Positions 1 to 64,000 of a stretch of DNA of 64,000 nucleotides are shown one piece after another (position 1 is the stretch's first letter; each line of letters opens with the position of its first letter). Source of the stretch: Cryobacterium suzukii (GTDB lineage Bacteria; Actinomycetota; Actinomycetes; Actinomycetales; Microbacteriaceae); contig NZ_SOHJ01000013.1 in NCBI RefSeq assembly GCF_004403185.1, positions 1-64,000 on the forward strand. Reading direction: 5' to 3'. A program made the translations under genes and the position numbers. Below the pieces are notes generated by a model. That model saw only the letters and a list, made by a program, of their open reading frames with translations, was not told the DNA's origin and ran no database searches.

Positions 1-53
1 GTTGTTCATGATTCAACCCAACACCCGACCACCGACATTCCCGAGGAAAAATC

Positions 54-413
54 ATGCTTATAAGCGCTAAATCGCCAAAACCCACCAAAAAATACCCAAA
101 AAAATGTTTCCTCTGGCATATCGATCGTCGACCAGGGCTGCTCTTTCTCGAGTTCTTTCTCGGCATCTCAATCTTTCTTCCGCCAAAGTTCCGGCTCGTG
201 CTGCTTTCTCTCGGCATAACCTTTCACTTGGGAATCGCGATCACGATGGGGCTCGTGAGCTTCGCGTTCGCTATGTGGGCGGCACTTCTTTTGTCGCTCT
301 GGCCCAGTGGCAATTTGATCGGACTCATCACAGCGTTGATCCGCCTGCGGCTGAACAAGCGACTCGCGGCGCGGCCTAACTTCGTTCTTGCGAGCGACGA
401 ACCGGGGCGGTAG
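54..413 (+). CDS. SdpB/HTTM-like membrane protein C-terminal part (short gene or remnant)
   Basis: The 119-aa product has a basic N-terminus (KSPKPTKKYPKK) followed by hydrophobic segments at about residues 28-45, 46-63 and 65-85. The pattern LEFFLGISIFLPP...GITFHLGIAITMGLVSFAFAM resembles the last membrane segments of SdpB/HTTM-type proteins (sporulation-delaying-protein export/maturation and vitamin-K carboxylase-like families), which are normally about 300 aa. A GAGGA box at 43-47 is well placed for the ATG, but an in-frame TGA at 9-11 blocks any longer upstream reading. In another frame an open reading from the window edge stops at 61-63, overlapping this ATG. It is either a short coupled gene or the 3' fragment of a broken sdpB. 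Family assignment is from the pattern only. Confidence 0.45.
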   Translation: MLISAKSPKPTKKYPKKCFLWHIDRRPGLLFLEFFLGISIFLPPKFRLVLLSLGITFHLGIAITMGLVSFAFAMWAALLLSLWPSGNLIGLITALIRLRLNKRLAARPNFVLASDEPGR

Positions 414-450
414 ATGTCGGTCTCTGTCGCATTCTGGATAGGAGATGCAT

Positions 451-463
451 TGTTATAGTAACA
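451..463. promoter_or_regulatory. Putative GntR/YtrA operator overlapping a -10 box
   Basis: TGTTA-TAG-TAACA is a perfect 5-bp inverted repeat with a 3-nt spacer. TATAGT (454-459) inside it reads as a -10 box and lies 12 nt before the ATG at 472, so the mRNA would be leaderless or nearly so. YtrA-type GntR repressors bind short palindromes of this kind. Autorepression of the gene pair that follows is inferred. Confidence 0.5.
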
Positions 464-471
464 TTGCAGGC

Positions 472-819
472 ATGTTGGTCCGCATTGATCATGGCTCAGA
501 GGTTCCCCTCGGCAAGCAAATAGCCGTCCAAATTCGTTCGGGGATTGCCGAGGGCAGTGTGCAAATCGGTGAGCGACTACCACCAGCGCGCGAATTGGCG
601 CAGGCATTGGGGGTCAATATGCACACGGTCTTGCGAGCCTACGGTCGACTCCGTGAAGAAGGAATCGTCGAGATGCGGCAAGGGCGTGGCGCCTGGGTTC
701 GAGCTCGGACGTCACCGGAACACGCACACCTGACTCGGCTGGCTGAAAAAATCCTGGCCGAAGCATATGAATTGGGTCTGACTCGTGCAGACGTGATCCG
801 TCTAATGGAAAGGATTTAA
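472..819 (+). CDS. GntR family (YtrA subfamily) transcriptional regulator
   Basis: The protein is 115 aa from this start: a winged helix-turn-helix (about residues 10-75; GKQIAVQIRSGIAEG, LPPARELAQALGVNMHTVLRAY, VEMRQGRGAWV) followed by a short helical tail (AEKILAEAYELGLTRADVIRLM). That is typical of YtrA-type GntR regulators, which lack the large effector domain of FadR/HutC members. An in-frame ATG at 445 would give nine more residues, but AGGAG abuts it with no spacing, and the palindrome and -10 lie between the two ATGs, so 472 is preferred. The stop is 2 nt before the next ATG. It probably represses itself and the DUF1648 protein. Its inducer is unknown. Confidence 0.82.
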   Translation: MLVRIDHGSEVPLGKQIAVQIRSGIAEGSVQIGERLPPARELAQALGVNMHTVLRAYGRLREEGIVEMRQGRGAWVRARTSPEHAHLTRLAEKILAEAYELGLTRADVIRLMERI

Positions 820-821
820 TC

Positions 822-1796
822 ATGGCTGCAACACTCGGGGGCGTGCGCAGGGTTCGCACCGTCACAGCAGGGGTCCTCACCCTGATGCCATTTGTCGCCA
901 TCGTTGCGACATGGCTATTGTGGCGCGGCAGCCTGCCGGAGGCTCTTCCCACCCAGTGGTCTGGCGACACAATTGCCACCACCCAACCGACGTTCGTTCT
1001 CCTTGGTATCACTGCCGTCACGGCAGTTGTTACCGGCGCATTTGGTCTCACCTCGGGCCTCACGCGCACAGCGCATTTCACGCCGCGTCTGCCTCTTCTC
1101 GTCACGGGGATCGTTGGAAGTCTCTGCTTCATCATGTGGACGACCAGTGCGGCGTTGGGCGCGGCAGCCGCATCGCAGCCGGTTCTGGAGAACTTGGGTG
1201 TTGTGATTTGGGGCGCGATCACTTTTGGGTTCTTGCCCGCCATAATTGCTGGCAAGCCAGCGCGGCCGGATGCGGAAGGGCAGCCTGACCCCCTGGTGTT
1301 GTCGCCGACACAGACCGCTGCCTGGAGCCACACAATGACTGTGCCTGCTTTCGCTTGGACCGCCGTGGGGATTTTTGCTGTAGGTACCGTTTCGTTGTGG
1401 GTCCCGCTGGCCTCACCGAACCCAGGTGTGGCAATTGTCAGCTCTGCCGTTGTTCTGGCTGTGGTCGTGCTCCTCATGGTGGCCATGAGTAGGGTCAGAA
1501 TCACAGCAGACGGCCGCGGCCTTCGCATGCGCTCTCAGCTTCTTCCTTTTGTCGCAAAGTCCATTCGACTATCGCAAATTAAAAAGGTCCGTACGGAAGC
1601 TGTCAATCCAGGTGCATGGGGAGGGTGGGGCTACCGAGTCCTGCCAGGCCGCTCGGCGGTAGTGCTCCGGGCGGGCGAGGGCGTCGTGCTCACGCTCAAT
1701 AACGGCAAAGAGTTCGCCGTCACGGTCGATGATTCCTCGAATCTTGCCTCCGTCCTGGGCGGACTGTCGGCGACACCCGTTGAAGAAAATGAGTAG
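822..1796 (+). CDS. DUF1648-domain multi-pass membrane protein
   Basis: This 324-aa protein carries an N-terminal DUF1648-like region (about residues 15-60; PEALPTQWSGD matches the family's P-x-x-W-G core) and further membrane segments near residues 15-33, 60-80, 95-115, 125-142, 170-195 and 205-225. After these comes a cytoplasmic C-terminal domain of about 100 residues rich in beta-strand patterns, resembling a PH-like fold. An AAAGGA ribosome site precedes the ATG, and the gene starts 2 nt after the GntR regulator stops. Such regulator/membrane-protein pairs are common in actinobacteria and are thought to respond to envelope stress or antibiotics. That role is inferred; no enzymatic motif is visible. 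Confidence 0.7.
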   Translation: MAATLGGVRRVRTVTAGVLTLMPFVAIVATWLLWRGSLPEALPTQWSGDTIATTQPTFVLLGITAVTAVVTGAFGLTSGLTRTAHFTPRLPLLVTGIVGSLCFIMWTTSAALGAAAASQPVLENLGVVIWGAITFGFLPAIIAGKPARPDAEGQPDPLVLSPTQTAAWSHTMTVPAFAWTAVGIFAVGTVSLWVPLASPNPGVAIVSSAVVLAVVVLLMVAMSRVRITADGRGLRMRSQLLPFVAKSIRLSQIKKVRTEAVNPGAWGGWGYRVLPGRSAVVLRAGEGVVLTLNNGKEFAVTVDDSSNLASVLGGLSATPVEENE

Positions 1797-1853
1797 CTAG
1801 CTTATCGAGTAATCACCCCTTTTCCGAGTTCGGAATAATGTGTGTATATTGTT

Positions 1854-1882
1854 TATCGATAGATTTACACCGATAATCGATA
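1854..1882. promoter_or_regulatory. Repeated ATCGAT operator-like boxes upstream of the DUF2975/XRE genes
   Basis: TATCGATA, a perfect palindrome, lies at 1854-1861. A second ATCGAT core lies at 1876-1881 within TAATCGATAG, so the centres are 20-22 bp apart, about two helical turns. TATATT at 1845-1850 could be a -10 box. The boxes end 9 nt before the ATG at 1891. Binding by the XRE protein encoded downstream is inferred. Confidence 0.45.
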
Positions 1883-1890
1883 GGATTAGC

Positions 1891-2367
1891 ATGCATCGCA
1901 CGGCGATCATCACCTTGAAAACACTCATCCTCGCGCTGATCGCGTTGCTTTTAGCGTGCCAGGTCTTCGTGATTCCCGCGGTCGCGCAGCAGATGGTCGA
2001 AAAGTCCCCGCAGCTGGGCTATCTCCAGGTACCCGGGATCGTGGTCACCGTCGGGTTCCTGCTCTGCGTGCAGGTCGCACTCGCCTGCGTCTGGCGGCTG
2101 CTCTCGTTGGTGCGGGCATCCATCATTTTTAGAGAAAACGCGTTCAGGTACGTCAACATCATCCTCGGCATAGTCGCCCTGGCGACCCTCCTCATCCTCG
2201 GATCGTTTATCACCCTGGCCGTTGCTGGTGTTGCCTCACCTTCGGTCATCATGCTGTGCTCGCTCGGAATAGTCGTCGGTTCGGGCCTTGCCTTGATGAT
2301 CGTTGTGATGCGAGGGCTCTTGCGCAAGGCCTCGCAACTCGAACGCGACCTCGCGGAAGTGGTCTGA
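1891..2367 (+). CDS. DUF2975 family membrane protein
   Basis: The 158-aa protein has four hydrophobic segments (about residues 5-30, 45-72, 85-112, 118-143) and the arrangement of DUF2975 proteins: MHRTAIITLKTLILALIALLLACQ, then LSLVRASIIFRENAFRYVNIILGIV, then a short C-terminal amphipathic tail. The open frame extends up to 1840, but ATG 1891 has an upstream AGGA and matches the usual family start. The last base of its stop codon is the first base of the next gene's ATG (TGATG), the usual tight pairing of DUF2975 with a small Cro/CI-type regulator. The function is unknown; membrane-linked control of the XRE partner is a hypothesis. Confidence 0.75.
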   Translation: MHRTAIITLKTLILALIALLLACQVFVIPAVAQQMVEKSPQLGYLQVPGIVVTVGFLLCVQVALACVWRLLSLVRASIIFRENAFRYVNIILGIVALATLLILGSFITLAVAGVASPSVIMLCSLGIVVGSGLALMIVVMRGLLRKASQLERDLAEVV

Positions 2368-2615
2368 TGCCCATCGTGATCAACCTCGACGTCGAACTCG
2401 CCAAGAAGAAGATGTCGGTCGCCGACTTCGCTGCCGCGATCGACATCACCCCGGCGAATGTGTCCGTGCTTAAGAACGGGCGGGCAAAGGCCGTGCGATT
2501 CTCAACCCTGGACGCGATCTGCCGCGTGCTCGAATGCCAGCCCGGTGACATCTTCAGGTGGGTGCCGAACGATGACGCGGATTTTGCCGCACAAGCCACG
2601 GTGACGGGCGCATGA
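2367..2615 (+). CDS. Small XRE/Cro-CI family regulator (YozG-like)
   Basis: This 82-aa helix-turn-helix protein has the YozG/HTH_26 pattern MPIVINLDVELAKKKMSV, then FAAAIDITPANVSVLKNGRAKAVRFSTLDAICRVLECQPGDIF. The recognition helix is about residues 30-45. It overlaps the DUF2975 stop by one base, and its own stop overlaps the next ATG by four bases (ATGA at 2612-2615), so the three genes are probably co-translated. It is the likely ligand for the ATCGAT boxes upstream of the operon. A homologous C-terminal piece (DDAICRVLHCQPGD) is found fused to a folD fragment near 31300. Confidence 0.85.
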   Translation: MPIVINLDVELAKKKMSVADFAAAIDITPANVSVLKNGRAKAVRFSTLDAICRVLECQPGDIFRWVPNDDADFAAQATVTGA

Positions 2616-5600
2616 GCATGCAGCCAATGTTGCAACCGTGGAACGATGTTGCGATGAGCCACCTTCTCGACCGGAGGTCGTGCCCGGTCTGCGGGGTCGC
2701 CGCGCTGCCCGATGAACACTGCCGCAACTGCGGTGCCGCGCTCGTGGGCATTCTGGCTGCCCAACTCTGGGAAGCCTCCGAGGCAGCAGCCGAGGCGCTC
2801 GTTGCTCGACAGGAAGCACTCGTCCGGGTGTCGCGCCCGTCTACAAGAACCGAGGTCGAAGCCGGCGCCGGGCCTGTGCCGCCGAAATCGGCATCGACAG
2901 TTGCACCGAGGCCAAAGCGGATGCGCGGGCGCCCCGACATAAGCGCAAGTGCGGCGACCACAGCTGCTGCGCGGTCAAGCGCGACCGTTCAGTCGGTGTT
3001 GGCTGTTGCGGGCGCTGGATTGTTTGCGGTCTCCGCGGTCGTCTTCACCTTCTTCAACCCCGACCTCACCGATCACACCCTGCGCAGCGTGATCGTCGGG
3101 CTGATCACCATCCTCTTTCTTAGCGGCGCCTGGCTTCTGGCCCGCCACCAGTTGCAATTGTCGGCGGAGGCAGTAGGTTGCCTCGGGATGGTCTTCATTG
3201 CCCTCGACGTCTTTGCTGTCTCGCAACTGTCGCAGCCCGGGGCCGGCCCCTGGGTGCTCGCCGCCACCGGAACAATCGTCAGCTGCGGCGTCATGGTCTT
3301 CGCCTCGACGCGCGCGCGCATTCGCGGCTGGCTGTGGATCTCGCTCGCGGGTCTCACTGTCGCTCCCGCGATGCTGGGCTACGCGGGGGGAACCACACTG
3401 TCGGCGACCCTGGGGCACCTTGGAGTGGCGTTCGTCGCGCTCGGGCTGATCGGGACGACACCCGCTCTCGCGCACCGGTTTGATGGGCGCCTCCGGCCGG
3501 AGCGGATGACACTTGCGACGATTCAGATCGTCGCGGCCGGCATCGTGCTTGCCCAGATAGGGTTCATCGAGTTCACCACCACGACCCAGTACTGGCTGAC
3601 GATCACCGCAGTGTTGGCCGCCGTCGCAGCGCTCGCCCTACTTGCGACCCGGCAGATCGCCCGGACCTTCTGGAGCGCCACCACCGGCGCTACCGCGATG
3701 GCCGCCGCTGTCAGCTTCCCGTTCGCACTCGACCTCTGGGCCAACGGTGCGGGCGTGTGGTACTTGACCGTCGCCCCGGCAGCGGGGGCCGCCGCACTGC
3801 TCGTGTTTCAGGCACTTGCCCCGAGAGCGCGTGCCCTCGGGCGGCGAGCCTTCCTGGGGGGTGCATTTGCGTTGGCCGGTGTGAGCGTGCTCTCGCCTGT
3901 TTTCCTAGCTGTGCTCATCGGGGCCGTAACGGTGCTCACTTCTGCCAGCGGCTCAGACAGCGGTGCGAGTGACGTACTGCCTCCGCATGGGGTTCTCGCT
4001 GTTGTGCTCGGCCTTGGCGCCATGTCCGGAGGGGTCGGCGCTTTCTCGGTACTAGCGCGGCGCCCGAGCGCAACGAGAACGGATGCCGCTTCCCCCAAGC
4101 TGGCAGCGTGGACCGGCTCGATTGCGATCTGGCTCGCCGCCCTCGCTGGGCTGGCCCTTGCTTGTCTGCCCGTCTTGCCCCTGGGGTCGCGAATCGCGAT
4201 CGCCCTGAGCCTGGCCGTGACAACGAGCCTTGTGCTCGTTGCTGTTCCGCGCATCAGGGGCGCCTCCCTCAGGATGCGATTGCCACTCGTTTTGGGCACC
4301 CATTTCGCAGTGTTGCTGGCTACTGTTTGCTCCCTGGCCGACGGTACTGTGACCGTCTGGGCTGGCATCGCGATCATCGCGACCATCGCCGTCATCGCGA
4401 AAACTGTACCGACCAAGACGCGGTTTCTGCATGTCGGAGCGGGTTACGCCTACGCACTGTTCATCTTCGCGCTGGCACTGAACCAAGTGGGCGTCGGCAC
4501 CATTGCGTTACTTTGCCTCACCACATCGCTCGGGTCGATCGGTGCGATCGCCGCAACCTTCCTTCGACGGGTGGCACCTCCGGCGTGGTACGCGATTCTG
4601 GTCGTGACGTCGGTGCCGTTCATGATTGGGGTTGTGCAGGTGCTCTTCGAGCGCAGCGGCTGGACGGCGCTCTCGACCACGCTCATCTTTTTGCTGGCGC
4701 TCACCCTCCTCAATACGCGGCGTGCGGGCCTAGGCATCGTGCTCCGCTTTATCGCTGCCAGCCTCCTCGTTCCGTCACTGGCCGTCGTGGTGATCTGCCT
4801 CGGCGCGCAGGTGCTCCTCGGCAGCGCGTCTCCGGTGACCCTGCCGGTGATCGCCGCTCTTGTCGCCATCGTTCTCCCCAGCACCGGCTTGATCGGCCGG
4901 GTGCTGGGCAGGCGGGGGATTGGGACTCGAGATGCGACGGCTGCCCGAATCGCGATTGAAGCCTCCACACTGCTCACCGCAGCGATCGCTGTCGTGCTGG
5001 CGCTCGTGCGCGTGGCCGCAGGATTACCGACCACCTTCATCGTGCTGGTCGTCCTCGGGCTCGGCGCCGCAGCCACGGCCTTCTGGGGAAGACGTCGCTA
5101 CGGGTGGTGGGTCGCCGCCGCCTCATTCACCGGCGCGCTGTGGTGCCTCTGGGCCCTGGCCGGAATCAGCGTGCTCGAACCATACTTGCTTCCACCGAGC
5201 CTGGCCGCCGTGATCATCGGAATGATCCTCGCCGCACGCGGTTTTCGCACCGTATCGCTCTACGCGACGGGCCTGGTCGTGGCCGTCGCACCGGTCCTGG
5301 TGGTTCTGGCGGTGTCCGGCACGGCAGCTGCCGCGTTGTCCCCGTGGCGTGGCTACAGCCTCGTCGCCGCGGGCTGGCTCCTACTTGGTCTCGGCGTGTT
5401 GCTCGGTCGCGGCTCTACGGCGCGTGGCGAATTACTCCGCGTCCTGCAGATACCGACCCTCGGTGTCGCGATAGCCGCCGGGGTGGCCGGTGCGATCCAG
5501 GGTGTGAGATTCGGCCTCGGCACCGACGCGATCACCACCGGAGGGGTACCACTCGTTCTGATCTGCTTCGGAATCGGCCTGGCGGGCGCGCTGCCGGCTG

Positions 5601-6397
5601 CCCTTGGGGCGCGCGCCATCCGCTCGATTGTGTCGGAGGACTCATCGCTCGCCCGCACTCGCTGGTTGTATGCGCCCTCCGCCGTCTACGTCGCCGTCGC
5701 CACCTGGACGGCGATCGAGCGCGATTGGTTCACGATCTGGGCAATGTGGGCACTCATGCTCGGGTACCTCGTCGTCATGATCGTCATCGCCTGGCGGCTG
5801 CGCACCCACCCAACGAGCCTGCCACCAGCGTGGTTCATCTTTGCCCTCGCTTTCGTCACGTCAATCGTGGCGTGGAGTCCCCGAGATCTGCGTGTCGAGT
5901 GGTTCTCCTTGCCCCTGGGCATCTTCCTGATTGGGGCTGGCGCCGTGATCCTCGGGGGTACGCGAGGGCATGCCGCGCGCGTGCATTCAGATAGTGGCCG
6001 CCGGCGTGACGGCACCGTCAACAGCTGGCCGGCAGGTTGGATCGGCTCGTGGCCCGTGCTCGCCCCGGGGATCGTGACCCTGCTGTTGGCGTCGGTCCTG
6101 GCCACCTTTACCGACCCACAGACCTGGCGGGCGATTCTCGTGATCATCATCGCGCTCGTCTGTATCTTGATCGGGTCGAGTCTCAAGCTCGCAGCGCCGT
6201 TTCTAGTCGGCATTGTCGTGCTTCCCCTCGAGAACGTTCTCGTGTTCCTGGTGCAGATCGGCCGGGGGATAGAGTCGATGCCGTGGTGGATCACCCTGGC
6301 TGTCGTCGGTGCCGTGCTGCTGATTATCGCCGTCACCTATGAGCGACGAGCAGGTGAGGACAATAGCATCACTGATCGGTTGCGAGATTTGCGCTAG
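2612..6397 (+). CDS. Giant polytopic membrane protein with N-terminal zinc ribbon (SCO7613-type)
   Basis: The 1261-aa protein opens with a zinc-ribbon motif (C24-x2-C27 and C37-x2-C40) and a linker rich in Ala, Pro and Arg. From about residue 130 to the end it is almost entirely hydrophobic helices, several dozen in all, ending in a charged tail (ERRAGEDNSITDRLRDLR). This matches the actinobacterial membrane proteins named after the SCO7613 C-terminal domain, whose role is unknown. It is translationally coupled (ATGA) to the XRE regulator, suggesting it belongs to the same regulated unit as DUF2975. No transporter signature or catalytic motif is visible. Confidence 0.7.
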   Translation: MSMQPMLQPWNDVAMSHLLDRRSCPVCGVAALPDEHCRNCGAALVGILAAQLWEASEAAAEALVARQEALVRVSRPSTRTEVEAGAGPVPPKSASTVAPRPKRMRGRPDISASAATTAAARSSATVQSVLAVAGAGLFAVSAVVFTFFNPDLTDHTLRSVIVGLITILFLSGAWLLARHQLQLSAEAVGCLGMVFIALDVFAVSQLSQPGAGPWVLAATGTIVSCGVMVFASTRARIRGWLWISLAGLTVAPAMLGYAGGTTLSATLGHLGVAFVALGLIGTTPALAHRFDGRLRPERMTLATIQIVAAGIVLAQIGFIEFTTTTQYWLTITAVLAAVAALALLATRQIARTFWSATTGATAMAAAVSFPFALDLWANGAGVWYLTVAPAAGAAALLVFQALAPRARALGRRAFLGGAFALAGVSVLSPVFLAVLIGAVTVLTSASGSDSGASDVLPPHGVLAVVLGLGAMSGGVGAFSVLARRPSATRTDAASPKLAAWTGSIAIWLAALAGLALACLPVLPLGSRIAIALSLAVTTSLVLVAVPRIRGASLRMRLPLVLGTHFAVLLATVCSLADGTVTVWAGIAIIATIAVIAKTVPTKTRFLHVGAGYAYALFIFALALNQVGVGTIALLCLTTSLGSIGAIAATFLRRVAPPAWYAILVVTSVPFMIGVVQVLFERSGWTALSTTLIFLLALTLLNTRRAGLGIVLRFIAASLLVPSLAVVVICLGAQVLLGSASPVTLPVIAALVAIVLPSTGLIGRVLGRRGIGTRDATAARIAIEASTLLTAAIAVVLALVRVAAGLPTTFIVLVVLGLGAAATAFWGRRRYGWWVAAASFTGALWCLWALAGISVLEPYLLPPSLAAVIIGMILAARGFRTVSLYATGLVVAVAPVLVVLAVSGTAAAALSPWRGYSLVAAGWLLLGLGVLLGRGSTARGELLRVLQIPTLGVAIAAGVAGAIQGVRFGLGTDAITTGGVPLVLICFGIGLAGALPAALGARAIRSIVSEDSSLARTRWLYAPSAVYVAVATWTAIERDWFTIWAMWALMLGYLVVMIVIAWRLRTHPTSLPPAWFIFALAFVTSIVAWSPRDLRVEWFSLPLGIFLIGAGAVILGGTRGHAARVHSDSGRRRDGTVNSWPAGWIGSWPVLAPGIVTLLLASVLATFTDPQTWRAILVIIIALVCILIGSSLKLAAPFLVGIVVLPLENVLVFLVQIGRGIESMPWWITLAVVGAVLLIIAVTYERRAGEDNSITDRLRDLR

Positions 6398-6428
6398 AGC
6401 ACGTGGTCGCAACCGTGCCAAACGGTGC

Positions 6429-6434
6429 TAGCCT
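6429..6434 (+). promoter_or_regulatory. -10 box of the leuA leader transcript
   Basis: TAGCCT ends 7 nt before the GTG of the leader peptide, so transcription would start at or next to that GTG (leaderless). No good -35 is seen. Confidence 0.45.
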
Positions 6435-6441
6435 AAAAAAC

Positions 6442-6469
6442 GTGTTGAACGGTGCGCTCCTCCTTAGCT

Positions 6470-6486
<17 letters not shown>
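6442..6486 (+). CDS. leuA leader peptide
   Basis: GTG-initiated 14-residue peptide MLNGALLLSCRDES with three consecutive leucine codons (CTC CTC CTT), overlapping the 5' arm of the downstream hairpin. Leucine-rich leader peptides controlling leuA by attenuation are established in actinobacteria. Ribosome stalling at the Leu codons when Leu-tRNA is scarce would change folding of the leader RNA. It is too short for standard gene prediction. The peptide itself probably has no other role. Confidence 0.85.
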
Positions 6487-8316
<1,830 letters not shown>

Positions 8317-8341
8317 CACCGCAGCATCCGTTTTCGCTAAG

Positions 8342-8380
8342 ACGAAAGCCCAGTCCCGTCAGGCGAGTCTGGGCTTTCGT
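8342..8380. terminator. Bidirectional terminator between leuA and the convergent gene
   Basis: ACGAAAGCCCAG (8342-8353) pairs perfectly with CTGGGCTTTCGT (8369-8380), a 12-bp stem with a 15-nt loop. The AAAG/CTTT edges make it usable from both strands, and it lies between two convergent genes. Confidence 0.8.
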
Positions 8381-8413
8381 TGCACCATCCAGGTGCGGTC
8401 GGTGAGCCGGTGA

Positions 8414-9091
8414 TCAGGCCAGCGCAGGCAAATACACCGTTCGGTTCAGGTGGCGCGTTCCCAGCAGCACTCTGCAATCGTTGATCGCGTGATCGAGCAG
8501 GGCATACAACCGGGCGTCCGGGTCGCTGATACAGGCTTCTCCGATACCCTGCACGGCGACGCGAATGATCGTGTCGGCGGTACGCGGTGTGAACTTGGTG
8601 TGCGACCACGAATGCACACTGCCGATGAAGCCGCGCGCCCAGCGCTCGGCATCGGGCGCTTCATCGAGGGCGGCCCGAATGAGGGGGCGCACCCGCTCGG
8701 CCAGCGCCGGATCAAGAATGGATGCCGTGCGCTCGCAGGTAAGCACGCCCACCGCGAGCGCGCGCTGGCGTTCCAGGCTGGCCACAGGAAGCGCTTCGCA
8801 GCTGGCCCGCAGCGCGATCACGACTTCGATCCGCTTGTCGGAACCGGTCAGGCCGATAACCGACGGAATCAGCAGTGCGAGCCGCGACCTGGCGTCGTCT
8901 GAACTGCAATCGTTGACCATTCGAGCCAGTGAGGCGAGCTCCGGGTGGGTGCATGTGGGGTGGTCGCTCCAAGACTCGCCAGCGAGGTAGGAGGCGAATT
9001 CCATGAAGCAGCCCCCGCTTTTGGGAGTGCGGTGTTTGCCACGCGAGAGCACGGGCATAATGTCGGGCAGACTGCCCTGGACTGGTTTCAT
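8414..9091 (-). CDS. Conserved actinobacterial protein of unknown function
   Basis: The 225-aa protein has a strongly patterned N-terminus (MPVLSRGKHRTPKSGGCFMEFASYL, then SWSDHPTCTHPELASLARMVND, then LLIPSVIGLTG), followed by a mostly helical region. It looks soluble and lacks a signal peptide. The open frame extends up to 9190, but GGAGG on the minus strand lies 6 nt before ATG 9091, which therefore decides the start. The C/H-rich block (GGCFMEFAS, HPTCTHP) could bind metal. Similar proteins occur in this position in many actinobacteria as I remember them; no function is assigned. Confidence 0.7.
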   Translation of the reverse strand: MKPVQGSLPDIMPVLSRGKHRTPKSGGCFMEFASYLAGESWSDHPTCTHPELASLARMVNDCSSDDARSRLALLIPSVIGLTGSDKRIEVVIALRASCEALPVASLERQRALAVGVLTCERTASILDPALAERVRPLIRAALDEAPDAERWARGFIGSVHSWSHTKFTPRTADTIIRVAVQGIGEACISDPDARLYALLDHAINDCRVLLGTRHLNRTVYLPALA

Positions 9092-9259
9092 GAAAACCTC
9101 CATACCACGGGGACTATGTGCCCTTAAGTCTCCCCCCGTCCGGTGCGAAAGACCAGAGCCAGCAGCGACTAGTGACAAAAAATCAGTCAAGCGCGGCAGT
9201 CGTTCTGCGGGTACCCGCGCCGTGGCCGCACTCCCAGCGGCAGAGTGGGATAATTATCT

Positions 9260-10000
9260 GTGCCTGTCTACCGAGATGAAGCCGTCGTGCTGCGCACCCA
9301 CAAGCTGGGTGAAGCCGACCGGATCGTCACCATGCTCACGCGGCAACACGGCAAGGTGCGCGCAGTCGCCAAGGGTGTGCGGCGAACCGGCTCCAAATTC
9401 GGAGCCAGGCTTGAGCCGTTCATGGTCGCCGACGTGCAGCTCTATGAGGGCCGCAGCCTCGATATCATCACCCAGGCGGAGTCGCTCGGCTCATACGGCG
9501 CCCTGATCACCGCCGATTACGGCAGCTACACTGCCGCAAGCGTGATGGTTGAGACCGCCGACAAACTCACCGAATCCGAGGGGTCGCTGCAGCAATACCT
9601 GCTGCTCGTCGGCGCGCTGCGATCACTGTCCCGACAGGAACACGGTTCCCACCTCACCCTCAACTCCTACCTGCTGCGTGCCGTGTCAATGGCTGGTTGG
9701 GCGCCGAGCTTTCAGGACTGCGCCCGGTGCGGCGCGCTCGGCGAGCTCAGCGCGGGCGGTCAACACAGCGCCATGGTCGTGCAGATGGGCGGCATTGTGT
9801 GCGACGAGTGCGCCGCACCCGGATCGCCCCGGCTCGATGCGGCAACCATCGATCTGCTCAGTGCGCTACTGACCGGCGATTGGGTGCACGCCGCCGAGTC
9901 GCCCGAACGCACCCAGAGCCAGGCGGCTGGCGTCGTCGCCGCCTACACCCAGTGGCACCTGGGCCGCGGGCTTCGCTCGCTGGAACACATCGCTCGATGA
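9260..10000 (+). CDS. recO: DNA repair protein RecO
   Basis: RecO works with RecF and RecR to load RecA at gaps. The 246-aa protein has the N-terminal OB fold (about residues 1-80; [25 protein letters not shown] is typical), a helical middle, and a zinc finger with C154/C157 and C181/C184. The start is GTG with GATAAT five nt upstream and no Shine-Dalgarno sequence, consistent with a leaderless mRNA. Its stop overlaps the uppS start (ATGA at 9997-10000). Confidence 0.95.
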
Positions 10001-10830
10001 TGGCGAGTCTGTTCGGTCTGAAAGGTTCGGCGCACGCGCCGTTTACCCACCGCGACGCCGCTCCGTTCAAACCGCTCGACTGGACCGGCCTGTACCCGCC
10101 CGAACTACCCCGCAAGGTTGTGCCGGAACATGTTGCCGTGGTCATGGACGGCAACGGACGTTGGGCCAACGGGCAGGGCCTGACCCGAATTGAGGGCCAC
10201 AAGGCCGGCGAGGCCGCTCTGCTCGACGTCGTCGCTGGTGCCATCCAGATTGGCGTCAAACAGCTCAGTGTGTACGCCTTCTCCACCGAAAACTGGAAGC
10301 GTTCGCCCGAGGAGGTGCGTTTTCTCATGGGCTTCAACCGTGACGTGCTGCACCGCCGCCGCGATCAACTCAACGAGTGGGGCGTGCGCATCAAGTGGGC
10401 CGGGCGCAAACCGAAGCTGTGGGCATCCGTTATCAACGAACTACAGTTCGCCGAGCGGCTCACCGCCGGCAACGATGTTCTCACCCTCACCATGTGCGTG
10501 AACTACGGCGGTCGCACCGAAATAACGGATGCCGTGCGCGCGCTAGCCGAGGACGTCGCCGCCGGCAGGCTGAAGCCGTCTGGTATCACCGAGAAGGCCA
10601 TCGCCAGGCAGTTGTACGTGCCAGAGCTGCCCGACGTCGACCTGTTCGTGCGCAGTTCGGGGGAGCAGCGCACGAGCAACTTTCTGCTTTGGCAGAGCGC
10701 CTACGCGGAGATGGTCTTTCTCGACACGCTGTGGCCGGATTTCACCCGGGTCGACCTCTGGCACGCGATTGAGCTCTACGCTTCACGCAACAGGCGCTAT
10801 GGCGGCGCCGTCGACACTCCAACGGCCTGA
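9997..10830 (+). CDS. uppS: Isoprenyl transferase (undecaprenyl diphosphate synthase family)
   Basis: This cis-prenyltransferase makes the long-chain polyprenyl diphosphate carrier for cell-wall synthesis. The 277-aa sequence has the catalytic MDGNGRWA block with Asp51, the HKAG segment, and the C-terminal [18 protein letters not shown] motif that binds isopentenyl diphosphate. The start is ATG 9997, overlapping the recO stop by four bases. An in-frame ATG follows directly at 10000. The recO-uppS pair is a common actinobacterial arrangement. Chain length (C50 or C55) cannot be told from sequence alone. Confidence 0.95.
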
Positions 10831-10881
10831 ACACCGCCGGCTAATATTCCGAACGGGAATACACAGAGACTGGCCCCCGTT

Positions 10882-11580
10882 GTGACGAAGGTGACTGATA
10901 CGAATACGACCGCAAGCCCAAGTTCTGACCCCATTAAGGTTGACATCTGGTCCGACGTGCAGTGCCCCTGGTGCTACATCGGTAAACGCAAGTTCGAGGC
11001 CGGCGCAGCCCAATTCAGCGGTGCCATCGAGGTGGAATATCACAGCTTCGAACTCTCGCCCGACACTCCGGTCGACTACGCCGGCACACCGTCTGAGTAT
11101 CTGAGCGAGGCAAAGGGCATGTCGCCCGCGCAGGTCGCCGAGATGCTCGAGCGTGTCACCGGCATTGCCGAGAGCGTGGGCCTGCACTACGACTACGATT
11201 CGGTGCACCAGACCAATACGGTTATCTCCCACGAGTTGCTGCACTATGCCAAGGCCCACGGTCGCCAAATCGACATGAAGGAGCGTCTGCTCAAGGCCTA
11301 CTTCATCGATGGGCGCCATGTTGGCCGTATCGAGGATCTAGCCGATCTGGCCGCGGAAATCGGCCTTGATCGTGCAGACGTTGTGCGGGCGCTGACCGCG
11401 CACGACTTTCTGGCTGACGTCAAGGCAGATGTCGCGCTGGCCAATGAATACGGGATCCAGGGAGTTCCATTCTTCGTCATTGATGGCAAGTACGGCATCT
11501 CCGGCGCGCAGGATCCTGCTACTTTTACTCAGGCTCTCAACCAGATACTCACCGAAAGATCAGAGGAGAAAATCGCATGA
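10882..11580 (+). CDS. FrnE-like DsbA family oxidoreductase
   Basis: The 232-aa protein is a thioredoxin-fold DsbA of the cytoplasmic FrnE/2-hydroxychromene-2-carboxylate isomerase-like group. SDVQCPWCYIGKRKFE holds the active-site C28-P-W-C31, with an inserted helical domain and a cis-Pro segment near GIQGVPFFVIDGKYGISGAQ. There is no signal peptide. It starts with GTG. Its stop overlaps the ATG of a 46-aa cysteine-rich protein (ATGA 11577-11580), so the two are probably translated together. A thiol-disulfide role in the cytosol, perhaps on the small partner, is inferred. Confidence 0.85.
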   Translation: MTKVTDTNTTASPSSDPIKVDIWSDVQCPWCYIGKRKFEAGAAQFSGAIEVEYHSFELSPDTPVDYAGTPSEYLSEAKGMSPAQVAEMLERVTGIAESVGLHYDYDSVHQTNTVISHELLHYAKAHGRQIDMKERLLKAYFIDGRHVGRIEDLADLAAEIGLDRADVVRALTAHDFLADVKADVALANEYGIQGVPFFVIDGKYGISGAQDPATFTQALNQILTERSEEKIA

Positions 11581-11717
11581 GCGACACCAACACCACCATC
11601 GTCCCGCCGGTGTACACCGATGCAGCCGGTCGACCCACGATCCAACTCATCGGACAAACCGACGCGTCAACCGACGAGGCCGCCGGTTCCTGCTGCGGTG
11701 GCGGCTGCTGCAGCTGA
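11577..11717 (+). CDS. 46-aa protein with CCGGGCCS C-terminus
   Basis: This short gene begins with ATGA overlapping the FrnE-like gene, with AGAGGAGAA upstream as ribosome site. The product is hydrophilic (MSDTNTTIVPPVYTDAAGRP at the start) and ends GSCCGGGCCS, with four cysteines in two vicinal pairs separated by three glycines. A vicinal-cysteine tail can bind soft metals such as Cu(I) or Zn, or serve as a disulfide substrate, which fits its coupling to a CPWC oxidoreductase. I do not recognise a named family. The reading frame and coupling are seen; the function is inference. Confidence 0.7.
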   Translation: MSDTNTTIVPPVYTDAAGRPTIQLIGQTDASTDEAAGSCCGGGCCS

Positions 11718-11849
11718 TCTAAATCCATCTCACCCAGGCGCAGCGGTCAAACGGTCCATTCCTTGCGGCAGCTGCGCTTTTGTGCGCCGTCCGGCCTGCC
11801 GCCGCGGCCGATTCGCGGATCCTTCGCTTTCTGGGAGAATTGACCCAAC

Positions 11850-13028
11850 ATGACTTTACGCACCCCCACAATCGGTGAGCCGGCGCCGCCAGCACGTGAA
11901 CCGCTGAGAATAGGCCCGCTCACGCTCGATGTGCCCGTGGTGCTCGCGCCGATGGCCGGCATTACGAACACGGCCTTCCGTCGCCTCTGCCGCGAATACG
12001 GTGCCGGACTGTTCGTCAGCGAGATGATCACCTCCCGCGCACTCGTGGAGCGCAATGCCGAGACGATGCGGCTGATCACCCACCATGAGAGCGAAACCAC
12101 CCGCTCCATTCAGCTGTACGGCGTTGACCCGAAAACCGTGTCCGAGGCCGTGACCATGCTCGTCGCGGAGGACCGTGCCGATCACATCGACCTCAATTTC
12201 GGCTGCCCGGTACCCAAGGTCACCCGCAAGGGCGGGGGAGCGGCGCTGCCCTGGAAGATCGGCCTGTTCCGCCAGATTGTCGAAGCCGCCGTCACGGCGG
12301 CCGGCCCGATTCCCCTCACCGTGAAAATGCGCAAGGGCATCGACGCCGACCATCTCACCTATATCGAGGCCGGCAAAGCCGCCGCCGGAGCCGGCGTATC
12401 ATCCATCGCCCTGCACGGGCGCACGGCAGCCGAGTTCTATTCCGGCGAGGCCGACTGGTCGGCCATCGAAAAGCTCAAGAATGCCATCAGCGACGTGCCG
12501 GTGCTCGGCAACGGCGATATCTGGTCAGCCGATGACGCCCTGCGCATGGTTCGTGAGACCGGATGCGACGGCGTCGTTGTCGGGCGCGGGTGCCTGGGCC
12601 GTCCGTGGCTGTTCGGCGACCTCGCTGCGGCGTTCCGCGGCAAGGAGCTCAAAGCCGAACCCGGCCTCGGCCAGGTCATCAACGCTTTCCGCCGCCATGC
12701 CGAACTGCTCACCGAATACTTCGACAGCGAAGACCGCGCCTGCCGCGACATTCGCAAGCACGTTGCCTGGTATTTCAAGGGCTACCCGGTGGGCGGCGAC
12801 CTGCGAGCGAGTCTCGCCATGGTGCAATCCCTCGCGCAGCTCGACGACCTGCTCGGTACCCTCGACGCCTCGTTGCCCTACCCGGGCGCCGACGTCGAGG
12901 GTCCGCGCGGTCGCGCGGGAACACCGAAGAAGCCCTCGCTGCCCGAGCACTGGCTCGAGTCGCAGGATCTCGTCGGTGCGCAACGAATAAATCTGACCGA
13001 GGGCGAAGGGGACACCAGCGGTGGCTAA
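11850..13028 (+). CDS. dusB: tRNA-dihydrouridine synthase DusB
   Basis: This FMN enzyme reduces uridine to dihydrouridine in tRNA D-loops. The 392-aa sequence has the TIM-barrel signature VVLAPMAGITNTAFRRLC, the catalytic cysteine C119 in LNFGCPVPKVTRKGGGAAL, the HGRTAAEFYSG segment and FMN phosphate-binding GCDGVVVGRGCLGRPW. The C-terminal helical tRNA-binding region (about 270-340) is complete. It overlaps the start of dgt by 8 bases, so they form one operon. Confidence 0.95.
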   Translation: MTLRTPTIGEPAPPAREPLRIGPLTLDVPVVLAPMAGITNTAFRRLCREYGAGLFVSEMITSRALVERNAETMRLITHHESETTRSIQLYGVDPKTVSEAVTMLVAEDRADHIDLNFGCPVPKVTRKGGGAALPWKIGLFRQIVEAAVTAAGPIPLTVKMRKGIDADHLTYIEAGKAAAGAGVSSIALHGRTAAEFYSGEADWSAIEKLKNAISDVPVLGNGDIWSADDALRMVRETGCDGVVVGRGCLGRPWLFGDLAAAFRGKELKAEPGLGQVINAFRRHAELLTEYFDSEDRACRDIRKHVAWYFKGYPVGGDLRASLAMVQSLAQLDDLLGTLDASLPYPGADVEGPRGRAGTPKKPSLPEHWLESQDLVGAQRINLTEGEGDTSGG

Positions 13029-14271
13029 CAAAACGGGATACAGCGAGACTGACGAGGCGCGTTGGCTTCCCGAGGAACATTATTCGCGGCGCAGCGACTT
13101 CGCCCGCGACCGGGCACGCCTGCTGCACTCGAGCGCCCTGCGTCGCCTCGCGGCCAAGACGCAGGTGCTCAGTCCAACGGCGGGGCTCGACTTCGCTCGA
13201 AACCGGCTAACCCACTCGCTCGAGGTTGCTCAGGTCGGGCGGGAGATTGCGTCGCGCCTCAACGTCGACCCCGACATCGTCGATACGGCCTGCCTGGCGC
13301 ACGACATCGGGCATCCGCCCTTTGGGCACAACGGCGAGAAGGCACTCAGCCTCTGGTCTGAAGATATCGGCGGGTTCGAGGGCAACGCCCAGACCCTGCG
13401 TCTGCTCACGCGGCTGGAACCCAAGGTGTTCGGTCCCGATGGTCACAGCTACGGGCTGAACCTCACCCGGGCCAGCCTCGACGCGAGCTGCAAATACCCC
13501 TGGCCCGAGGGCTCGTCGGTCTTCGACCCGAGCGGGCGCGCCAAGTTCGGGTTTTACCAGGATGACATCGCCGCCTTCGAATGGCTGCGCGACGGAGCGC
13601 CCGACCGCCGGCTCTGCATCGAAGCGCAGGTGATGGATCTCTCCGACGACATCGCATACAGCGTGCACGATTTTGAAGACGCAATCGTCAACGGTTACGT
13701 CGACGTGGCCGCCCTGAGCAGCCGCACCAACCATGACGAACTCCTCGCCACCATGTCAGAGTGGATCGGCGACGCGACCAGCGCCGACGACCTCGCGACC
13801 GCATTTAACCGCCTCGACTCTCTCGATGGCTGGATGGATTCCTGGACCGCCGGGCGCCGCGACCAGGGTCACCTCAAGAACCTCACGAGCCAGCTCATCG
13901 GCCGCTTCAGCGGTGCAGCGGTGCACGCCACCAAGGAAGCGTATCCGGGCGCGAATATGCTGCGCTTCGGGGCCAACGTGATCGTGCCCCGCGAGATCCA
14001 GGCCGAAATCGCGGTGCTCAAAGGCATCGTGGCGGCCTTTGTGATGACCCGCAACACCCGCAAGCCCATCTACGTGCAGCAGCGGCAGGTGCTCACTCTG
14101 CTGGCTGAAACGCTGCACCAGTCTGGCGACGAACACCTCGACCCTGGTTTTCGCGAAGACTGGCATGCTGCCGCCGATGATGCCGCCCGAAAGCGCGTTA
14201 TCGTCGACCAGGTCGCGAGCCTCACCGACCAGTCGGCCCTGGCCTGGTTCGAGCGCCTGGTGCAGGGCTAA
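13021..14271 (+). CDS. dgt: Deoxyguanosinetriphosphate triphosphohydrolase-like protein
   Basis: HD-domain dNTP triphosphohydrolase of the dGTPase type 2 group, which cleaves dGTP to deoxyguanosine and triphosphate and affects nucleotide pools. The 416-aa protein has the metal residues H65 (RLTHSLEVA) and H94-D95 (LAHDIGHPPFGHNGE) and the later MDLSDDIAYSVHDFED motif. GTG start, overlapping dusB by 8 bases. The order dusB-dgt-dnaG is conserved in Microbacteriaceae and relatives. Confidence 0.93.
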   Translation: MANKTGYSETDEARWLPEEHYSRRSDFARDRARLLHSSALRRLAAKTQVLSPTAGLDFARNRLTHSLEVAQVGREIASRLNVDPDIVDTACLAHDIGHPPFGHNGEKALSLWSEDIGGFEGNAQTLRLLTRLEPKVFGPDGHSYGLNLTRASLDASCKYPWPEGSSVFDPSGRAKFGFYQDDIAAFEWLRDGAPDRRLCIEAQVMDLSDDIAYSVHDFEDAIVNGYVDVAALSSRTNHDELLATMSEWIGDATSADDLATAFNRLDSLDGWMDSWTAGRRDQGHLKNLTSQLIGRFSGAAVHATKEAYPGANMLRFGANVIVPREIQAEIAVLKGIVAAFVMTRNTRKPIYVQQRQVLTLLAETLHQSGDEHLDPGFREDWHAAADDAARKRVIVDQVASLTDQSALAWFERLVQG

Positions 14272-14287
14272 AACTCCCTCTCTCTGT

Positions 14288-14339
14288 GGACGGGGCCTGG
14301 GCCCCGTCCGTGGGCCCAGTTTATAAACTGGGCCCACGG
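14288..14339. repeat. Two adjacent palindromes between dgt and dnaG
   Basis: GGACGGGGCC (14288-14297) and its complement (14300-14309) form a first inverted repeat. It abuts and shares two bases with a second, perfect 32-bp palindrome at 14308-14339 whose left half is CCGTGGGCCCAGTTTA. The second could form a long hairpin in RNA or a cruciform in DNA. Neither is followed by a U-run. They may end dgt transcription or bind a protein. Confidence 0.75.
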
Positions 14340-14390
14340 TCCGAACATGGGCCCGGGGACCTCGCGACGAAGCCCGTCGCCCCGGGACGA

Positions 14391-14396
14391 TAGAAT
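14391..14396 (+). promoter_or_regulatory. -10 box of leaderless dnaG transcript
   Basis: TAGAAT ends 6 nt before the dnaG ATG at 14403, and no Shine-Dalgarno sequence is available in the gap. Confidence 0.5.
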
Positions 14397-14402
14397 TAAG
14401 GC

Positions 14403-16268
14403 ATGGCTGGACTGATTCGACAAAGTGACATCGAAGAGGTCAAGGCTCGCACGAATATCGCCGACATCGTCGGTGATTACGTCACCCTGAAGTCCGCGGG
14501 TGTCGGTTCGATGAAGGGTCTCTGCCCCTTTCACGACGAACGCAGCCCGAGTTTTCACGTGCGTCCCCAGGTCGGTTTCTACCACTGCTTCGGCTGCGGT
14601 GAGAGCGGTGACGTCTACTCCTTTCTGCAAAAGATGGACCATGTCAGCTTCAGCGAGGCCGTCGAACGCCTGGCCGGTCGGGTCGGGCTCGACCTGCACT
14701 ACGAAGACGGTTCCGGCGCAGCTCCCGACCACGGCAATCGTGCGCGACTGCTCGCTGCCAATCAGGCAGCATCCGATTTCTTCATTGAGCAGCTCGGCAG
14801 CGCGGGTGCCGAGGTTGGCCGCGCCTTCCTGGGTCAGCGCGGATTCGACGCCAACGCCGCAACTCGATTCGGGGTGGGGTTCGCCCCGAAAAGTTGGGAC
14901 GAACTGACCAACCACCTGCGTGGTCGCGGATTCACCACCGAAGAACTCACCCTTTCCGGCTTGGTCTCCGCTGGCGACCGCGGCATCTACGACCGCTTCC
15001 GTGGTCGCCTGGTCTGGCCGATTCGCGACATCACCGGGCAGACCATCGGCTTCGGCGCCCGCAAGTTGCTCGACGACGACAAGGGCCCCAAGTACCTCAA
15101 TACGCCCGAGTCGCCCGTGTACCACAAGGCCCAGGTGCTGTACGGCCTCGACCTGGCCAAACGCGATATCTCGCGCAGCCACCAGGTCGTGGTCGTCGAA
15201 GGCTACACCGACGTTATGGCGTGCCACCTGGCCGGAATCACCACGGCCGTCGCTACCTGCGGTACCTCATTCGGGGTCGACCACATCAAGGTGCTTCGCC
15301 GTGTGCTCGGTGATGATTCCGGCGTTGGCGAGGTCGTTTTCACCTTCGACCCGGATGCCGCCGGCCAGAAGGCCGCCATGCGCGCTTTCAGCGAGGAGCA
15401 GCGGTTCTCCGCCCAAACCTATGTGGCCGTAGGCCCGGAGGGACTCGACCCCTGCGACCTGCGACTGCAACGCGGTGACGACGCCGTACGGCGGCTGGTC
15501 GACTCGAAGAAGCCCATGTTCGAGTTCATGATTCGGCAGATTCTCTCTCAGTACAATCTCGACACCGTCGAGGGCCGAACGGCGGCCCTGCGCGCAGCGG
15601 CCCCCGTGGTCGGCGATATTCGCGACCCCGTGCTGCGCCCCGGGTATACCCGCGAACTCTCCCGCATGCTGGGAGTCGACATGGGCGAAGTCGCCAGGGC
15701 AGTGACGAACGCCCAGTCCGGGGCACGCGCCTCGGCGAGCGGCGGACCGAACGCGCCACGCCACGCCGGCGCGGTCGAAGTTTTGCCCCAGCGGCCGTTT
15801 TCGCTGGTCGAATTGCCCGGCGACCCGGTTACCCGGCTTGAGCGCGACGGTCTCATGGCGATGCTTCAGCGACCGACACTGATCGGGCGCGACATTCTTG
15901 ACAGCGCGGTGCAGACATCCTTTGCGAACACCTCGCTCGCGGTCGTGCGCGACGCCATCGCCGCGAGTCTCGCTCATTTCGAAGCGCCCGACTGGCTCGA
16001 TCGAGTGGTCTCCGAGGTTCCTGACACCTTCAAGAACCTCGTGCAGGAACTCGCCATGGCCAATCTTCCCGAGCGCACCGAGAAAGACGTCGCCCGTTAC
16101 GTACGCGACATCACGATCGTGCTCATTGACAAAGACCTGCTCAGGCTCAAGGCCGAATTACTTGGGCGCCTCCAGCGAGCGGATGCCGCCGAGACCGACA
16201 TGTACCGCACTCTTCAGCGGGAACTCGTGCGGGTCGAGGCCGAGCGCCGAGCCCTCCGCGAGGAATGA
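14403..16268 (+). CDS. dnaG: DNA primase
   Basis: DnaG lays RNA primers for DNA replication. The 621-aa protein has the CHC2 zinc ribbon (C41, H44, C62, C65), the RNA polymerase core with a TOPRIM domain (VVVVEGYTDVMACHLAG near residue 262, then FTFDPDAAGQKAA), and a C-terminal helicase-interaction region (about 470-621). The ATG has no ribosome site but has TAGAAT just upstream, suggesting a leaderless message separate from dgt. Confidence 0.97.
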   Translation: MAGLIRQSDIEEVKARTNIADIVGDYVTLKSAGVGSMKGLCPFHDERSPSFHVRPQVGFYHCFGCGESGDVYSFLQKMDHVSFSEAVERLAGRVGLDLHYEDGSGAAPDHGNRARLLAANQAASDFFIEQLGSAGAEVGRAFLGQRGFDANAATRFGVGFAPKSWDELTNHLRGRGFTTEELTLSGLVSAGDRGIYDRFRGRLVWPIRDITGQTIGFGARKLLDDDKGPKYLNTPESPVYHKAQVLYGLDLAKRDISRSHQVVVVEGYTDVMACHLAGITTAVATCGTSFGVDHIKVLRRVLGDDSGVGEVVFTFDPDAAGQKAAMRAFSEEQRFSAQTYVAVGPEGLDPCDLRLQRGDDAVRRLVDSKKPMFEFMIRQILSQYNLDTVEGRTAALRAAAPVVGDIRDPVLRPGYTRELSRMLGVDMGEVARAVTNAQSGARASASGGPNAPRHAGAVEVLPQRPFSLVELPGDPVTRLERDGLMAMLQRPTLIGRDILDSAVQTSFANTSLAVVRDAIAASLAHFEAPDWLDRVVSEVPDTFKNLVQELAMANLPERTEKDVARYVRDITIVLIDKDLLRLKAELLGRLQRADAAETDMYRTLQRELVRVEAERRALREE

Positions 16269-16383
16269 CCCTGTAACCGGCATTTTTCGTACCCTCGCCA
16301 GCAACGCCTGAGCCGCGAATTTCAACCTGCAACACCTGAGCCCGAGTTTTGTTGCAGATCTGTAAAGAAGCTGTGGTTGATCG

Positions 16384-16411
16384 TTGCGATCTGCGGATTC
16401 TGTGCTAATTC
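16384..16411 (+). promoter_or_regulatory. Probable promoter of the peptide ABC transporter operon
   Basis: TTGCGA (16384-16389), a 16-nt spacer and TAATTC (16406-16411) preceded by TGC, an extended -10. The start codon is about 80 nt downstream. Confidence 0.4.
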
Positions 16412-16490
16412 TTGGCTAACAGCAATGAACAGCTGCGCTCTTTTCGGGTGCTCCTGATCATAGGACTTCTACAGGAAGAGGACGACGGAT

Positions 16491-18137
16491 ATGACATCCG
16501 CATTCACTAACGGCAAGCGCGCTCTCGCTGCCACAGCCGGCTTCGCGGTCGCAGCACTAGTACTGTCCGGCTGCGCCGCCGGCGGCGGAGGCGACGGAGG
16601 CGACGACGCCGCCTCCACGGGTGGCCCGATCACCATCGGAACCACCGACAAGGTCACCACCCTTGATCCGGCCGGCTCCTACGACAACGGCTCCTTTTCT
16701 GTGCAGACCCAGGTCTTCCCATTCCTCATGAGCAGCAAATTCGGGACAGCGGATGTCGAACCTGACATCGCGGTCAGCGCCGAGTTCACAGCGCCCACGG
16801 AATACACCGTTGTCCTCAAGCCCGACCTCAAATGGGCCAATGGCAACGCCCTCACCGCAACTGACGTCAAGTTCAGCTTCGACCGCCAGCTCGCCATTGC
16901 GTCCGATGTCGGCCCGTCGTCGCTGCTCTACAACCTCGACAGCACGGCTGCCGTGGACGACACCACGGTTGTCTTCACGCTCAAGGCCGGCAACGACCAG
17001 ATCTTCCCGCAAATTCTGTCCAGCCCCGCTGGAGTCATCGTGGATGAAGACTCTTTCTCCGCAACAGAGGTCACGTCCGACGATGACATCGTTACCGCTG
17101 AGGCCTTCGCCGGCCAGTACGTGCTGACAAGCTACGACTTCAACAACCTCCTCTCCTATAAGGCGTACGAGGGCTACGACGGCCTGCTCGGCGCGCCCAA
17201 GACGGATGTCATCAACGTCAAGTACTACACCGACGCCTCGAACCTGAAGCTCGACGTGCAGGAAGGCAACATCGACGTCGCGTGGCGCAGTCTCTCGGCG
17301 ACCGACATCGACGACCTGCGCGGCAATGACGCGGTCAAGGTCGTTGACGGCCCCGGTGGAGAAATTCGCTACATCACCTTCAACTTCAACACGCAGCCCT
17401 TCGGTACGACAACCGCTGACGCCGACCCGGCCAAGGCCCTCGCCGTTCGTGCGGCCGTCGCCGACGTTGTTGATCGCGCCGAGCTCGCCGATCAGGTCTA
17501 CAAGGGCACATACACCCCGCTGTACTCCTACGTTCCCGCCGGAATGACCGGTGCAACCGAGTCGCTCAAGGGTCTCTATGGAGACGGCCAGGGCGGACCG
17601 GACGTCGAGAAGGCCAAGGCCGACCTCGCTGCAGCCGGCGTGACCACACCGGTCGCACTCAACCTGCAATACAACGCCGACCACTACGGCCCCGGCTCGA
17701 GCGACGAATACGCGCTGATCAAGGACCAGCTGGATGCCTCCGGCCTGTTCACTGTCAGCCTGCAGTCGACCGAGTGGGTGCAGTACTCCAAGGACCGTGT
17801 CGCCGACGTGTATCCCGCTTACCAGCTCGGCTGGTTCCCGGACTACTCCGACGCTGACAACTACCTGGCACCGTTCTTCGCCGAGGGCAACTTCCTCAAG
17901 AACCACTTCGACGATGCCGACGTTACTGCCCTGATCCAGAAGCAGGCCGTCACAACCGACCCCGCGGAGCGCACCGCGCTCATCGAAGAGATCCAGAACA
18001 AGGTGGCGGCCCAGCTGTCGACAGTGCCGCTGCTCCAGGGCGCCCAGGTTGCCATCACCGGAACAGACATCACCGGAACCGGGGACACGCTCGATGCGTC
18101 GTTCAAGTTCCGTTACGGCGCGCTGGCCAAGGGCTAG
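16491..18137 (+). CDS. ABC transporter substrate-binding lipoprotein (SBP_bac_5, peptide type)
   Basis: The 548-aa family-5 solute-binding protein carries a lipoprotein signal: basic start, hydrophobic stretch and lipobox LSGC with C28, so it is anchored to the outer face of the membrane. A Gly/Asp-rich linker precedes the ligand domain (TIGTTDKVTTLDPAGSYDNG is typical of DppA/OppA proteins). GGAAGAGGA lies upstream of the ATG. It is the first gene of a five-gene importer operon. A hairpin after its stop may lower expression of the downstream genes. The actual ligand (peptide, opine, nickel chelate) is not evident. Confidence 0.92.
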   Translation: MTSAFTNGKRALAATAGFAVAALVLSGCAAGGGGDGGDDAASTGGPITIGTTDKVTTLDPAGSYDNGSFSVQTQVFPFLMSSKFGTADVEPDIAVSAEFTAPTEYTVVLKPDLKWANGNALTATDVKFSFDRQLAIASDVGPSSLLYNLDSTAAVDDTTVVFTLKAGNDQIFPQILSSPAGVIVDEDSFSATEVTSDDDIVTAEAFAGQYVLTSYDFNNLLSYKAYEGYDGLLGAPKTDVINVKYYTDASNLKLDVQEGNIDVAWRSLSATDIDDLRGNDAVKVVDGPGGEIRYITFNFNTQPFGTTTADADPAKALAVRAAVADVVDRAELADQVYKGTYTPLYSYVPAGMTGATESLKGLYGDGQGGPDVEKAKADLAAAGVTTPVALNLQYNADHYGPGSSDEYALIKDQLDASGLFTVSLQSTEWVQYSKDRVADVYPAYQLGWFPDYSDADNYLAPFFAEGNFLKNHFDDADVTALIQKQAVTTDPAERTALIEEIQNKVAAQLSTVPLLQGAQVAITGTDITGTGDTLDASFKFRYGALAKG

Positions 18138-18148
18138 ACCGTACAGCG

Positions 18149-18166
18149 ACTAGAGTTTTCTCTAGT
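18149..18166 (+). terminator. Short hairpin after the binding-protein gene
   Basis: ACTAGAG (18149-18155), TTTT loop, CTCTAGT (18160-18166), followed by TTGAT. Probably part of a partial terminator or mRNA-stabilising structure. Confidence 0.45.
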
Positions 18167-18174
18167 TTGATCAC

Positions 18175-18211
18175 CGGGGGTGTTCAGCGACACGATCGCT
18201 GGATGCCCCCG
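18175..18211 (+). terminator. Two-part hairpin between substrate-binding protein and permease genes
   Basis: The outer stem CGGGGG (18175-18180)/CCCCCG (18206-18211) encloses an inner stem CAGCGA (18185-18190)/TCGCTG (18196-18201), followed by ATTCTTTG. The position suggests partial termination giving excess binding protein over membrane parts. Confidence 0.5.
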
Positions 18212-18237
18212 ATTCTTTGTGCAAATGTGAGGTAGTA

Positions 18238-19329
18238 ATGACCACTGTGGCGATGAAGCCGCCCGTTCCGGCGGCTGGGCGTAGTCCCAAGAAGAAATCC
18301 AACCCGGGCGGTGGAATAGGCCGTTACCTTCTCATACGATTCCTGCTCATCTTCCCCACCATTTTCATCCTGGTGTCGATGGTGTTCTGGCTCATGCGCA
18401 CGACGGGTGACCCGATCACCGCCGCCCTCGGCGGCAAGCTGGGCCCTGATCAGCTCGCCGTACTCATCCACGAAGCCGGCTACGACCGACCGATCATTAT
18501 TCAGTACTTCGAATACCTCGGCCAGGTCTTCACCGGCAACTTCGGAACGACCATCAGCACGAATCGTCCCGTTTCTGAAGTGCTCTTCACCTACGGATCC
18601 GCGACGGCCGAGCTGGTGTTCTACGCGCTCATCGTGGCCTTCATTGTCGGTATTCCGCTCGGCATGGTCGCCGCATACTGGCGCGACAAGGCGCCGGACG
18701 CTTTCCTGCGTGTCTTCGCAATCCTCTGCTACGCCACCCCGGTATTTTTCGCCGGGCTTCTTCTCAAGCTCATCTTCGCGGTTTGGCTCAAGGTGCTGCC
18801 GGTGGCTGGCCGCGCGACGGTCGGTTCGGAATTGGAGATGCAGTTTCTGCCGGATAAGACCGGCATCTATTTCATCGATGCATTGAAGACCGGTAATCCT
18901 GCGGTGTTCGGGGATGTCCTACTACACGCAGTGCTGCCCGCATTGGCACTCGGACTTCTCACCGCCGGCGTGTTTCTGCGCCTCGTGCGCACGAACGTCA
19001 TCGGCACGCTGGGAACCGAGTACGTCACCGCCGCTCGCTCGCGCGGTGTCAACGAGTTCCGCCTGGTCAGCAAGCACGCCTACCGACCTGCCCTCATCCC
19101 CATCATCACCGTCATCGGATTGCAGGTGGCGCTGCTTCTCGGCGGTGCCGTGCTCACCGAGACCACCTTCGAGTGGAAGGGCCTCGGCTTTATGCTCATC
19201 GAATTTATCAAGGCCCGCGACTTCGTGGCCGTGCAGGGCATCGTCGCGCTGCTCGCCGTCATCGTGGCCCTTTCCAACTTCATTGTGGACATCATTGCCG
19301 CGCTCATCGACCCGAGAGTGCGGTACTAG
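18238..19329 (+). CDS. Peptide ABC transporter permease, DppB/OppB type
   Basis: The 363-aa inner-membrane subunit has a cytoplasmic N-terminus, a first membrane segment (YLLIRFLLIFPTIFILVSMVFWLM) and five more, with the EAA coupling loop (EYVTAARSRGVNEFRLVSKHAYRPALIPI). GAGG at 18229-18232 sets the ATG at 18238; the frame is open seven codons further up. It ends just before the OppC-type gene (2-nt gap) and pairs with it to form the channel. Confidence 0.93.
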   Translation: MTTVAMKPPVPAAGRSPKKKSNPGGGIGRYLLIRFLLIFPTIFILVSMVFWLMRTTGDPITAALGGKLGPDQLAVLIHEAGYDRPIIIQYFEYLGQVFTGNFGTTISTNRPVSEVLFTYGSATAELVFYALIVAFIVGIPLGMVAAYWRDKAPDAFLRVFAILCYATPVFFAGLLLKLIFAVWLKVLPVAGRATVGSELEMQFLPDKTGIYFIDALKTGNPAVFGDVLLHAVLPALALGLLTAGVFLRLVRTNVIGTLGTEYVTAARSRGVNEFRLVSKHAYRPALIPIITVIGLQVALLLGGAVLTETTFEWKGLGFMLIEFIKARDFVAVQGIVALLAVIVALSNFIVDIIAALIDPRVRY

Positions 19330-19331
19330 CC

Positions 19332-20399
19332 ATGACTATTGACACCCACGCCCATAAAGCTCCGCTCTGGACCCGGCTGCCCGTCGTGCATCAAGTCCGC
19401 CAGAGCATCGGTCTGCAACGCGGCATGCTCGTGGTCGGCCTCGTCATTACCGGCATCTTCATCTTGACCGCAATCTTCGCTCCACTGCTCGCGCCCTACG
19501 GCTACAGTCAGCTGCGCGGTGACAATGGCACCTTCGGCGCCCAACAGGCGCCCGGAGGGGAACATCTGCTCGGCACCACCGTCGGCGGCTACGACGTGCT
19601 CTCCCGCGTCATCTGGGGCTCGCAGACCGCGATCACCGTGATGGTCATCGCCGTCGTCCTGTCGATCTTCGCTGGCGTGGCTCTGGGACTCGTCTCCGGC
19701 TACTTCGGCGGCTGGCTCGACCGGGTGCTCGTCGTCATCTGCGATGCCGTCTACGCCTTCCCGGCGCTGCTGCTCGCGATCGTCATGGGTATTGTCATCT
19801 CCGGCGGCCGCTCCGGCCTGTGGGGCGGAATCTTCGCTGCCGCGATCTCGATTACCGTCGTTTTCATCCCGCAGTACTTTCGGGTAATTCGCGCCGAAAC
19901 GGTTCGGATCAAGGCCGAGGCCTACGTGGAGTCCGCCCGGGTGCTCGGGGCCAGCAACGGACGCATCATGTTCCGCCACGTACTGCGCAACGCCACCCGC
20001 ACACTGCCGCTTATCTTCACGCTCAACGCGTCGGAGGCCGTACTCACTCTGGCCGGCCTCGGTTTCATCGGCTTCGGAATCGAACCCTCGTCGGCAGCCG
20101 AGTGGGGCTACGACCTGAACAAGTCCCTCTCCGACGTCACCAGCGGCATCTGGTGGACCAGCTTGTTCCCCGGACTCGCCATCGTGCTCGTCGTTCTCGG
20201 CATCACCCTGGTCGGCGAGAGCCTCAATGACCTGGCCGACCCACGCCTTCGCAGCCGGCGTGCCCCGGGCAAGACCTCGGTGGCGCCGGTCACTCCGGCC
20301 GAGGTGCGTTCTCTGGCCGGACCCATCGACACCAGCGGAAACTTCAGTTTTCAGAGCACTCCGCGAATACGACCAGACGGATTGGAATCCATCTCATGA
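19332..20399 (+). CDS. Peptide ABC transporter permease, DppC/OppC type
   Basis: The 355-aa second permease subunit has an N-terminal membrane segment (about residues 30-55), a periplasm-facing loop with GTTVGGYDVLSRVIWGSQTA, five further segments and the EAA loop (AYVESARVLGASNGRIMFRHVLRN). Its cytoplasmic C-terminal tail of about 60 residues is longer than usual. ATG at 19332 is 2 nt after the previous stop, and its own stop overlaps the ATPase start (ATGA 20396-20399). Confidence 0.92.
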   Translation: MTIDTHAHKAPLWTRLPVVHQVRQSIGLQRGMLVVGLVITGIFILTAIFAPLLAPYGYSQLRGDNGTFGAQQAPGGEHLLGTTVGGYDVLSRVIWGSQTAITVMVIAVVLSIFAGVALGLVSGYFGGWLDRVLVVICDAVYAFPALLLAIVMGIVISGGRSGLWGGIFAAAISITVVFIPQYFRVIRAETVRIKAEAYVESARVLGASNGRIMFRHVLRNATRTLPLIFTLNASEAVLTLAGLGFIGFGIEPSSAAEWGYDLNKSLSDVTSGIWWTSLFPGLAIVLVVLGITLVGESLNDLADPRLRSRRAPGKTSVAPVTPAEVRSLAGPIDTSGNFSFQSTPRIRPDGLESIS

Positions 20400-22084
20400 C
20401 CGACGTCGTACGCATCGACAACCTCAATGTGACCTTTGCCACCGATGGCGGCGCGGTGAAAGCCGTCGACGGGGTCACGCTGCGCGTCGCGCCCGGCGAG
20501 GTGCTCGCCATTGTCGGGGAGAGCGGCAGCGGCAAGACCGTCACGGCGAAGACCATCCTGGGCCTGCTCCCGGAAACCGCCATCGCCCACGGCGCCGTCA
20601 TCCTGAGTAGCAAAGACGGCGCCGACTCCAACGACGTTCTCGCTGTCAGTAAGCAGAAGTTGCGCCTGCTGCGTGGAACGGACGTTTCCATGGTGTTCCA
20701 GGAGCCGTCCACGGCCCTGAACCCCGTCTTCACCGTCGGCTGGCAGATCGCCGAGGGCATTCGCGCCCACGGTGAATTCACTAAGAAGCAGGCACGCGCC
20801 AAGGCGATCGAAATTCTGGGCCGGGTCGGCATCCCCGACCCGGAAAGCCGTGTCGACTACTATCCGCACCAGTTCTCCGGCGGTCAGAAACAGCGAGTCG
20901 TCATCGCCATGGCCCTCGTGCTCGATCCAGGGCTGATCGTCGCCGATGAACCGACTACCGCCCTCGACGTGACGGTTCAGGCCGAGATTCTCGACCTACT
21001 GCGGCGCTGCCGCGACGAGTTCGGCACTGCGATTGTGCTGATTACCCACAACATGGGCGTGGTCGCCGACCTCGCCGACCGAGTGGTCGTCATGTACGAG
21101 GGCAAGATTGTCGAAGAGGCCCCCGCTCGGGCGCTGTTCTCGAATCCGCAGCACGACTACACCAAACGACTGCTCGGCTCGGTGCCGCACGTCGGTCAGG
21201 GCACGGCGCGGGCTACCGCGCGGCTCGAGGCTCGCGAGACTGACTGGGCAGCATCCACGCCGGTCATTGTCGCCGACAACCTGAAAATTCAGTACCCGGG
21301 TCGGCTTGGTAAACCGGGTTTCACCGCCGTCGACGGCGTGAGCTTTAACATCCGTCCCGGCGAGGTGCTCGGCCTGGTCGGTGAGAGCGGATCGGGCAAG
21401 ACCACGATCGGTCGTGCCATGGCCGGATTGACTCGGGTGACCGGTGGATCCCTCACCGTTCTCGGTCACGAGATGCACGGATTCAAGGAACGCACCTTCA
21501 AGAAGGTGCGCAGTGACATCGGTTTCGTCTTTCAGGACCCGGCGTCGAGCTTCAACCCGCTGCTCACGATCGCTGAATGCGTGGCCGAGCCGCTCGTCGT
21601 ACACGGGCGAGCCGCCAATCCCCGGGCTGCCCGTCAACGCGTCAACGAGCTGCTCGAGGCGGTGCAGTTGCCGCGCGCGTTCGGTGATCGCTACCCGCAC
21701 GAGCTCAGCGGTGGCCAGCGTCAGCGCGCGAGCCTGGCCCGCGGACTCGCGCTGGAGCCGAGCCTGCTCATCGCGGACGAGCCCACCAGCGCTCTCGACG
21801 TGTCGGTGCAGGCCAAGGTGCTCGAGCTCTTCGCCGAGTTGCAGAAGGAGTTCGGTTTTGCGGCGTTGTTCATCAGCCACGATCTCGCCGTTGTCGATAT
21901 TCTTGCTGACCGCATTGCCGTGCTGTACAAGGGCAAGCTGGTCGAGGAAGGCACCGGTGCCGAAGTGCTCGGTGCCCCGAAGGATCCCTACACCCAGCGG
22001 TTGCTCGCCTCGCTGCCGGTTCCGGATCCGGCGGCGCAGGCTCTGCGGAGGGATGAACTCCGCATTCTGCGTGCGGCGGGATAG
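20396..22084 (+). CDS. Dual-ATPase ABC transporter subunit (DppD-DppF fusion)
   Basis: This 562-aa protein carries two complete nucleotide-binding domains. Domain 1 has Walker A GESGSGKT, signature FSGGQKQR, Walker [11 protein letters not shown] and switch histidine ITHN. Domain 2 (from about residue 285) has [26 protein letters not shown] and ISHD. The fusion replaces separate DppD and DppF subunits, as in GsiA. It alone could power the permease pair, making the third ATPase downstream surplus. Confidence 0.93.
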
Positions 22085-22089
22085 AACCT

Positions 22090-22992
22090 ATGAGCCCTGG
22101 CGCAGCATCCGTTTCCCCGATCCAAACGAGCGATCTGACCATTGAATACCCGCCGCACGGGGCGAGCCCAGCATTTGTCGCGGTGCACGGGTTCACCCTG
22201 CGCATCGCGCCGGGCGAGGTGGTGGGGCTGCTTGGCGAGAGCGGTTCCGGCAAGAGCACCCTCGCCCGGGTGCTGTCCGGCGACGCCTTCGTGAGTGAGG
22301 CAGCAGGCATCCGCCCGCAAATCACCGGGGGAGAGGCGACCGTGCTCGGGTTCGGTCTGCGCCGCATCAGCAAGCGCAAGCTGGGCCGGCTCACTTTCGG
22401 GGTCGGACTGCTGGCCCAGGACGCCGCAGACACCCTGCCGTCGACCATGACGGTGGCCGAGATTGTGGCCGAGCCGGTGCTCGAACGAGATCGGCGCTAC
22501 AACCGTCGCGCGCTAGGTGCCCGGGTGGCCACCATGATCGACGCGGTGCGTCTGCCGTTGGCCGTTCTCGGCCAATATCCGTATGAGCTCTCCAGCGGTC
22601 AGCGACAGAGAGTGGCGCTGGCCCGGGCGCTCGTGTTCGGCCCGGCGCTGCTGATCGCTGACGAGCCCACAGCGGGCGTTGACGTGTTGGTGCGTGACGC
22701 CGTGATTGACCTGATCAGCGAGTTGCAGCAGGAACGATCCTTCTCCGCGTTAGTGATTAGCAGCGACCTGGCCGTACTCCAGCGCGTCACCAGTCGTATC
22801 GGGGTCATGCACCAGGGCGTGCTGGTCGGTCTAGGCACCATCGACGACGTTTTTCGAGACCCCTGGCACCCGTACGTCCGTGGACTCGCCGCAGCCTTGC
22901 AGCCTCCAGCAGACACTGCCGTTGTCGAACATGTGGCCAGCGTCAGGATTGGCGATATCACCGATGAAACGGGGTCCGGGGGCGGGAAGTGA
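22090..22992 (+). CDS. Third ABC ATPase of the operon, with altered switch motif
   Basis: The 300-aa single nucleotide-binding domain keeps Walker A (GESGSGKST) and Walker B ([12 protein letters not shown]). Its signature is LSSGQRQR rather than LSGGQ, its Q-loop reads LAQDAADT, and the switch histidine is serine (VISSDLAVL, where the two domains of the neighbouring protein have H). The residue after Walker B Glu is kept. Loss of the switch histidine usually impairs hydrolysis, so this subunit may be regulatory or form an asymmetric site. It starts 5 nt after the dual-ATPase gene. Confidence 0.88.
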   Translation: MSPGAASVSPIQTSDLTIEYPPHGASPAFVAVHGFTLRIAPGEVVGLLGESGSGKSTLARVLSGDAFVSEAAGIRPQITGGEATVLGFGLRRISKRKLGRLTFGVGLLAQDAADTLPSTMTVAEIVAEPVLERDRRYNRRALGARVATMIDAVRLPLAVLGQYPYELSSGQRQRVALARALVFGPALLIADEPTAGVDVLVRDAVIDLISELQQERSFSALVISSDLAVLQRVTSRIGVMHQGVLVGLGTIDDVFRDPWHPYVRGLAAALQPPADTAVVEHVASVRIGDITDETGSGGGK

Positions 22993-22997
22993 TCCGA

Positions 22998-23041
22998 GTC
23001 GCGACCGATCGCATCCGCTGTGAAGCCTGATCGGTCGCGAC
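22998..23041 (+). terminator. Hairpin at the end of the ABC operon
   Basis: GTCGCGACCGATC (22998-23010) pairs perfectly with GATCGGTCGCGAC (23029-23041) across an 18-nt loop, starting 6 nt after the last stop. No U-run follows, so termination strength is uncertain. Confidence 0.55.
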
Positions 23042-23175
23042 CGGTCCGACACGCCCGACCGGCTTTTGGCGCACCAGACTGCTCAATTGTTGTCGATGGC
23101 CCACGTTTCGAGGCCTGTAAGGGCTTTTAGTCGGTCAAAATGAGAATTCAGAGCCGCTCGGCAGTCATCGTGGTT

Positions 23176-23203
23176 TTGGCACGACAAGAAACCTTGGTAA
23201 AGT
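23176..23203 (+). promoter_or_regulatory. Probable tRNA-Asn promoter
   Basis: TTGGCA (23176-23181), a 16-nt spacer and TAAAGT (23198-23203), about 20 nt before the tRNA. Confidence 0.45.
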
Positions 23204-23222
23204 AGCAACGCTGTTCCAGTAT

Positions 23223-23295
23223 TCCTCGATAGCTCAATTGGCAGAGCAGCGCACTGTTAATGCGCAGGTTCTTGGTTCGAGTCCAAGTCGGGGAG
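23223..23295 (+). tRNA. tRNA-Asn (GTT)
   Basis: A 73-nt cloverleaf. Acceptor TCCTCGA/TCGGGGA (23223-23229 with 23288-23294), discriminator G, anticodon GTT at 23256-23258 (position 34-36), T-loop TTCGAGT. CCA is not encoded. A terminator follows within 3 nt. Confidence 0.97.
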
Positions 23296-23297
23296 CG

Positions 23298-23335
23298 AAA
23301 GGCCACTCAGGGCTCCACCCCGGGTGGCCTTTTTT
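23298..23335 (+). terminator. Rho-independent terminator of tRNA-Asn
   Basis: AAAGGCCAC (23298-23306) pairs with GTGGCCTTT (23324-23332), leading straight into a T-run to 23335. Confidence 0.88.
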
Positions 23336-23419
23336 GTCGGTACATTTTGTTTCGACCGAAGATTCTCTCCTAATTCTCAAAGTGCGCCATAGTTTCGGCA
23401 CAAGAAACGGCGGTCAGTA

Positions 23420-24295
23420 GTGGATTTCTCGCAACTTCTGGTACCGGCACTCGGCGTACTCTCCGGAGCACTGCTCGTGTTGTGGACCATCTCCTGGCTG
23501 CGCTCACGTCGGGTCTTCTTCGATCGCAATGCCGCTGAACGTGGGCGTATCGAACTGGAACTCTCCCTCGCCGAGCAACAGGGGCGCCTGGCCATCATTC
23601 GGGAGCTGCAGGATGGTGCCGTGCTCACCATCGCCCGCCTCGTCACGCGAGCCGAGGGCGCCCGCTACACGGCCGAGAGCGACCCCTCAACGGCCGTGCG
23701 CGCCGCCACAGCGCTCGTTGATGATGGCCGGGTCGCACTCGCCGATATGCGCCGCGTGCTGACAATCGTGCGCGAAGGCGAAACCGTTGGGGCCGTGCAG
23801 CCAGGCCCGCAGTCCACCCGCGACCTGTTTCGCGTGATGCGCGACGCCGGACTCGTGGTCAGTTTCATCGAATTGGGCGAACGATTCGCGCTCAAGGCGG
23901 GCGCCGAGCTGGCCATCTTCCGAATTCTGCAGAGCGCCCTGTCAAACGCGCTCAAGCACGGTGGCGTCGGTACCGAAGCGCGCGTGTCGTTTACCTGGAC
24001 GAGGGACGGCCTGCAGCTGCTGGTCGACGATGACGGGATCCGCGCGGCAGCCCGTCGGGACGGCAAGGAAACCGGCGAACAGGCCGCACGCACCCCGTAC
24101 ACGATCGAGGATGACCTCAAGGCCCTCAGCGAGAGCATCGCCGGCCCGGGCATCACACAGATGCGGGAGCGAGCGCAGCTCTTCGGCGGTGTCTTCAACG
24201 CCGGAACGGTACCCGGGCTGGGCTTTTCGGTGTCGGCCGTGTTCCCGTCCCTGCGCTTTCACAACGGCGTGCACGGCGTAGACCTCAGTCGGTGA
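23420..24295 (+). CDS. Histidine-kinase-like membrane protein lacking the phospho-acceptor His
   Basis: The 291-aa protein has one N-terminal membrane helix (about residues 6-26), a coiled dimerisation helix (30-70) and a C-terminal GHKL ATPase domain (N-box SNALKHGG, G1 VDDDG, later GPGITQMRERAQLFGG). In NarL-linked kinases the phosphorylated residue is the His of the ELHD motif; here the site reads RELQD with Gln64. No response regulator lies nearby. GTG start. It may bind ATP but should not autophosphorylate in the usual way, so it could be a pseudokinase. Its stop overlaps the azlC start (GTGA). Confidence 0.75.
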   Translation: MDFSQLLVPALGVLSGALLVLWTISWLRSRRVFFDRNAAERGRIELELSLAEQQGRLAIIRELQDGAVLTIARLVTRAEGARYTAESDPSTAVRAATALVDDGRVALADMRRVLTIVREGETVGAVQPGPQSTRDLFRVMRDAGLVVSFIELGERFALKAGAELAIFRILQSALSNALKHGGVGTEARVSFTWTRDGLQLLVDDDGIRAAARRDGKETGEQAARTPYTIEDDLKALSESIAGPGITQMRERAQLFGGVFNAGTVPGLGFSVSAVFPSLRFHNGVHGVDLSR

Positions 24296-25056
24296 CTTCG
24301 GCACCGCTCGCAGAGCCTGCCACCCATCCCGAAGCCGAGGCACACCAGCAACGCCTGGCCATTCGTGAAGGTGTTGCCGTTGGGCTCGCCACCGCGGCCT
24401 ACGGCGTGTCTTTCGGGGCGTTGTCGGTCGCAGCGGGTCTGGAAATCTGGCAAACCAGCTTCATCAGCATCGTCATGTTCTCCGGAGGCTCCCAATTCGC
24501 CCTCATCGGTGTGCTCGCCGCTGGCGGCGTCGCTGCCGGCCCGGCGGCCATCGCCAGCGCGGCGCTGCTCGGCGTGCGCAACGGCATCTACGGTGTGCGC
24601 ACCGCACCGATCATCGGCCCGGGCGTCTGGAAACGCCTGGCTGCGAGCTGGATCACCATTGACGAATCCACCGCGGTCGCCCTCGCCCAACCGACCCCAC
24701 GCAGCCGGCGCGTCGGATTCTGGGTCACCGGCCTCGCCGTCTTCATCGGGTGGAACATCACGACGTTAATCGGAGCGTTAATCGGTGATGCCGTCGGCGA
24801 TACCCGGGCGTATGGGCTCGACGCTGCCGCGGCAGCGGCCTTCGTGGGCCTGCTCTGGCCTCGCCTCAAGCGGATGCAGGCGGTCGCGGTGGCCGTCGCA
24901 GCCGCGGTCGTCGCCGCGACGCTGACCCCTCTAGTCATGCCGGGACTGCCCGTGCTGATCGCAGCCCTCGTCGCGGTGGTAGTCGGCCTGTTCAACTGGC
25001 TGGGCGGTTCGACCGACGCGAGTGCGGCATCCGCCCGATCGGGGTTGCGCTTATGA
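24292..25056 (+). CDS. azlC: AzlC family branched-chain amino acid exporter subunit
   Basis: The 254-aa AzlC (LIV-E large subunit) homologue has a soluble N-terminus followed by about seven membrane segments, including the typical GVAVGLATAAYGVSFGAL and FISIVMFSGGSQFALIGVL. With AzlD it forms an export permease for branched-chain amino acids. The GTG start overlaps the upstream stop, and the stop overlaps the azlD start (ATGA 25053-25056). Confidence 0.9.
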   Translation: MTSAPLAEPATHPEAEAHQQRLAIREGVAVGLATAAYGVSFGALSVAAGLEIWQTSFISIVMFSGGSQFALIGVLAAGGVAAGPAAIASAALLGVRNGIYGVRTAPIIGPGVWKRLAASWITIDESTAVALAQPTPRSRRVGFWVTGLAVFIGWNITTLIGALIGDAVGDTRAYGLDAAAAAAFVGLLWPRLKRMQAVAVAVAAAVVAATLTPLVMPGLPVLIAALVAVVVGLFNWLGGSTDASAASARSGLRL

Positions 25057-25358
25057 CCGTGTGGCAGATCATCATTTTGGCGTCTATCGCCGTGCTCGCG
25101 CTCAAGCTGGTCGGGTATCTGGTGCCGCCAGCCCTGCTGCAGAAACCCACTCCCTCCCGCATCGCCGACCTGCTGACGGTGGCTTTGCTGGCGGCGCTCA
25201 TTGCCGTGCAGACGCTGGGCAGCGGGCAGGCACTCACCGTGGATGCGCGCATCCCCGCCGTTATCGTCGCCGCCGGGTTGTTTGCGATCAAAACACCGTT
25301 CATTGTCGTGGTGCTGGTCGCGGCGCTGGTGGCGGCCGGCCTGCGCGCGCTGACCTAA
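25053..25358 (+). CDS. azlD: AzlD family branched-chain amino acid exporter small subunit
   Basis: The 101-aa protein has four hydrophobic segments and the family pattern VGYLVPPALLQKPTPSRIADLLTVALLAALIAVQ. It starts inside the azlC stop (ATGA overlap), the usual AzlC/AzlD pairing. Confidence 0.9.
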   Translation: MTVWQIIILASIAVLALKLVGYLVPPALLQKPTPSRIADLLTVALLAALIAVQTLGSGQALTVDARIPAVIVAAGLFAIKTPFIVVVLVAALVAAGLRALT

Positions 25359-25373
25359 ACTCGCGCTCGCCTG

Positions 25374-25946
25374 CTAGCCCTCGAGGTTGTCGACGCCGGG
25401 GGTCCAGCTCAGGCCGGGCACGCCCCAACTCTTCTTACGTTCGACTTTTGCGGCCATCTTCGCGTAAACGTGCTCGAGGCGATCAACATACAGGGTGCCG
25501 TCGAGGTGGTCGTACTCATGCTGAAAGATACGGGCGAGCCAGCCGTCCGCTCGAATCTCAAAAGGTTGTTGCTCGACGTCAACGGCCCGCAAAATGGCCG
25601 ACCCTGCCCGTTTCAGTGGAAACCGCTCGCCCGGAAATGACAGGCATCCTTCGTCTTCGTCGACATCTTCGTCGTCAACGGGCTCGGCCGACACCGGTGT
25701 GATCCATAGTTCCGGGTTGATCGCGACGCCACGCCACGCCACATCGTCGTCGTCCTGGTAGCTGTAGGTGAAGATGCGCAGCCCGACACCCACCTGCGTG
25801 GCGGCAAGACCGACTCCCGGCGCAGCATCCATCGTCTCGAACATGTCTCGCACCAACTCGCGCAAATCGTCGTCGAAATCGACGACGGGAGCGGCGGGGG
25901 AGTGGAGAACGGGGTCACCTGAAATTACTATCGCGCGTACGGCCAT
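25374..25946 (-). CDS. def: Peptide deformylase
   Basis: This enzyme removes the formyl group from the N-terminal methionine of nascent proteins. The 190-aa sequence has all three motifs: GVGLAATQ (44-51), EGCLS (99-103, metal Cys) and HEYDH (143-147, metal His and catalytic Glu). A strongly acidic insertion (DDEDVDEDE, about residues 91-99) precedes motif 2. GGAGAA lies upstream on the minus strand. It is divergent from the DMT permease and convergent with azlD, whose 3' end is 15 nt away. Confidence 0.96.
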   Translation of the reverse strand: MAVRAIVISGDPVLHSPAAPVVDFDDDLRELVRDMFETMDAAPGVGLAATQVGVGLRIFTYSYQDDDDVAWRGVAINPELWITPVSAEPVDDEDVDEDEGCLSFPGERFPLKRAGSAILRAVDVEQQPFEIRADGWLARIFQHEYDHLDGTLYVDRLEHVYAKMAAKVERKKSWGVPGLSWTPGVDNLEG

Positions 25947-25952
25947 TTCTCC

Positions 25953-25980
25953 AGAATATCGTCAAGCTTGTCGATAGGGT
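25953..25980. promoter_or_regulatory. Divergent promoter region between def and the DMT permease
   Basis: On the plus strand TAGGGT (25975-25980) lies 6 nt before the GTG at 25987, implying a leaderless message. On the minus strand TATTCT (complement of 25953-25958) lies 6-7 nt before the def ATG at 25946. Confidence 0.4.
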
Positions 25981-25986
25981 CGTCAA

Positions 25987-26901
25987 GTGACCTCTGACCT
26001 AACCGATCTGGCGACGGAAATTGCCATTGATCCACGGCAGGCCATCGGGATTCCGCTGGCCTTGGTCGGCGCCGTATTTCTCTCCCTCGGTGCTCAATTT
26101 CAGCATCGCGGCGTGAATAAGGTCGAGGCGCTCACTGGATCGGTCACCGGCGGGCTCAGCGTGCGCCAGCTGACCCGGCTGCTGGCCCGGCCGTCCTGGG
26201 TATTCGGCTCGCTGATGCTCGGCCTGGCCGTTGTGTTCCAACTGACCAGCCTTGCCTTCGCGCCCATCATTGTCGTACAGCCGCTTGGGGCGGTCGCCCT
26301 CGTCATCACCGCTGTTTTAAATGCCAGAGTCAGCAAGGTCAAGCTCAATCGTGCCAGCGTTATTGCCATCTCCATGTGCGTGGGCGGGGTAGGCCTGTTC
26401 GTGACAGTGGCCGCGTTCACCGCGGTCGACAAGCCGGTCACCGACCAAAACCTGGTGACAATTCTCATCGTTCTCGCGTTCGTTCTGCTGGCCTTTGCGC
26501 TTGCCTTCGGGTTTCTGCGCCGTCGGTCGCAGGCAATTTTCTACATTCTCGGTGCCGGTGTGCTCTACGGATTCGTTGCGACGTTGGCCAAGGTCGTCAT
26601 CAATCGCACCCAGCACGGAAACTTTGAGTGGCTCACTTTGACGTGTGTGCTCGGTCTACTGCTCGCCGCCGTGCTGGGGGCGTACTTCGTGCAGAACGCC
26701 TACGCCTCTGGCCCACCGGATCTCGTGATTGCCGGGCTCACCGTGGTCGACCCGCTCGTCGCTGTAGGCATTGGAATCGTCGTGCTTGGCGAAGCCAGCC
26801 AGGCACCGCCCGCAGCTGCGGTCGCGTTTGTCGTGGCGGGGGCGATCGCCATTTGGGGTGTATTTCTGCTCGCGCGCTACCACCCCCAACTCGACCGCTG
26901 A
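25987..26901 (+). CDS. DMT family (EamA/NIPA-like) membrane transporter
   Basis: The 304-aa protein has about nine to ten hydrophobic segments in the two-repeat arrangement of drug/metabolite transporters, with GIPLALVGAVFLSLGAQFQHRGV at the start and GPPDLVIAGLTVVDPLVAVGIGIVVLGE in the second repeat. The substrate is not evident. GTG start, 6 nt after TAGGGT, with no ribosome site. Confidence 0.82.
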   Translation: MTSDLTDLATEIAIDPRQAIGIPLALVGAVFLSLGAQFQHRGVNKVEALTGSVTGGLSVRQLTRLLARPSWVFGSLMLGLAVVFQLTSLAFAPIIVVQPLGAVALVITAVLNARVSKVKLNRASVIAISMCVGGVGLFVTVAAFTAVDKPVTDQNLVTILIVLAFVLLAFALAFGFLRRRSQAIFYILGAGVLYGFVATLAKVVINRTQHGNFEWLTLTCVLGLLLAAVLGAYFVQNAYASGPPDLVIAGLTVVDPLVAVGIGIVVLGEASQAPPAAAVAFVVAGAIAIWGVFLLARYHPQLDR

Positions 26902-26956
26902 ATCGTCAAAAATTTTGGGCCGCCACGGTGCGGGACACCGCGTAATGGGCACGGTT

Positions 26957-26962
26957 TAGAAT
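26957..26962 (+). promoter_or_regulatory. -10 box upstream of the glycosyltransferase leader ORF
   Basis: TAGAAT ends 9 nt before the GTG of the 23-codon leader ORF, placing transcription start very close to that GTG. Confidence 0.45.
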
Positions 26963-26971
26963 AGGGTTCGA

Positions 26972-27043
26972 GTGCAACGCGTCATGATCAGCGAATGCAC
27001 CCAAGATTTCCTGCCGGATGATGATCCCGGCCCAACAACGTAG
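26972..27043 (+). CDS. Possible 23-aa leader peptide upstream of the GT4 gene
   Basis: A GTG-started ORF whose product begins MQRVMISECTQDFLP and ends DDDPGPTT. Its TAG stop (27041-27043) overlaps the AGGGA ribosome-site candidate of the downstream TTG-started glycosyltransferase (27056). The -10 box places its start near the 5' end of the transcript. This geometry allows translational coupling. It is not established that the ORF is translated. Confidence 0.45.
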   Translation: MQRVMISECTQDFLPDDDPGPTT

Positions 27044-27055
27044 GGACTACTCCAC

Positions 27056-28336
27056 TTGTCAGATTCGACCGACTCGCTGAGCAGCCTAACCCCGGGCGAT
27101 GCGCCCGAGCGCAACGGGGGTGCGCCGGACGAAAAGCCGCGGATTCGTGTTCTCATCGCCGCCGATACCTTTGCACCCGATGTAAACGGTGCTGCTCGAT
27201 TTGCCGAGCGACTGGCCGCCGGCCTGGTGGCACGCGGCCACGAGGTTCAGATCATGGCGCCGGCGCCGTCGCGCAAGCACGGCAGTGGGACCGAAATGCA
27301 CGAGGGACAGCCGATGGTGGTGCATCGCCTGCACAGCTGGCGCTGGTACCCGCACGATTGGTTACGCTTCGCCCTACCCTGGCTGGTTCGCGGTGAAAGC
27401 CGGCGCATTCTCGACTCTTTCCATCCCGACGTCGTGCACTTTCAATCCCACATCAACGTCGGCCGCGGCGTATCGATCGAAGCGGCCAAGCGCAACATTC
27501 GCATGGTCGGCACGAATCACTTTATGCCCGAGAACATGGTGAAGTTTTCCCTCGTACCAGTCGGCTTTCAGGATCGTGTCATCAAGGCCGCCTGGCGAGC
27601 TGCCCGGCGCACCTTCGGCCGTGCCGCAGCCGTGACTACCCCGACCAGACGTGCCGCCCAGTTTCTGGAGAAATACACCGGTCTCACCGGTGTCCATGCG
27701 ATTTCCTGCGGAATCGACGCCGACAACTACGCACCGAACTTCGAGCCGCGCACGACGAACCGAATTCTGTTCGTCGGTCGAGTCACGGGAGAGAAGCAGA
27801 TCGACGTCCTACTGCAGGCGGCAGCGCTGCTGTCACCCGACCTCGACGCCCGGATCGAGATTGTCGGCGGGGGCGACCAGAAACGCAACCTGGAGCACCT
27901 GGCCGATACCCTCGGGATCCGCTCGCGTGTCACGTTCACCGGTTATGTGACGGATGACGAGCTGCGCGCGGCGTACTCACGGGCTACGGTTTTCGCCATG
28001 CCGTCCATTGCCGAGCTGCAGAGCATCGCCACGATGGAGGCCATGGCGTCGGGATTGCCGATTGTGGCCGCCAATGCCATGGCGCTTCCACACCTCGTGC
28101 ATGACCAGGCCAACGGGTACCTGTTCAAGCCGAGCGACGCGCAGGATCTCGCGGACAAACTGACCATGGTGCTCACGGCGTCGCCGGAACACCTGGAGGC
28201 ACTCAAGCGGGAGTCGCTCAAGCTCATCGCTGCACACGATATCAAGCGCACTTTAAACACCTTCGAATGCCTGTATCGTGGGGAGCCGGTGAGCGATCTG
28301 GTCACCAACGGGGCCTCCTCGCAGACGCCGGAATAG
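27056..28336 (+). CDS. GT4 family glycosyltransferase
   Basis: The 426-aa GT-B enzyme has an N-terminal acceptor domain (RIRVLIAADTFAPDVNGAARFAERLA, then GHEVQIMAP) and a C-terminal nucleotide-sugar domain (RILFVGRVTGEKQIDVLLQA, then MPSIAELQSIATMEAMASGLPIVAANAMALPHLV, with the E-x7-E type motif). It is like mannosyl/glucosyltransferases of actinobacterial glycolipid or polysaccharide synthesis. The TTG start at 27056 has AGGGA at 27042-27046. Donor and acceptor are unknown. A terminator and a tRNA gene follow. Confidence 0.85.
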   Translation: MSDSTDSLSSLTPGDAPERNGGAPDEKPRIRVLIAADTFAPDVNGAARFAERLAAGLVARGHEVQIMAPAPSRKHGSGTEMHEGQPMVVHRLHSWRWYPHDWLRFALPWLVRGESRRILDSFHPDVVHFQSHINVGRGVSIEAAKRNIRMVGTNHFMPENMVKFSLVPVGFQDRVIKAAWRAARRTFGRAAAVTTPTRRAAQFLEKYTGLTGVHAISCGIDADNYAPNFEPRTTNRILFVGRVTGEKQIDVLLQAAALLSPDLDARIEIVGGGDQKRNLEHLADTLGIRSRVTFTGYVTDDELRAAYSRATVFAMPSIAELQSIATMEAMASGLPIVAANAMALPHLVHDQANGYLFKPSDAQDLADKLTMVLTASPEHLEALKRESLKLIAAHDIKRTLNTFECLYRGEPVSDLVTNGASSQTPE

Positions 28337-28352
28337 TCACGTAATTGTGGGT

Positions 28353-28377
28353 GCGACCGTTCGGTCGTTCCCTTTTT
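28353..28377 (+). terminator. Short terminator abutting the tRNA gene
   Basis: GCGACC (28353-28358), GTTC loop, GGTCGT (28363-28368, one G-U pair), then TCCCTTTTT. It ends the glycosyltransferase transcript just before the tRNA. Confidence 0.55.
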
Positions 28378-28451
28378 GGGGCGGTAGCTCAGCTGGTTAG
28401 AGCAGCGGACTCATAATCCGTCGGTCCCGGGTTCAAGTCCCGGTCGCCCTA
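28378..28451 (+). tRNA. tRNA with CAT anticodon (annotated as tRNA-Met)
   Basis: A 74-nt cloverleaf. Acceptor GGGGCGG with TCGCCCT (28378-28384/28444-28450, with G-U at both ends), TA at positions 8-9, D-loop AGCTGGTTAGA, anticodon CAT at 28412-28414, T-arm CCGGG-TTCAAGT-CCCGG, discriminator A. CCA is not encoded. It is not an initiator (no run of three G-C pairs flanking the anticodon loop). Elongator Met is the default call; a tRNA-Ile2 read by lysidine modification cannot be excluded. Its 3' half is repeated twice downstream. Confidence 0.92.
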
Positions 28452-28631
28452 CTGTAATTAGATTCGATCAGTGTTTTTATCCGGCACAATGGCCGAGATT
28501 TGATGATAAGAATATCGGTCCCGGATTCAAGTCCCGGTAACCGCGAAAAAACAGCACCTGATCAAGCCTTCTGTTCGCCCGCGAACGAGTCAAACTCGGT
28601 GAATATCGCTTCGGTCCTGGATTCGAGTCCC
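28421..28631 (+). repeat. Three copies of the tRNA T-arm segment (att-like)
   Basis: The segment TCGGTCCCGGGTTCAAGTCC of the tRNA (28421-28444 overall) recurs at 28515-28538 with 23 of 24 bases identical and at 28611-28631 with three changes in 20 bases. Spacing is 94 and 96 nt. The copies have no matching 5' tRNA halves. They look like attachment-site remnants left by elements integrating into the 3' end of the tRNA gene, consistent with the integrase fragment downstream. Confidence 0.75.
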
Positions 28632-28952
28632 CACACCGTTTGTGGAAATCCGGCTGATCAGGAATTTTCTGTCGGCAGAGGCGCGACGGGATTTGACGCG
28701 GTTAACGTTTATTCGACGTTTATTCCGAAATATTGCCTATTATGGGCGTTTACGCAAAAGGTGCTCGACCAATCTCGAGTGGCATCGAGTGGCATCGAGT
28801 TGCACCGATTGCTTTCGGTCGAAGGGGACTAAACGCTTTCTCGCGTGTGGCAGTGATCCGAACTACTCAACGGGCATGCACGCCGAGTAGTTCAGCGTGC
28901 ATGCCCATGTGCACGAGTTCGTGGGCGTTCTTAGATAACCGCTAAGGAAGCG
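28452..28952. other. Non-coding stretch after the tRNA, decayed integration zone
   Basis: No convincing gene is seen in these 500 bases. Base composition is AT-richer around 28700-28760 than the flanks. The stretch holds the two att-like repeats and a pair of interlocking inverted repeats at 28861-28906. Confidence 0.6.
28861..28906. repeat. Interlocking inverted repeats (pseudoknot topology)
   Basis: AACTACTC (28861-28868) complements GAGTAGTT (28885-28892). GGGCATGCACGC (28872-28883) complements GCGTGCATGCCC (28895-28906). The second repeat's left arm lies in the loop of the first and its right arm lies outside, the layout of an H-type pseudoknot. Confidence 0.75.
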
Positions 28953-29447
28953 ATGATGGCTGGACGACCACGACTGCCGATCAGCACGTTCGGTGCGATC
29001 AAGACCACGACGCTTGGCATCCGGCAGTACCGGGCGCAGACGTGCTTCCGCGATTGGGACGGCCGAACTCGGCAGGTCACCGCGGTCGGTTTCAGGCGCA
29101 ACGCGGCGCAGGCAGCGCTCAAGGTCGGCCTGGCCGCACGCCTGCCCGGCGGCGGTATCGGCGACTCGCTGACTGCGCCTTCACCCTTCCCGGCGCCTGC
29201 CCACGCGTGGCTTGAGGATGTGACGCTCGACGTTGACCGTTCCCAAGGAACGAAAGACACCTACCAGCGCCAGGCGCGTGGACTCGTGCTCCCGTTCTTC
29301 GAACACTTCCCTGTGCGCGAGGTGACGGTGGGCCGGATCGAGCGATTCCTGAGGGAGCAGCGAGCGCGGTCATATCCTCGAGCGAAGCACTCCCGCACCA
29401 TCCTCGGCATGATCTCGGCGTTCGCGGTACGGCGCGATGTTTCATAA
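28953..29447 (+). pseudogene. Truncated tyrosine recombinase (integrase), N-terminal part only
   Basis: 164 aa matching the N-terminal region of phage/ICE integrases: an arm-binding-like segment (GAIKTTTLGIRQYRAQTCFRDWDG) and the SAM-like core-binding domain (AHAWLEDVTLDVDRSQGTKDTYQRQARGLVLPFFEHFPVREVTVGRIERFL is the region, residues about 80-140). The frame stops right after SAFAVRRDVS, where the family continues into the catalytic domain; the R-H-R-Y residues are absent here and no continuation is seen downstream. AAGGAAG precedes the ATG. It is a remnant of an element that used the adjacent tRNA. Confidence 0.8.
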
Positions 29448-29787
29448 CTACCGGTCAGTACCGTTATTCAGCTAGGACGTATGCGCCGTTGTTATTAAAA
29501 TCGTCGCGCAGCGAGATTCGGGTGATCTGGAATGGCGAAAAAGGGGAGTGGTGATACGTCCTAGGGTTTCGAGACGGTTGAAGCGTCGAAATAGTGTGGC
29601 GGTTATGGCATCTGAGGGGGCATCTTTGATGGGCGGGTCAAACGCGACACCTTCTGATACATCGACGTCAGCACGAAATCCTGTTCTCGACGCCTAGGTC
29701 CGCAACATGCCATCGGTGGGCCGAGGCCTTGAGGTCGATGTTGCCCCGCGCAATAGAATCGGAAAGACGCTGCGACGAAGGAGACGA
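29448..29787. other. Intergenic stretch with an 11-bp inverted repeat pair
   Basis: No gene is seen. CTAGGACGTAT (29472-29482) and ATACGTCCTAG (29554-29564) are perfect complements bounding 93 bp, which could be the ends of a very small mobile relic. The final part holds the GAAGGAG ribosome site of the next gene. Confidence 0.5.
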
Positions 29788-30690
29788 ATGAACGAGCTGG
29801 AGCATCGGGTTCGGGCACTGTGGACGTTGTTCGAGCCGATCCACGCGGTGACGTATTTCTCGCCGGAGGCGAGGGAGGCGTTCGCAGATATCGGACTCAC
29901 CCGTTACTGGGACGGATACTTCGCCGGTCGCGCCGCCCCGCTCGGGGCCGTGACCGCCGGGCCGGTGGTGGCGATCTTCAGTGGGTTCGCTCCGTTCTTG
30001 GTCGAACGGGTGCTGCCGGCTGTGTGGTCGACGGTGACGTCGGACCGGGTCCTTGACGCGCGGTCTCGGGGTGCAGCAGTGACGCTGCGAAACCTCGTGC
30101 CCGACGAACGATCTGTCACCGAAGCGGCTGACGTACTTGCCCAGGCTGCGGCTCGTATCGACACCATAGGCCGACCACTCGCGGCGGCGAACAGCGCTCT
30201 GCCGGTGGAGTCGGATCCGTATCGCCGTCTCTGGCAAGCCGCGGCCACTCTTCGCGAGCATCGCGGAGACGGGCATGTGATCGCACTGGTCGAGGGAGGG
30301 ATCGCGGGCATCAGCACCATCGTGTTGCGCAGCGCGGTCGACATCGACGCGACGAGCGTGCGAAAGGCGCGTGGCTGGACGGAGGAACAGTGGGCAATCG
30401 AAGTCGACGAGCTCTCGGCCCGCGGGCTACTGGCCGGCCAGGGCCAGATCACCGAGAAGGGCACAGCGGCACTCGATCGTGCCGAGCAGGTGACCAACCG
30501 CTTGGCCGTCCATCCGTGGAGGGGAGTGACCGACGACGAGATCGCGGATGTCGCCCGAACGCTGGCGCCCATCGCAAGAGCGTGCCAAACGGTCTTTCCA
30601 TTTCCGAACCCGATCGGCATGCCCCAGCCGTGGGACCCGAATCTCGACCCGAACGCGTCCTCCGTCCCGACGTCGCCGCGCGCGAATTGA
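29788..30690 (+). CDS. SCO6745 family protein (helix-turn-helix-like)
   Basis: This 300-aa soluble protein has the actinobacterial SCO6745 pattern: MNELEHRVRALWTLFEPIHAVTYFSPEA, then GYFAGRAAPLGAVTAGPVVAIFSGFAP. Its C-terminal half reads like a winged-helix domain (WTEEQWAIEVDELSARGLL, then ITEKGTAALDRAEQVTNRLA, as in MarR-like proteins). GAAGGAG at 29777-29783 decides the ATG at 29788 over longer forms. The function is unknown; DNA binding is inferred from the helical pattern. It seems intact inside an otherwise decayed region. Confidence 0.75.
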   Translation: MNELEHRVRALWTLFEPIHAVTYFSPEAREAFADIGLTRYWDGYFAGRAAPLGAVTAGPVVAIFSGFAPFLVERVLPAVWSTVTSDRVLDARSRGAAVTLRNLVPDERSVTEAADVLAQAAARIDTIGRPLAAANSALPVESDPYRRLWQAAATLREHRGDGHVIALVEGGIAGISTIVLRSAVDIDATSVRKARGWTEEQWAIEVDELSARGLLAGQGQITEKGTAALDRAEQVTNRLAVHPWRGVTDDEIADVARTLAPIARACQTVFPFPNPIGMPQPWDPNLDPNASSVPTSPRAN

Positions 30691-30875
30691 AAAGGTTCAT
30701 CGACGGGGACGGATCATGATTCGTTTGGGGCGGATCGGCGTCCCGGTCACCGTTCCTCGCTTCGAATATCGGAAACCGTGCGTTTCGGCGCGGTGGGTGC
30801 TCAAGTCCGTCAATTGCTTGGCCTGGCTCTACGATTGGGAACACACGACTGGCGCGGGTAGAGAACTACCCGGGA

Positions 30876-31343
30876 GTGGAGTCGAGAACATCATCCGCCT
30901 GGGCGTTCTCCGCATCGAACGCGGAAAACGTCACGACAGCACAGCTGATGGACGGTACGGGCCTCGCGGAAGAGACCTTCGCGCGGATCACCGAAGGCGC
31001 AGCCCAGTTTCTAGCAGTCGTCGGTCAACGCCCGTGTTTGGTCACCGTCCTGGTGGGGGATGATCCGTCTTCACACGTGTACGTGCGGATGAAGGCCAAT
31101 CGCTCAGGCAAGGTCGGCATCGAGTCCCGACGTATTGACCTCCCGCAAACGACGACAACGGAAGAGCTCGTTGCAGTCTTGAAAGACCTATCGGACGACC
31201 GGTCAGTGGACGGAATCCTGCTGCAACACCCGGTCCCCGGACAGATCGACGAACGTGCCGCATATCTCGCCGAATACGCGTGCTTCGCGGACGATGCCAT
31301 CTGCCGAGTCCTGCACTGCCAGCCCGGCGACACCCTGGTCTGA
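30876..31343 (+). pseudogene. folD 5' fragment fused in frame to an XRE regulator tail
   Basis: Residues about 20-135 match the N-terminal catalytic domain of FolD (methylene-THF dehydrogenase/cyclohydrolase): LVTVLVGDDPSSHVYVRMK contains the family's Tyr-x3-Lys pair, and DGILLQHPVPGQIDERAAYL is the conserved substrate loop. The NADP-binding half is missing. The frame instead continues into FADDAICRVLHCQPGDTLV, which is the C-terminal end of a YozG-like XRE regulator (compare LDAICRVLECQPGDIF in the gene at 2367-2615). Two broken genes have been joined by deletion. The true folD start is unclear (GTG 30876 or a later codon). Confidence 0.78.
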
Positions 31344-31355
31344 GATGACGACCAG

Positions 31356-31907
31356 CCCGCAGCCTCCTGATTCCCAGAAGAGTCCCGCAAGGGGTTCGGC
31401 AGCGTGCGTCATCATTCGGTGTCCGCTGGCACCGGGAAGGTGGAGGACCTCGAAACTGACGTCGAAGTCCCCAACCTCGGGGTGGTGGAAGCGCTTGATA
31501 CCGCTCACGCATTGTTGGACCGGGTGCTTCGTCCACATCGCAGCGAAGTCGGGGCTCTTGAGCGTGAGTTCGCCGATGAGTTAGGTCAGTTCGGCGTCGT
31601 CCTGGTGTTGTGCGGCGATGAACCGCAACGATGCCACGGCGAGGGAGGCCTCGTCACGCCAGTTGCGATAGAGGTCTTTCGTGTGGGGGTCGAGGAAGAG
31701 CATCCGGGTGAGGTTTGGCCGATCGAATGGCCGGCTTGGCGCGTCTAAGTCGGTGTGCCCGGCGACGAGCAGATGCCCGAGCGGGTTCCAGGCCAGGACT
31801 TCGTTCCTTCGGCCCATGATCACGGTCGGAACATTGGCCATGGCGCTCAGAAGACGTATGGTGCCGGGCGTTGCCTGGTCGGGTTTGCTAGGCGCAGTTG
31901 CCGTCAT
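31356..31907 (-). pseudogene. XRE/MmyB-type regulator remnant with an in-frame stop
   Basis: The minus strand encodes the MmyB-like ligand-binding domain of actinobacterial XRE regulators: NVPTVIMGRRNEVLAWNPLG, then MLFLDPHTKDLYRNW, a TAA at 31581-31583, then in the same frame LIGELTLKSPDFAAMWTKH and GIKRFHHPEVGDFDVSFEVL. The N-terminal DNA-binding domain (usually about 80-100 aa) is absent upstream of 31907, and the C-terminal end degenerates near 31370. The gene is therefore broken at both ends and by a nonsense codon. An artefact in one base could remove the stop but not the truncations. Confidence 0.75.
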
Positions 31908-32050
31908 CGGTTGGTCTCACAAGTCCTCATTTATGCCGACTACTTTCGCGCCGCGGACACTGCTATTTTTGCGCACACAGCGACCGAGAGTCGCCCCGCC
32001 AGAGCCTTCATTCAAGGTGAAGGACATGATCGAAAAGGGAGTTCCCTGTC

Positions 32051-32242
32051 ATGAAAATTTCGTGCCCCTTCTGCCATTCAGAGGCGACCCTTACTCCGAA
32101 TCCCGCTCACGACGAGCGTCCCTCACTACCGAATTACCTCCTAACCTGTTCCGGATGTCAGCGCACCAACGTGCAGCGCGATCCGGTTCACCAGCCCCGG
32201 ATATCGGCCAGAATCCTCGTCCCGTCCCACCAATTCGGCTAA
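32051..32242 (+). CDS. Small zinc-ribbon-like protein
   Basis: The 63-aa product starts MKISCPFCHSEATL and has two CxxC pairs (C5/C8 and C33/C36, LTCSGCQRTN), a simple zinc ribbon, with a C-terminal tail lacking obvious structure. AAGGGAG lies about 9 nt before the ATG. It lies in the decayed island and could be a remnant. Confidence 0.4.
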   Translation: MKISCPFCHSEATLTPNPAHDERPSLPNYLLTCSGCQRTNVQRDPVHQPRISARILVPSHQFG

Positions 32243-32933
32243 CCGCTCGCAACTCACAAACACGGTCCGGCGCCAATATTCGGGTCTGAGTAGTACTGGA
32301 ACGAAACGTCCGCTAAGGGCTTGGTCGTTCAGACTTGGATGTTCGTATCACTGATGCGGAAGGAAGCGACCATGACCGGCCGGAATGGTCAAAAGACATC
32401 AAAAGACAGTGCCGCGCAGCGGCTCCGCTTAGGTCGGTCTGAGGGCGGCCACGCCGCCGTTCCATTGTGGCGGGAGAGGGCTGTGACTGCGCCGCTGCTT
32501 CCGTTGTGATGCCCGCCAGGGCTGTCTTCCGGGGTGGGCGGTGTGAGACGTGGACGTCGGCGGCTGACACCTAAGCGGACACCTAACGGTTCTCCAAAGG
32601 CAGCGAATTTGTCGCCGTAGGGCTGGTCGGCTGGGTGCGACGCAATCGCTGCTGCGCGAAGCCTTCGACCCAAACCGGGCCCTTCCGAATGCCCGTGCCG
32701 GACTGAGCGGAAACCACGCCAGGCGACTGCTTGAGCTCGTGAGGCCTCCATGTGCTCCGGGCTCCCTAGGACCGACCTCTGATGCGTTGCCCCTCGCGTT
32801 CACGGCACTCGCCCGGCCGTGAACAGACACGCAATCATGGGTAGGCTCGACGAGGCGCGTTTGCAGAACTTGTTGACGTTCCGCTCGGCGGGCAATGTCC
32901 CGTCGCGCTCGGCTTGAACGTGAAGGAAACACC
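32243..32933. other. 690-base stretch without a recognisable gene
   Basis: Short open frames on both strands show no recognisable family. I see no RNA gene, repeat or strong promoter beyond the GAAGGA ribosome site of the next gene at 32922-32927. It is probably degraded sequence of the same island. Confidence 0.5.
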
Positions 32934-33395
32934 GTGTCTGATCACGCAAGAATCAAGGGGCACACCGTGACCCGCACCGTGCACATCGAAGCCTCGCGTG
33001 CGCGCGTTTGGAAGGCCCTGACCGACCCCGAGGTGATGGTCAAGTGGTTTGGCGACGGTGTGGGGTTCACCGCGCTCGAGCCCGGTGCAACTGGCAGCAT
33101 CCACTGGGATGACTACGGCAGCTTCCCGATCGAAATCACCGAGGTCGTACCCGACGGCTCGTTCGGCTTCCGTTGGTCGGGAATCCCCGCCGAACAGCTC
33201 GACGAGTACTCGACGCACGTGCGCTTCACCATCGCCGATGCTGGTTCCGGGACGGATGTCACCGTGATCGAATCGGGCTTCGATACACTGCCCGGCGGCA
33301 CCCGCTACCGTCGCGAACGTCTTGAGCAAAACCGAGAGGGCTGGGACGTCGAACTCGACGAGCTCGCGATCCTATTCGCCGGTGTCACTGATTAG
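32934..33395 (+). CDS. SRPBCC (START/AHSA1-like) domain protein
   Basis: The 153-aa protein is a single SRPBCC fold typical of AHSA1-like proteins: VTRTVHIEASRARVWKALTDPEVMVKWFGDG at the start, GSIHWDDYGSFPIEITEVVPDGSFGFRW in the middle, and a C-terminal helix with RRERLEQNREGWDVELDELAIL. GTG start at 32934, chosen for GAAGGA at 32922-32927. It may bind a small hydrophobic ligand. No partner regulator (often an ArsR) is adjacent. Confidence 0.8.
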   Translation: MSDHARIKGHTVTRTVHIEASRARVWKALTDPEVMVKWFGDGVGFTALEPGATGSIHWDDYGSFPIEITEVVPDGSFGFRWSGIPAEQLDEYSTHVRFTIADAGSGTDVTVIESGFDTLPGGTRYRRERLEQNREGWDVELDELAILFAGVTD

Positions 33396-33573
33396 TTCAC
33401 GATTACGGGGGAGTCACTCGACGAGTTGGCCACGTTGCTCGGCCGGTAGAGGACTATTTGGCGGAGCGCAGAGGATGTAGTTCCCCACCAATGAGGACTT
33501 CCTTGACTCAATAGCCGAGTTCGTCGGGCTACGAACCATACACGGGCCGAAGCGACTTCAGGAACGATTGAAA

Positions 33574-33613
33574 GCACTGAAGCACTGAAGCACTGAAGCA
33601 CTGAAGCACTGAT
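33574..33613. repeat. Tandem octamer repeat GCACTGAA, five units
   Basis: Four exact GCACTGAA units (33574-33605) and a fifth GCACTGAT (33606-33613), then diverged GCGCTGTT. It lies at the edge of the transposase relic and would encode a repeating FSASVLQC peptide on the minus strand. Confidence 0.9.
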
Positions 33614-33783
33614 GCGCTGTTGCGCTGCGGGCCTTCCTGCACCATACGACCGCTACCCGCCAGCACACCTTCATCGCGGAGCTTGCGCCATTCGGTGATC
33701 TGCGAGAAGTAGATCCGCTGCTCCCGCAAGTACGCACCGCCTGCGCTGTTCTGGATGGCGGCCGCGTAGGCGGCCAGGTGATC
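33604..33783 (-). pseudogene. IS3-type transposase OrfA relic
   Basis: The minus strand reads DHLAAYAAAIQNSAGGAYLREQRIYFSQITEWRKLRDEGVLAG (given here only as the region; key pieces are YLREQRIYFSQITEWRK and DEGVLAG), similar to the middle of IS3-family OrfA proteins (LRREGLYSS-x-EWR-x-RDAGALAG). Neither the helix-turn-helix start nor an OrfB is present, and the frame runs into the octamer repeat. Confidence 0.6.
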
Positions 33784-34143
33784 AAGTTTCTGTGCCGGGG
33801 TAAACGACCTTTCTCCAGGTCGGACCGCCGGCTCGGAGTCCGGGACTACTCATTTGACTATCGTCGAGTACGGCGATCAGAGACGGGCTGGGCATGGTGG
33901 TGGTTTCCGGGTTCTCGCCCTACGTCATGCGGCGGACTTGCTGGTAGCTACCTTCCTCACCCAACCCTGACACGCAGGGGTGGACACCAATCGGGTCGCG
34001 CTCTCGGTGACGCTCGTCGATGGCGACGGTCTGCCTGGCGCGAAGATCGAGTTCGTCGCTGACGAAAACTCTCGGGCCCTGCGTTGATGGCGACTGCGCG
34101 GCGGTCGGTTTCACTTGGGTGAAACATTCGACGACAGGCGACT

Positions 34144-34186
34144 TTGACGGCATGGGGATAAAGCCATAATATGAGTTTGCAACTCA
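34144..34186 (+). promoter_or_regulatory. Promoter and operator of the GntP permease gene
   Basis: TTGACG (34144-34149), a 17-nt spacer and TAATAT (34167-34172). TGAGTT-TGC-AACTCA (34172-34186) is a perfect 6-bp inverted repeat overlapping the -10 and start site. A further TGAGTT half-site lies at 34192-34197. The IclR protein encoded just downstream is the likely ligand (inferred). Confidence 0.6.
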
Positions 34187-34219
34187 CATACTGAGTTCTC
34201 AACGATGAGGAGAAGCGCT

Positions 34220-35644
34220 ATGGACGACTGGGTAGTAATCGCGGTGACCGCTGGGGTGATCGTCGCAATGGTCGTGTTGATCGTCAAAGTGCACCTGAAC
34301 CCGGCCGTGGCGCTGGTCATCGGGGCCGGCGCCATTGCTCTGGTCGCCAGCGGAGACGTAACGCAAACGGCGAGCATCGTCACCGTTGGATTCGGCGAGA
34401 TCATGGCCGAGATCGGCCTGCTCATCGCCTGGGGCGTGCTGATCGGCGCCATTTTGAGCGAGGCAGGAGCCATCCAGCGTCTGGTAGACGGGCTCCTGCG
34501 CATCTTCGGCGCCCGTCGGGTGCCCTACGCGTTTGCGACAACTCTCGCCGTGGCCCTGCCGTCAATTTATATCGACGTTCTGCTCGTCATGAGCGCACCC
34601 TTGGGGCGACGGATGGCGGCACGACTCGGTCGCACGGGTACCGCCCGAGTCGCTACCGCCATCGCCGTGGGACTCGAATGCGGCCTCGTCATGATCGTGC
34701 CAGGCGTGGGCGCCCTCGCCTTGGCGGGCCTTCTCGGCGTGCCGTTGGGCATGATGCTGCTCGTTGGCGTGGTGGTCACCGTGCCGACAATCCTGCTCAC
34801 ACTCCTCGTGATGTATTTCGCCTTCGACCGCGGCTTCTGGAATCCCGAGCGCGATGAATCCGTAACCATCATCGACACGGAGGCTGACGAAGACGCCGAC
34901 GATGAGTATCCCAACCGGCCGGCGACGGGCTATACCTCGGCCATCGCCACGGTTGGCGCCCCGCCCCGCGCGCGAACCCGTATGCAGCAGTCGACACGTG
35001 AGCCCGCTTTGGCGCTGCTCTTCGCGCCCATGATCGTGTCGCTGCTGTTCGTTGCCACCGGCGCGATTGTGCAGGCGACGGATGCTGACCTCGGCCCGAT
35101 CAGCATCGTCTTCGAGCCGGTCTTCGCCCTGCTGGTCGGGCTACTCGGCACGAGCCTCGTTGCGCGGCTCACCATTGGTGCCGAAAGAGTCAACAAGGCC
35201 GTCTCCCGCGGGTTTCGGGAGTCGGGCCAGATTCTCATTCTCACCGGTGCGGGCGGTGCCCTGGCAGCGGCCGTCGCGTCAACGGGCATCGGCGAGATCT
35301 TGGGGTCGCTGTTCACCACCACGACCGTCGCTCCGCTGCTGCTCGTCTGGGTCGTCGCCGCCGTGCTTCATATGGCCATCGGATCGGTGTCGATATCAGC
35401 CATCACCGCCGCGGGCCTGCTCGCCTCGGTCATGAGCGAGATTGACGTTGCCCCGGTGCTCGTGGCCCTCGCCGCCGCCGCCGGATCGCTCTTCGTCGTT
35501 CACGTCACCTCGAACACGTTCTGGTTGCTTCAGAGCTCGCTCAACCAGTCCACGCGTGGCACCTTCAAAACCTGCACCCTCGCTGTATCCGTTGCCTCCG
35601 TGATCGCACTCGGCCTCACGATGCTGCTCAGTCTGGTGCTGTGA
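34220..35644 (+). CDS. GntP family permease (gluconate/hydroxy-acid:H+ symporter)
   Basis: The 474-aa protein has about twelve membrane segments and a charged cytoplasmic loop (about residues 205-255) in the middle, as in GntP/LctP-like carriers. Motifs include GFGEIMAEIGLLIAWGVLIG, ALPSIYIDVLLVMSAPL and HMAIGSVSISAITAAGLL. GAGGAG at 34207-34212 sets the ATG at 34220. Its 3' end overlaps the convergent IclR gene by 17 bases. With the tartrate dehydrogenase-like enzyme next door it probably imports a four-carbon or sugar hydroxy-acid. Confidence 0.85.
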   Translation: MDDWVVIAVTAGVIVAMVVLIVKVHLNPAVALVIGAGAIALVASGDVTQTASIVTVGFGEIMAEIGLLIAWGVLIGAILSEAGAIQRLVDGLLRIFGARRVPYAFATTLAVALPSIYIDVLLVMSAPLGRRMAARLGRTGTARVATAIAVGLECGLVMIVPGVGALALAGLLGVPLGMMLLVGVVVTVPTILLTLLVMYFAFDRGFWNPERDESVTIIDTEADEDADDEYPNRPATGYTSAIATVGAPPRARTRMQQSTREPALALLFAPMIVSLLFVATGAIVQATDADLGPISIVFEPVFALLVGLLGTSLVARLTIGAERVNKAVSRGFRESGQILILTGAGGALAAAVASTGIGEILGSLFTTTTVAPLLLVWVVAAVLHMAIGSVSISAITAAGLLASVMSEIDVAPVLVALAAAAGSLFVVHVTSNTFWLLQSSLNQSTRGTFKTCTLAVSVASVIALGLTMLLSLVL

Positions 35645-36407
35645 CCGCCGCACCGAGGGCTCGGCTCAGATGGGCGCCGGCCGCGACCACCGACGGAGTG
35701 AGGTGGGTGACGACATCCGGTGTCATGCGCGAACTCGGACCGAGCAGGCTCAGGGCTCCGAACAGCGAGCCGCCGTGTTGGAACACCGGTGCGGCGACAC
35801 TGCTCACCGACGACGTGCGTTCGCCGACGGTGTACGCAAAGCCGCGCTCGCGCACGGTGACGAGGGATCGGCGCAACTCGTCGACATCGACAATCGTCTC
35901 TTGCGTCAAGGCGGGCAGCGGATGCTCGAACACCCGGGTCGCGAGCTCGTCGTTCCACGCCAGCAGCACCCGGCCGGAAGACCCGACGTTCACCGGCGTC
36001 ACCTCGCCGAGGGCGATCACGCGTCGCACGCTGTGCCGACTCTCCGCCATCGCAACGCACACGCGTAGCTCTCGCGTGGCGATGAACAGGCACGCGGTTT
36101 CACCGGTTTCATCTCTCAGGGCGGCGAGCACGGGCTGCGCCAACTCGCCCACGTCGAGACCGTGGAAAGCGGATCCCGCCCAGGTCGCCACGCGCAGACC
36201 GATGCGAAATTGGTCGCCGTGGCGGTCGAGAAACCCGCTCTGCACGAGATTGGCGACCAGGCGTTGCACCGTCGACGCCGGCAGCCCTGTCGCGGTGCGC
36301 AGATCGGCCAGCGACCGCTCCGGAGTCGAGAACGTGAACGCGTCGAGGATGGTGCTGATTTTCGCCAGCACGAGCAACGGACTGTTCGACGCTACTTTGC
36401 CTGCCAT
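35628..36407 (-). CDS. IclR family transcriptional regulator
   Basis: The 259-aa protein has an N-terminal winged helix (about residues 10-75; STILDAFTFSTPERSLADLRTATGLPAST is the helix-turn-helix region, followed by VQRLVANLVQSGFL) and a C-terminal IclR effector domain with GSSGRVLLAW and RERGFAYTVGERTSSVSSVAAPVF. It lies between the GntP permease (convergent, 17-base overlap) and the dehydrogenase (divergent), so it probably controls both in response to their substrate. Confidence 0.9.
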   Translation of the reverse strand: MAGKVASNSPLLVLAKISTILDAFTFSTPERSLADLRTATGLPASTVQRLVANLVQSGFLDRHGDQFRIGLRVATWAGSAFHGLDVGELAQPVLAALRDETGETACLFIATRELRVCVAMAESRHSVRRVIALGEVTPVNVGSSGRVLLAWNDELATRVFEHPLPALTQETIVDVDELRRSLVTVRERGFAYTVGERTSSVSSVAAPVFQHGGSLFGALSLLGPSSRMTPDVVTHLTPSVVAAGAHLSRALGAAVTAPD

Positions 36408-36453
36408 TCCGCGAGTTTATCGGTATCCCCAACCCCCCACTAAAGGAGAACTC

Positions 36454-36528
36454 ATGTTCGATGCACGACACGACAGGATTGCGCCCCTCGCCGATAACGG
36501 CACCGTAGGGGAGGTCACCCATGTCTGA
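36454..36528 (+). CDS. 24-aa peptide gene coupled to the tartrate dehydrogenase-like gene
   Basis: AAAGGAG (36442-36448) is a strong ribosome site for the ATG at 36454. The peptide starts MFDARHDRIAPLADNG and ends EVTHV. Its stop overlaps the next start (ATGTCTGA, 36521-36528), and the next gene's GGGGAGG lies inside it. It could be a coupling/leader peptide or the first codons of a lost gene. No family is recognised. Confidence 0.5.
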   Translation: MFDARHDRIAPLADNGTVGEVTHV

Positions 36529-37570
36529 GTATTCGCTCGCGCTCATTCCTGGTGACGGCATCGGAGTCGACGTCGTAGCGGCCGCTCTCGTGCCGCTCGA
36601 GGCGGTGGCTGACAAGCACGGTTTCTCGGTGCGTCACACGAGCTTCGACTGGTCGTGCGCTCGCTACCTCGAGACCGGAGCGATGATGCCCGATGACGGC
36701 CTCGAGCAGCTGAGCTCGCACGATGCGGTACTGCTGGGGGCGGTGGGGTGGCCGGCGCAGGTGCCGGACTCGGTGTCGTTGCATGGGCTGCTGCTACCCA
36801 TCCGCAAGGGATTCGATCAGTACGTGAACATGCGCCCGCACCTGCTGCTTCCCGGCATCACCGGGCCCTTGCGCAAATCCGAATTCGACATTCTGGTGAT
36901 TCGTGAAAACACCGAGGGTGAATACTCCGGTGCGGGCGGACGCGTGCACCAGGGCACCCAGAACGAGGTAGCGGTTGAGACGGCCATCTTTACGCGGGCC
37001 GCGGTCGAGCGCATCCTTCGCTACGGGTTCGAGCAGGCTCGCTCGCGCTCGGGTCGGCTCGCGTCGGTCACAAAATCGAACGCACAGAAGCACACGATGG
37101 TGTTCTGGGACGACGTGACCGACGAACTCGCCGCCGAGTACCCCGACGTGACCGTCACGCGGTACCACATCGATGCCATCGCGGCTCGATTCGTGACCCA
37201 CCCGGAGACCCTGGACGTTGTCGTCGCGTCCAACCTGTTTGGCGACATTCTCTCCGATATCGGGGCGGCCATTCAGGGCGGACTCGGGTTCGCCGCTTCG
37301 GCCAACATCAACCCTGACGGCGGTTTTCCATCGATGTTCGAACCTGTGCACGGATCGGCGCCCGACATCGCGGGCCAAGGCATCGCCAACCCCATCGCCA
37401 CTATCTGGAGCGTCTCGCAGATGCTTCAACACTTGGGGGAGCAGGCCGCCGCAGCCGACCTGCTGCGCGCGCTCGGTACCGTCACGGCCACGCCCGCGCG
37501 GCTCACCCCCGACTGCGGCGGCACCGGAACCACTGACACTGTCGCCGCCCAGGTCGCCGCCGCCCTCTGA
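36521..37570 (+). CDS. Tartrate dehydrogenase/isopropylmalate dehydrogenase family enzyme
   Basis: The 349-aa NAD- and metal-dependent beta-hydroxyacid oxidative decarboxylase is closest to TtuC/DmlA type enzymes by pattern (LRPHL-like NMRPHLLLPG with IRENTEGEYSG, K in SVTKSNAQKHT, SNLFGDILSDIGAAIQGGLGFAASANINPDG is the metal/cofactor block, then EPVHGSAPDIAGQGIANPIA). TtuC acts on tartrate or D-malate. It differs from LeuB in context: a GntP permease and an IclR regulator are adjacent and no leuCD. Substrate assignment is inferred. Confidence 0.85.
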   Translation: MSEYSLALIPGDGIGVDVVAAALVPLEAVADKHGFSVRHTSFDWSCARYLETGAMMPDDGLEQLSSHDAVLLGAVGWPAQVPDSVSLHGLLLPIRKGFDQYVNMRPHLLLPGITGPLRKSEFDILVIRENTEGEYSGAGGRVHQGTQNEVAVETAIFTRAAVERILRYGFEQARSRSGRLASVTKSNAQKHTMVFWDDVTDELAAEYPDVTVTRYHIDAIAARFVTHPETLDVVVASNLFGDILSDIGAAIQGGLGFAASANINPDGGFPSMFEPVHGSAPDIAGQGIANPIATIWSVSQMLQHLGEQAAAADLLRALGTVTATPARLTPDCGGTGTTDTVAAQVAAAL

Positions 37571-37585
37571 CCTGCGCAGCCGCCG

Positions 37586-37649
37586 GATCGAGCTTGTCGA
37601 AATTTCAACCAGCGAGGGGCGTAACTCCTGCTCCATGCAGGAGTTACGC
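37586..37649. repeat. REP-like element with 13-bp hairpin
   Basis: CGAGCTTGTCGAAATTTC (37589-37606) is followed by a perfect stem GCGTAACTCCTGC (37619-37631)/GCAGGAGTTACGC (37637-37649) with a 5-nt loop. GAGCTTGTCGAAA-type sequences recur between genes of Microbacteriaceae as I recall. It may also end transcription of the dehydrogenase gene 9-16 nt upstream of it. Confidence 0.55.
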
Positions 37650-38222
37650 GGGCGAGCGACCGCTTGAGGCAGCGGATGACCTCTCGCTTGCTTCTCCTTA
37701 CTCGGTGCGGTTCTGTAGCTAATTCTGGGTGGTTTCATCCCACCGAAGTCGCGTCAGCAGGATTCGATACTGGGCCGCATTGGGTTGACGGTTCCCACCG
37801 CGATTGAGGCGCCGCTTGGTCGTTTCTCTGACGAGAACTCAACCCAGCTGACGCCGCAGAGCGCTGCCAAGTAGGCTTCGTTCTTCATTCTGCATTCTTT
37901 CGGGATTGTCGCCGACGGCGATGAGCAGCGCTGCGGCGCTGTCGTAGCCGACGCCCTGGCTAAGGACCGGACGGCGGTGACTGTCCGGGCCGCGGATTCA
38001 GCGTCAATGGCCAGCGCCCAGCGTTCCGTGCCAATGGCTTCTGACCGCGCTGAAAGCGCTAGGGATCGGCGCGAGGCCTTTAGCGGATGCGGATCGGTCG
38101 ACCCGCACGAGTGCACGCCTGACCGACGGCTCGAGATTCCCGGTCGGCCATCTCAAAAAGACTAGATCCGGATTATCCGTCTGGTCAGGCGTGCTGGCCC
38201 GTGCGCCCGCAGGGCACGCAGG
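37650..38222. other. Non-coding or decayed stretch before the PEP mutase-like gene
   Basis: No intact gene is seen. A plus-strand frame around 37756-38170, interrupted by a TAG at about 37872, reads like a protein (SILGRIGLTVPTAIEAPLGR, later IVADGDEQRCGAVVADALAK), which suggests a decayed gene, but I cannot assign it to a family. Confidence 0.4.
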
Positions 38223-38228
38223 TAGGCT
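38223..38228 (+). promoter_or_regulatory. -10 box of the PEP mutase-like gene
   Basis: TAGGCT lies about 44 nt before the ATG at 38272. No clear -35 is seen. Confidence 0.3.
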
Positions 38229-38271
38229 GCATCGAATCCAACTACTTACTGTGCGGGGTAAAGGAATGAAA

Positions 38272-39048
38272 ATGCCGACTTTTCGGGAGCTCCACTACTC
38301 TGATAAACCGTTTCTGCTGCCCAATGCCTGGGACATCGGCTCAGCCCTGGCGTTTGCGGCCGCAGGATTCCGCGCTGTTGGAACCACCAGCTTTGGCATT
38401 GCGGCCAGCGCGGGCGTTCCCGATGGCAGTCGGTCCAGCAGTGCGGTAACCGCCGCACTGGCGGCGCAACTCTGTCGACTGCCTGTCCACGTCACAGCGG
38501 ATATCGAGGACGGATACTCCGATGACCACGCCGAGGTTGCTGATTTTGTGGCCAAGCTGGCTTCTCTCGGCGTGGTCGGAGTCAACATTGAGGACAGCAC
38601 TGCCGGGCACTTGGTAGACGTGACGTCGTTTGCGGCCAAGGTGACCGCAGTCAAGCGCGGCACTCCGGGCATGTTCGTCAATGCCCGGGTGGACAATTTT
38701 TGGTGTGATGACGGGGCCACGGTGGAGGCCGTCTCGCTCCGAGCGCGCGCGTACGCCGACGCCGGCGCCGACGGAATCTTCGTCCCCGGCGTTTCCAGCC
38801 GGGAGGACATCCGGAGCATCACCAGGGCGGTTGACCTCCCGGTGAACGTGCTGGCACATCCTTCACTAACTGTGGCCGAGCTGGGGCAGCTAGGGGTCAG
38901 GCGCGTGAGTTCCGGCTCCTTGCCGTACCGCGCAGCCTTGGATGCCGCCGTGAGCATCGCCACTGATTTGCGCGACAACCGACAGCCGCCAGCAGCGACT
39001 CCCTACTGGGAGTTGCAGTCTCGCCTGGTTGCTTTCAGCCAGGCATAG
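38272..39048 (+). CDS. Isocitrate lyase/PEP mutase family protein
   Basis: The 258-aa TIM-barrel protein of the PEP mutase/2-methylisocitrate lyase superfamily has LPNAWDIGSALAFAAAGF, TTSFGIAASAGVPDG, metal-ligand DIEDGYSDD (the family's E-D-G), VGVNIEDS and NARVDNFW. It lacks the KKCGH motif of true isocitrate lyase, as usual for this group. Two ATGs are possible, 38266 and 38272. AAGGA (38261-38265) abuts the first but is 6 nt from the second, so 38272 is preferred. Substrate unknown. Confidence 0.85.
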   Translation: MPTFRELHYSDKPFLLPNAWDIGSALAFAAAGFRAVGTTSFGIAASAGVPDGSRSSSAVTAALAAQLCRLPVHVTADIEDGYSDDHAEVADFVAKLASLGVVGVNIEDSTAGHLVDVTSFAAKVTAVKRGTPGMFVNARVDNFWCDDGATVEAVSLRARAYADAGADGIFVPGVSSREDIRSITRAVDLPVNVLAHPSLTVAELGQLGVRRVSSGSLPYRAALDAAVSIATDLRDNRQPPAATPYWELQSRLVAFSQA

Positions 39049-39258
39049 AGCGTCACTCGGTGACCCACGGATGCCCGACCCGAGGAATGGCGACCCAGCC
39101 AGTTCGACCGTCGCTGACAGCGGCGCGCCGTCATTCACCGTGATTGCCGACCAGAACGGCAACACGGGCGTCCTTTGTGTCACCGAGTCCCGTGCGACGA
39201 AGCCTGCTTCGTGACCATCCTGAATCGATCCTGAGCCAACCCCGGAGGTGGCGCCGAC

Positions 39259-40080
39259 TCACCCGCTGATGGTGAGCACGGCCTGAACAGGCGTGTGGTC
39301 CGAAGGCCATTTGCCATCGAAGCGCGTCACATTTATGGCAGTGCGCCGCACGGTGATCGTGGGCGATACGAGGATCCAGTCGATGCGTTTGCGGTCAAGA
39401 CGCGGATCGTGATAGTTCGGAAACGTGCCCCAGGCTTTGGTGACATGAAGTTTTGCCGTGTCCCAGGTGTTGATGATTGCGCCCGATGCCATCAGTTTCG
39501 CGTGGGGGAGGGAGTCAACATCGGTGTTGAAGTCCCCCGTGACTATTGTCGGCAGGGAGGAGGTCGCGATGAGGAGGAGTATCTGGTCGGCGGAGGCGGT
39601 CCTCGATTTCCTCGAGAAGTGGTCAAAATGTGTATTGAGCACACGGAACTCAATTCCCGTCTCGCGGTCGCGGAACGTGGCGTCGACGGCTACTCGCGGC
39701 GTTCGATTCCCCCACGAGGTCGATCCGGGTATTGACGGAGTGCTCGAGAGCGCTGTCTGCGCCCAATCAAGAAGCTGGACCCGGGCAGCATCGAAGATGA
39801 TCGGACAGCCTTCACCGCGCCTGTTCGCGTTGCGACCGAAGCCGACGGAGCGGTAGTTTTCTCCGATCGCGTGCCGCAGGAATCCGGCTTGGTCAGGGAG
39901 CGCCTCTTGAATGCCGATGATGGTGGGGCGTTCGGCGTGGAGCATCCGTTTGATGAGCGGGCTGCGGCGTTCCCACCGGTCGGGGCTGCGCTGCAACGGG
40001 CGCGTCATTCGCCGCCGAATGTTGAATGACATCACGTGCAGGTCCGGCGCTGCGACCGGACCGATGAGTGCAGTGTCCAT
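39259..40080 (-). CDS. Endonuclease/exonuclease/phosphatase family protein
   Basis: The 273-aa EEP-fold hydrolase has MSFNIRRRM (metal Asn), IIGIQEALPDQ (metal Glu), GDFNTDVDS (catalytic Asp-x-Asn), RIDWILVSP and SDHTPVQAV (catalytic Asp-His). No signal peptide. The frame is open to 40146, but that upstream part overlaps a resolvase relic in another frame, so the ATG at 40080 is preferred. The substrate (nucleic acid, sugar phosphate or phospholipid) is unknown. Confidence 0.8.
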   Translation of the reverse strand: MDTALIGPVAAPDLHVMSFNIRRRMTRPLQRSPDRWERRSPLIKRMLHAERPTIIGIQEALPDQAGFLRHAIGENYRSVGFGRNANRRGEGCPIIFDAARVQLLDWAQTALSSTPSIPGSTSWGNRTPRVAVDATFRDRETGIEFRVLNTHFDHFSRKSRTASADQILLLIATSSLPTIVTGDFNTDVDSLPHAKLMASGAIINTWDTAKLHVTKAWGTFPNYHDPRLDRKRIDWILVSPTITVRRTAINVTRFDGKWPSDHTPVQAVLTISG

Positions 40081-40084
40081 CGTG

Positions 40085-40285
40085 TTAGTGACGGCTAACG
40101 CCATCGCCGAGGTGGCGGTAGATTGTGCCGCGGGCGAGCGTGTCATCGAGCGCGGGACTCTTTACCCCCACTTTAGAAGCGCGCTCGACGACCACGCTAA
40201 TGCGGCCGTCAACCGCTAGAGCATCCGTTTGCCCCTTGGGGTTTTCTTCCCGGCTTGGGACGCGCGCGTATTCGATGAAACCCAT
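40085..40285 (-). pseudogene. Serine resolvase/invertase relic with internal deletion
   Basis: The minus strand reads MGFIEYARVPSREENPKGQT then DALAVDGRISVVVERASKVG and SPALDDTLA, which is the N-terminus of serine resolvases (YARVSTREQN, DAL, VFVEKASG, RPALDDALA). It then jumps to RGTIYRHLGDGV, which resembles the C-terminal helix-turn-helix (GRATIYRHL). The catalytic Ser position in YARVS is proline here, and the central about 100 residues are missing. Confidence 0.6.
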
Positions 40286-40485
40286 ATCGATAATGTAACA
40301 AGGTGCCCCCCTGCCCAAACACCCGCCGTGACTTCGTCGATGCATGCGTCGTCCTCAAGACGGTTCACCTCAACGCACCGGGCCTGCCACTGCTGCAAAG
40401 TTGGGCGGTAGGGGGACCCTGCAAATCGCGTTGCGTTCTGCGTCGTCCGGCGTATCGTCGAACGCATTACCGAGGAGGATTTCTG

Positions 40486-41049
40486 ATGCGCAAAGTGACC
40501 TGCTCCATGAGCGTTTCACTGGACGGCTACATTGTCGGGCCGGACGGCAACTTCGATTGGACGGCGCCCGACCAGGAGGTCTTTCGTTTCTGGATCGACG
40601 ATATTCGACAGGTCGGCGTCCACTTGCTGGGACGAAGGCTATACGAGACGATGCTGTACTGGGAGTCGGCCGACCAGGAAGCATCACTCGACGCTGCCGA
40701 CCGTGAGTGGAATGCGCTCTGGAAGCCGCTCCCCAAAGTGGTGTTCTCTACCACGTTGTCCGCAGTCCAGGGCAATGCCCGCCTGGCCTCCGGCGACCTC
40801 GCGGAAGAGATCGAGCGATTACGGGCCGAGCCGGGGGAGGGCGACATCGCAATTGGCGGCGCGACTCTCGCTGCCGAGGCCGCTGCTCTAGGACTGATCG
40901 ATGAGTATCAGGCCATGGTCCATCCGGTGCTGGTGGGCGGCGGCATTCCGTTCTTCCCCCGCGGCGAGCGCCGCGTGAACCTCGAACTCGTCGACAGCCG
41001 CACCTTCCCTTCGGGAGTCGTATACCTCCGGCACCGCGTGGCACGCTAG
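40486..41049 (+). CDS. Dihydrofolate reductase family protein (RibD C-terminal-like)
   Basis: The 187-aa protein has the RibD-C/DHFR-like fold pattern of YyaP/YwjB proteins: MRKVTCSMSVSLDGYIVGPDG, then LLGRRLYETM, KVVFSTTL, GDIAIGGATLAAEA and LIDEYQAMVHPVLVGGGIPFF. GAGGAGGA at 40472-40479 fixes the ATG at 40486. Such proteins are probable NADPH-dependent reductases of unknown substrate and are not the housekeeping folate enzyme. Confidence 0.88.
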   Translation: MRKVTCSMSVSLDGYIVGPDGNFDWTAPDQEVFRFWIDDIRQVGVHLLGRRLYETMLYWESADQEASLDAADREWNALWKPLPKVVFSTTLSAVQGNARLASGDLAEEIERLRAEPGEGDIAIGGATLAAEAAALGLIDEYQAMVHPVLVGGGIPFFPRGERRVNLELVDSRTFPSGVVYLRHRVAR

Positions 41050-41258
41050 CCGGACGGCGGTCCAGATCAGGCCACGCTGAGAGAGCACCGATGGGTCATT
41101 ACGAAGGCCCCCCGAGTAAAGTTCTCAACCGACGAAGACGCAGGTCGAGCCGAGTCCGGCCTCGGTATTCCGGGCGCTTCGGAAAAGATCGAGCGAGCGA
41201 GGTGGAGTTTCGGAAGGCATCTGGTGTCAGATGCCTCCCGCGAATAGGCTTGGTCGCC

Positions 41259-41993
41259 ATGGCGCTCCGACTCGTTCAGGTGAATTTCAAGGCTCGGGAT
41301 GACTCGGCGCTCGGCCGCTTCTGGGCGGAGGCACTCGGCTGGGGCGTGTCCAGTGAGGGCCCCGGCGTGACCAACGTTGAACCCCGGGGAATGATCCTGC
41401 CGGACCCGGCGGCCGTCGGCGTCGATGTCGTCACCATCCCAGACCCCGCAACGGTGATGTACCGCGCACACCTCGATCTCGCCAGCACCTCCGCGGCCCA
41501 TCAGACGGAACTCGTCGGGCGACTCAAGGAGCTGGGCGCAACCTCCGCTGATATTGGCCAGGGCGACGTGCCGTGGACAGTTCTGGCCGATCCCGAGGGC
41601 AACGTGTTCTGCGTTCTGGAGCCCCGGTCGATCTACCAGCACACCGGACCGATCGCCGCGGTGGTCGTCAGCTGTACGGATCCGCGGGCGATGGCCAAAT
41701 TCTGGAACGCAGCTTTGGATTGGACCCTGCACGAGGTGACCGACGATCTGGCACGGCTGCGATCGGCCACGGGTGTGGGGCCGTATTTGGAGTTCGTTCG
41801 CGTACCCGAGGTCACTGCGTGGACCCGCGTCCACCTCGACCTGCGGCCTTATCTTCGTGACGACCAGGCGGCGGAAGTTGCTCGGTTGCGAACTCTTGGG
41901 GCAGTTGACGCTGATATTGACCAGGGCGACGTTCCGTGGGTGGTGCTCACCGACCCGGAGGGGAATGAGTTCTGCGTCCTCACGCCGGCCTGA
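41259..41993 (+). CDS. VOC (glyoxalase/bleomycin-resistance-like) protein with two repeats
   Basis: The 244-aa protein carries two tandem VOC modules: residues about 1-120 and 125-244, each ending with near-identical GDVPW-x-VL-x-DPEGN-x-FCVL. LGRFWAEALGWGV opens the first module and MAKFWNAALDWTL the second. TAGGCT at 41245-41250 lies 8 nt before the ATG, suggesting a leaderless start; a longer frame from 41091 is rejected. Substrate unknown. Confidence 0.85.
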   Translation: MALRLVQVNFKARDDSALGRFWAEALGWGVSSEGPGVTNVEPRGMILPDPAAVGVDVVTIPDPATVMYRAHLDLASTSAAHQTELVGRLKELGATSADIGQGDVPWTVLADPEGNVFCVLEPRSIYQHTGPIAAVVVSCTDPRAMAKFWNAALDWTLHEVTDDLARLRSATGVGPYLEFVRVPEVTAWTRVHLDLRPYLRDDQAAEVARLRTLGAVDADIDQGDVPWVVLTDPEGNEFCVLTPA

Positions 41994-42061
41994 CCCTACC
42001 CAGTGCGTATCTTCTTACCTCGCGGGGCATTCTGAAATGATGCGGTCGTGGAGCGAAGTGC

Positions 42062-42529
42062 TCAGGCGTTCTCGAGTTCCGCGATCACAATCTTCTTCTG
42101 GCCCATCATCACGCCGATCTGCCGAGGTCGGCGCGTCAGATCGGCCATGTTCTCGGGGATAATCTGCCAGCTGACGCCAAATCGGTCTTTGCACCAACCG
42201 CACTGTTCAGACGCGGGTACGTGCGAGAGCTTCGACCAGTACGAGTCGATTTCATCTTGGTTCTTGCACGACACAACGAACGAGATCGCCTCGTTGAAGG
42301 TGAAAAGCGGCCCGCCGTCGAGACAAACAAAGTCCACTCCGTTGAGCGTGAATGAACCGTTCAATACTTTGGCGGACATTCCGACAAAGTGTTCGTCGAG
42401 AGCCGCATCGGGGTAGTCGACGATGGAATTGATGCGGGAGTTTGGGAACAAATCGACGTAGTACGTCATCGCCTCGCGCGCGCTGCCATCGAACCATAGG
42501 CATGGTCGGATGGGTAGAAGTTCGGTCAT
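42062..42529 (-). CDS. VOC family protein (PhnB-like)
   Basis: The 155-aa protein matches the PhnB/3-demethylubiquinone methyltransferase-like VOC group: PCLWFDGSAREAMTYYVDLFPNSRI, LNGVDFVCLDGGP, FTFNEAISFVVSC, then CGWCKDRFGVSWQIIPENM. It is convergent with the two-repeat VOC gene. PhnB proteins have no proven general function. Confidence 0.9.
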   Translation of the reverse strand: MTELLPIRPCLWFDGSAREAMTYYVDLFPNSRINSIVDYPDAALDEHFVGMSAKVLNGSFTLNGVDFVCLDGGPLFTFNEAISFVVSCKNQDEIDSYWSKLSHVPASEQCGWCKDRFGVSWQIIPENMADLTRRPRQIGVMMGQKKIVIAELENA

Positions 42530-42721
42530 CGATACCTCCGTGTTAGACCTTTTCCGTCACACCCTAGTTCGACCCCCGCATTTTTCCAAGGGAGTTCGGC
42601 CCGATCCTGTGGTGGGGATTCCACCCTCGTCTTTGGCATATAAGAATCCGCTAAGACGGAAAAGAGCCCGGCGGGAACGATTCTTAGAAGGTCCTGTGAC
42701 GTCACGCCTGACTCTAGAAGG

Positions 42722-43280
42722 ATGAGCCTACATCGCCGGTTCGCCCGGACCGCTATTTCGGTCGTGCTCATCAGCGTTGTAGGTACTCTGATCACCGATG
42801 CTGTGGGTGACAACGGTCGTCTTCGCTGTCGCGCTGGCCGCGACCTTCACGGTCTGGGCCATTTCAGAGAAGACACCCTCCATCCACTCCATTTTCACGA
42901 TCCGGCGAGAGTCGTTCTATTGGCTGGCCGTCTTGTTCACGTTCGCCCTGGGCGCCGCGGCCGGCGACCTCGTGGCTGAGGGACTCAATCTGGGCTTCCT
43001 CGTGGCGCTGCTCGTCTTCGCTGCCGCCATCGCGTTGGTTGCCGTGGCGTACTTCGTCTTTAATCTCAATGCTGTGCTCGCCTTCTGGATCGCGTACATC
43101 CTGACCCGCCCGTTGGGCGCATCCACCGGCGATCTCCTCTCGCAGCCCCTCGCCGGCGGCGGGCTCGGGCTCGGAACCACGGGAACCAGCGTGCTCTTTC
43201 TGTCGGTGATCCTCGTCCTGGTGATCGTGCTCACCCGCCGCGCACGCGGCACAGATGCACGTCTGACGGCCACGGTCTAA
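42722..43280 (+). pseudogene. COG4705-type membrane protein, N-terminally truncated and frameshifted
   Basis: The last 160 codons (from ATG 42798) encode four membrane segments in the COG4705 pattern: SIHSIFTIRRESFYWLAVLF, FALGAAAGDLVAEGL, FWIAYILTRPLGASTGDLLSQP. Just upstream, in a different frame (42722-42797), the sequence reads ISVVLISVVGTLITDA, which is the expected preceding segment, so a one-base shift separates the pieces near 42795. The first half of the usual about 250-aa protein is missing. A shortened protein from ATG 42798 could still be made. Confidence 0.7.
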
Positions 43281-43556
43281 TCACCGCGTGCAGCAGCGGA
43301 TGCCTGACGCGAACGCAGGGTTTTTGGATCGGTTCAGGCCGTCGGCTGTCACGATCGCCCGATTCGTGCCGGTCGTGCGTCGTGCTCTCCGTCGTGCCCG
43401 TTGAAATCAGGGTCGTCGTCACACGTCGCCAGAGTTCTCGCGTGTGACCATCGGCAGGCTCATCCGCCTCGGCGACCCTATGATTGGCGCAAGAGGAGCC
43501 ATGCGGTGAGTTCGAGAAGTTGACACAGTAACTGAATTCTGGGAAAGGTGACGACC

Positions 43557-44312
43557 ATGCCGGTGTGGTTGCAGGCTCTCTTTTGGGGAACGCTTGCGGG
43601 TGGAGCGCTGGTTCTTGGCTCTGCCTTGTCGTGGTGGTGGAACATCCCCTCCAAGGTTGTTTCGCTGATCATGTCGTTTGGCGCCGGAGTATTGATTTCC
43701 GCTCTGGCTTTTGATCTGGTTGATGAAGCGGCCCGTGCCGGGGGCCTGTGGCCGACAGCGGCAGGTTTTCTGGCGGGTGCGTTGGTCTACGTGGGAGCCA
43801 ACGCGCTTCTCGCGCGGCGAGGAGCTAAACATCGGAAGCGGTCCGGGGGCAAGCAGCCATCGGAAAAGGAGAGTCCGGGTAGCGGGACTGCCATTGCAGT
43901 TGGAGCGCTGCTCGACGGTATACCCGAATCCGTCGTTCTTGGGCTCGGACTCGTCGCCGGTGGTGCGGTCAGCCCTGCCGTGCTGGCAGCGGTATTCATC
44001 TCGAACGTGCCGGAAGGACTTTCCAGCACTGCTGGCATGAAGAAGGCCGGCCGGAGCGCGGGTTACGTCTTCGGTGTCTGGGGAGGGATTGCCATCATCT
44101 CGGGAATCGCTTCTCTGATCGGATATCTCAGTTTACAAAGCGCTTCGGTCGAACTCGTCGCATTCATTACCGCAACGGCTGCCGGCGCCATTCTGGCTAT
44201 GCTCGCCGACACGATGATCCCCGAGGCCTTCGAAGAACACCACACGCTCACTGGCCTCATTGCCGCTGTGGGGTTTCTCACCGCGTTCACGATCAATCAG
44301 GCAGGGAATTAA
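43557..44312 (+). CDS. ZIP family divalent metal transporter
   Basis: The 251-aa membrane protein has about eight segments with the ZIP signature histidine-poor variants in segments IV and V: AVGALLDGIPESVVLGLGL and FISNVPEGLSSTAGM. A basic, hydrophilic loop (KHRKRSGGKQPSEKESP) lies between segments III and IV. The frame is open from GTG 43548, but AAAGGTG at 43544-43550 fits the ATG at 43557. Likely zinc or another divalent cation; direction is not evident. Confidence 0.88.
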   Translation: MPVWLQALFWGTLAGGALVLGSALSWWWNIPSKVVSLIMSFGAGVLISALAFDLVDEAARAGGLWPTAAGFLAGALVYVGANALLARRGAKHRKRSGGKQPSEKESPGSGTAIAVGALLDGIPESVVLGLGLVAGGAVSPAVLAAVFISNVPEGLSSTAGMKKAGRSAGYVFGVWGGIAIISGIASLIGYLSLQSASVELVAFITATAAGAILAMLADTMIPEAFEEHHTLTGLIAAVGFLTAFTINQAGN

Positions 44313-44363
44313 GCCCGCGCTTGGCTAGTTACTCCGTCACCGGGTAGCGCGGCAGAAGGGTGA

Positions 44364-45179
44364 CTACGTAGGAGGTCCTGCGCCTGCCGGTGGCAGGCTC
44401 CGCAGGACGATGACCTGCTGCACCAAGGTCCAAAGGTTAGAGGTGAGCAAGTAGAACAAGACGCCGAGGGGCAAGGCCACTCCGGAGACGACGAAGATGA
44501 CGGGCAGCAGATACGTCAAGATCCGCTGCTGGCGGAACAGCGGAGACGCTCTATTCTCCGGCGAAATGTACTTTTGCATGACGAGCTGTGACGCCGTCAT
44601 GAGTGCGACCATTGCCGCGGCAATCCACAAAACGGATGGCTCGAATGGCACGCCAGCCGTCATCAATGACCATTGCGCGGCGAACGAGTCGTGCAGGGCA
44701 GCGGCGCCGAAGAGCTGTGCGCTGCCGAACTGCATGGCGAGGGGCTCATTGAGCAGGCCGATGCCGACCTTCCCCTGCTGGGCGTCGTAGAGCACGGAGA
44801 ATAGTGCGAGGAAGATTGGTGCTTGAAGCATGAGCGGGAGATAGACAGTCAGCGGGTTCGTTCCGGTAGCTGCGTAAAGGGCCATAATCTCGCGAGACAT
44901 GGCCTCGCGAGAGAGGGGGTCAGTCTTGCCCTTGTACCGATCTTGGATCGCTTTCAGCTGCGGCGCAATTCGCAGCATCCGCTGCCGGCCCCTTATCTGC
45001 CTCGCGACGAGAGGAATGAGAGCGGCGCGCACCACGAGTACGAGGCCGATGATCGAGATTACCCACGTGATACCGGCGGCCGGTTCGAGGCCAAAATATG
45101 AAAATAGCCAGTGCCAACCGACCAGTAGCAGCTCCACGATCCATTTCACGGGCCAGAGGATCGTGCCGATGACATCCAT
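44364..45179 (-). CDS. YidC/Oxa1 family membrane insertase (second paralogue)
   Basis: The 271-aa protein has five membrane segments of the YidC core: WIVELLLVGWHWLFSYFG, the positively charged hairpin (RQIRGRQRMLRIAPQLKAIQDRYKGK), YLPLMLQAPIFLALFSVL, and the last two near LLPVIFVVSGVALPLGVLFYLL. The conserved membrane Arg (LVVRAALIPL) is present. Start ATG 45179 rather than the open frame to 45245. It is not in the usual rpmH-rnpA-yidC context, so it is probably an accessory paralogue. Confidence 0.88.
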   Translation of the reverse strand: MDVIGTILWPVKWIVELLLVGWHWLFSYFGLEPAAGITWVISIIGLVLVVRAALIPLVARQIRGRQRMLRIAPQLKAIQDRYKGKTDPLSREAMSREIMALYAATGTNPLTVYLPLMLQAPIFLALFSVLYDAQQGKVGIGLLNEPLAMQFGSAQLFGAAALHDSFAAQWSLMTAGVPFEPSVLWIAAAMVALMTASQLVMQKYISPENRASPLFRQQRILTYLLPVIFVVSGVALPLGVLFYLLTSNLWTLVQQVIVLRSLPPAGAGPPT

Positions 45180-45366
45180 TTTGGAATCCAATCCCTTCGT
45201 GCGACGTCGTGACCAATGTAGCGGGACTTTCCCCGAAGCGGGCATCCATCGGTCGCCGCGGTGGCCTCCGCGAGGATGATGAGTTCAGCCGCTTACGGCG
45301 CGCGGTGACAGAATTGGGTGAAGGGTCGACGCAAATTTCGGTGGCCCTGCGCAGAGAAGGAAACCC

Positions 45367-45678
45367 ATGGCGACAATCGAGCTGCTCCACATTGCCGGCT
45401 GCCCGAACTCCGAGCTGACCCTCGATCGCCTGCAGCGCGCTGTTGACAACGCGATGCCCTCGAACGCACAGATCAAATACACCCTGATCGATTCTGCCGA
45501 GACGGCCGCACAGGTCATGTTCGCTGGATCGCCGACGATCCTCGTCGACGGTGTTGATCTCTTCCCGACGGATGGCCGAACCACCGATCTCGCCTGCCGC
45601 ATCTATCTCACGCCGAACGGCCTGGCCGGAGCTCCAACGCAGCAACAAATCGAAACAGCGCTCGCGGCGCATGGATAA
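45367..45678 (+). CDS. Thioredoxin-fold DF-type (seleno)protein family member, Cys form
   Basis: The 103-aa protein has IELLHIAGCPNSELTLDRLQ, then FAGSPTILVDGVDLFPTDG and ACRIYLTPNGLAGAPTQQQI. This is the pattern of small thioredoxin-like proteins (some members carry Sec in the GCPNW/U region). Only the GCPN cysteine and C86-region cysteine (LACRIY) are present; no in-frame TGA occurs. AGAAGGAAA precedes the ATG. It overlaps the next small gene by 8 bases. Confidence 0.75.
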   Translation: MATIELLHIAGCPNSELTLDRLQRAVDNAMPSNAQIKYTLIDSAETAAQVMFAGSPTILVDGVDLFPTDGRTTDLACRIYLTPNGLAGAPTQQQIETALAAHG

Positions 45679-45829
45679 CGCTTCAGACCTCACCTGCTCG
45701 TGTTGCGGTCGCGTCTACCCCCGCCGCCGGCTGCATGCCCTGAGTGACACGGTCTTTATCTGCCGTCGATGTGGGCTGTGGGTTGCGCTCCGGCTCCGGG
45801 CCGATTCACTTGGGCACGATCAGCAGTGA
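45671..45829 (+). CDS. 52-aa zinc-ribbon protein
   Basis: A small gene overlapping the previous stop (ATGGATAA, 45671-45678). The product MDNASDLTCSCCGRVYPRRR continues to a second pair (FICRRCGLWVALRLRA), giving two CxxC pairs about 20 residues apart, a rubredoxin/zinc-ribbon layout. Probably coupled to the thioredoxin-fold protein. No family name recognised. Confidence 0.65.
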   Translation: MDNASDLTCSCCGRVYPRRRLHALSDTVFICRRCGLWVALRLRADSLGHDQQ

Positions 45830-45900
45830 CCGAGCTGCAAGAACCGCGGTGTCCACTCCGCCCGATTATCGGGCCGCGCGCCGCACCCGCTTGACGAGTA

Positions 45901-46269
45901 TTAGAAGGTTGACAGTATCTCGATAGCCAAAACGCTGGCAATGATCGCGAAGAACGCTGCGATGCAGGTCAGCACGATTTGTGTGACCTTCAGGCCGTGC
46001 GAACGTGAGGGCAGAACGAGCAGATAGGCGAGAAGCGTGAGGAAAGTCCCGACGGCAGTGAGCGGGAAAAGCCACACCATCCAAACGACGAAAGCCTGGT
46101 ACGGAGCGGCCGGGCGGGTGCCCGAACTGCTGTCAGCCACGTTGAACGCGTCGGCACCCGCGAAAGCGGCGATAGTCATCACCGCGACGAGCGCAACGGC
46201 CGGAACCGCGTGCACCCAATACCGGGATCGACGGGAAGGAAAGACGACTGGCGGATGCGGGTAGGTCAT
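45901..46269 (-). CDS. Small membrane protein of unknown function
   Basis: The 122-aa protein has a basic N-terminus with prolines (MTYPHPPVVFPSRRSR) and three hydrophobic segments (about residues 20-40, 60-85, 95-119). No recognised family. It lies 3' of the ycf46-like operon with a gap of 127 nt on the same strand and could be transcribed with it. Confidence 0.6.
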   Translation of the reverse strand: MTYPHPPVVFPSRRSRYWVHAVPAVALVAVMTIAAFAGADAFNVADSSSGTRPAAPYQAFVVWMVWLFPLTAVGTFLTLLAYLLVLPSRSHGLKVTQIVLTCIAAFFAIIASVLAIEILSTF

Positions 46270-46396
46270 GATTCCTCAGGATAGTGACACAACCAATGGC
46301 TCTGAGGACGACCGGATTACTTCGCGGACGAGTTCATCTTTTTCACGCCGCGTGTTGCTGGAGGCTGAATGGCCTTCCGCAAGATGGTTCTCGAGT

Positions 46397-47248
46397 TCAG
46401 AAATCGACTCTGCGGCCAAAGCTGCGTCTGGCTCGGGGGCGGGGCGAGCAAAAGGCCTCGCTGCCCAACCGCATCAGCTCGTGCGGCTGGAGCCCGGCCA
46501 TGGCGGCGAAGGCGGCGAGGGAGGCGAATCCGCCTCGCTTAGTACGTTCGGCAATGGCCGCCTTGGCCAGTGCGCGATCCATGCCGGTGAGCCGGGCGAG
46601 CGTGCGCTGGTTCGCCGTGTTCACGTCGACGAGCTCGGCCTGCGTGAGCGGTGTGGCACCGTTCACGGCGCCGGCGTTCGCCGCCGCTTCGTTTTCCGTG
46701 CGGCGCTGAGCTCGCGTGGTCCGGCGTCGCGACGGCGAGGCAGCGGCAGCAGGAGCGGAATCGTCGACGTAGTCGGACCGTAATGAGCCGCCGCTGCCGC
46801 CGACGAGCCGCTCCGCTTCCTGCGGCAACGCCGCTGCGCGTTGCGTCGACCGGGATGGCGCGTTCCTGCGAGCTTTCCCGCGGCGCGCGTTGCCGAAGAT
46901 TGTCAGTCCATTTTCCTTCCGCCCCCAGAGAAGCAGAAGCCAACCCTGGTTGATGATCAGGCCGTGCACCAGGGCCACCAGATACAGTGATCCCTGAGCG
47001 ATTTGCCCGGCGGGGTCCTCTGGGAGCGCCACGGCGACCGCGGCCACCGCATAGACTCCGGCGACGACTCCCCATGACCGGCGACGGGCAACGACGGCGA
47101 CAATTCCGAAAGCCGACCAGGACAGTGCGCCACCGCCAATTACGAGGAGCAGCATCCACGCGCTCGCGCCGAGACGCCAGCGGAGTGACGGTCCCAGCGC
47201 GGTCGCCGATTTCGGCGCGCTGCGCGTTCGACTGGAGACATTCGTCAT
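46397..47248 (-). CDS. Helix-hairpin-helix membrane protein, last gene of the ycf46-like operon
   Basis: The 283-aa protein has three hydrophobic segments (about residues 28-50, 52-78, 85-110), a charged Ala/Arg-rich linker, and a ComEA-like double helix-hairpin-helix at about 205-265 (VDVNTANQRTLARLTGMDRA, then GGFASLAAFAAMAGLQPHEL). It ends GRRVDF, almost the same as the end of the AAA+ protein in the operon (GRTVDF). It starts 7 nt after the DUF1257-like gene. The HhH may bind DNA or act as a protein-interaction module. Confidence 0.75.
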   Translation of the reverse strand: MTNVSSRTRSAPKSATALGPSLRWRLGASAWMLLLVIGGGALSWSAFGIVAVVARRRSWGVVAGVYAVAAVAVALPEDPAGQIAQGSLYLVALVHGLIINQGWLLLLWGRKENGLTIFGNARRGKARRNAPSRSTQRAAALPQEAERLVGGSGGSLRSDYVDDSAPAAAASPSRRRTTRAQRRTENEAAANAGAVNGATPLTQAELVDVNTANQRTLARLTGMDRALAKAAIAERTKRGGFASLAAFAAMAGLQPHELMRLGSEAFCSPRPRARRSFGRRVDF

Positions 47249-47255
47249 CGGTTCG

Positions 47256-47741
47256 CTAGGCCTCCGCGCGCACGTTGAGCACCATCGTCACTGTGTCGTC
47301 CGCCTCCCGGGTCTCCGAGACGAGCTCGAACCCCGAGCCTTTCGCGCGAGCACGAATCTTCTCGGCGACGGCCTGCTGCACCAGCGCGGCATATTCGGTG
47401 TCGAGTTGCTGCAAAAGTTCGGTGGCACTGACAACGGTGACGTCCCGGCCTTCCACGTGTGCCTCCCAAACCGTGTCGTCGGTGAGGGTCATGGTCAACG
47501 TGATGCCGTCGACCTCGGCGGTGACGCGGGAGCCCGCGACATCGATGGCGCTGGCGCCGAGGTTGCCGAGGGCGTCGGCGAGTAGCGTGCTGTCCTTCAT
47601 TCGGGTGCGCACCCGGATCGCGGGCCGAGATTCATCGCCGTCCTTTCCTTTCGCCGTCACGGCCGCCCCGAGAACGCCGACGCCGCTGGCTGCAGCGGCC
47701 ACGGCCAGGGCGATGGGGAGAAGGATTAAGGTGACACTCAT
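47256..47741 (-). CDS. DUF1257 (Ycf35)-like protein with N-terminal membrane anchor
   Basis: The 161-aa protein has an N-terminal hydrophobic helix (SVTLILLPIALAVAAAASGV) and then a soluble domain whose pattern fits DUF1257: IRVRTRMKDSTLLADALGNLG, TVWEAHVEG, LLQQLDTEYAALVQQAVAEK, GFELVSETREADDTVTMVLNV. Cyanobacterial Ycf35 has a similar domain without the anchor. ATG 47741 overlaps the radical-SAM stop (ATGA). The DUF1257 call is from motif pattern and neighbourhood; function unknown. Confidence 0.7.
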   Translation of the reverse strand: MSVTLILLPIALAVAAAASGVGVLGAAVTAKGKDGDESRPAIRVRTRMKDSTLLADALGNLGASAIDVAGSRVTAEVDGITLTMTLTDDTVWEAHVEGRDVTVVSATELLQQLDTEYAALVQQAVAEKIRARAKGSGFELVSETREADDTVTMVLNVRAEA

Positions 47742-48445
47742 GGGAGTCTCGCTTTCGTTCCGGGCCGGTCCTGTCGGGGACCGAGGTCGTGCAGAAGTTC
47801 GTCGAGGGCCGCGTCGTTGGCCCAGCCGTTCACGTCGACCCGGCCGTCGGGGTGGATGCGAACTTCGAGCCGGTCCAGCCCGCCTTCGCGTTCGATTTGG
47901 GCGACCTCGGCGGCGTAGACGGGCGTGAGTGCGCGGATGCCCTGGTTGGTCGACCCGAGCCACGGCCGCCCGGCATCGGGCTGGTCGCGCAGGTACGGAC
48001 CGTCGATGAGGAGGTCGGTGGCTCCCAGCAGTTGGGCGATGTCCGGGCGGTTCTTCGCCCATTGGGTGAGCAGATGCAGGGGGTAGCCGGAGAAGGTCAT
48101 TACGGTCAATCCGGAAGCGCGAAAGGCTTGGGCGATCGACCCGAGCGCGGCAGCCTGGTCGAAGGGTTCACCGCCGAGCAGGGTGATGCCCCGGGCGCCG
48201 GCATTGAGGGCATCCGTTACCAGGCGATCGGCGAGCCGCGCCGTATTTTCGACCCGCCCGCCGATCTCTGCCCAAAGCTGTGGGTTGAAGCAGCCGGGGC
48301 AATGCACGCTGCAGCCCTGCACCCACAGCGCTGAGCGCAGCCCCGGCCCCTCGGCGATCGTTGCGGCCAGAAACCTCGACCAGCGCAGGTCGGTACCCGG
48401 CCTCGCGACCGGTTCGTGAGTACCCAGCGTTGCGAGTGGGGTCAC
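47738..48445 (-). CDS. NrdG-like radical-SAM 4Fe-4S protein
   Basis: The 235-aa protein has C45-x3-C49-x2-C52 (WVQGCSVHCPGCFNPQ), the SAM-binding GGEPF motif (ITLLGGEPFDQ) and a compact barrel, as in activating enzymes of anaerobic ribonucleotide reductase. No glycyl-radical enzyme is encoded nearby, so the target is probably a protein of this operon. GTG start overlaps the DUF2997 stop by four bases (GTGA). The annotated longer frame to 48574 is not supported. Confidence 0.85.
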   Translation of the reverse strand: MTPLATLGTHEPVARPGTDLRWSRFLAATIAEGPGLRSALWVQGCSVHCPGCFNPQLWAEIGGRVENTARLADRLVTDALNAGARGITLLGGEPFDQAAALGSIAQAFRASGLTVMTFSGYPLHLLTQWAKNRPDIAQLLGATDLLIDGPYLRDQPDAGRPWLGSTNQGIRALTPVYAAEVAQIEREGGLDRLEVRIHPDGRVDVNGWANDAALDELLHDLGPRQDRPGTKARLP

Positions 48446-48654
48446 CGGATGCCGTCCCAATTCTGCGCCGTTGACTCCTGCGTCGCCGCTACCTGGCCAT
48501 AGGCATCCGTGAATGACGACGTAGTCGTCTCCGCGTCGAGCATGTTCTCGAGAATGGCGATGTAGTCGAGGCACTCGTTGCCGTAGAGACCGACGGTCTC
48601 GGCGTGCACGGTACCGTCGGGCCGCACCTGCACGATGAGCTGTTTGTCTGTCAT
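48442..48654 (-). CDS. DUF2997 family small protein
   Basis: The 70-aa protein fits DUF2997: QLIVQVRPDGTVHAETVGLY, then GNECLDYIAILENMLDAETT, then FTDAY. The conserved cysteine is C28. In cyanobacteria DUF2997 genes lie next to DUF1257 genes, and here both flank a radical-SAM gene. It starts 9 nt after the AAA+ gene stops and overlaps the radical-SAM start. A modified or carrier peptide is a plausible role (inference). Confidence 0.82.
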   Translation of the reverse strand: MTDKQLIVQVRPDGTVHAETVGLYGNECLDYIAILENMLDAETTTSSFTDAYGQVAATQESTAQNWDGIR

Positions 48655-48663
48655 GGGGTGTCC

Positions 48664-50292
48664 TTAGAAATCAACGGTGCGTCCGCCGCGGCGGCTGGAG
48701 AGTGCCGAACTACTGGTGTTGCTGGCGTCGACCAGGGCGTCTTCGTCGGGGTCGATGTCTTCGCTGCCCGTGGCTCGCACAGCGCGCACCTCGGCCCAGG
48801 CGCGAATGGTCTGCACTTCTTCCGCCTGGGTCACGGCGAGAGGGATCATGTTGATGATCGCTTCGGTGAGGTCGCGCAGGGTCGCGGGCCGGCGTTCGGC
48901 GAAGGCCTCGTAGAGAGCCACGATGACGGCCTGCTCGATCTCGGCGCCGGAATAATTCTCGCTGTCGGCGATGAGTTTTTCGACGTCGGAAGCGCCGATA
49001 GCCGCAAGCCCGTTGCCGGGGGTGGCCTTCGAAGCGAGCTGGATGGTCCAAATGGCCCGCCGCTCCACGGCCGTCGGCAGATCGACGAAGAAGATCTCGT
49101 CGAACCGGCCCTTGCGCATGAACTCCGGCGGGAGGGAGTCGATATTGTTCGCGGTGGCGACGACGAACACCGGGTGCTGCTTCTCCTGCATCCAGGTGAG
49201 GAAGTAGCCGAACACGCGCGCGGTCGTGCCGGAGTCACCGCTGCCCGTGGTGTTGGAGAAGCCCTTTTCGATCTCATCGACCCAGAGGATGCACGGGGCG
49301 ACGGCCTCGGCGGTGGCGAGCGCTGTACGCAGATTCTGCTCCGATGAACCGACGAGTCCGGAGAAGATCCGGCCGATGTCGAGCCGGAGCAGCGGCAGTC
49401 CCCACGACGCGGCCATCGCCTTGGCCGTGAGTGATTTTCCACAGCCGGGCACTCCGGTGATGAGTACCCCCTTCGGGGCCGGCAGTCCGAACTCCTCGGC
49501 TTCGGCCAGCCAGGAGCCGTCGCGACGGGACAGCCAGCGCTTCAGGTTGTTGAGACCGCCAACGGAGTCGAGGTCGAGGGCCTTCGTGACGAAGTCCAGC
49601 AGGCCGGACTTACTGACGATCTGGCGCTTCTCGTCGAGCACGACCGTGATGTCGTTCGAGGTGAGTTGGCCGTCGTCGACCATGGCCCGGGCGAACGCGT
49701 TCTCGGCCTCGGACATCGTCAGTCCGCGCGCGGCTTGCACGAGGGCTTCGAGGGTTTTCTCATCGGCCTGAACTTTGATCCGGCCGCTCCCTGAGGCGTT
49801 GTTCTCGATCATGGAGTCGAGCATCGAGCCCAGTTCGGTGGTGTTCGGCAGAGGGAACTCGAGCAGGTGGGCGAGCTTGTCGAGTTCCGGTGGGATACTT
49901 CGAACCGGAGCCGTCACGACCAGCGCTCGGGCGGCATCCGCGTGGCGCAGTTCGAGCACGGTCTCGCGCACCTTGCGGATGATGACAGGGTCGCCGGGGC
50001 GTTGCTCGGTGCCGAAGTAGGCATGCAGGTCGCAGAAGACGAAGACGGCGTTTTCGGGGATCCCGACAATGTGGTCCAGCGCCCGGGCTGGTGCGTTCGT
50101 GTTGTTGATTCCCTTGCCGTCGGGGCCGATCAGCCCGGTAGCGCTCGTCCAAGTCCACACCTCGCGGGGGCGCCGCAGCGCCTGGGCTGCGCTGGTGACC
50201 GCATCGAGGGCGCGCACTTCCTCGCTCGTCTCGATGTACAACAGCGGCAGGCGGGCCTTGAAGGCCTGATCGAGCGTCTGGGCGAAACTCAT
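48664..50292 (-). CDS. Ycf46-like AAA+ ATPase
   Basis: The 542-aa protein has an N-terminal Ycf46-type domain (about 1-210; [52 protein letters not shown]) and one AAA+ module: Walker A GVPGCGKS (280-287), Walker B ILWVDE (335-340), sensor-1 ATANN (379-383), arginine finger region RKGRFDE. The tail is acidic then ends RGGRTVDF. The cyanobacterial homologue has been linked to inorganic-carbon acclimation, as I recall; no photosynthesis exists here. Its ATG overlaps the upstream gene's stop. Confidence 0.88.
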
Positions 50293-51095
50293 GGCGTTCC
50301 TTTCGGGATGTCAGTGGATGCCGGGGGATCCTGCGCTAATTCGTCGATGTCTACCGACCAGGCGCCCCGGTTTTCGTCGGCCTCGATACTGATGTACACG
50401 GCCTCGGTCGGGTCCCAGGACAGGCGCTGGTCGACATCGCCGGACTCGATGATGGGCTGGTCCGACTGCTCTTCGACGGTTTGAACGGTCACGTAGAAGA
50501 GCCCCTCACCGTGATGTACGAAGCGTGCGCTGACCGCGGCACCGCGGTAGACCAGAAAATCGTTGCCCTTGCCGCTGGCGAAACCGTCCGTGATCTCGGC
50601 GACCTCGGCCTTGTACAGAGTGAATTCCCACGGTTCGTCGGTACGCACCCACAGTTCGAGGTCGCCGTCGGGTGGAAGCACGAGCAGTTCGGCGTCGGGA
50701 TCGTAGAGATAGCCGACACTGGTCGGGTAACCGCGGTCGTCGTCGGGTCGGCCGAGATCGTCGATGCCGGTCATATAGAGGCCAAGGTATTGTCCGGTGA
50801 TGAGACTCACGATGTAGGGGTCCCGATCGTGCTCTTCGAAGGGAATGCTGATCAGGCCGCTGCCCTCACCCGAGTACGTGGTGCCGTCCGGTTCAAAAAC
50901 GGTCGGCGCTTCGACGTCCCACGGGTTCGCCCCATCACCAAGGATCGCGAAGCCCGCGTCGCCGATCCCAACGTCGGCAAAGGTGTTCAGCGCGCCGACG
51001 AAGAGAGCCAGAGCGCCGCAGCCCCAGATCCAGACAGAGAATGAGCGGATGCGTCGGCGAGCACCGCTCGACACCGAAACATCCCTCATACTCAC
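50289..51095 (-). CDS. Membrane-anchored extracytoplasmic protein, first gene of the ycf46-like operon
   Basis: The 268-aa protein has a basic N-terminus, one membrane helix (about residues 21-42) and a long acidic exported domain with beta-strand patterns (LELWVRTDEPWEFTLYKAEV, FVHHGEGLFYVTVQTVEE). GGAGGAG 6 nt upstream supports the GTG start at 51095. Its stop overlaps the AAA+ start (ATGA). No known family is recognised; it could be the envelope partner of the ATPase. Confidence 0.7.
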   Translation of the reverse strand: MSMRDVSVSSGARRRIRSFSVWIWGCGALALFVGALNTFADVGIGDAGFAILGDGANPWDVEAPTVFEPDGTTYSGEGSGLISIPFEEHDRDPYIVSLITGQYLGLYMTGIDDLGRPDDDRGYPTSVGYLYDPDAELLVLPPDGDLELWVRTDEPWEFTLYKAEVAEITDGFASGKGNDFLVYRGAAVSARFVHHGEGLFYVTVQTVEEQSDQPIIESGDVDQRLSWDPTEAVYISIEADENRGAWSVDIDELAQDPPASTDIPKGTP

Positions 51096-51545
51096 GATGC
51101 GTCTCCTCCCACCAGTGCGCGGCGCAGCGTTCCCAGCCTACTTGGACACGTGGACCTCGATTGCGTGCAGCTTGACTCATGAAATCATCGGCGACAGCTC
51201 GGACCTGCGAAATGAAGCTGGAGTGTCGATGACGATCGAGCCCCAGCCATTCTGTTTCACGCGACGAAAGCGAAGCTGGCGGTGGGGACCTGTTGTCGCC
51301 CGACCGCGACTCGGGCTTCAAGACGAGCGAATCACGTCAGCGCGACGGCGACCCGAACGTGACGGGCAAGAAATTTGGCCAGTGTCCAAACCGTGCCAAC
51401 CGAAGGTACCGACAGTGAGATAAAAATGCCCGTCGCATAGCAGGTGCCCTATCGTGACGACAGCTTGCGCAGGGCACTGGCCTTGTGCGCGGCTTCCGCA
51501 TCCGTCTTCTCGGATTTCACAATATTTAGGGTCATCTTTTGACGC
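51096..51545. other. 450-base stretch without an intact gene
   Basis: Upstream of the ycf46-like operon and expected to hold its minus-strand promoter. I see no clear -35/-10 pair. A very short minus-strand frame (ATG near 51538; MTLNIVKSEKTDAEAAHKAS) is open but too short to support. Confidence 0.4.
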
Positions 51546-51812
51546 GTGAAACGTTGTGCCCGCGAAGTCAAGGAGGTCGGGCAGAAAGACGATGGTAGCG
51601 GGGAATCCATCGGGCATCGGTCCGGGCGCAGGATCGTGACGATTCTTGGAACGAAGAAGGGCGATCTGACCGCGTCTGATATTGAACACATGCATACGGT
51701 GGTCGGCTACGTCAAGCGACATACGGCACAGAAACCGGATTCCGATGTCGAGCGCTCGCGCTGGCGCTACTCGCTGATGAATTGGGGAAATGATCCGCTG
51801 AAAAGGGTCTAG
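51546..51812 (+). pseudogene. DUF3140 protein, N-terminally truncated
   Basis: Residues from about 18 to 88 match the C-terminal two-thirds of DUF3140 (GESIGHRSGRRIVTIL, DLTASDIEHMHTVVGYVKRH, RWRYSLMNWGNDPLK). The N-terminal about 40 residues of the family (VNMTP-x-ELE-x-WL) are not found upstream in any frame, and no ribosome site precedes the first ATG. Confidence 0.65.
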
Positions 51813-52350
51813 CGTCGCGCTATCGACGGCGGACAAACTGGTTCTGGGAGCTGAACGCGCGCCTGAGTTCCGGAGGGCGCCCCAAGTTGAACGGAGGGTT
51901 CCGCGGCAACACGGGCAGCAAGCGTCCCCGTTTCGTTGAGGTGAGACCCCAGTCGGGCTTTGGGCGCGCCCGACGCCAATCGAGTCCGGTGACAACACCC
52001 CCCGGATCATCAACGACTGGGGGCAACAATCATGCCGGACCCGACAGGTCAACTCCCTCAGATACTCACACCATCCGAGGTTACGAACAAGGTAACGGGG
52101 CACGTTCCGGCGGCCGGGTTCGATCCAACTGTCGCAGCTCTGGCCTATCCGGCCACCAGCGTCGACCTGCCAATGGATGAGCGAAACAGCCCCTGGCAGA
52201 CCGGTAACAGGACGCTTTCGTTCCTAACCTTGCCGACCGAAGGGATCGTTGCGTCGCAAAGCTGGCGCAATGGTTTGGGCGCTCTGACGTCGCGCTCTGA
52301 CCCGCCCGCCTCGCAGAACACATCATCCCGGTGGATATTTGGTCGGGTGG
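51813..52350. other. 540-base stretch without a supportable gene
   Basis: A plus-strand frame from 52032 is open for 130 codons but has no recognisable pattern and overlaps the 3' end of the minus-strand gene at 52351. No RNA gene or clear repeat was seen. Confidence 0.4.
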
Positions 52351-52917
52351 CTAAAATGCCGGTGTCGCTGCGGCCTCGATTTTGTCGTGCGCGCCTTTCA
52401 AGGCGCCGGCTCGCCGTTCCCTGATTCGGTTGGCGTGGTGACCGTTCACTGAGTCGCCACGAAGGTGCGCCGAGAGAACTTGGAGGGCATCGTAGAGCGC
52501 GGTCGTCTGCGATCGTGGTGGCGTTTCATCGACGTAGCCATACTCGGGACCGTCGACCGGATTGCGAGCCACCAGGAACGCGTCCTCAATAAGCGACCGT
52601 ACTTCACCGTCGCCGATGAGCTCGCCGCCCATCTCAGCTCCATGGAACGTAGCTTCCTCAAAACGGATTGGATCGAGATTGCCTTCTTGATTCCATTTCC
52701 GAGCGGCGACGTAGAGTTCAAAAACGAGTTCCCGCACCTGTTCAGTGGCTTTCCGACTCAACTCGTTTTTGGCATGCTCGCGTCTAGCGTCCTCCATGCG
52801 GGACGCCCGTTTGTCCGCGGCGCGATTCGCCAGCCAAGTACCGCCGAGCGTCAGCAATGAACCTGCCACCAGCAAGGCAAGGTCGCGGAGCGCCCCAAAC
52901 AAGAATTCTTCAGTCAC
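52351..52917 (-). CDS. Single-pass membrane protein of unknown function
   Basis: The 188-aa protein has one N-terminal membrane helix (FGALRDLALLVAGSLLTLGG) followed by a highly charged helical region (ADKRASRMEDARREHAKNEL, likely coiled coil) and a mixed C-terminal domain. GTG 52917 is chosen over the longer open frame to 53055: TACATT on the minus strand lies just upstream, fitting a leaderless start. No family recognised. Confidence 0.55.
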   Translation of the reverse strand: MTEEFLFGALRDLALLVAGSLLTLGGTWLANRAADKRASRMEDARREHAKNELSRKATEQVRELVFELYVAARKWNQEGNLDPIRFEEATFHGAEMGGELIGDGEVRSLIEDAFLVARNPVDGPEYGYVDETPPRSQTTALYDALQVLSAHLRGDSVNGHHANRIRERRAGALKGAHDKIEAAATPAF

Positions 52918-53203
52918 GCAACAAATGTAGCGGTTGACTCGCGCCTCGTAGACTCGGAGCATGGACTGGAGGGCGACGCGCGACCAGCTACTCGCGTCGT
53001 GTACATACGGCTTCGTCAATGTGTTGAAACCGCCGATTTTGCCGACACTGTGCACTTACACTGGTCTCTAGTTGAACCAGCCGGGACATCCCGAATGGTA
53101 CGAAGCTGTACTGCTATTGACTGAATGGCGCGGCTGAGCAATGAAGTGTCATGGGTCCGATCGCGACCCAGTGCCAAAGACATGGAAAATAAGGGGGAGG
53201 GAC

Positions 53204-54187
53204 TTGTCGAGCAGCCCGCCGCCACGCGTGTCCCTTCCGCCAGGCACGTCTTCAACTAACGCTGTACCGGAAGGCAGCAAGAGCTTCATCGTGACGGCGC
53301 TGCTCGGCTTCTTTTTCGGTTTTTTTGGCGCCGACCGGTTCTACCTCGGAAAGTCCCGATCGGCGTGGCTCAAACTCTTCACCCTCGGCGGCTTTGGCTA
53401 CTGGGTAATCATCGATCTGCTGATAACCCTTTTCGGTGGCCAACGCGATGCGTGGGGCTTCCGGCTGGAGGGGTACGACAAACATAAGAAGATTGTCTGG
53501 ATGATCGTTGGCGCGATCTTCGGTTCCAGCATCCTTTTCAGCATCGGCGTGGCGACGATCACGGCCGCTTTCGACTCCCATGGTCCAACGGTCTTTGGCT
53601 GGGTACTGATAGGCATTCTCGCTGCAGCCGCGGCCGTCGGAGGCGGTATTTGGGCCGTATGGCGTCGTCGTACACGGGGCACGCGTCCAAAGGCCACGCG
53701 CGCGGTCGACCCAGTACCACCGCTCATCCGCGCCCACATCGTGAAACTTCTGGAACTCAAGCAGTTGTATCAAACGCAGGCGGCGGCTGGCAACCGGGTG
53801 GCTTCCTCGGTGATCGGGCAGATCGATTCGGTGGTTTCAAACGTGACCGAGCTATTTCGTCGGCTGAGTGTGAAGGCCGACGAAGCGCAACGAGGCCTCG
53901 CCCGAGCTGAGTATGAGGACAAACTCGGCAAGCTCGCTGCGGCTCTCGACCGCGACTACCTCCTGGACGTGCTCGCCAACCCTCGACTGTGGGATAACCC
54001 GGACAAGCACATCCGCGACGTGCAAGGGGCGATCGAAGCGGTGGACGTGCAACTTCTCGACAACATCCGACAGGTCAACGGCCACCGTGGGCTGGTGTAT
54101 CAGGTCGCGCTCGGTGGCCTCATGGGCCCGCGCAAGGCGATGGATGACTGGCAGCGCGACTTCGATGAAGCTTCTGAAACCAAATAG
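53204..54187 (+). CDS. TM2 domain protein with long cytoplasmic C-terminus
   Basis: A TM2 domain (about residues 17-85; IVTALLGFFFGFFGADRFYL, then KLFTLGGFGYWVIIDLLITL) is followed by two more membrane helices (about 95-120 and 125-150) and a soluble helical domain of about 180 residues (VPPLIRAHIVKLLELKQLYQ; IGQIDSVVSNVTELFRRL). The upstream start is uncertain: the frame is open to ATG 53141, but GGGGGAGGG directly before TTG 53204 favours the latter. TM2 proteins have no general known function. Confidence 0.7.
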   Translation: MSSSPPPRVSLPPGTSSTNAVPEGSKSFIVTALLGFFFGFFGADRFYLGKSRSAWLKLFTLGGFGYWVIIDLLITLFGGQRDAWGFRLEGYDKHKKIVWMIVGAIFGSSILFSIGVATITAAFDSHGPTVFGWVLIGILAAAAAVGGGIWAVWRRRTRGTRPKATRAVDPVPPLIRAHIVKLLELKQLYQTQAAAGNRVASSVIGQIDSVVSNVTELFRRLSVKADEAQRGLARAEYEDKLGKLAAALDRDYLLDVLANPRLWDNPDKHIRDVQGAIEAVDVQLLDNIRQVNGHRGLVYQVALGGLMGPRKAMDDWQRDFDEASETK

Positions 54188-54229
54188 CCCGCATGGCGGC
54201 TTCGCCTGCAGTGTTGGTGAGCCGTCGGA

Positions 54230-55009
54230 TCAGTTCGTGCGGTAGCGAGATGCGAGTTGCGGGCTCTGGGCCGCGAACGCGGCGAGGTCTGCGCTAAATA
54301 CAGCCTCAAGGAGGCTGTATTCCTCGACGCCGGGAGCGCTGACAACTTCGCCGAGTTCGATGCCAGCCAGCGCAGCGACGACGACGTCGTCCGCGGACAT
54401 TCGAGGCACACCTGACAAGTCCATGCCCTGAACCTCGTGGAACTCGGTGGCCACGACCCCGGGACAGACGACATGCACGTTCACACCGGTCCCCTCCAGC
54501 TCCGCATGCAGGGTCTGTGACATGGTGATCGTGTGAGCAAGTGTTCCAGCGTAGATGGCGCGACGTGGCATCTGCGATGTCGGTGCCGGTCCCGAAAATG
54601 CGATCATCCCGGCAACGTTCACGATCGTTCCCACACCGCGTTCGATCATGCCAGGCAGCGCCGCGTGGGTCAGCATCGTCGGCGCGACGACCTTGACGTG
54701 CAGCAGCTCCCGCGCCTTCTCGGCGGGCAACTCCGCCATCGGCATGTAGTGGGCGACGCCAGCGTTGTTGATCAGCATCGTTAACGGTTGGCTTGCGCAC
54801 AACTTTGCGACCGTTTCGATGCCGTCATCGGTAGAAAGGTCAGCGGCGATAACCTGCACCGTCACTTCGGGGAGCGATGCGGCGAGTGCTTCGAGCCGTT
54901 CGAGCCGGCGGCCGACCACGATTAGGTCGTAACCGTCGCCGGCCAGACGCTCAGCGAACGCTTTGCCTATTCCGGACGATGCACCGGTGATGAGGGCGAG
55001 TGGGGACAT
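54230..55009 (-). CDS. Short-chain dehydrogenase/reductase, catalytic Lys replaced
   Basis: The 259-aa Rossmann-fold protein has cofactor motif GASSGIG (9-15), NADP-type Arg pair (VVGRRLERL) and NNAG (81-84). The active-site Ser139 and Tyr153 are in place, but the YxxxK lysine is leucine (IYAGTL, L157). It may have altered activity or act as a binding protein. It is convergent with the TM2 protein and upstream of an MBL hydrolase on the same strand. Confidence 0.85.
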   Translation of the reverse strand: MSPLALITGASSGIGKAFAERLAGDGYDLIVVGRRLERLEALAASLPEVTVQVIAADLSTDDGIETVAKLCASQPLTMLINNAGVAHYMPMAELPAEKARELLHVKVVAPTMLTHAALPGMIERGVGTIVNVAGMIAFSGPAPTSQMPRRAIYAGTLAHTITMSQTLHAELEGTGVNVHVVCPGVVATEFHEVQGMDLSGVPRMSADDVVVAALAGIELGEVVSAPGVEEYSLLEAVFSADLAAFAAQSPQLASRYRTN

Positions 55010-55090
55010 GTCTGCAGCTCCTTAAAATTGTCTGGTCTGAAATAAGGCGCAGTGATGTGAGCCGCCGGATGCCCGAGGCGGCTGCTGTCG

Positions 55091-55729
55091 TCACCAGCCG
55101 CGTTGTTTCCACTCGGAGAGCTTGCCCCGCTCGGCTCCAAGCGTTGTGCCTACCCCGTGGCCCGGGTGCACCAGTGTGTCGTCCGGAAGGTAGTCGAAGA
55201 TTCGGGTGACGACGTCGTTGTACAACGATGCGAAACGCTCGGCATCACCGTTGGTGTTCCCAACTCCGCCTGGGAAGAGCGAATCACCCGTGAAAAGATG
55301 GGCGGGACCATGCAGATCGCGGTAGAGCACGGCAATCGACCCGGGGGTGTGTCCGCGCAGGTGGATTATTTCGAGTTCAATGCCTTCGATGGACCTGACG
55401 TCCCCGTGGTGCAAGGTTATGTCCGTAGGCACGGCAATGTCCGCGATATCGTCGAGACCCGCCGCCGCTGGTGCCTTCGTCAGTTCCCTGACCTCGCCAA
55501 GTGCCCGCACATGATCCCAGTGCGAGTGGGTGGTGATTATGAGGGCCAGCCTGGTGATGGCAGTCGTGTCTTTCCGTGCATCTTCGAGCAGGGTGAAGAT
55601 GGCGGGTGCATCGTCCGCGGCGTCGATCAGCACCTGCGCGCCGCTGGATTTCGAGGTGAGTACGTACACGTTATTGCTCATCTCGGACACTGAGATGCTG
55701 CGAACCGTAAGGGCGTTGAGATCGTGCAT
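55091..55729 (-). CDS. MBL-fold metallo-hydrolase (glyoxalase II-like)
   Basis: The 212-aa metallo-beta-lactamase-fold hydrolase has THSHWDH, the LRGHTPGSIAVLY histidine and FTGDSLFPGG aspartate, with the last ligand in VHPGHG. It resembles small glyoxalase II/YcbL-type thioesterases. ATG 55729 gives the usual N-terminus (VRSISVSEMSNNVYVLTSK); the frame is open to 55789. Substrate unknown. Confidence 0.87.
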   Translation of the reverse strand: MHDLNALTVRSISVSEMSNNVYVLTSKSSGAQVLIDAADDAPAIFTLLEDARKDTTAITRLALIITTHSHWDHVRALGEVRELTKAPAAAGLDDIADIAVPTDITLHHGDVRSIEGIELEIIHLRGHTPGSIAVLYRDLHGPAHLFTGDSLFPGGVGNTNGDAERFASLYNDVVTRIFDYLPDDTLVHPGHGVGTTLGAERGKLSEWKQRGW

Positions 55730-55796
55730 AGTCCTGTTCCTATAACCGGTTACTGGTCTCGTTCGGCGGCGTCGCGGGGTTAGCGGCAAACAACCG

Positions 55797-56120
55797 CTAC
55801 ACGGGCATCGTCATTTCTCCCAATGGGCCCCAGCCTTCAGCGTCGATACGCTCGCTGATGACTTCTGGAATTTTCACGAGCGCTTGAGGCATAGCCTTCA
55901 TGGCCGCCGCGAAGTGAGTGCTGTTCACGTGAGCTCCCGCGGCGTCATCTTGGAATGCCTCGACGAGGACGAACTGGTGAGGATCGTCAACACTTCGCGA
56001 CCAGTCGAACCACAGGTTGCCCGGTTCCTGGCGCGTGGCCTCTGTGAAATCTCGGGTGAGGTCCAACCAACGATCACTCCACTCTGGTTTCACAGTGAAC
56101 TTGGCAACGATAAAAATCAT
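55797..56120 (-). CDS. ABM (putative quinol monooxygenase) family protein
   Basis: The 107-aa dimeric alpha-beta-barrel protein has the pattern MIFIVAKFTVKPEWSDRWLD, EPGNLWFDWSRSVDDPHQFV and LVEAFQDDAAGAHVNSTHF, as in YgiN/antibiotic biosynthesis monooxygenases. It starts at ATG 56120 with GGACC-type weak ribosome site and lies upstream of the MBL gene on the same strand. Confidence 0.88.
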   Translation of the reverse strand: MIFIVAKFTVKPEWSDRWLDLTRDFTEATRQEPGNLWFDWSRSVDDPHQFVLVEAFQDDAAGAHVNSTHFAAAMKAMPQALVKIPEVISERIDAEGWGPLGEMTMPV

Positions 56121-56334
56121 GGGATGGTCCCTTTCCGTGGGTCGCGTCCCATTGAATGGTGGCGCTTCCTAAAAACCTGACAATGAGTTGTCCTAGCTTA
56201 CGCGGCGGCGGATTCAGTGCGGATCGTCGTCGCCCGACCTGCGCCGCGCACCCGCATCGCCCCTATCAACCCTGGGTGTGGCAAACAAGCTGCCCGTTCA
56301 GGGACACCGCGCTGTCGAGGAGCACCTGTCGACT

Positions 56335-56351
56335 ATATTCGAGACGAATAT
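56335..56351. promoter_or_regulatory. Operator-like inverted repeat before the SDR gene at 56384
   Basis: ATATTCG-AGA-CGAATAT is a perfect 7-bp inverted repeat with a 3-nt spacer, 32 nt before the ATG, in the 263-bp gap between divergent genes. TetR-, HxlR- or ArsR-like repressors use such sites; no regulator gene is adjacent. Confidence 0.5.
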
Positions 56352-56383
56352 TGTAGACCGATCACCGCTTAGGAATTCTGAAC

Positions 56384-57091
56384 ATGAAAACTCGCAAAGT
56401 AGCCATCATCACTGGGGGCTCCCAAGGCATCGGAGCAGGTCTGGTGTCCGCCTTCCGCGGGCTCGGCTACGCCGTCGTGGCTAATTCACGCTCCATAACG
56501 GCGTCCGAACACTCGGACGTTATTACGGTACCCGGAGATATTTCGGACCCCGCTGTGGCCGGGAAGGTCGTCAGCACCGCGATGGAGAAGTTCGGCCGAA
56601 TCGACACGCTCGTGAACAATGCCGGAATCTTTATCGGAAAGCCATTCACCGAGTACACCCAGGAGGACTACAACAACATTCTTCAGGTGAACCTCGGAGG
56701 TTTCTTCCACATTACGCAGAAGACCATCGCGCAGATGGTCGAACAGGGAGCGGGCCACGTGGTGAACGTGACAACGACGCTTGTTGAATTCGCGAACTCA
56801 AGCGCTCCGTCTGCTCTCGCCTCACTGACCAAGGGCGGACTGTCATCCGTCACGAAGTCCCTGGCGATCGAGTACGCCAGCCGCGGCATCCGCGTGAACG
56901 CCGTTTCTCTGGGAGTCATCCACACCCCCATGCACCCGGAAGAGACGCACGGAACGCTCGCAGGCTGGCACCCGGTCGGACGGATTGGCACGATCGATGA
57001 TGTCACCCATGGCGTCCTCTACCTTGAACAGGCCCCATTCGTCACGGGGGAAATTTTACACATCGACGGCGGACAAAGCGCCGGAAGCTGA
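56384..57091 (+). CDS. SDR family oxidoreductase with non-canonical active site
   Basis: The 235-aa Rossmann protein has GGSQGIG (11-17), NNAG (78-81) and the C-terminal PFVTGEILHIDGGQS. The YxxxK motif reads A146-SLT-K150 (APSALASLTKGGL), so the catalytic Tyr is missing; this PSALASLTKGG variant occurs in a subgroup of SDRs. A possible operator lies upstream, and an NTF2-like gene follows 73 nt downstream. Confidence 0.88.
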   Translation: MKTRKVAIITGGSQGIGAGLVSAFRGLGYAVVANSRSITASEHSDVITVPGDISDPAVAGKVVSTAMEKFGRIDTLVNNAGIFIGKPFTEYTQEDYNNILQVNLGGFFHITQKTIAQMVEQGAGHVVNVTTTLVEFANSSAPSALASLTKGGLSSVTKSLAIEYASRGIRVNAVSLGVIHTPMHPEETHGTLAGWHPVGRIGTIDDVTHGVLYLEQAPFVTGEILHIDGGQSAGS

Positions 57092-57164
57092 GTCATGATT
57101 CGACGTGCAGGCTGAGCTGTCCGTCTCATCTTTGACTGTAGAAAAACGTACGGGAGAGAAACCG

Positions 57165-57545
57165 ATGACCGCGCTTGATAACATCGCTCGAGTTCGCATC
57201 TTGACGGAAGTCTTCAATGCCTGGGCGAACGGAATCCGTGAACATGAGCCGGAACGTGTCGCCTCCTACTTCACCGAAAATGCACTATTCCAAGGCGTCG
57301 CGCCAACGCATTCGATTGGCAGGCTCGGTGTGATCACCTATTACGACAGCCAGCCGGTCGGCCTCAGTCCCGCCTTTCGCATTCTCGAACACCGCCAACT
57401 CTCCGACACAACATTGATCTCATATATCGACGTCGACTTCACCCGTCCTGACGGTGTCGTCATTCCCGTTCACCTGACGGCTGTTCTGCAATACGTCGAT
57501 GATTCATGGCTCATCAGCCATTACCACGTTTCACAGGTCGAGTAA
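57165..57545 (+). CDS. NTF2/SnoaL-like protein
   Basis: The 126-aa protein has a cone-shaped NTF2-like fold pattern (FNAWANGIREHEPERVASYF, ENALFQGVAPTHSIGRLGVI, WLISHYHVSQVE). GGGAGAG before the ATG at 57165 decides the start. Together with the SDR upstream it may act on a small ligand. Function unknown. Confidence 0.75.
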   Translation: MTALDNIARVRILTEVFNAWANGIREHEPERVASYFTENALFQGVAPTHSIGRLGVITYYDSQPVGLSPAFRILEHRQLSDTTLISYIDVDFTRPDGVVIPVHLTAVLQYVDDSWLISHYHVSQVE

Positions 57546-57843
57546 GAGCGTGCGAGGTCGTTGATCGGTTCGCCGGTAGTAATTCCCTTGTGGCACAAAT
57601 CGTTGAGTTCCCGGATGCGCCACGGTGCCCTTTATTTTATTAGCCTGCGCGTGTCAGCGTCACAGACTGACGATCGCTAGGTTCCGGCTGTGGTGGAGGT
57701 CGCGCGGGTGCCGTCGCTGCAGATATGCCGCGAGGTGTTCCCCGACAGGTGCGCTCCACCTTTGATCCACCGGCAGGACACCGGGGCGACATCTTCACGC
57801 GGCAGCCTGAAAGCGTTCAACGCTTCCAACGCAAGGAGATCCC
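57546..57843. other. Intergenic stretch before the glycerophosphodiesterase gene
   Basis: No gene or clear promoter pair seen. AAGGAGATCCC immediately before 57844 is the ribosome site of the next gene. Confidence 0.45.
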
Positions 57844-58737
57844 ATGAGCACGCCCACTGTCACCGTTCCCGCCGTATCGTTTCGACGCCGTCGCGTCGCC
57901 GGTGCTGCCGTCGCTGCTTCCCTGGTCGCCGGCCTGTCCGTCGGCGCGGCACCCAGTGCCTTCGCGAGCGAATCCGACGACGTGATCAACGCAGCGCATC
58001 GCGGCGCGAGTCAATCTACTCCCGAGAACACCCTCGCCGCCTTTCGCGCAGGAACGGACCAAGGCGCCGACCTGATCGAGATCGACGTTCAACGCTCCGT
58101 CGACGGAGAACTCGTGGTCATTCACGACACGAACCTGACCCGAACCACAAACGCGGAGGACGTCTTCCCCGACCGGGCACCATGGAATGTGGGCGACTTC
58201 ACCGCTGCAGAGATGCAAACCCTCGACGCCGGCTCGTGGAAAGGCGCCCAGTTCACCGGCGAAAAGCTACCAACCTTCGCCGAGGCGATCGAGGTCATTC
58301 GAAAGAGCGGATCCGGCATGCTGCTCGAAATCAAGTCACCCGAGCTGTACACGGGTATCGAGGCCGAGATATCAGCCGCGCTTCGTGAATCCCGCGGCTA
58401 CGTGCAGTCCGCCGTGGGTCAGGACAAGCTCGTGGTGCAGTCGTTCAACTTCGACTCGATGAAAACCTTCACCGAACTCGAACCGACCGTTCCGGTGGGC
58501 CTCCTCGGCACACCGACCATCGATCGACTGCCGGAACTTGCCACGTGGGCAGATCAGGTCAATCCGTACCACACGTCGATTGACGCGGCCTACGTGGCCG
58601 AGGTTCACCGCCTCGGCATGGACGTGCTCGTGTGGACGGTCAATGCGGAGGCAGACATGGTGCGGGCCATCGAGCTGGGCGTGGACGGCGTGATCACCAA
58701 CCGTCCGGACGTGCTCAACTCCCTGCTCGAGAACTAA
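57844..58737 (+). CDS. Secreted glycerophosphodiester phosphodiesterase
   Basis: The 297-aa protein has a signal peptide (basic RRRR at 14-17, hydrophobic 18-38, AFA cleavage motif near residue 39) and a GDPD TIM barrel: NAAHRGASQSTPENTLAAF (catalytic His, metal Glu), LIEIDVQRSVDGELVVIHD (metal E-x-D and second catalytic His), then VWTVNAEADMVRAIELGVDGVITNRPD. It hydrolyses glycerophosphodiesters to glycerol-3-phosphate and an alcohol outside the cell. Confidence 0.93.
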   Translation: MSTPTVTVPAVSFRRRRVAGAAVAASLVAGLSVGAAPSAFASESDDVINAAHRGASQSTPENTLAAFRAGTDQGADLIEIDVQRSVDGELVVIHDTNLTRTTNAEDVFPDRAPWNVGDFTAAEMQTLDAGSWKGAQFTGEKLPTFAEAIEVIRKSGSGMLLEIKSPELYTGIEAEISAALRESRGYVQSAVGQDKLVVQSFNFDSMKTFTELEPTVPVGLLGTPTIDRLPELATWADQVNPYHTSIDAAYVAEVHRLGMDVLVWTVNAEADMVRAIELGVDGVITNRPDVLNSLLEN

Positions 58738-58863
58738 CCCGAGCGCTATCGCCGGGTGTCAGGAGATCCACCGACACCGTAATCCGTGGCTTCCACGGGC
58801 GTTGCTGGACGGACATGGTTGGCAGCGGGGAACAATTCCGCCGCCACCCTCGTTGTCGCCATC

Positions 58864-59505
58864 ATGACAACTATCGGAATCATCGGTGCAGGAAACATTG
58901 GCAGCCAGGTCGCCCGCAAGGCGATCGAGAACGGCTATGACGTCGTGATCAGCAATTCGCGAGGTGCGGAGACCCTCGCAGAGCTCGTCGCCGAGCTGGG
59001 CCCGAAAGCGACCGCCGGAACCTCGGCGCAGGCCGCTGAGGCCGCCGAGGTCGCGGTTGTGACTGTGCCGCTGAACGCCTACGCGGACGTGCCCGTTGAG
59101 CAGCTCGCCGGCAAGATCGTGATTGACACCAATAACTACTACTTCGAACGCGACGGACACATCGCAGCCCTCGATAACGGCGAAACGACCGTGACGGGCA
59201 TGCTGCAGAAGCACCTGCCGACCTCACGCGTAGCGAAGGGCTTCAACCACATCACGGCCGCCGACATCACAGCGGACTCGTTCCCCACCGGCGACCCGGC
59301 GCGGCGGGCGCTGGCCACGGCGTCCGACTTCGCGGATGCGTCCGCCTTCGTTACGAAGCTCTACGACGAATTCGGCTTTGACACCGTGAACATCGGCCCG
59401 CTCGAGGAGAGCTGGCGCGTCGAGCGCGACCGCCCGGCCTATGGCATCCGTCAGACCACTGCAGAGCTCGAGGCCAATCTGGCGAAAGCCCCGCGCACCG
59501 TCTGA
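58864..59505 (+). CDS. NADPH-dependent F420 reductase-like/NADP-binding oxidoreductase
   Basis: The 213-aa protein has an N-terminal dinucleotide fold (IGIIGAGNIGSQVARKAIEN, then VVISNSRGAETL) and the pattern VIDTNNYYFERDG and KGFNHI of the Fno-like NAD(P)-binding family (F420_oxidored). Such proteins may transfer hydride between NADPH and F420 or another acceptor. ATG 58864 is preferred over the frame open from 58786. Confidence 0.87.
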   Translation: MTTIGIIGAGNIGSQVARKAIENGYDVVISNSRGAETLAELVAELGPKATAGTSAQAAEAAEVAVVTVPLNAYADVPVEQLAGKIVIDTNNYYFERDGHIAALDNGETTVTGMLQKHLPTSRVAKGFNHITAADITADSFPTGDPARRALATASDFADASAFVTKLYDEFGFDTVNIGPLEESWRVERDRPAYGIRQTTAELEANLAKAPRTV

Positions 59506-59660
59506 TTGCTCAACACGCCCGCGCGAACATGGGACATCGGAATCACCGGACAAAACTGGCGAGTTAGCGAGGATTCGTGGCTTTCTCGCGCTGAGGCGAC
59601 CAAGGCGGACCGACCAGGGATGTAACGAAATTTGCCCTAGCGCGTTGTGCACTGTCGACC

Positions 59661-59666
59661 TAGGCT
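59661..59666 (+). promoter_or_regulatory. -10 box of leaderless narG transcript
   Basis: TAGGCT ends 6 nt before the narG ATG. No clear FNR/CRP-type palindrome was found in 59506-59660. Confidence 0.4.
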
Positions 59667-59672
59667 ATCCGC

Positions 59673-62600
59673 ATGGCAGCTGGTCCTATACCTGCCGGGT
59701 TAGACGGAAAAGCGTCAGACACGATGTTGGCCCTTGGCCGTTTTTTCACCCGTTGGGAACACACAGATGACGGACGTGCGGTCTTCCGCGAGGGCGGCCG
59801 TAAAGGAGACGTGTTCTACCGAGACCGGTGGAGTCATGACAAGGTCGTTCGTTCCACCCACGGGGTGAACTGCACCGGGTCGTGTTCCTGGAAGGTCTAC
59901 GTGCGCGACGGGATTATCACCTGGGAGGCCCAGCAGACGGACTACCCGTCGGTCGGGCCGGATAGCCCGGAATACGAACCGCGTGGCTGCCCGCGCGGTG
60001 CCGCGTTCAGCTGGTACACCTACTCGCCAACTCGGGTGCGGTATCCGTATGCGCGCGGTGTCCTCGTCGAAATGTACCGTGAGGCCAAGGCCAGGCTCAA
60101 TGACCCGGTGCTGGCCTGGGCGGATGTCGTGAACGACCCGGAGCGCCGCCGCCGATACCAGCAGGCGCGCGGCAAGGGCGGGCTGATTCGCATTCCATGG
60201 TCGGAAGCTATCGAGATTTCCGCCGCAGCGCACGTTCACACCATCAAGACCTACGGGCCAGACCGCTGCTCCGGATTCTCGCCCATTCCGGCCATGTCGA
60301 TGGTCTCTCATGCCGTGGGCAACCGGTTCATCCAGCTCATCGGTGGCGTCATGACGTCGTTCTACGACTGGTACGCCGACCTGCCGGTGGCGAGCCCGCA
60401 GGTCTTCGGCGACCAGACGGATGTTCCAGAATCGGGCGACTGGTGGGACGCCACGTACCTCATGATGTGGGGTTCAAACGTCCCTGTTACCCGCACACCG
60501 GACGCCCACTGGATGACGGAGGTGCGCTACCGAGGTACAAAAGTCATTGCCATCAGTCCCGACTACGCGGACAACACCAAATTTGCCGACGAATGGTTAC
60601 CCGCGCAAGCCGGCACCGACGCCGCACTGGCGATGGCCATGGGGCACGTCATTCTCAAGGAATTTTTCGTCGAACGCACGATCCCGTATTTCGAGGGCTA
60701 CGTGCGCCGGTATACCGACCTGCCCTTTCTCGTTCGGCTCGAACAGCACTCAGATGGGCTCGGCCTGGTGCCGACTAAATTCTTGACCGCCGCCGACCTG
60801 CCGGGCCAGGCCGCAGTCGAGGGCGCGGCATTTAAAACCGTCCTGCTGGATGCAGCAACGGGGGAGCCCGTCGTACCCAACGGATCAATCGGCTTTCGCT
60901 ACGGAGAAGCCGGACAGGGCAAATGGAACCTCGACCTGGAAGGGATCGACCCCGCCCTGTCGCTGCTGGGAGTCGCGAATGGTGAGGCCGCCAGCATCCG
61001 GATGCCGTGCTTCGAAGCGCCCTCGGGCGAAGGCTCGATTCTCACCCGCGGTGTTCCAGTCCGCCGGGTGGCGGGGCATCTCGTGACAACAGTTTTTGAC
61101 CTGATGATGGCCCAATACGGCGTCGGGCGCCCAGGCCTCCCGGGGAACTGGGCGTCGGGCTACGACGACTCTTCGACGCCGTACACCCCCGCCTGGCAGG
61201 CCGAGATCACTAGCGTTCCGGCAGCGGCGTGCATTCGGGTGGCCCGGGAATTCGCCCGCAATGCGGAACAGTCCAAGGGCCGCTCCATGATCATCATGGG
61301 GGCCGGAATCTGCCAGTGGTTCCACGGTGATGCCACCTACCGAGCGGTATTGTCGATGCTCATGCTGACGGGATGCATGGGCCGCAACGGCGGCGGCTGG
61401 GCACACTATGTGGGGCAGGAGAAGACCCGACCGATCACGGGGTGGATCTCGCTCGCCAACGCCATGGACTGGAGCCGGCCGCCGCGCACCATGATCGGCA
61501 CCGGCTACTGGTACATGCACACCGACCAGTGGCGCTCCGACGGATATTCCGCCGACTCCCTGAAATCCCCGCTGGCGGAGGGGCACTTTGACGGAATGCA
61601 CACCGCCGACACCCTCGCCCAATCTGCGCGGCTCGGGTGGATGCCGTTCTACCCGCAATTCGACCGCAACCCGCTCGACCTCGCCGACGAGGTACAGGCG
61701 GCGATTGAGCGGGGTGAGGCGACCGATGCCCCCGCCTACGTCGCGGCGGCACTCAAATCCGGGCAACTGAAAAGCGCCATCGACGATGTCGATGCCCCCG
61801 AAAACTGGCCGCGTACTCTGGTGCTCTGGCGCTCAAACCTGTTCGGTTCCTCGGCCAAGGGCAACGAATATTTTCTCAAACATCTGCTGGGTACCCACCA
61901 CAATGTGCTGGGCCAGGACCACGTGAATGCGGCACGGCCTCGCGACGTGGTGTGGCACGAGAATGCACCGGAGGGCAAACTCGATTTCTTGGTCTCGGCC
62001 GATTTCCGCATGACCTCCACGACGCTCCTGTCCGACATCGTCTTCCCCGCCGCCACCTGGTACGAGAAACACGACCTCTCCTCAACCGACATGCATCCGT
62101 TTGTGCACGCCTTCACGCCGGCCATCGATCCGCCCTGGGAAGCTAAAACCGATTTTGAGATGTTTCACCTGCTCGCCGAGGAAGTCTCCAGGCAGGCCAA
62201 AAGGCATCTGGGCACTCGACGGGACCTCGTCAGCGTGCCCCTGCAGCATGACACCCCCGGCGAGATCGCCCAGCCAGGTGGGGTGGTCAGGGACTGGCGC
62301 CAGACGGATATTCCCGCGGTACCCGGCCAGAACATGCCGGTCTTCCAACTCGTGGAACGGGACTATACCCAGATCGCCGAGAAGCTGGCCACGGTCGGTC
62401 CCCTGGCGGAGCAACGGGGTTTCACCGTCAAGAACGTCACATTTCGCATGGAACACGAGATTCCACGTCTGGCTCAAAGTAACGGTGTGATGCGGGGCGG
62501 CGCGGGTCATGGACGGCCAGCGATCGACACGGATGCGAAGTTCGCGCAGGCAATTTTGAGCTTTTCCGGCACGACCAACGGCGAGCTCGCCGTTCAGGGA

Positions 62601-63392
62601 TTCCGCGAGCTCGAGAAGCAAACGGGAATGCGCCTGGCCGACCTGGCCGAGGGGTCCGCGGAGAAACGGATCACGTTCGCACAAACCCAGGCTGCCCCGG
62701 TACCGGTGATCACGTCGCCGGAATGGTCTGGGTCAGAAACCGGAGGCCGACGCTACTCACCGTTCACGATCAACGTGGAGAGGCTGAAGCCCTGGCACAC
62801 GCTGACCGGCCGAATGCACTTCTTCCTCGACCATGACTGGATGATGGACCTCGGCGAAGCCCTACCCATCTACCGGCCTCCCCTCGACATGCAACGCCTG
62901 TTCGGCGAACCCAAGTTCGGTCCGAACGGCGACACTGAGGTGACGGTGCGCTATTTGACGCCGCATTCCAAATGGTCGATCCACTCGGAGTACCAGGACA
63001 ACCTGTTCATGCTGTCACTCTCCCGCGGCGGGCCGACCGTATGGATGAGCCCCCAAGATGCCGACTCCATCAAGGTCCTTGATAACGACTGGGTCGAATG
63101 CGTCAGTATGAACGGTGTTCTGGTGGGCCGGGCGATCGTCAGCCACCGGATGCCGCAGGGAGTTGTGTACGTTTACCACGCCCAGGAACGCACCATCGAT
63201 GTACCCAAGTCCGAGGCCACCGGCAGGCGTGGCGGGATCCATAATTCGGTGAGCCGGTTGCTGGTTAAACCCACGCACCTCATCGGCGGCTACGCGCAGC
63301 TGTCCTACGCGTTCAACTATCTGGGCCCGACCGGTAACCAGCGGGACATCGTCTCGACGATCCGTCGGCGCTCACAGGAGGTAACGTACTGA
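59673..63392 (+). CDS. narG: Respiratory nitrate reductase alpha subunit
   Basis: NarG is the molybdenum bis-MGD subunit reducing nitrate to nitrite on the cytoplasmic face of the membrane. The 1239-aa length is normal. The N-terminal FS0 cluster ligands H63, C67, C71 and C106 match the E. coli layout (H-x3-C-x3-C-x34-C). YADNTKFADEWLPAQAGTDAA and the molybdopterin segments to the C-terminal THLIGGYAQLSYAFNYLG are complete. TAGGCT immediately upstream suggests a leaderless start. It shares one base with narH. Confidence 0.97.
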   Translation: MAAGPIPAGLDGKASDTMLALGRFFTRWEHTDDGRAVFREGGRKGDVFYRDRWSHDKVVRSTHGVNCTGSCSWKVYVRDGIITWEAQQTDYPSVGPDSPEYEPRGCPRGAAFSWYTYSPTRVRYPYARGVLVEMYREAKARLNDPVLAWADVVNDPERRRRYQQARGKGGLIRIPWSEAIEISAAAHVHTIKTYGPDRCSGFSPIPAMSMVSHAVGNRFIQLIGGVMTSFYDWYADLPVASPQVFGDQTDVPESGDWWDATYLMMWGSNVPVTRTPDAHWMTEVRYRGTKVIAISPDYADNTKFADEWLPAQAGTDAALAMAMGHVILKEFFVERTIPYFEGYVRRYTDLPFLVRLEQHSDGLGLVPTKFLTAADLPGQAAVEGAAFKTVLLDAATGEPVVPNGSIGFRYGEAGQGKWNLDLEGIDPALSLLGVANGEAASIRMPCFEAPSGEGSILTRGVPVRRVAGHLVTTVFDLMMAQYGVGRPGLPGNWASGYDDSSTPYTPAWQAEITSVPAAACIRVAREFARNAEQSKGRSMIIMGAGICQWFHGDATYRAVLSMLMLTGCMGRNGGGWAHYVGQEKTRPITGWISLANAMDWSRPPRTMIGTGYWYMHTDQWRSDGYSADSLKSPLAEGHFDGMHTADTLAQSARLGWMPFYPQFDRNPLDLADEVQAAIERGEATDAPAYVAAALKSGQLKSAIDDVDAPENWPRTLVLWRSNLFGSSAKGNEYFLKHLLGTHHNVLGQDHVNAARPRDVVWHENAPEGKLDFLVSADFRMTSTTLLSDIVFPAATWYEKHDLSSTDMHPFVHAFTPAIDPPWEAKTDFEMFHLLAEEVSRQAKRHLGTRRDLVSVPLQHDTPGEIAQPGGVVRDWRQTDIPAVPGQNMPVFQLVERDYTQIAEKLATVGPLAEQRGFTVKNVTFRMEHEIPRLAQSNGVMRGGAGHGRPAIDTDAKFAQAILSFSGTTNGELAVQGFRELEKQTGMRLADLAEGSAEKRITFAQTQAAPVPVITSPEWSGSETGGRRYSPFTINVERLKPWHTLTGRMHFFLDHDWMMDLGEALPIYRPPLDMQRLFGEPKFGPNGDTEVTVRYLTPHSKWSIHSEYQDNLFMLSLSRGGPTVWMSPQDADSIKVLDNDWVECVSMNGVLVGRAIVSHRMPQGVVYVYHAQERTIDVPKSEATGRRGGIHNSVSRLLVKPTHLIGGYAQLSYAFNYLGPTGNQRDIVSTIRRRSQEVTY

Positions 63393-64000
63393 TGCGAGTG
63401 ATGGCCCAGATGGGCATGGTGATGAATCTCGACAAGTGCATCGGCTGCCACACATGCTCGGTTACCTGCAAGCAGGCCTGGACGAATCGCGCCGGCACGG
63501 AATACGTCTGGTTCAACAACGTCGAGACCAGGCCAGGGCAGGGGTACCCGCGACGTTACGAGGATCAAGAGAAATGGCGCGGAGGCTGGCAGCTGAACAA
63601 GAAGGGTCGGCTGGTGCTCAAGAGCGGCGGTCGGATCAAGAAACTTCTCGGCCTGTTCGCTAGCCCGGTTCAACCGGAGCTGAAGGACTATTACGAACCC
63701 TGGACCTACGACTACAAGACGCTTATCGATGCCCCGTTGGGCGATGACTTTCCGGTGGCCCGTCCGAAATCCCTGATCACCGGCAAGGACACCAAAATCA
63801 CCTGGTCGGCGAACTGGGACGACGACCTCGGCGGTGCGCCCGCGATGGGACACCTCGATCCCATCGTAGAAAAGGTGCGCAAGGAATCCGAAGACAAAAT
63901 CAAATTCGCCTTCGAACAGACCTTCATGTTCTACCTGCCGCGAATCTGCGAGCACTGCCTCAATCCTTCCTGCATGGCTTCCTGCCCATCGGGAGCAATC
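63392..64000 (+). CDS. narH: Respiratory nitrate reductase beta subunit (cut by window end)
   Basis: The first 203 codons of NarH, the iron-sulfur electron-transfer subunit, are present. The first ferredoxin motif has C16, C19, C22 and C26 (NLDKCIGCHTCSVTCKQAW), and a second one is seen at the window end (ICEHCLNPSCMASCPSGAI). AGGAGG at 63376-63381 is the ribosome site, 10 nt before the ATG that overlaps the narG stop (TGATG). narJ and narI are expected beyond the window. Confidence 0.96.
   Translation, partial: MRVMAQMGMVMNLDKCIGCHTCSVTCKQAWTNRAGTEYVWFNNVETRPGQGYPRRYEDQEKWRGGWQLNKKGRLVLKSGGRIKKLLGLFASPVQPELKDYYEPWTYDYKTLIDAPLGDDFPVARPKSLITGKDTKITWSANWDDDLGGAPAMGHLDPIVEKVRKESEDKIKFAFEQTFMFYLPRICEHCLNPSCMASCPSGAI

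Follow-up and report, generated by a model that had tools for sequence, protein, structure and literature searches.

To our knowledge, the function of two of the old plastid genes, Ycf35 and Ycf46, is not settled. A conserved cluster of DUF2997, DUF1257, and fed7 (a [4Fe-4S] ferredoxin) has been reported (PMC4284462). As far as that report describes the cluster, it contains no radical-SAM gene and no HhH gene, unlike the cassette in our window (a 64-kb stretch of DNA from Cryobacterium suzukii). What the cassette does have in common with the Ycf35-DUF2997-fed7 and Ycf46 genes of cyanobacteria and plastids is relatives of an AAA+ ATPase, DUF1257, and DUF2997. A sequence-only reading that had linked the locus to plastid and cyanobacterial families of unsettled function is borne out. 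This three-gene core is also present in cyanobacteria.

A second comparison is to MoxR and CbbQ/NorQ, which are AAA+ activases that work with adaptors. The likeness is an AAA+ protein with dedicated small partners that act on a target. However, the PDB sequences nearest to the window's AAA domain are VCP-like/CDC48 ATPases, and none of the six operon proteins matches a VWA domain in Pfam.

Layout and distribution of the cassette

All six open reading frames of the operon were found on the minus strand where the sequence-only reading had placed them (Table 1), and the spacing agrees: there are 4-nt overlaps at 50289-50292 (ATGA), 48442-48445 (GTGA), and 47738-47741 (ATGA), and the other two junctions are gaps of 9 nt (48655-48663) and 7 nt (47249-47255). 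Within positions 36001-62000, the conserved cassette was the sole segment to match four other Cryobacterium loci (L008, L012, L022, and L028; blastn, E ≤ 1e-10), at 76-87% identity. (The L028 locus stops within the operon, and its downstream flank is outside this comparison.) Because only this segment matches, the conservation of the operon exceeds chance. We rejected a tRNA integration site, as both tRNAs of the window lie at 23.2 and 28.4 kb. We also rejected promoter and terminator signals as an explanation of the operon: a scan gave 1 promoter-like site versus 0.6 expected and 8 terminator-like sites versus 3.6 expected, with 7 of the 8 on the plus strand, and none accounts for the operon.

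Table 1. Features of the operon in the window
Feature	Coordinates	Strand	Basis or remark
268-aa protein	50289..51095	-	a single N-terminal TM ahead of a soluble domain (by eye); accessory specific to the lineage
AAA+ ATPase, Ycf46-like, 542 aa	48664..50292	-	PF00004 E 2.3e-30; phrog_8638 over residues 5-512, E 1.8e-138
AAA C-terminal tail, G-R-T-V-D-F-stop	48664..48684	-	whole-genome pattern search
DUF2997 protein, 70 aa	48442..48654	-	PF11211 E 1e-10
Small radical-SAM protein (NrdG / PFL-activase type), 235 aa	47738..48445	-	PF13353 E 9e-30
DUF1257/Ycf35-like protein, 161 aa, N-terminal hydrophobic segment	47256..47741	-	indirect, via relatives
Membrane protein with C-terminal HhH domain, 283 aa	46397..47248	-	PF12836 E 5e-11
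HhH-protein C-terminal tail, G-R-R-V-D-F-stop	46397..46417	-	whole-genome pattern search
Conserved cassette	46397..51145	-	blastn against four other Cryobacterium loci

Five of the genes (AAA+, DUF2997, radical-SAM, DUF1257-like, and HhH) share a strand and lie no farther than 7 kb from the ATPase in 57 of the 79 loci fetched. These loci stem from the best 80 of 202 confirmed matches, which biases them to close relatives. A stricter filter kept the cassette in 52 of the 79; it lost 5 of the 57 and misplaced the DUF1257-like gene in L025, L029, and L033, where the true order is AAA, DUF1257-like, DUF2997, HhH, radical-SAM. (The gene caller skipped some short genes, and the DUF1257-like profile also matched some overlapping ORFs, with 91 ORFs in 70 entries.) Among the matches listed, five-gene loci span the Actinomycetota, the Bacillota, the Gastranaerophilales, and one planctomycete, in about eight gene orders. 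Distances among family members correlate (Spearman 0.50-0.77 for ten pairs, with no phylogenetic correction). The sequence-only reading had pointed to co-occurrence in other genomes as a check, and five of its families do recur together in heterotrophs of several phyla.

The conserved unit does not extend to the sixth gene, although all six had been read as one. At the thresholds applied, searches of Pfam, NCBIfam, PADLOC, and PHROGs gave no match for the 268-aa protein. Among the matches listed, its family occurs only in loci of Cryobacterium, Glaciihabitans, Mycetocola, and Microbacterium (21 entries, all Microbacteriaceae by genus name, a number that takes in the window and duplicates of it or of close relatives), some of which carry two tandem copies. 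It looks like a Microbacteriaceae add-on outside of the conserved core.

The cassette is patchy within the genus (4 of 13 Cryobacterium genomes, this one included), and it is also plasmid-borne in Rhodococcus and Arthrobacter (both typed conjugative) and in Paenarthrobacter. The core of AAA, DUF1257, and DUF2997 is wider: it includes cyanobacteria, and it is present in L236, in L237, and on plasmids. Two of the ten plasmid regions that we opened (Treponema and Comamonas) showed no DUF1257 or DUF2997. Two loci (L046 and L065) have AAA and HhH genes, but their draft genomes give no hit to DUF2997 or DUF1257 (E ≤ 0.001) or to the radical-SAM protein (E ≤ 1e-15). When 398 Bacillota were sampled with DUF2997 as the anchor, there were 6 hits, counting the seed genome: the seed (L054) is of the five-gene type, L132, L133, and L134 have an adjoining AAA gene, and the look-alikes L135 and L136 encode a polypeptide with DUF1257-like and DUF2997 parts, while their 3-kb loci gave no hit for AAA. 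The DUF1257-like part (judged by eye) is fused to DUF2997 in L132 as well. Chaperone genes are seen close by in places, which would suit a remodelling role: a GrpE match adjoins L237, and annotated GrpE and Hsp70 genes adjoin the cassette of Pseudanabaena. Neighbors outside of the cassette are seldom shared, as 109 of them contain 156 Pfam families, the commonest in 3 proteins (E ≤ 1e-5).

In heterotrophs, the core is joined by an HhH protein and by a small radical-SAM enzyme, and all five recur as one cassette. We found no description of it in print; the cassette is real and undescribed.

Family assignments and the radical-SAM enzyme

The labels given from sequence alone hold directly for DUF2997 (PF11211, 41.7 bits versus a gathering cut-off of 24.1), for the AAA+ protein, and for the radical-SAM protein. 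The AAA+ protein, which we label Ycf46-like, is matched by cyanobacterial homologs over nearly its whole length (38-47% identity); besides its AAA domain, it shares 45-47% identity with the AAA proteins of L222-L228, each of which is near a DUF1257 hit. Of 39 relatives in the HhH family, 36 have an HHH_3 match at E ≤ 0.01. The DUF1257 label fails by direct search, as neither the 161-aa protein nor any other in its genome matches PF06868, and it stands only by way of relatives: PF06868 is matched by 6 of the 37 members aligned (best 2.3e-9), and a search with the family profile recovers a Ycf35-type protein of cyanobacteria (E 3e-6) next to a ferredoxin-like ORF. By eye, most DUF1257-like members have an N-terminal hydrophobic segment, and the cyanobacterial DUF1257 sequences that we read do not. 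We set fold comparison aside as a clue: the DUF1257-like AlphaFold model (mean pLDDT of 81.6, N-terminal segment poorly predicted) had no PDB match at E ≤ 0.001 (best Flpp3, 8e-3), and neither did the DUF2997 model (best 1.6).

The 235-aa protein has the CX3CX2C motif and a radical-SAM-type profile (Fer4_12, 104.2 bits, cut-off 22), which place it in the superfamily, with PF04055 at 23.5 bits, under its cut-off of 29.5. The families nearest to it are NrdG and the activase of pyruvate formate-lyase (PFL), and its closest PDB relative is the PFL-activating enzyme; it scores below the NrdG equivalog cut-off (TIGR02491, 89.5 versus 126.1 bits). It could be a glycyl-radical activase, with the ATPase repairing or remodelling the glycyl-radical enzyme. 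Of 13 genomes that carry the system, 4 do encode a PF01228 protein, and GG is frequent in the tail of the AAA protein. However, 9 of the 13 genomes have no PF01228 match, C. suzukii among them (the search covered PF01228, as distinct from the NrdD-type PF13597). For PF01228, this extends to the whole genome what had been noted nearby, namely that no glycyl-radical partner adjoins the operon. A glycyl radical on the tail itself is rejected, as the tail glycines are missing in L067 and L070, both of which have the enzyme. We consider this activase role very improbable.

Another possibility is that the enzyme is a peptide or protein maturase that acts on DUF2997 (at Cys28 or neighboring residues) or on DUF1257, with the ATPase unfolding the substrate. 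This would explain why a small DUF2997 protein with invariant glycines and cysteine (G14, G25, C28, and also T49, in 37 sequences) adjoins the radical-SAM gene. But Cys28, Gly14, and Gly25 show no variation in 63 sequences linked to a radical-SAM gene, and just as little in 32 others near which no such gene was seen. (The stretch inspected for most of the 32 was about 1.5 kb to either side; for L081, L091, and L092, it was the entire genome, at E ≤ 1e-15.) The G-x-x-C motif is also present in 22 of 24 viral DUF2997 hits. Because Cys28 is invariant whether or not an enzyme gene was seen nearby, its modification, which the sequence-only reading had raised, is unsupported. Thr20 at first seemed a near-perfect mark of the enzyme, as it is Thr in 97% of the 63 linked sequences and Val or Ile in all 32 others. 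Viral and plasmid members and L071 broke the pattern: in 13 viral DUF2997 proteins with a radical-SAM gene, the site is Val in 8, Ala in 2, Met in 1, and Thr in 2, and, in a by-eye alignment on G-x-x-C, it is Val in L071, Ser in L238, and Ala in L240. We regard a maturase as quite unlikely.

A C-terminal tail common to the ATPase and the HhH protein

The AAA and HhH proteins end alike, in R-x-[VIL]-[DE]-[FYLIV] (GGRTVDF and FGRRVDF in the window), which is a new observation of this analysis. In the 3.46-Mb genome, a strict DNA pattern for this tail hit exactly two gene ends, those of AAA and HhH (the reversed control also gave 2 hits). In 12 other Microbacteriaceae genomes there were 21 hits (11 for the reversed control), of which we infer that 20 are at operon positions and 1 is on another contig. 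Arg279 and Asp282 of the HhH protein are invariant in 39 aligned proteins. Among the matches listed, a tail regex was found in 57 of 66 HhH and 49 of 86 AAA proteins, in 7 of 992 other genes, and in none of the DUF2997 (61), radical-SAM (67), DUF1257-like (73), or 268-aa-family (25) proteins. (Among the loci counted are L001-L007, which are mostly duplicates of the window or of its close relatives, and the regexes vary slightly among the tallies for families, viral loci, AAA/HhH pairing, and operon-linked genes.) In the loci from the best 80 of 202 matches, a tailed AAA protein and an HhH neighbor were both present in 58 and both absent in 13, with the tail only in 5 and HhH only in 3. In L081, L236, and L237, the AAA protein has no such tail, although it adjoins DUF1257 and DUF2997.

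Proteasomal ATPases have HbYX docking tails, which are likewise C-terminal motifs of an AAA ring with an aromatic or hydrophobic last residue. The motif here differs and is common to a second protein of the operon. As the HhH protein shares its tail with the ATPase, it is probably more than the mere anchor that it had been taken for.

The tail could instead serve self-assembly of the ATPase, with the HhH tail mimicking it to regulate the ATPase and no client being remodelled. A similar AAA tail is found in 32 of 80 viral loci (near-identical contigs such as L148/L150/L151 are counted separately), and because only 3 of these (L137, L198, and L199) have a tail-bearing neighbor and 29 do not, the tail may act inside the AAA ring. 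On the other hand, among 71 additional genes that an 80-nt rule ties to five-gene operons, 4 encode the tail, and tail-bearing TPR and Mrr-type nuclease proteins fit recruitment better. So do two membrane proteins without HhH on a Paenibacillus polymyxa plasmid, which end in SRVIHF and KRVIRL next to an AAA protein that ends in YRRISH. We regard self-assembly as quite unlikely to be the whole role of the tail.

The operon-linked, tailed Mrr_cat nuclease of L042 also raises the possibility of an anti-phage or conflict system, in which tail-tagged effectors (TPR, nuclease, and membrane proteins) surround an AAA core. The patchiness and plasmid carriage described above would suit this, and the AAA domain is weakly similar to IetA. 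However, that similarity is confined to the AAA domain region: in PADLOC, the protein matches IetA, TRIP13, and mad8 over its AAA part only, and the radical-SAM protein has a weak pVip match (E 0.0016). Also, no concentration of defense genes was seen among the neighbors: 109 neighbor proteins from 26 loci (out of 213 proteins listed) matched 18 PADLOC families with one protein each (E ≤ 1e-10, without a matched control set). Overall, a conflict system seems unlikely.

A possible remodelling module

The common tail hints at a machine for remodelling proteins, so far undescribed, to which a membrane partner would dock by means of the tail. We tentatively propose, with a little less than even confidence, that the cassette encodes a mobile, membrane-associated AAA+ remodelling module, made of a ring with a DUF1257/DUF2997 adaptor, tail-docked partners, and a radical-SAM step. 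As the DUF1257-like and DUF2997 parts share one polypeptide in some bacteria, they may together serve the AAA hexamer as an adaptor. The tail (R-x-hydrophobic-acid-hydrophobic) would be a docking peptide, which would recruit HhH, TPR, and Mrr-type nuclease proteins to the site of the ATPase's own tail, where ATP hydrolysis would remodel or switch them. In the weakest step of this proposal, the radical-SAM enzyme would chemically prime or modify a component or a small molecule.

A more specific version, which we offer as a long shot, is tail-coded recruitment: one tag would dock membrane-HhH, TPR-HhH, and Mrr-type nuclease proteins on the AAA+/DUF1257/DUF2997 ring, with a chemical step by the radical-SAM enzyme. 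The same ancient ring, with ferredoxin replacing the radical-SAM enzyme, would have been kept as Ycf46/Ycf35/DUF2997 in cyanobacteria and as Ycf35/Ycf46 in plastids.

The heterotroph cassette of Cryobacterium, Microbacterium, and plasmids of Rhodococcus and Arthrobacter makes the partners of Ycf35 and Ycf46 testable away from photosynthesis, and the common C-terminal tail is a mutable handle on binding partners within the cassette.

Layout and spread of the cassette

The window holds six minus-strand ORFs at 46397-51095, placed as in the sequence-only reading: a 268-aa membrane protein (MEM1), an AAA+ ATPase, DUF2997, radical-SAM, DUF1257-like, and HhH proteins. The three overlapping junctions claimed there are present (see table), and the remaining two, said to be 7-9 nt apart, are gaps of 9 and 7 nt. 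Pfam supports most of the family names (AAA, 2.3e-30; radical SAM of the Fer4_12 type, 9e-30; HHH_3, 5e-11), and DUF2997 passes the cut-off (1e-10). The DUF1257 label stands only indirectly. No direct match was found in the 161-aa protein (Pfam) or across its own genome, but 6 of the 37 proteins in the family hit PF06868 and the family profile retrieves a Ycf35-type protein in a cyanobacterium, so these intermediates argue for homology. That protein is followed by a ferredoxin-like ORF, the same arrangement that PMC4284462 reports as cluster g.

With window 36001-62000 as the blastn query (E ≤ 1e-10), similarity to four other Cryobacterium loci is restricted to 46397-51145, and the operon flanks have no match in them (L028, one such locus, stops inside the operon). 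At E ≤ 1e-60, the AAA gene is in 4/13 genomes of the genus, own counted, and in 0/7 other genomes of the order. DUF2997 is in 3/396 genomes of the phylum, own counted (2/396 over the cut-off).

Searching genome contigs with the AAA protein yielded 79 loci, drawn from the best 80 of 202 matches, and protein profiles for the other families were iterated over every ORF of these loci. Within this sample, all five core genes (the operon minus MEM1) lie on one strand and no more than 7 kb from the AAA gene at 57 loci, or 52 under a stricter overlap filter, and at least four do at 60. There are about eight linear gene orders, three of which amount to a single circular order opened at different points, and distances within the five families correlate between families (Spearman 0.50-0.77). 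The conserved neighbourhood takes in five genes and not the sixth: all 21 entries for MEM1 (a count that includes the window and its repeats) are Microbacteriaceae by genus name. The AAA gene is alone at 11 of the 79 loci, most of them Myxococcota; two of these genomes (L080, L085) have a DUF1257-DUF2997 pair elsewhere, and a third (L083) has a radical-SAM relative elsewhere. Among the open-access papers listed, none describes this system by title or abstract start. The vWA-MoxR system, whose radical-SAM component is mentioned in PMC7159879, is a different one.

Features by locus
Feature	Locus	Position	Remark
Overlapping junctions	window	50289-50292, 48442-48445, 47738-47741	ATGA/GTGA
YidC/Oxa1-type membrane insertase gene	window	44364-45245	by eye; 1.15 kb past operon end
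DUF1257-like part (by eye) and DUF2997 domain, one polypeptide	L132	1159-1692	
Same fusion	L135/L136	1018-1686	
Radical SAM, AAA, membrane protein, coiled-coil-like protein, DUF2997 domain	L071 (Limnofasciculus)	8379-15179	by eye, Zn-ribbon-like Cys pairs in membrane protein, and the coiled coil; DUF2997 domain ends a 153-aa protein
GrpE match	L237	464-1006	beside AAA-DUF1257-DUF2997
Annotated GrpE and Hsp70-family genes	L244	1583-3714	adjoining Pseudanabaena AAA-DUF1257-DUF2997 cassette
Radical-SAM and AAA pair	L239 (Treponema succinifaciens plasmid)	6354-8509	within contractile-injection/phage-baseplate gene cluster; AAA ends GVRKLEM
Mrr_cat nuclease-domain protein	L042	11053-11847	same operon; tail GRKLDI
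Two small membrane proteins	L240 (Paenibacillus polymyxa plasmid)	9871-11211	end SRVIHF, KRVIRL; resemble AAA end YRRISH
Two more proteins	L198 (viral contig)	7830-10708	end PRTIEI, NRALEL; resemble AAA end GRTLELH
AAA-DUF1257-DUF2997 plasmid regions	P. polymyxa, Geminocystis, Pseudanabaena, Planktothrix, Candidatus Manganitrophus		by annotation

A smaller core and the radical-SAM enzyme

Two loci from the phylum of that cyanobacterium (L236, L237) have AAA, DUF1257 and DUF2997 inside about 3 kb, and seven more AAAs (L222-L228) have a DUF1257 match nearby. Cyanobacterial Ycf46, which the AAA protein resembles, has links to CO2 use. An AAA match is present in 714 plasmid records, from which ten regions were opened. 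The five-gene cassette, with families checked, is in three of these regions (Rhodococcus and Arthrobacter, typed conjugative, and Paenarthrobacter), and five are annotated with the three genes in proximity, that of P. polymyxa with an additional 4Fe-4S single cluster gene of radical-SAM type. The Treponema and Comamonas regions have AAA with neither DUF1257 nor DUF2997. The one-polypeptide forms suggest, from domain architecture, that DUF1257 and DUF2997 may bind each other. Taken together, we conclude that AAA-DUF1257-DUF2997 is the common core, to which the genes for the radical-SAM and HhH proteins seem to have been added. Among red algae, the plastid genes ycf35 and ycf46 resemble each other in a loss pattern tied to habitat (PMC5940233).

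The radical-SAM enzyme is a small NrdG/PFL-activase-type protein, under the NrdG cut-off, and its closest PDB relative is PFL-activating enzyme. The lack of a glycyl-radical partner, previously noted nearby, extends to the whole genome for domains of type PF01228; a PF01228 protein is in 4/13 genomes with the system. Cys28 of DUF2997 had been offered as a possible target of the enzyme, with DUF1257 as the alternative. The Cys28 idea gains no support, because this residue is invariant in 63/63 enzyme-linked and 32/32 other sequences alike (most of the 32 classed on about 1.5 kb each side), so its conservation seems to be independent of the enzyme. Thr20, an apparent enzyme-specific mark in the same sets, failed on further sequences.

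A shared C-terminal tail

The operon's AAA and HhH proteins end RRGGRTVDF and FGRRVDF. A regex for the corresponding tail, R-x-[VIL]-[DE]-[FYLIV]-COOH, picks out 49/86 AAA and 57/66 HhH proteins, 0/61 DUF2997, 0/67 radical-SAM, 0/73 DUF1257 and 0/25 MEM1 proteins, and 7/992 others. Only four columns are invariant among 39 aligned HhH proteins (mean column identity 10%), and the tail's Arg and Asp account for two of these. The DNA pattern GGNMGNNNNNTNGAYTWYTRR matches the 3.46-Mb genome twice, exactly at the AAA and HhH gene ends; the reversed control also matches twice. Twelve other Microbacteriaceae genomes give 21 matches (reversed control, 11): 12 are AAA ends by coordinates, 8 lie 2.2-2.5 kb onward along that contig, following the direction of the operon, and the last, on a separate contig, is assigned presumptively. 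In four Bacillota genomes 6/11 matches lie away from the operon, so in that group the DNA pattern is not specific by itself.

The AAA tail and an HhH neighbour occur together: among the 79 loci (best 80 of 202 matches), 58 have both, 13 neither, 5 the tail only (four on contigs cut close to the operon) and 3 HhH only (two with near-variant AAA ends, RGGRALTF and RGGRVLAF). Over the last seven residues, HhH is the neighbour most similar to the AAA end in 53 of these loci; for 28 of the 53, the frequency against unlabelled genes from other loci is ≤0.02. An 80-nt rule ties 71 extra genes to five-gene operons, and four of them match the tail, including a 629-aa TPR protein (L053) and the Mrr_cat nuclease. 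Neither small L240 membrane protein has a Pfam match. Among 14 further AAAs (L222-L235), the seven with DUF1257 nearby have a related, shorter motif (QRMEF, QRLEF or KRLEWS) and the other seven have no such end.

Two observations argue against a simple tail story. First, 32/80 viral AAA relatives (L137-L216) have R-x-L-D-L-like tails, and just 3 of these 32 loci have a tail-sharing neighbour. (A second viral group has acidic, DEDDL-like ends.) Second, the AAAs of L081, L236 and L237 are tailless despite DUF1257 and DUF2997.

A role in defence is possible, but the neighbour genes lend it no support (an uncontrolled comparison of 109 of 213 listed neighbours). The reading we favour is that of an AAA+ machine linked to the membrane, in which DUF1257 and DUF2997 would be adaptors acting jointly with tail-docked partner proteins; that the tail docks, which way remodelling runs and what the radical-SAM enzyme acts on are inferences. 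The Hsp70-like fragment beside the L237 GrpE has no Pfam match. A chaperone sense for the AAA+ machine would fit its GrpE neighbour in L237 and the GrpE/Hsp70 neighbours of the Pseudanabaena cassette.
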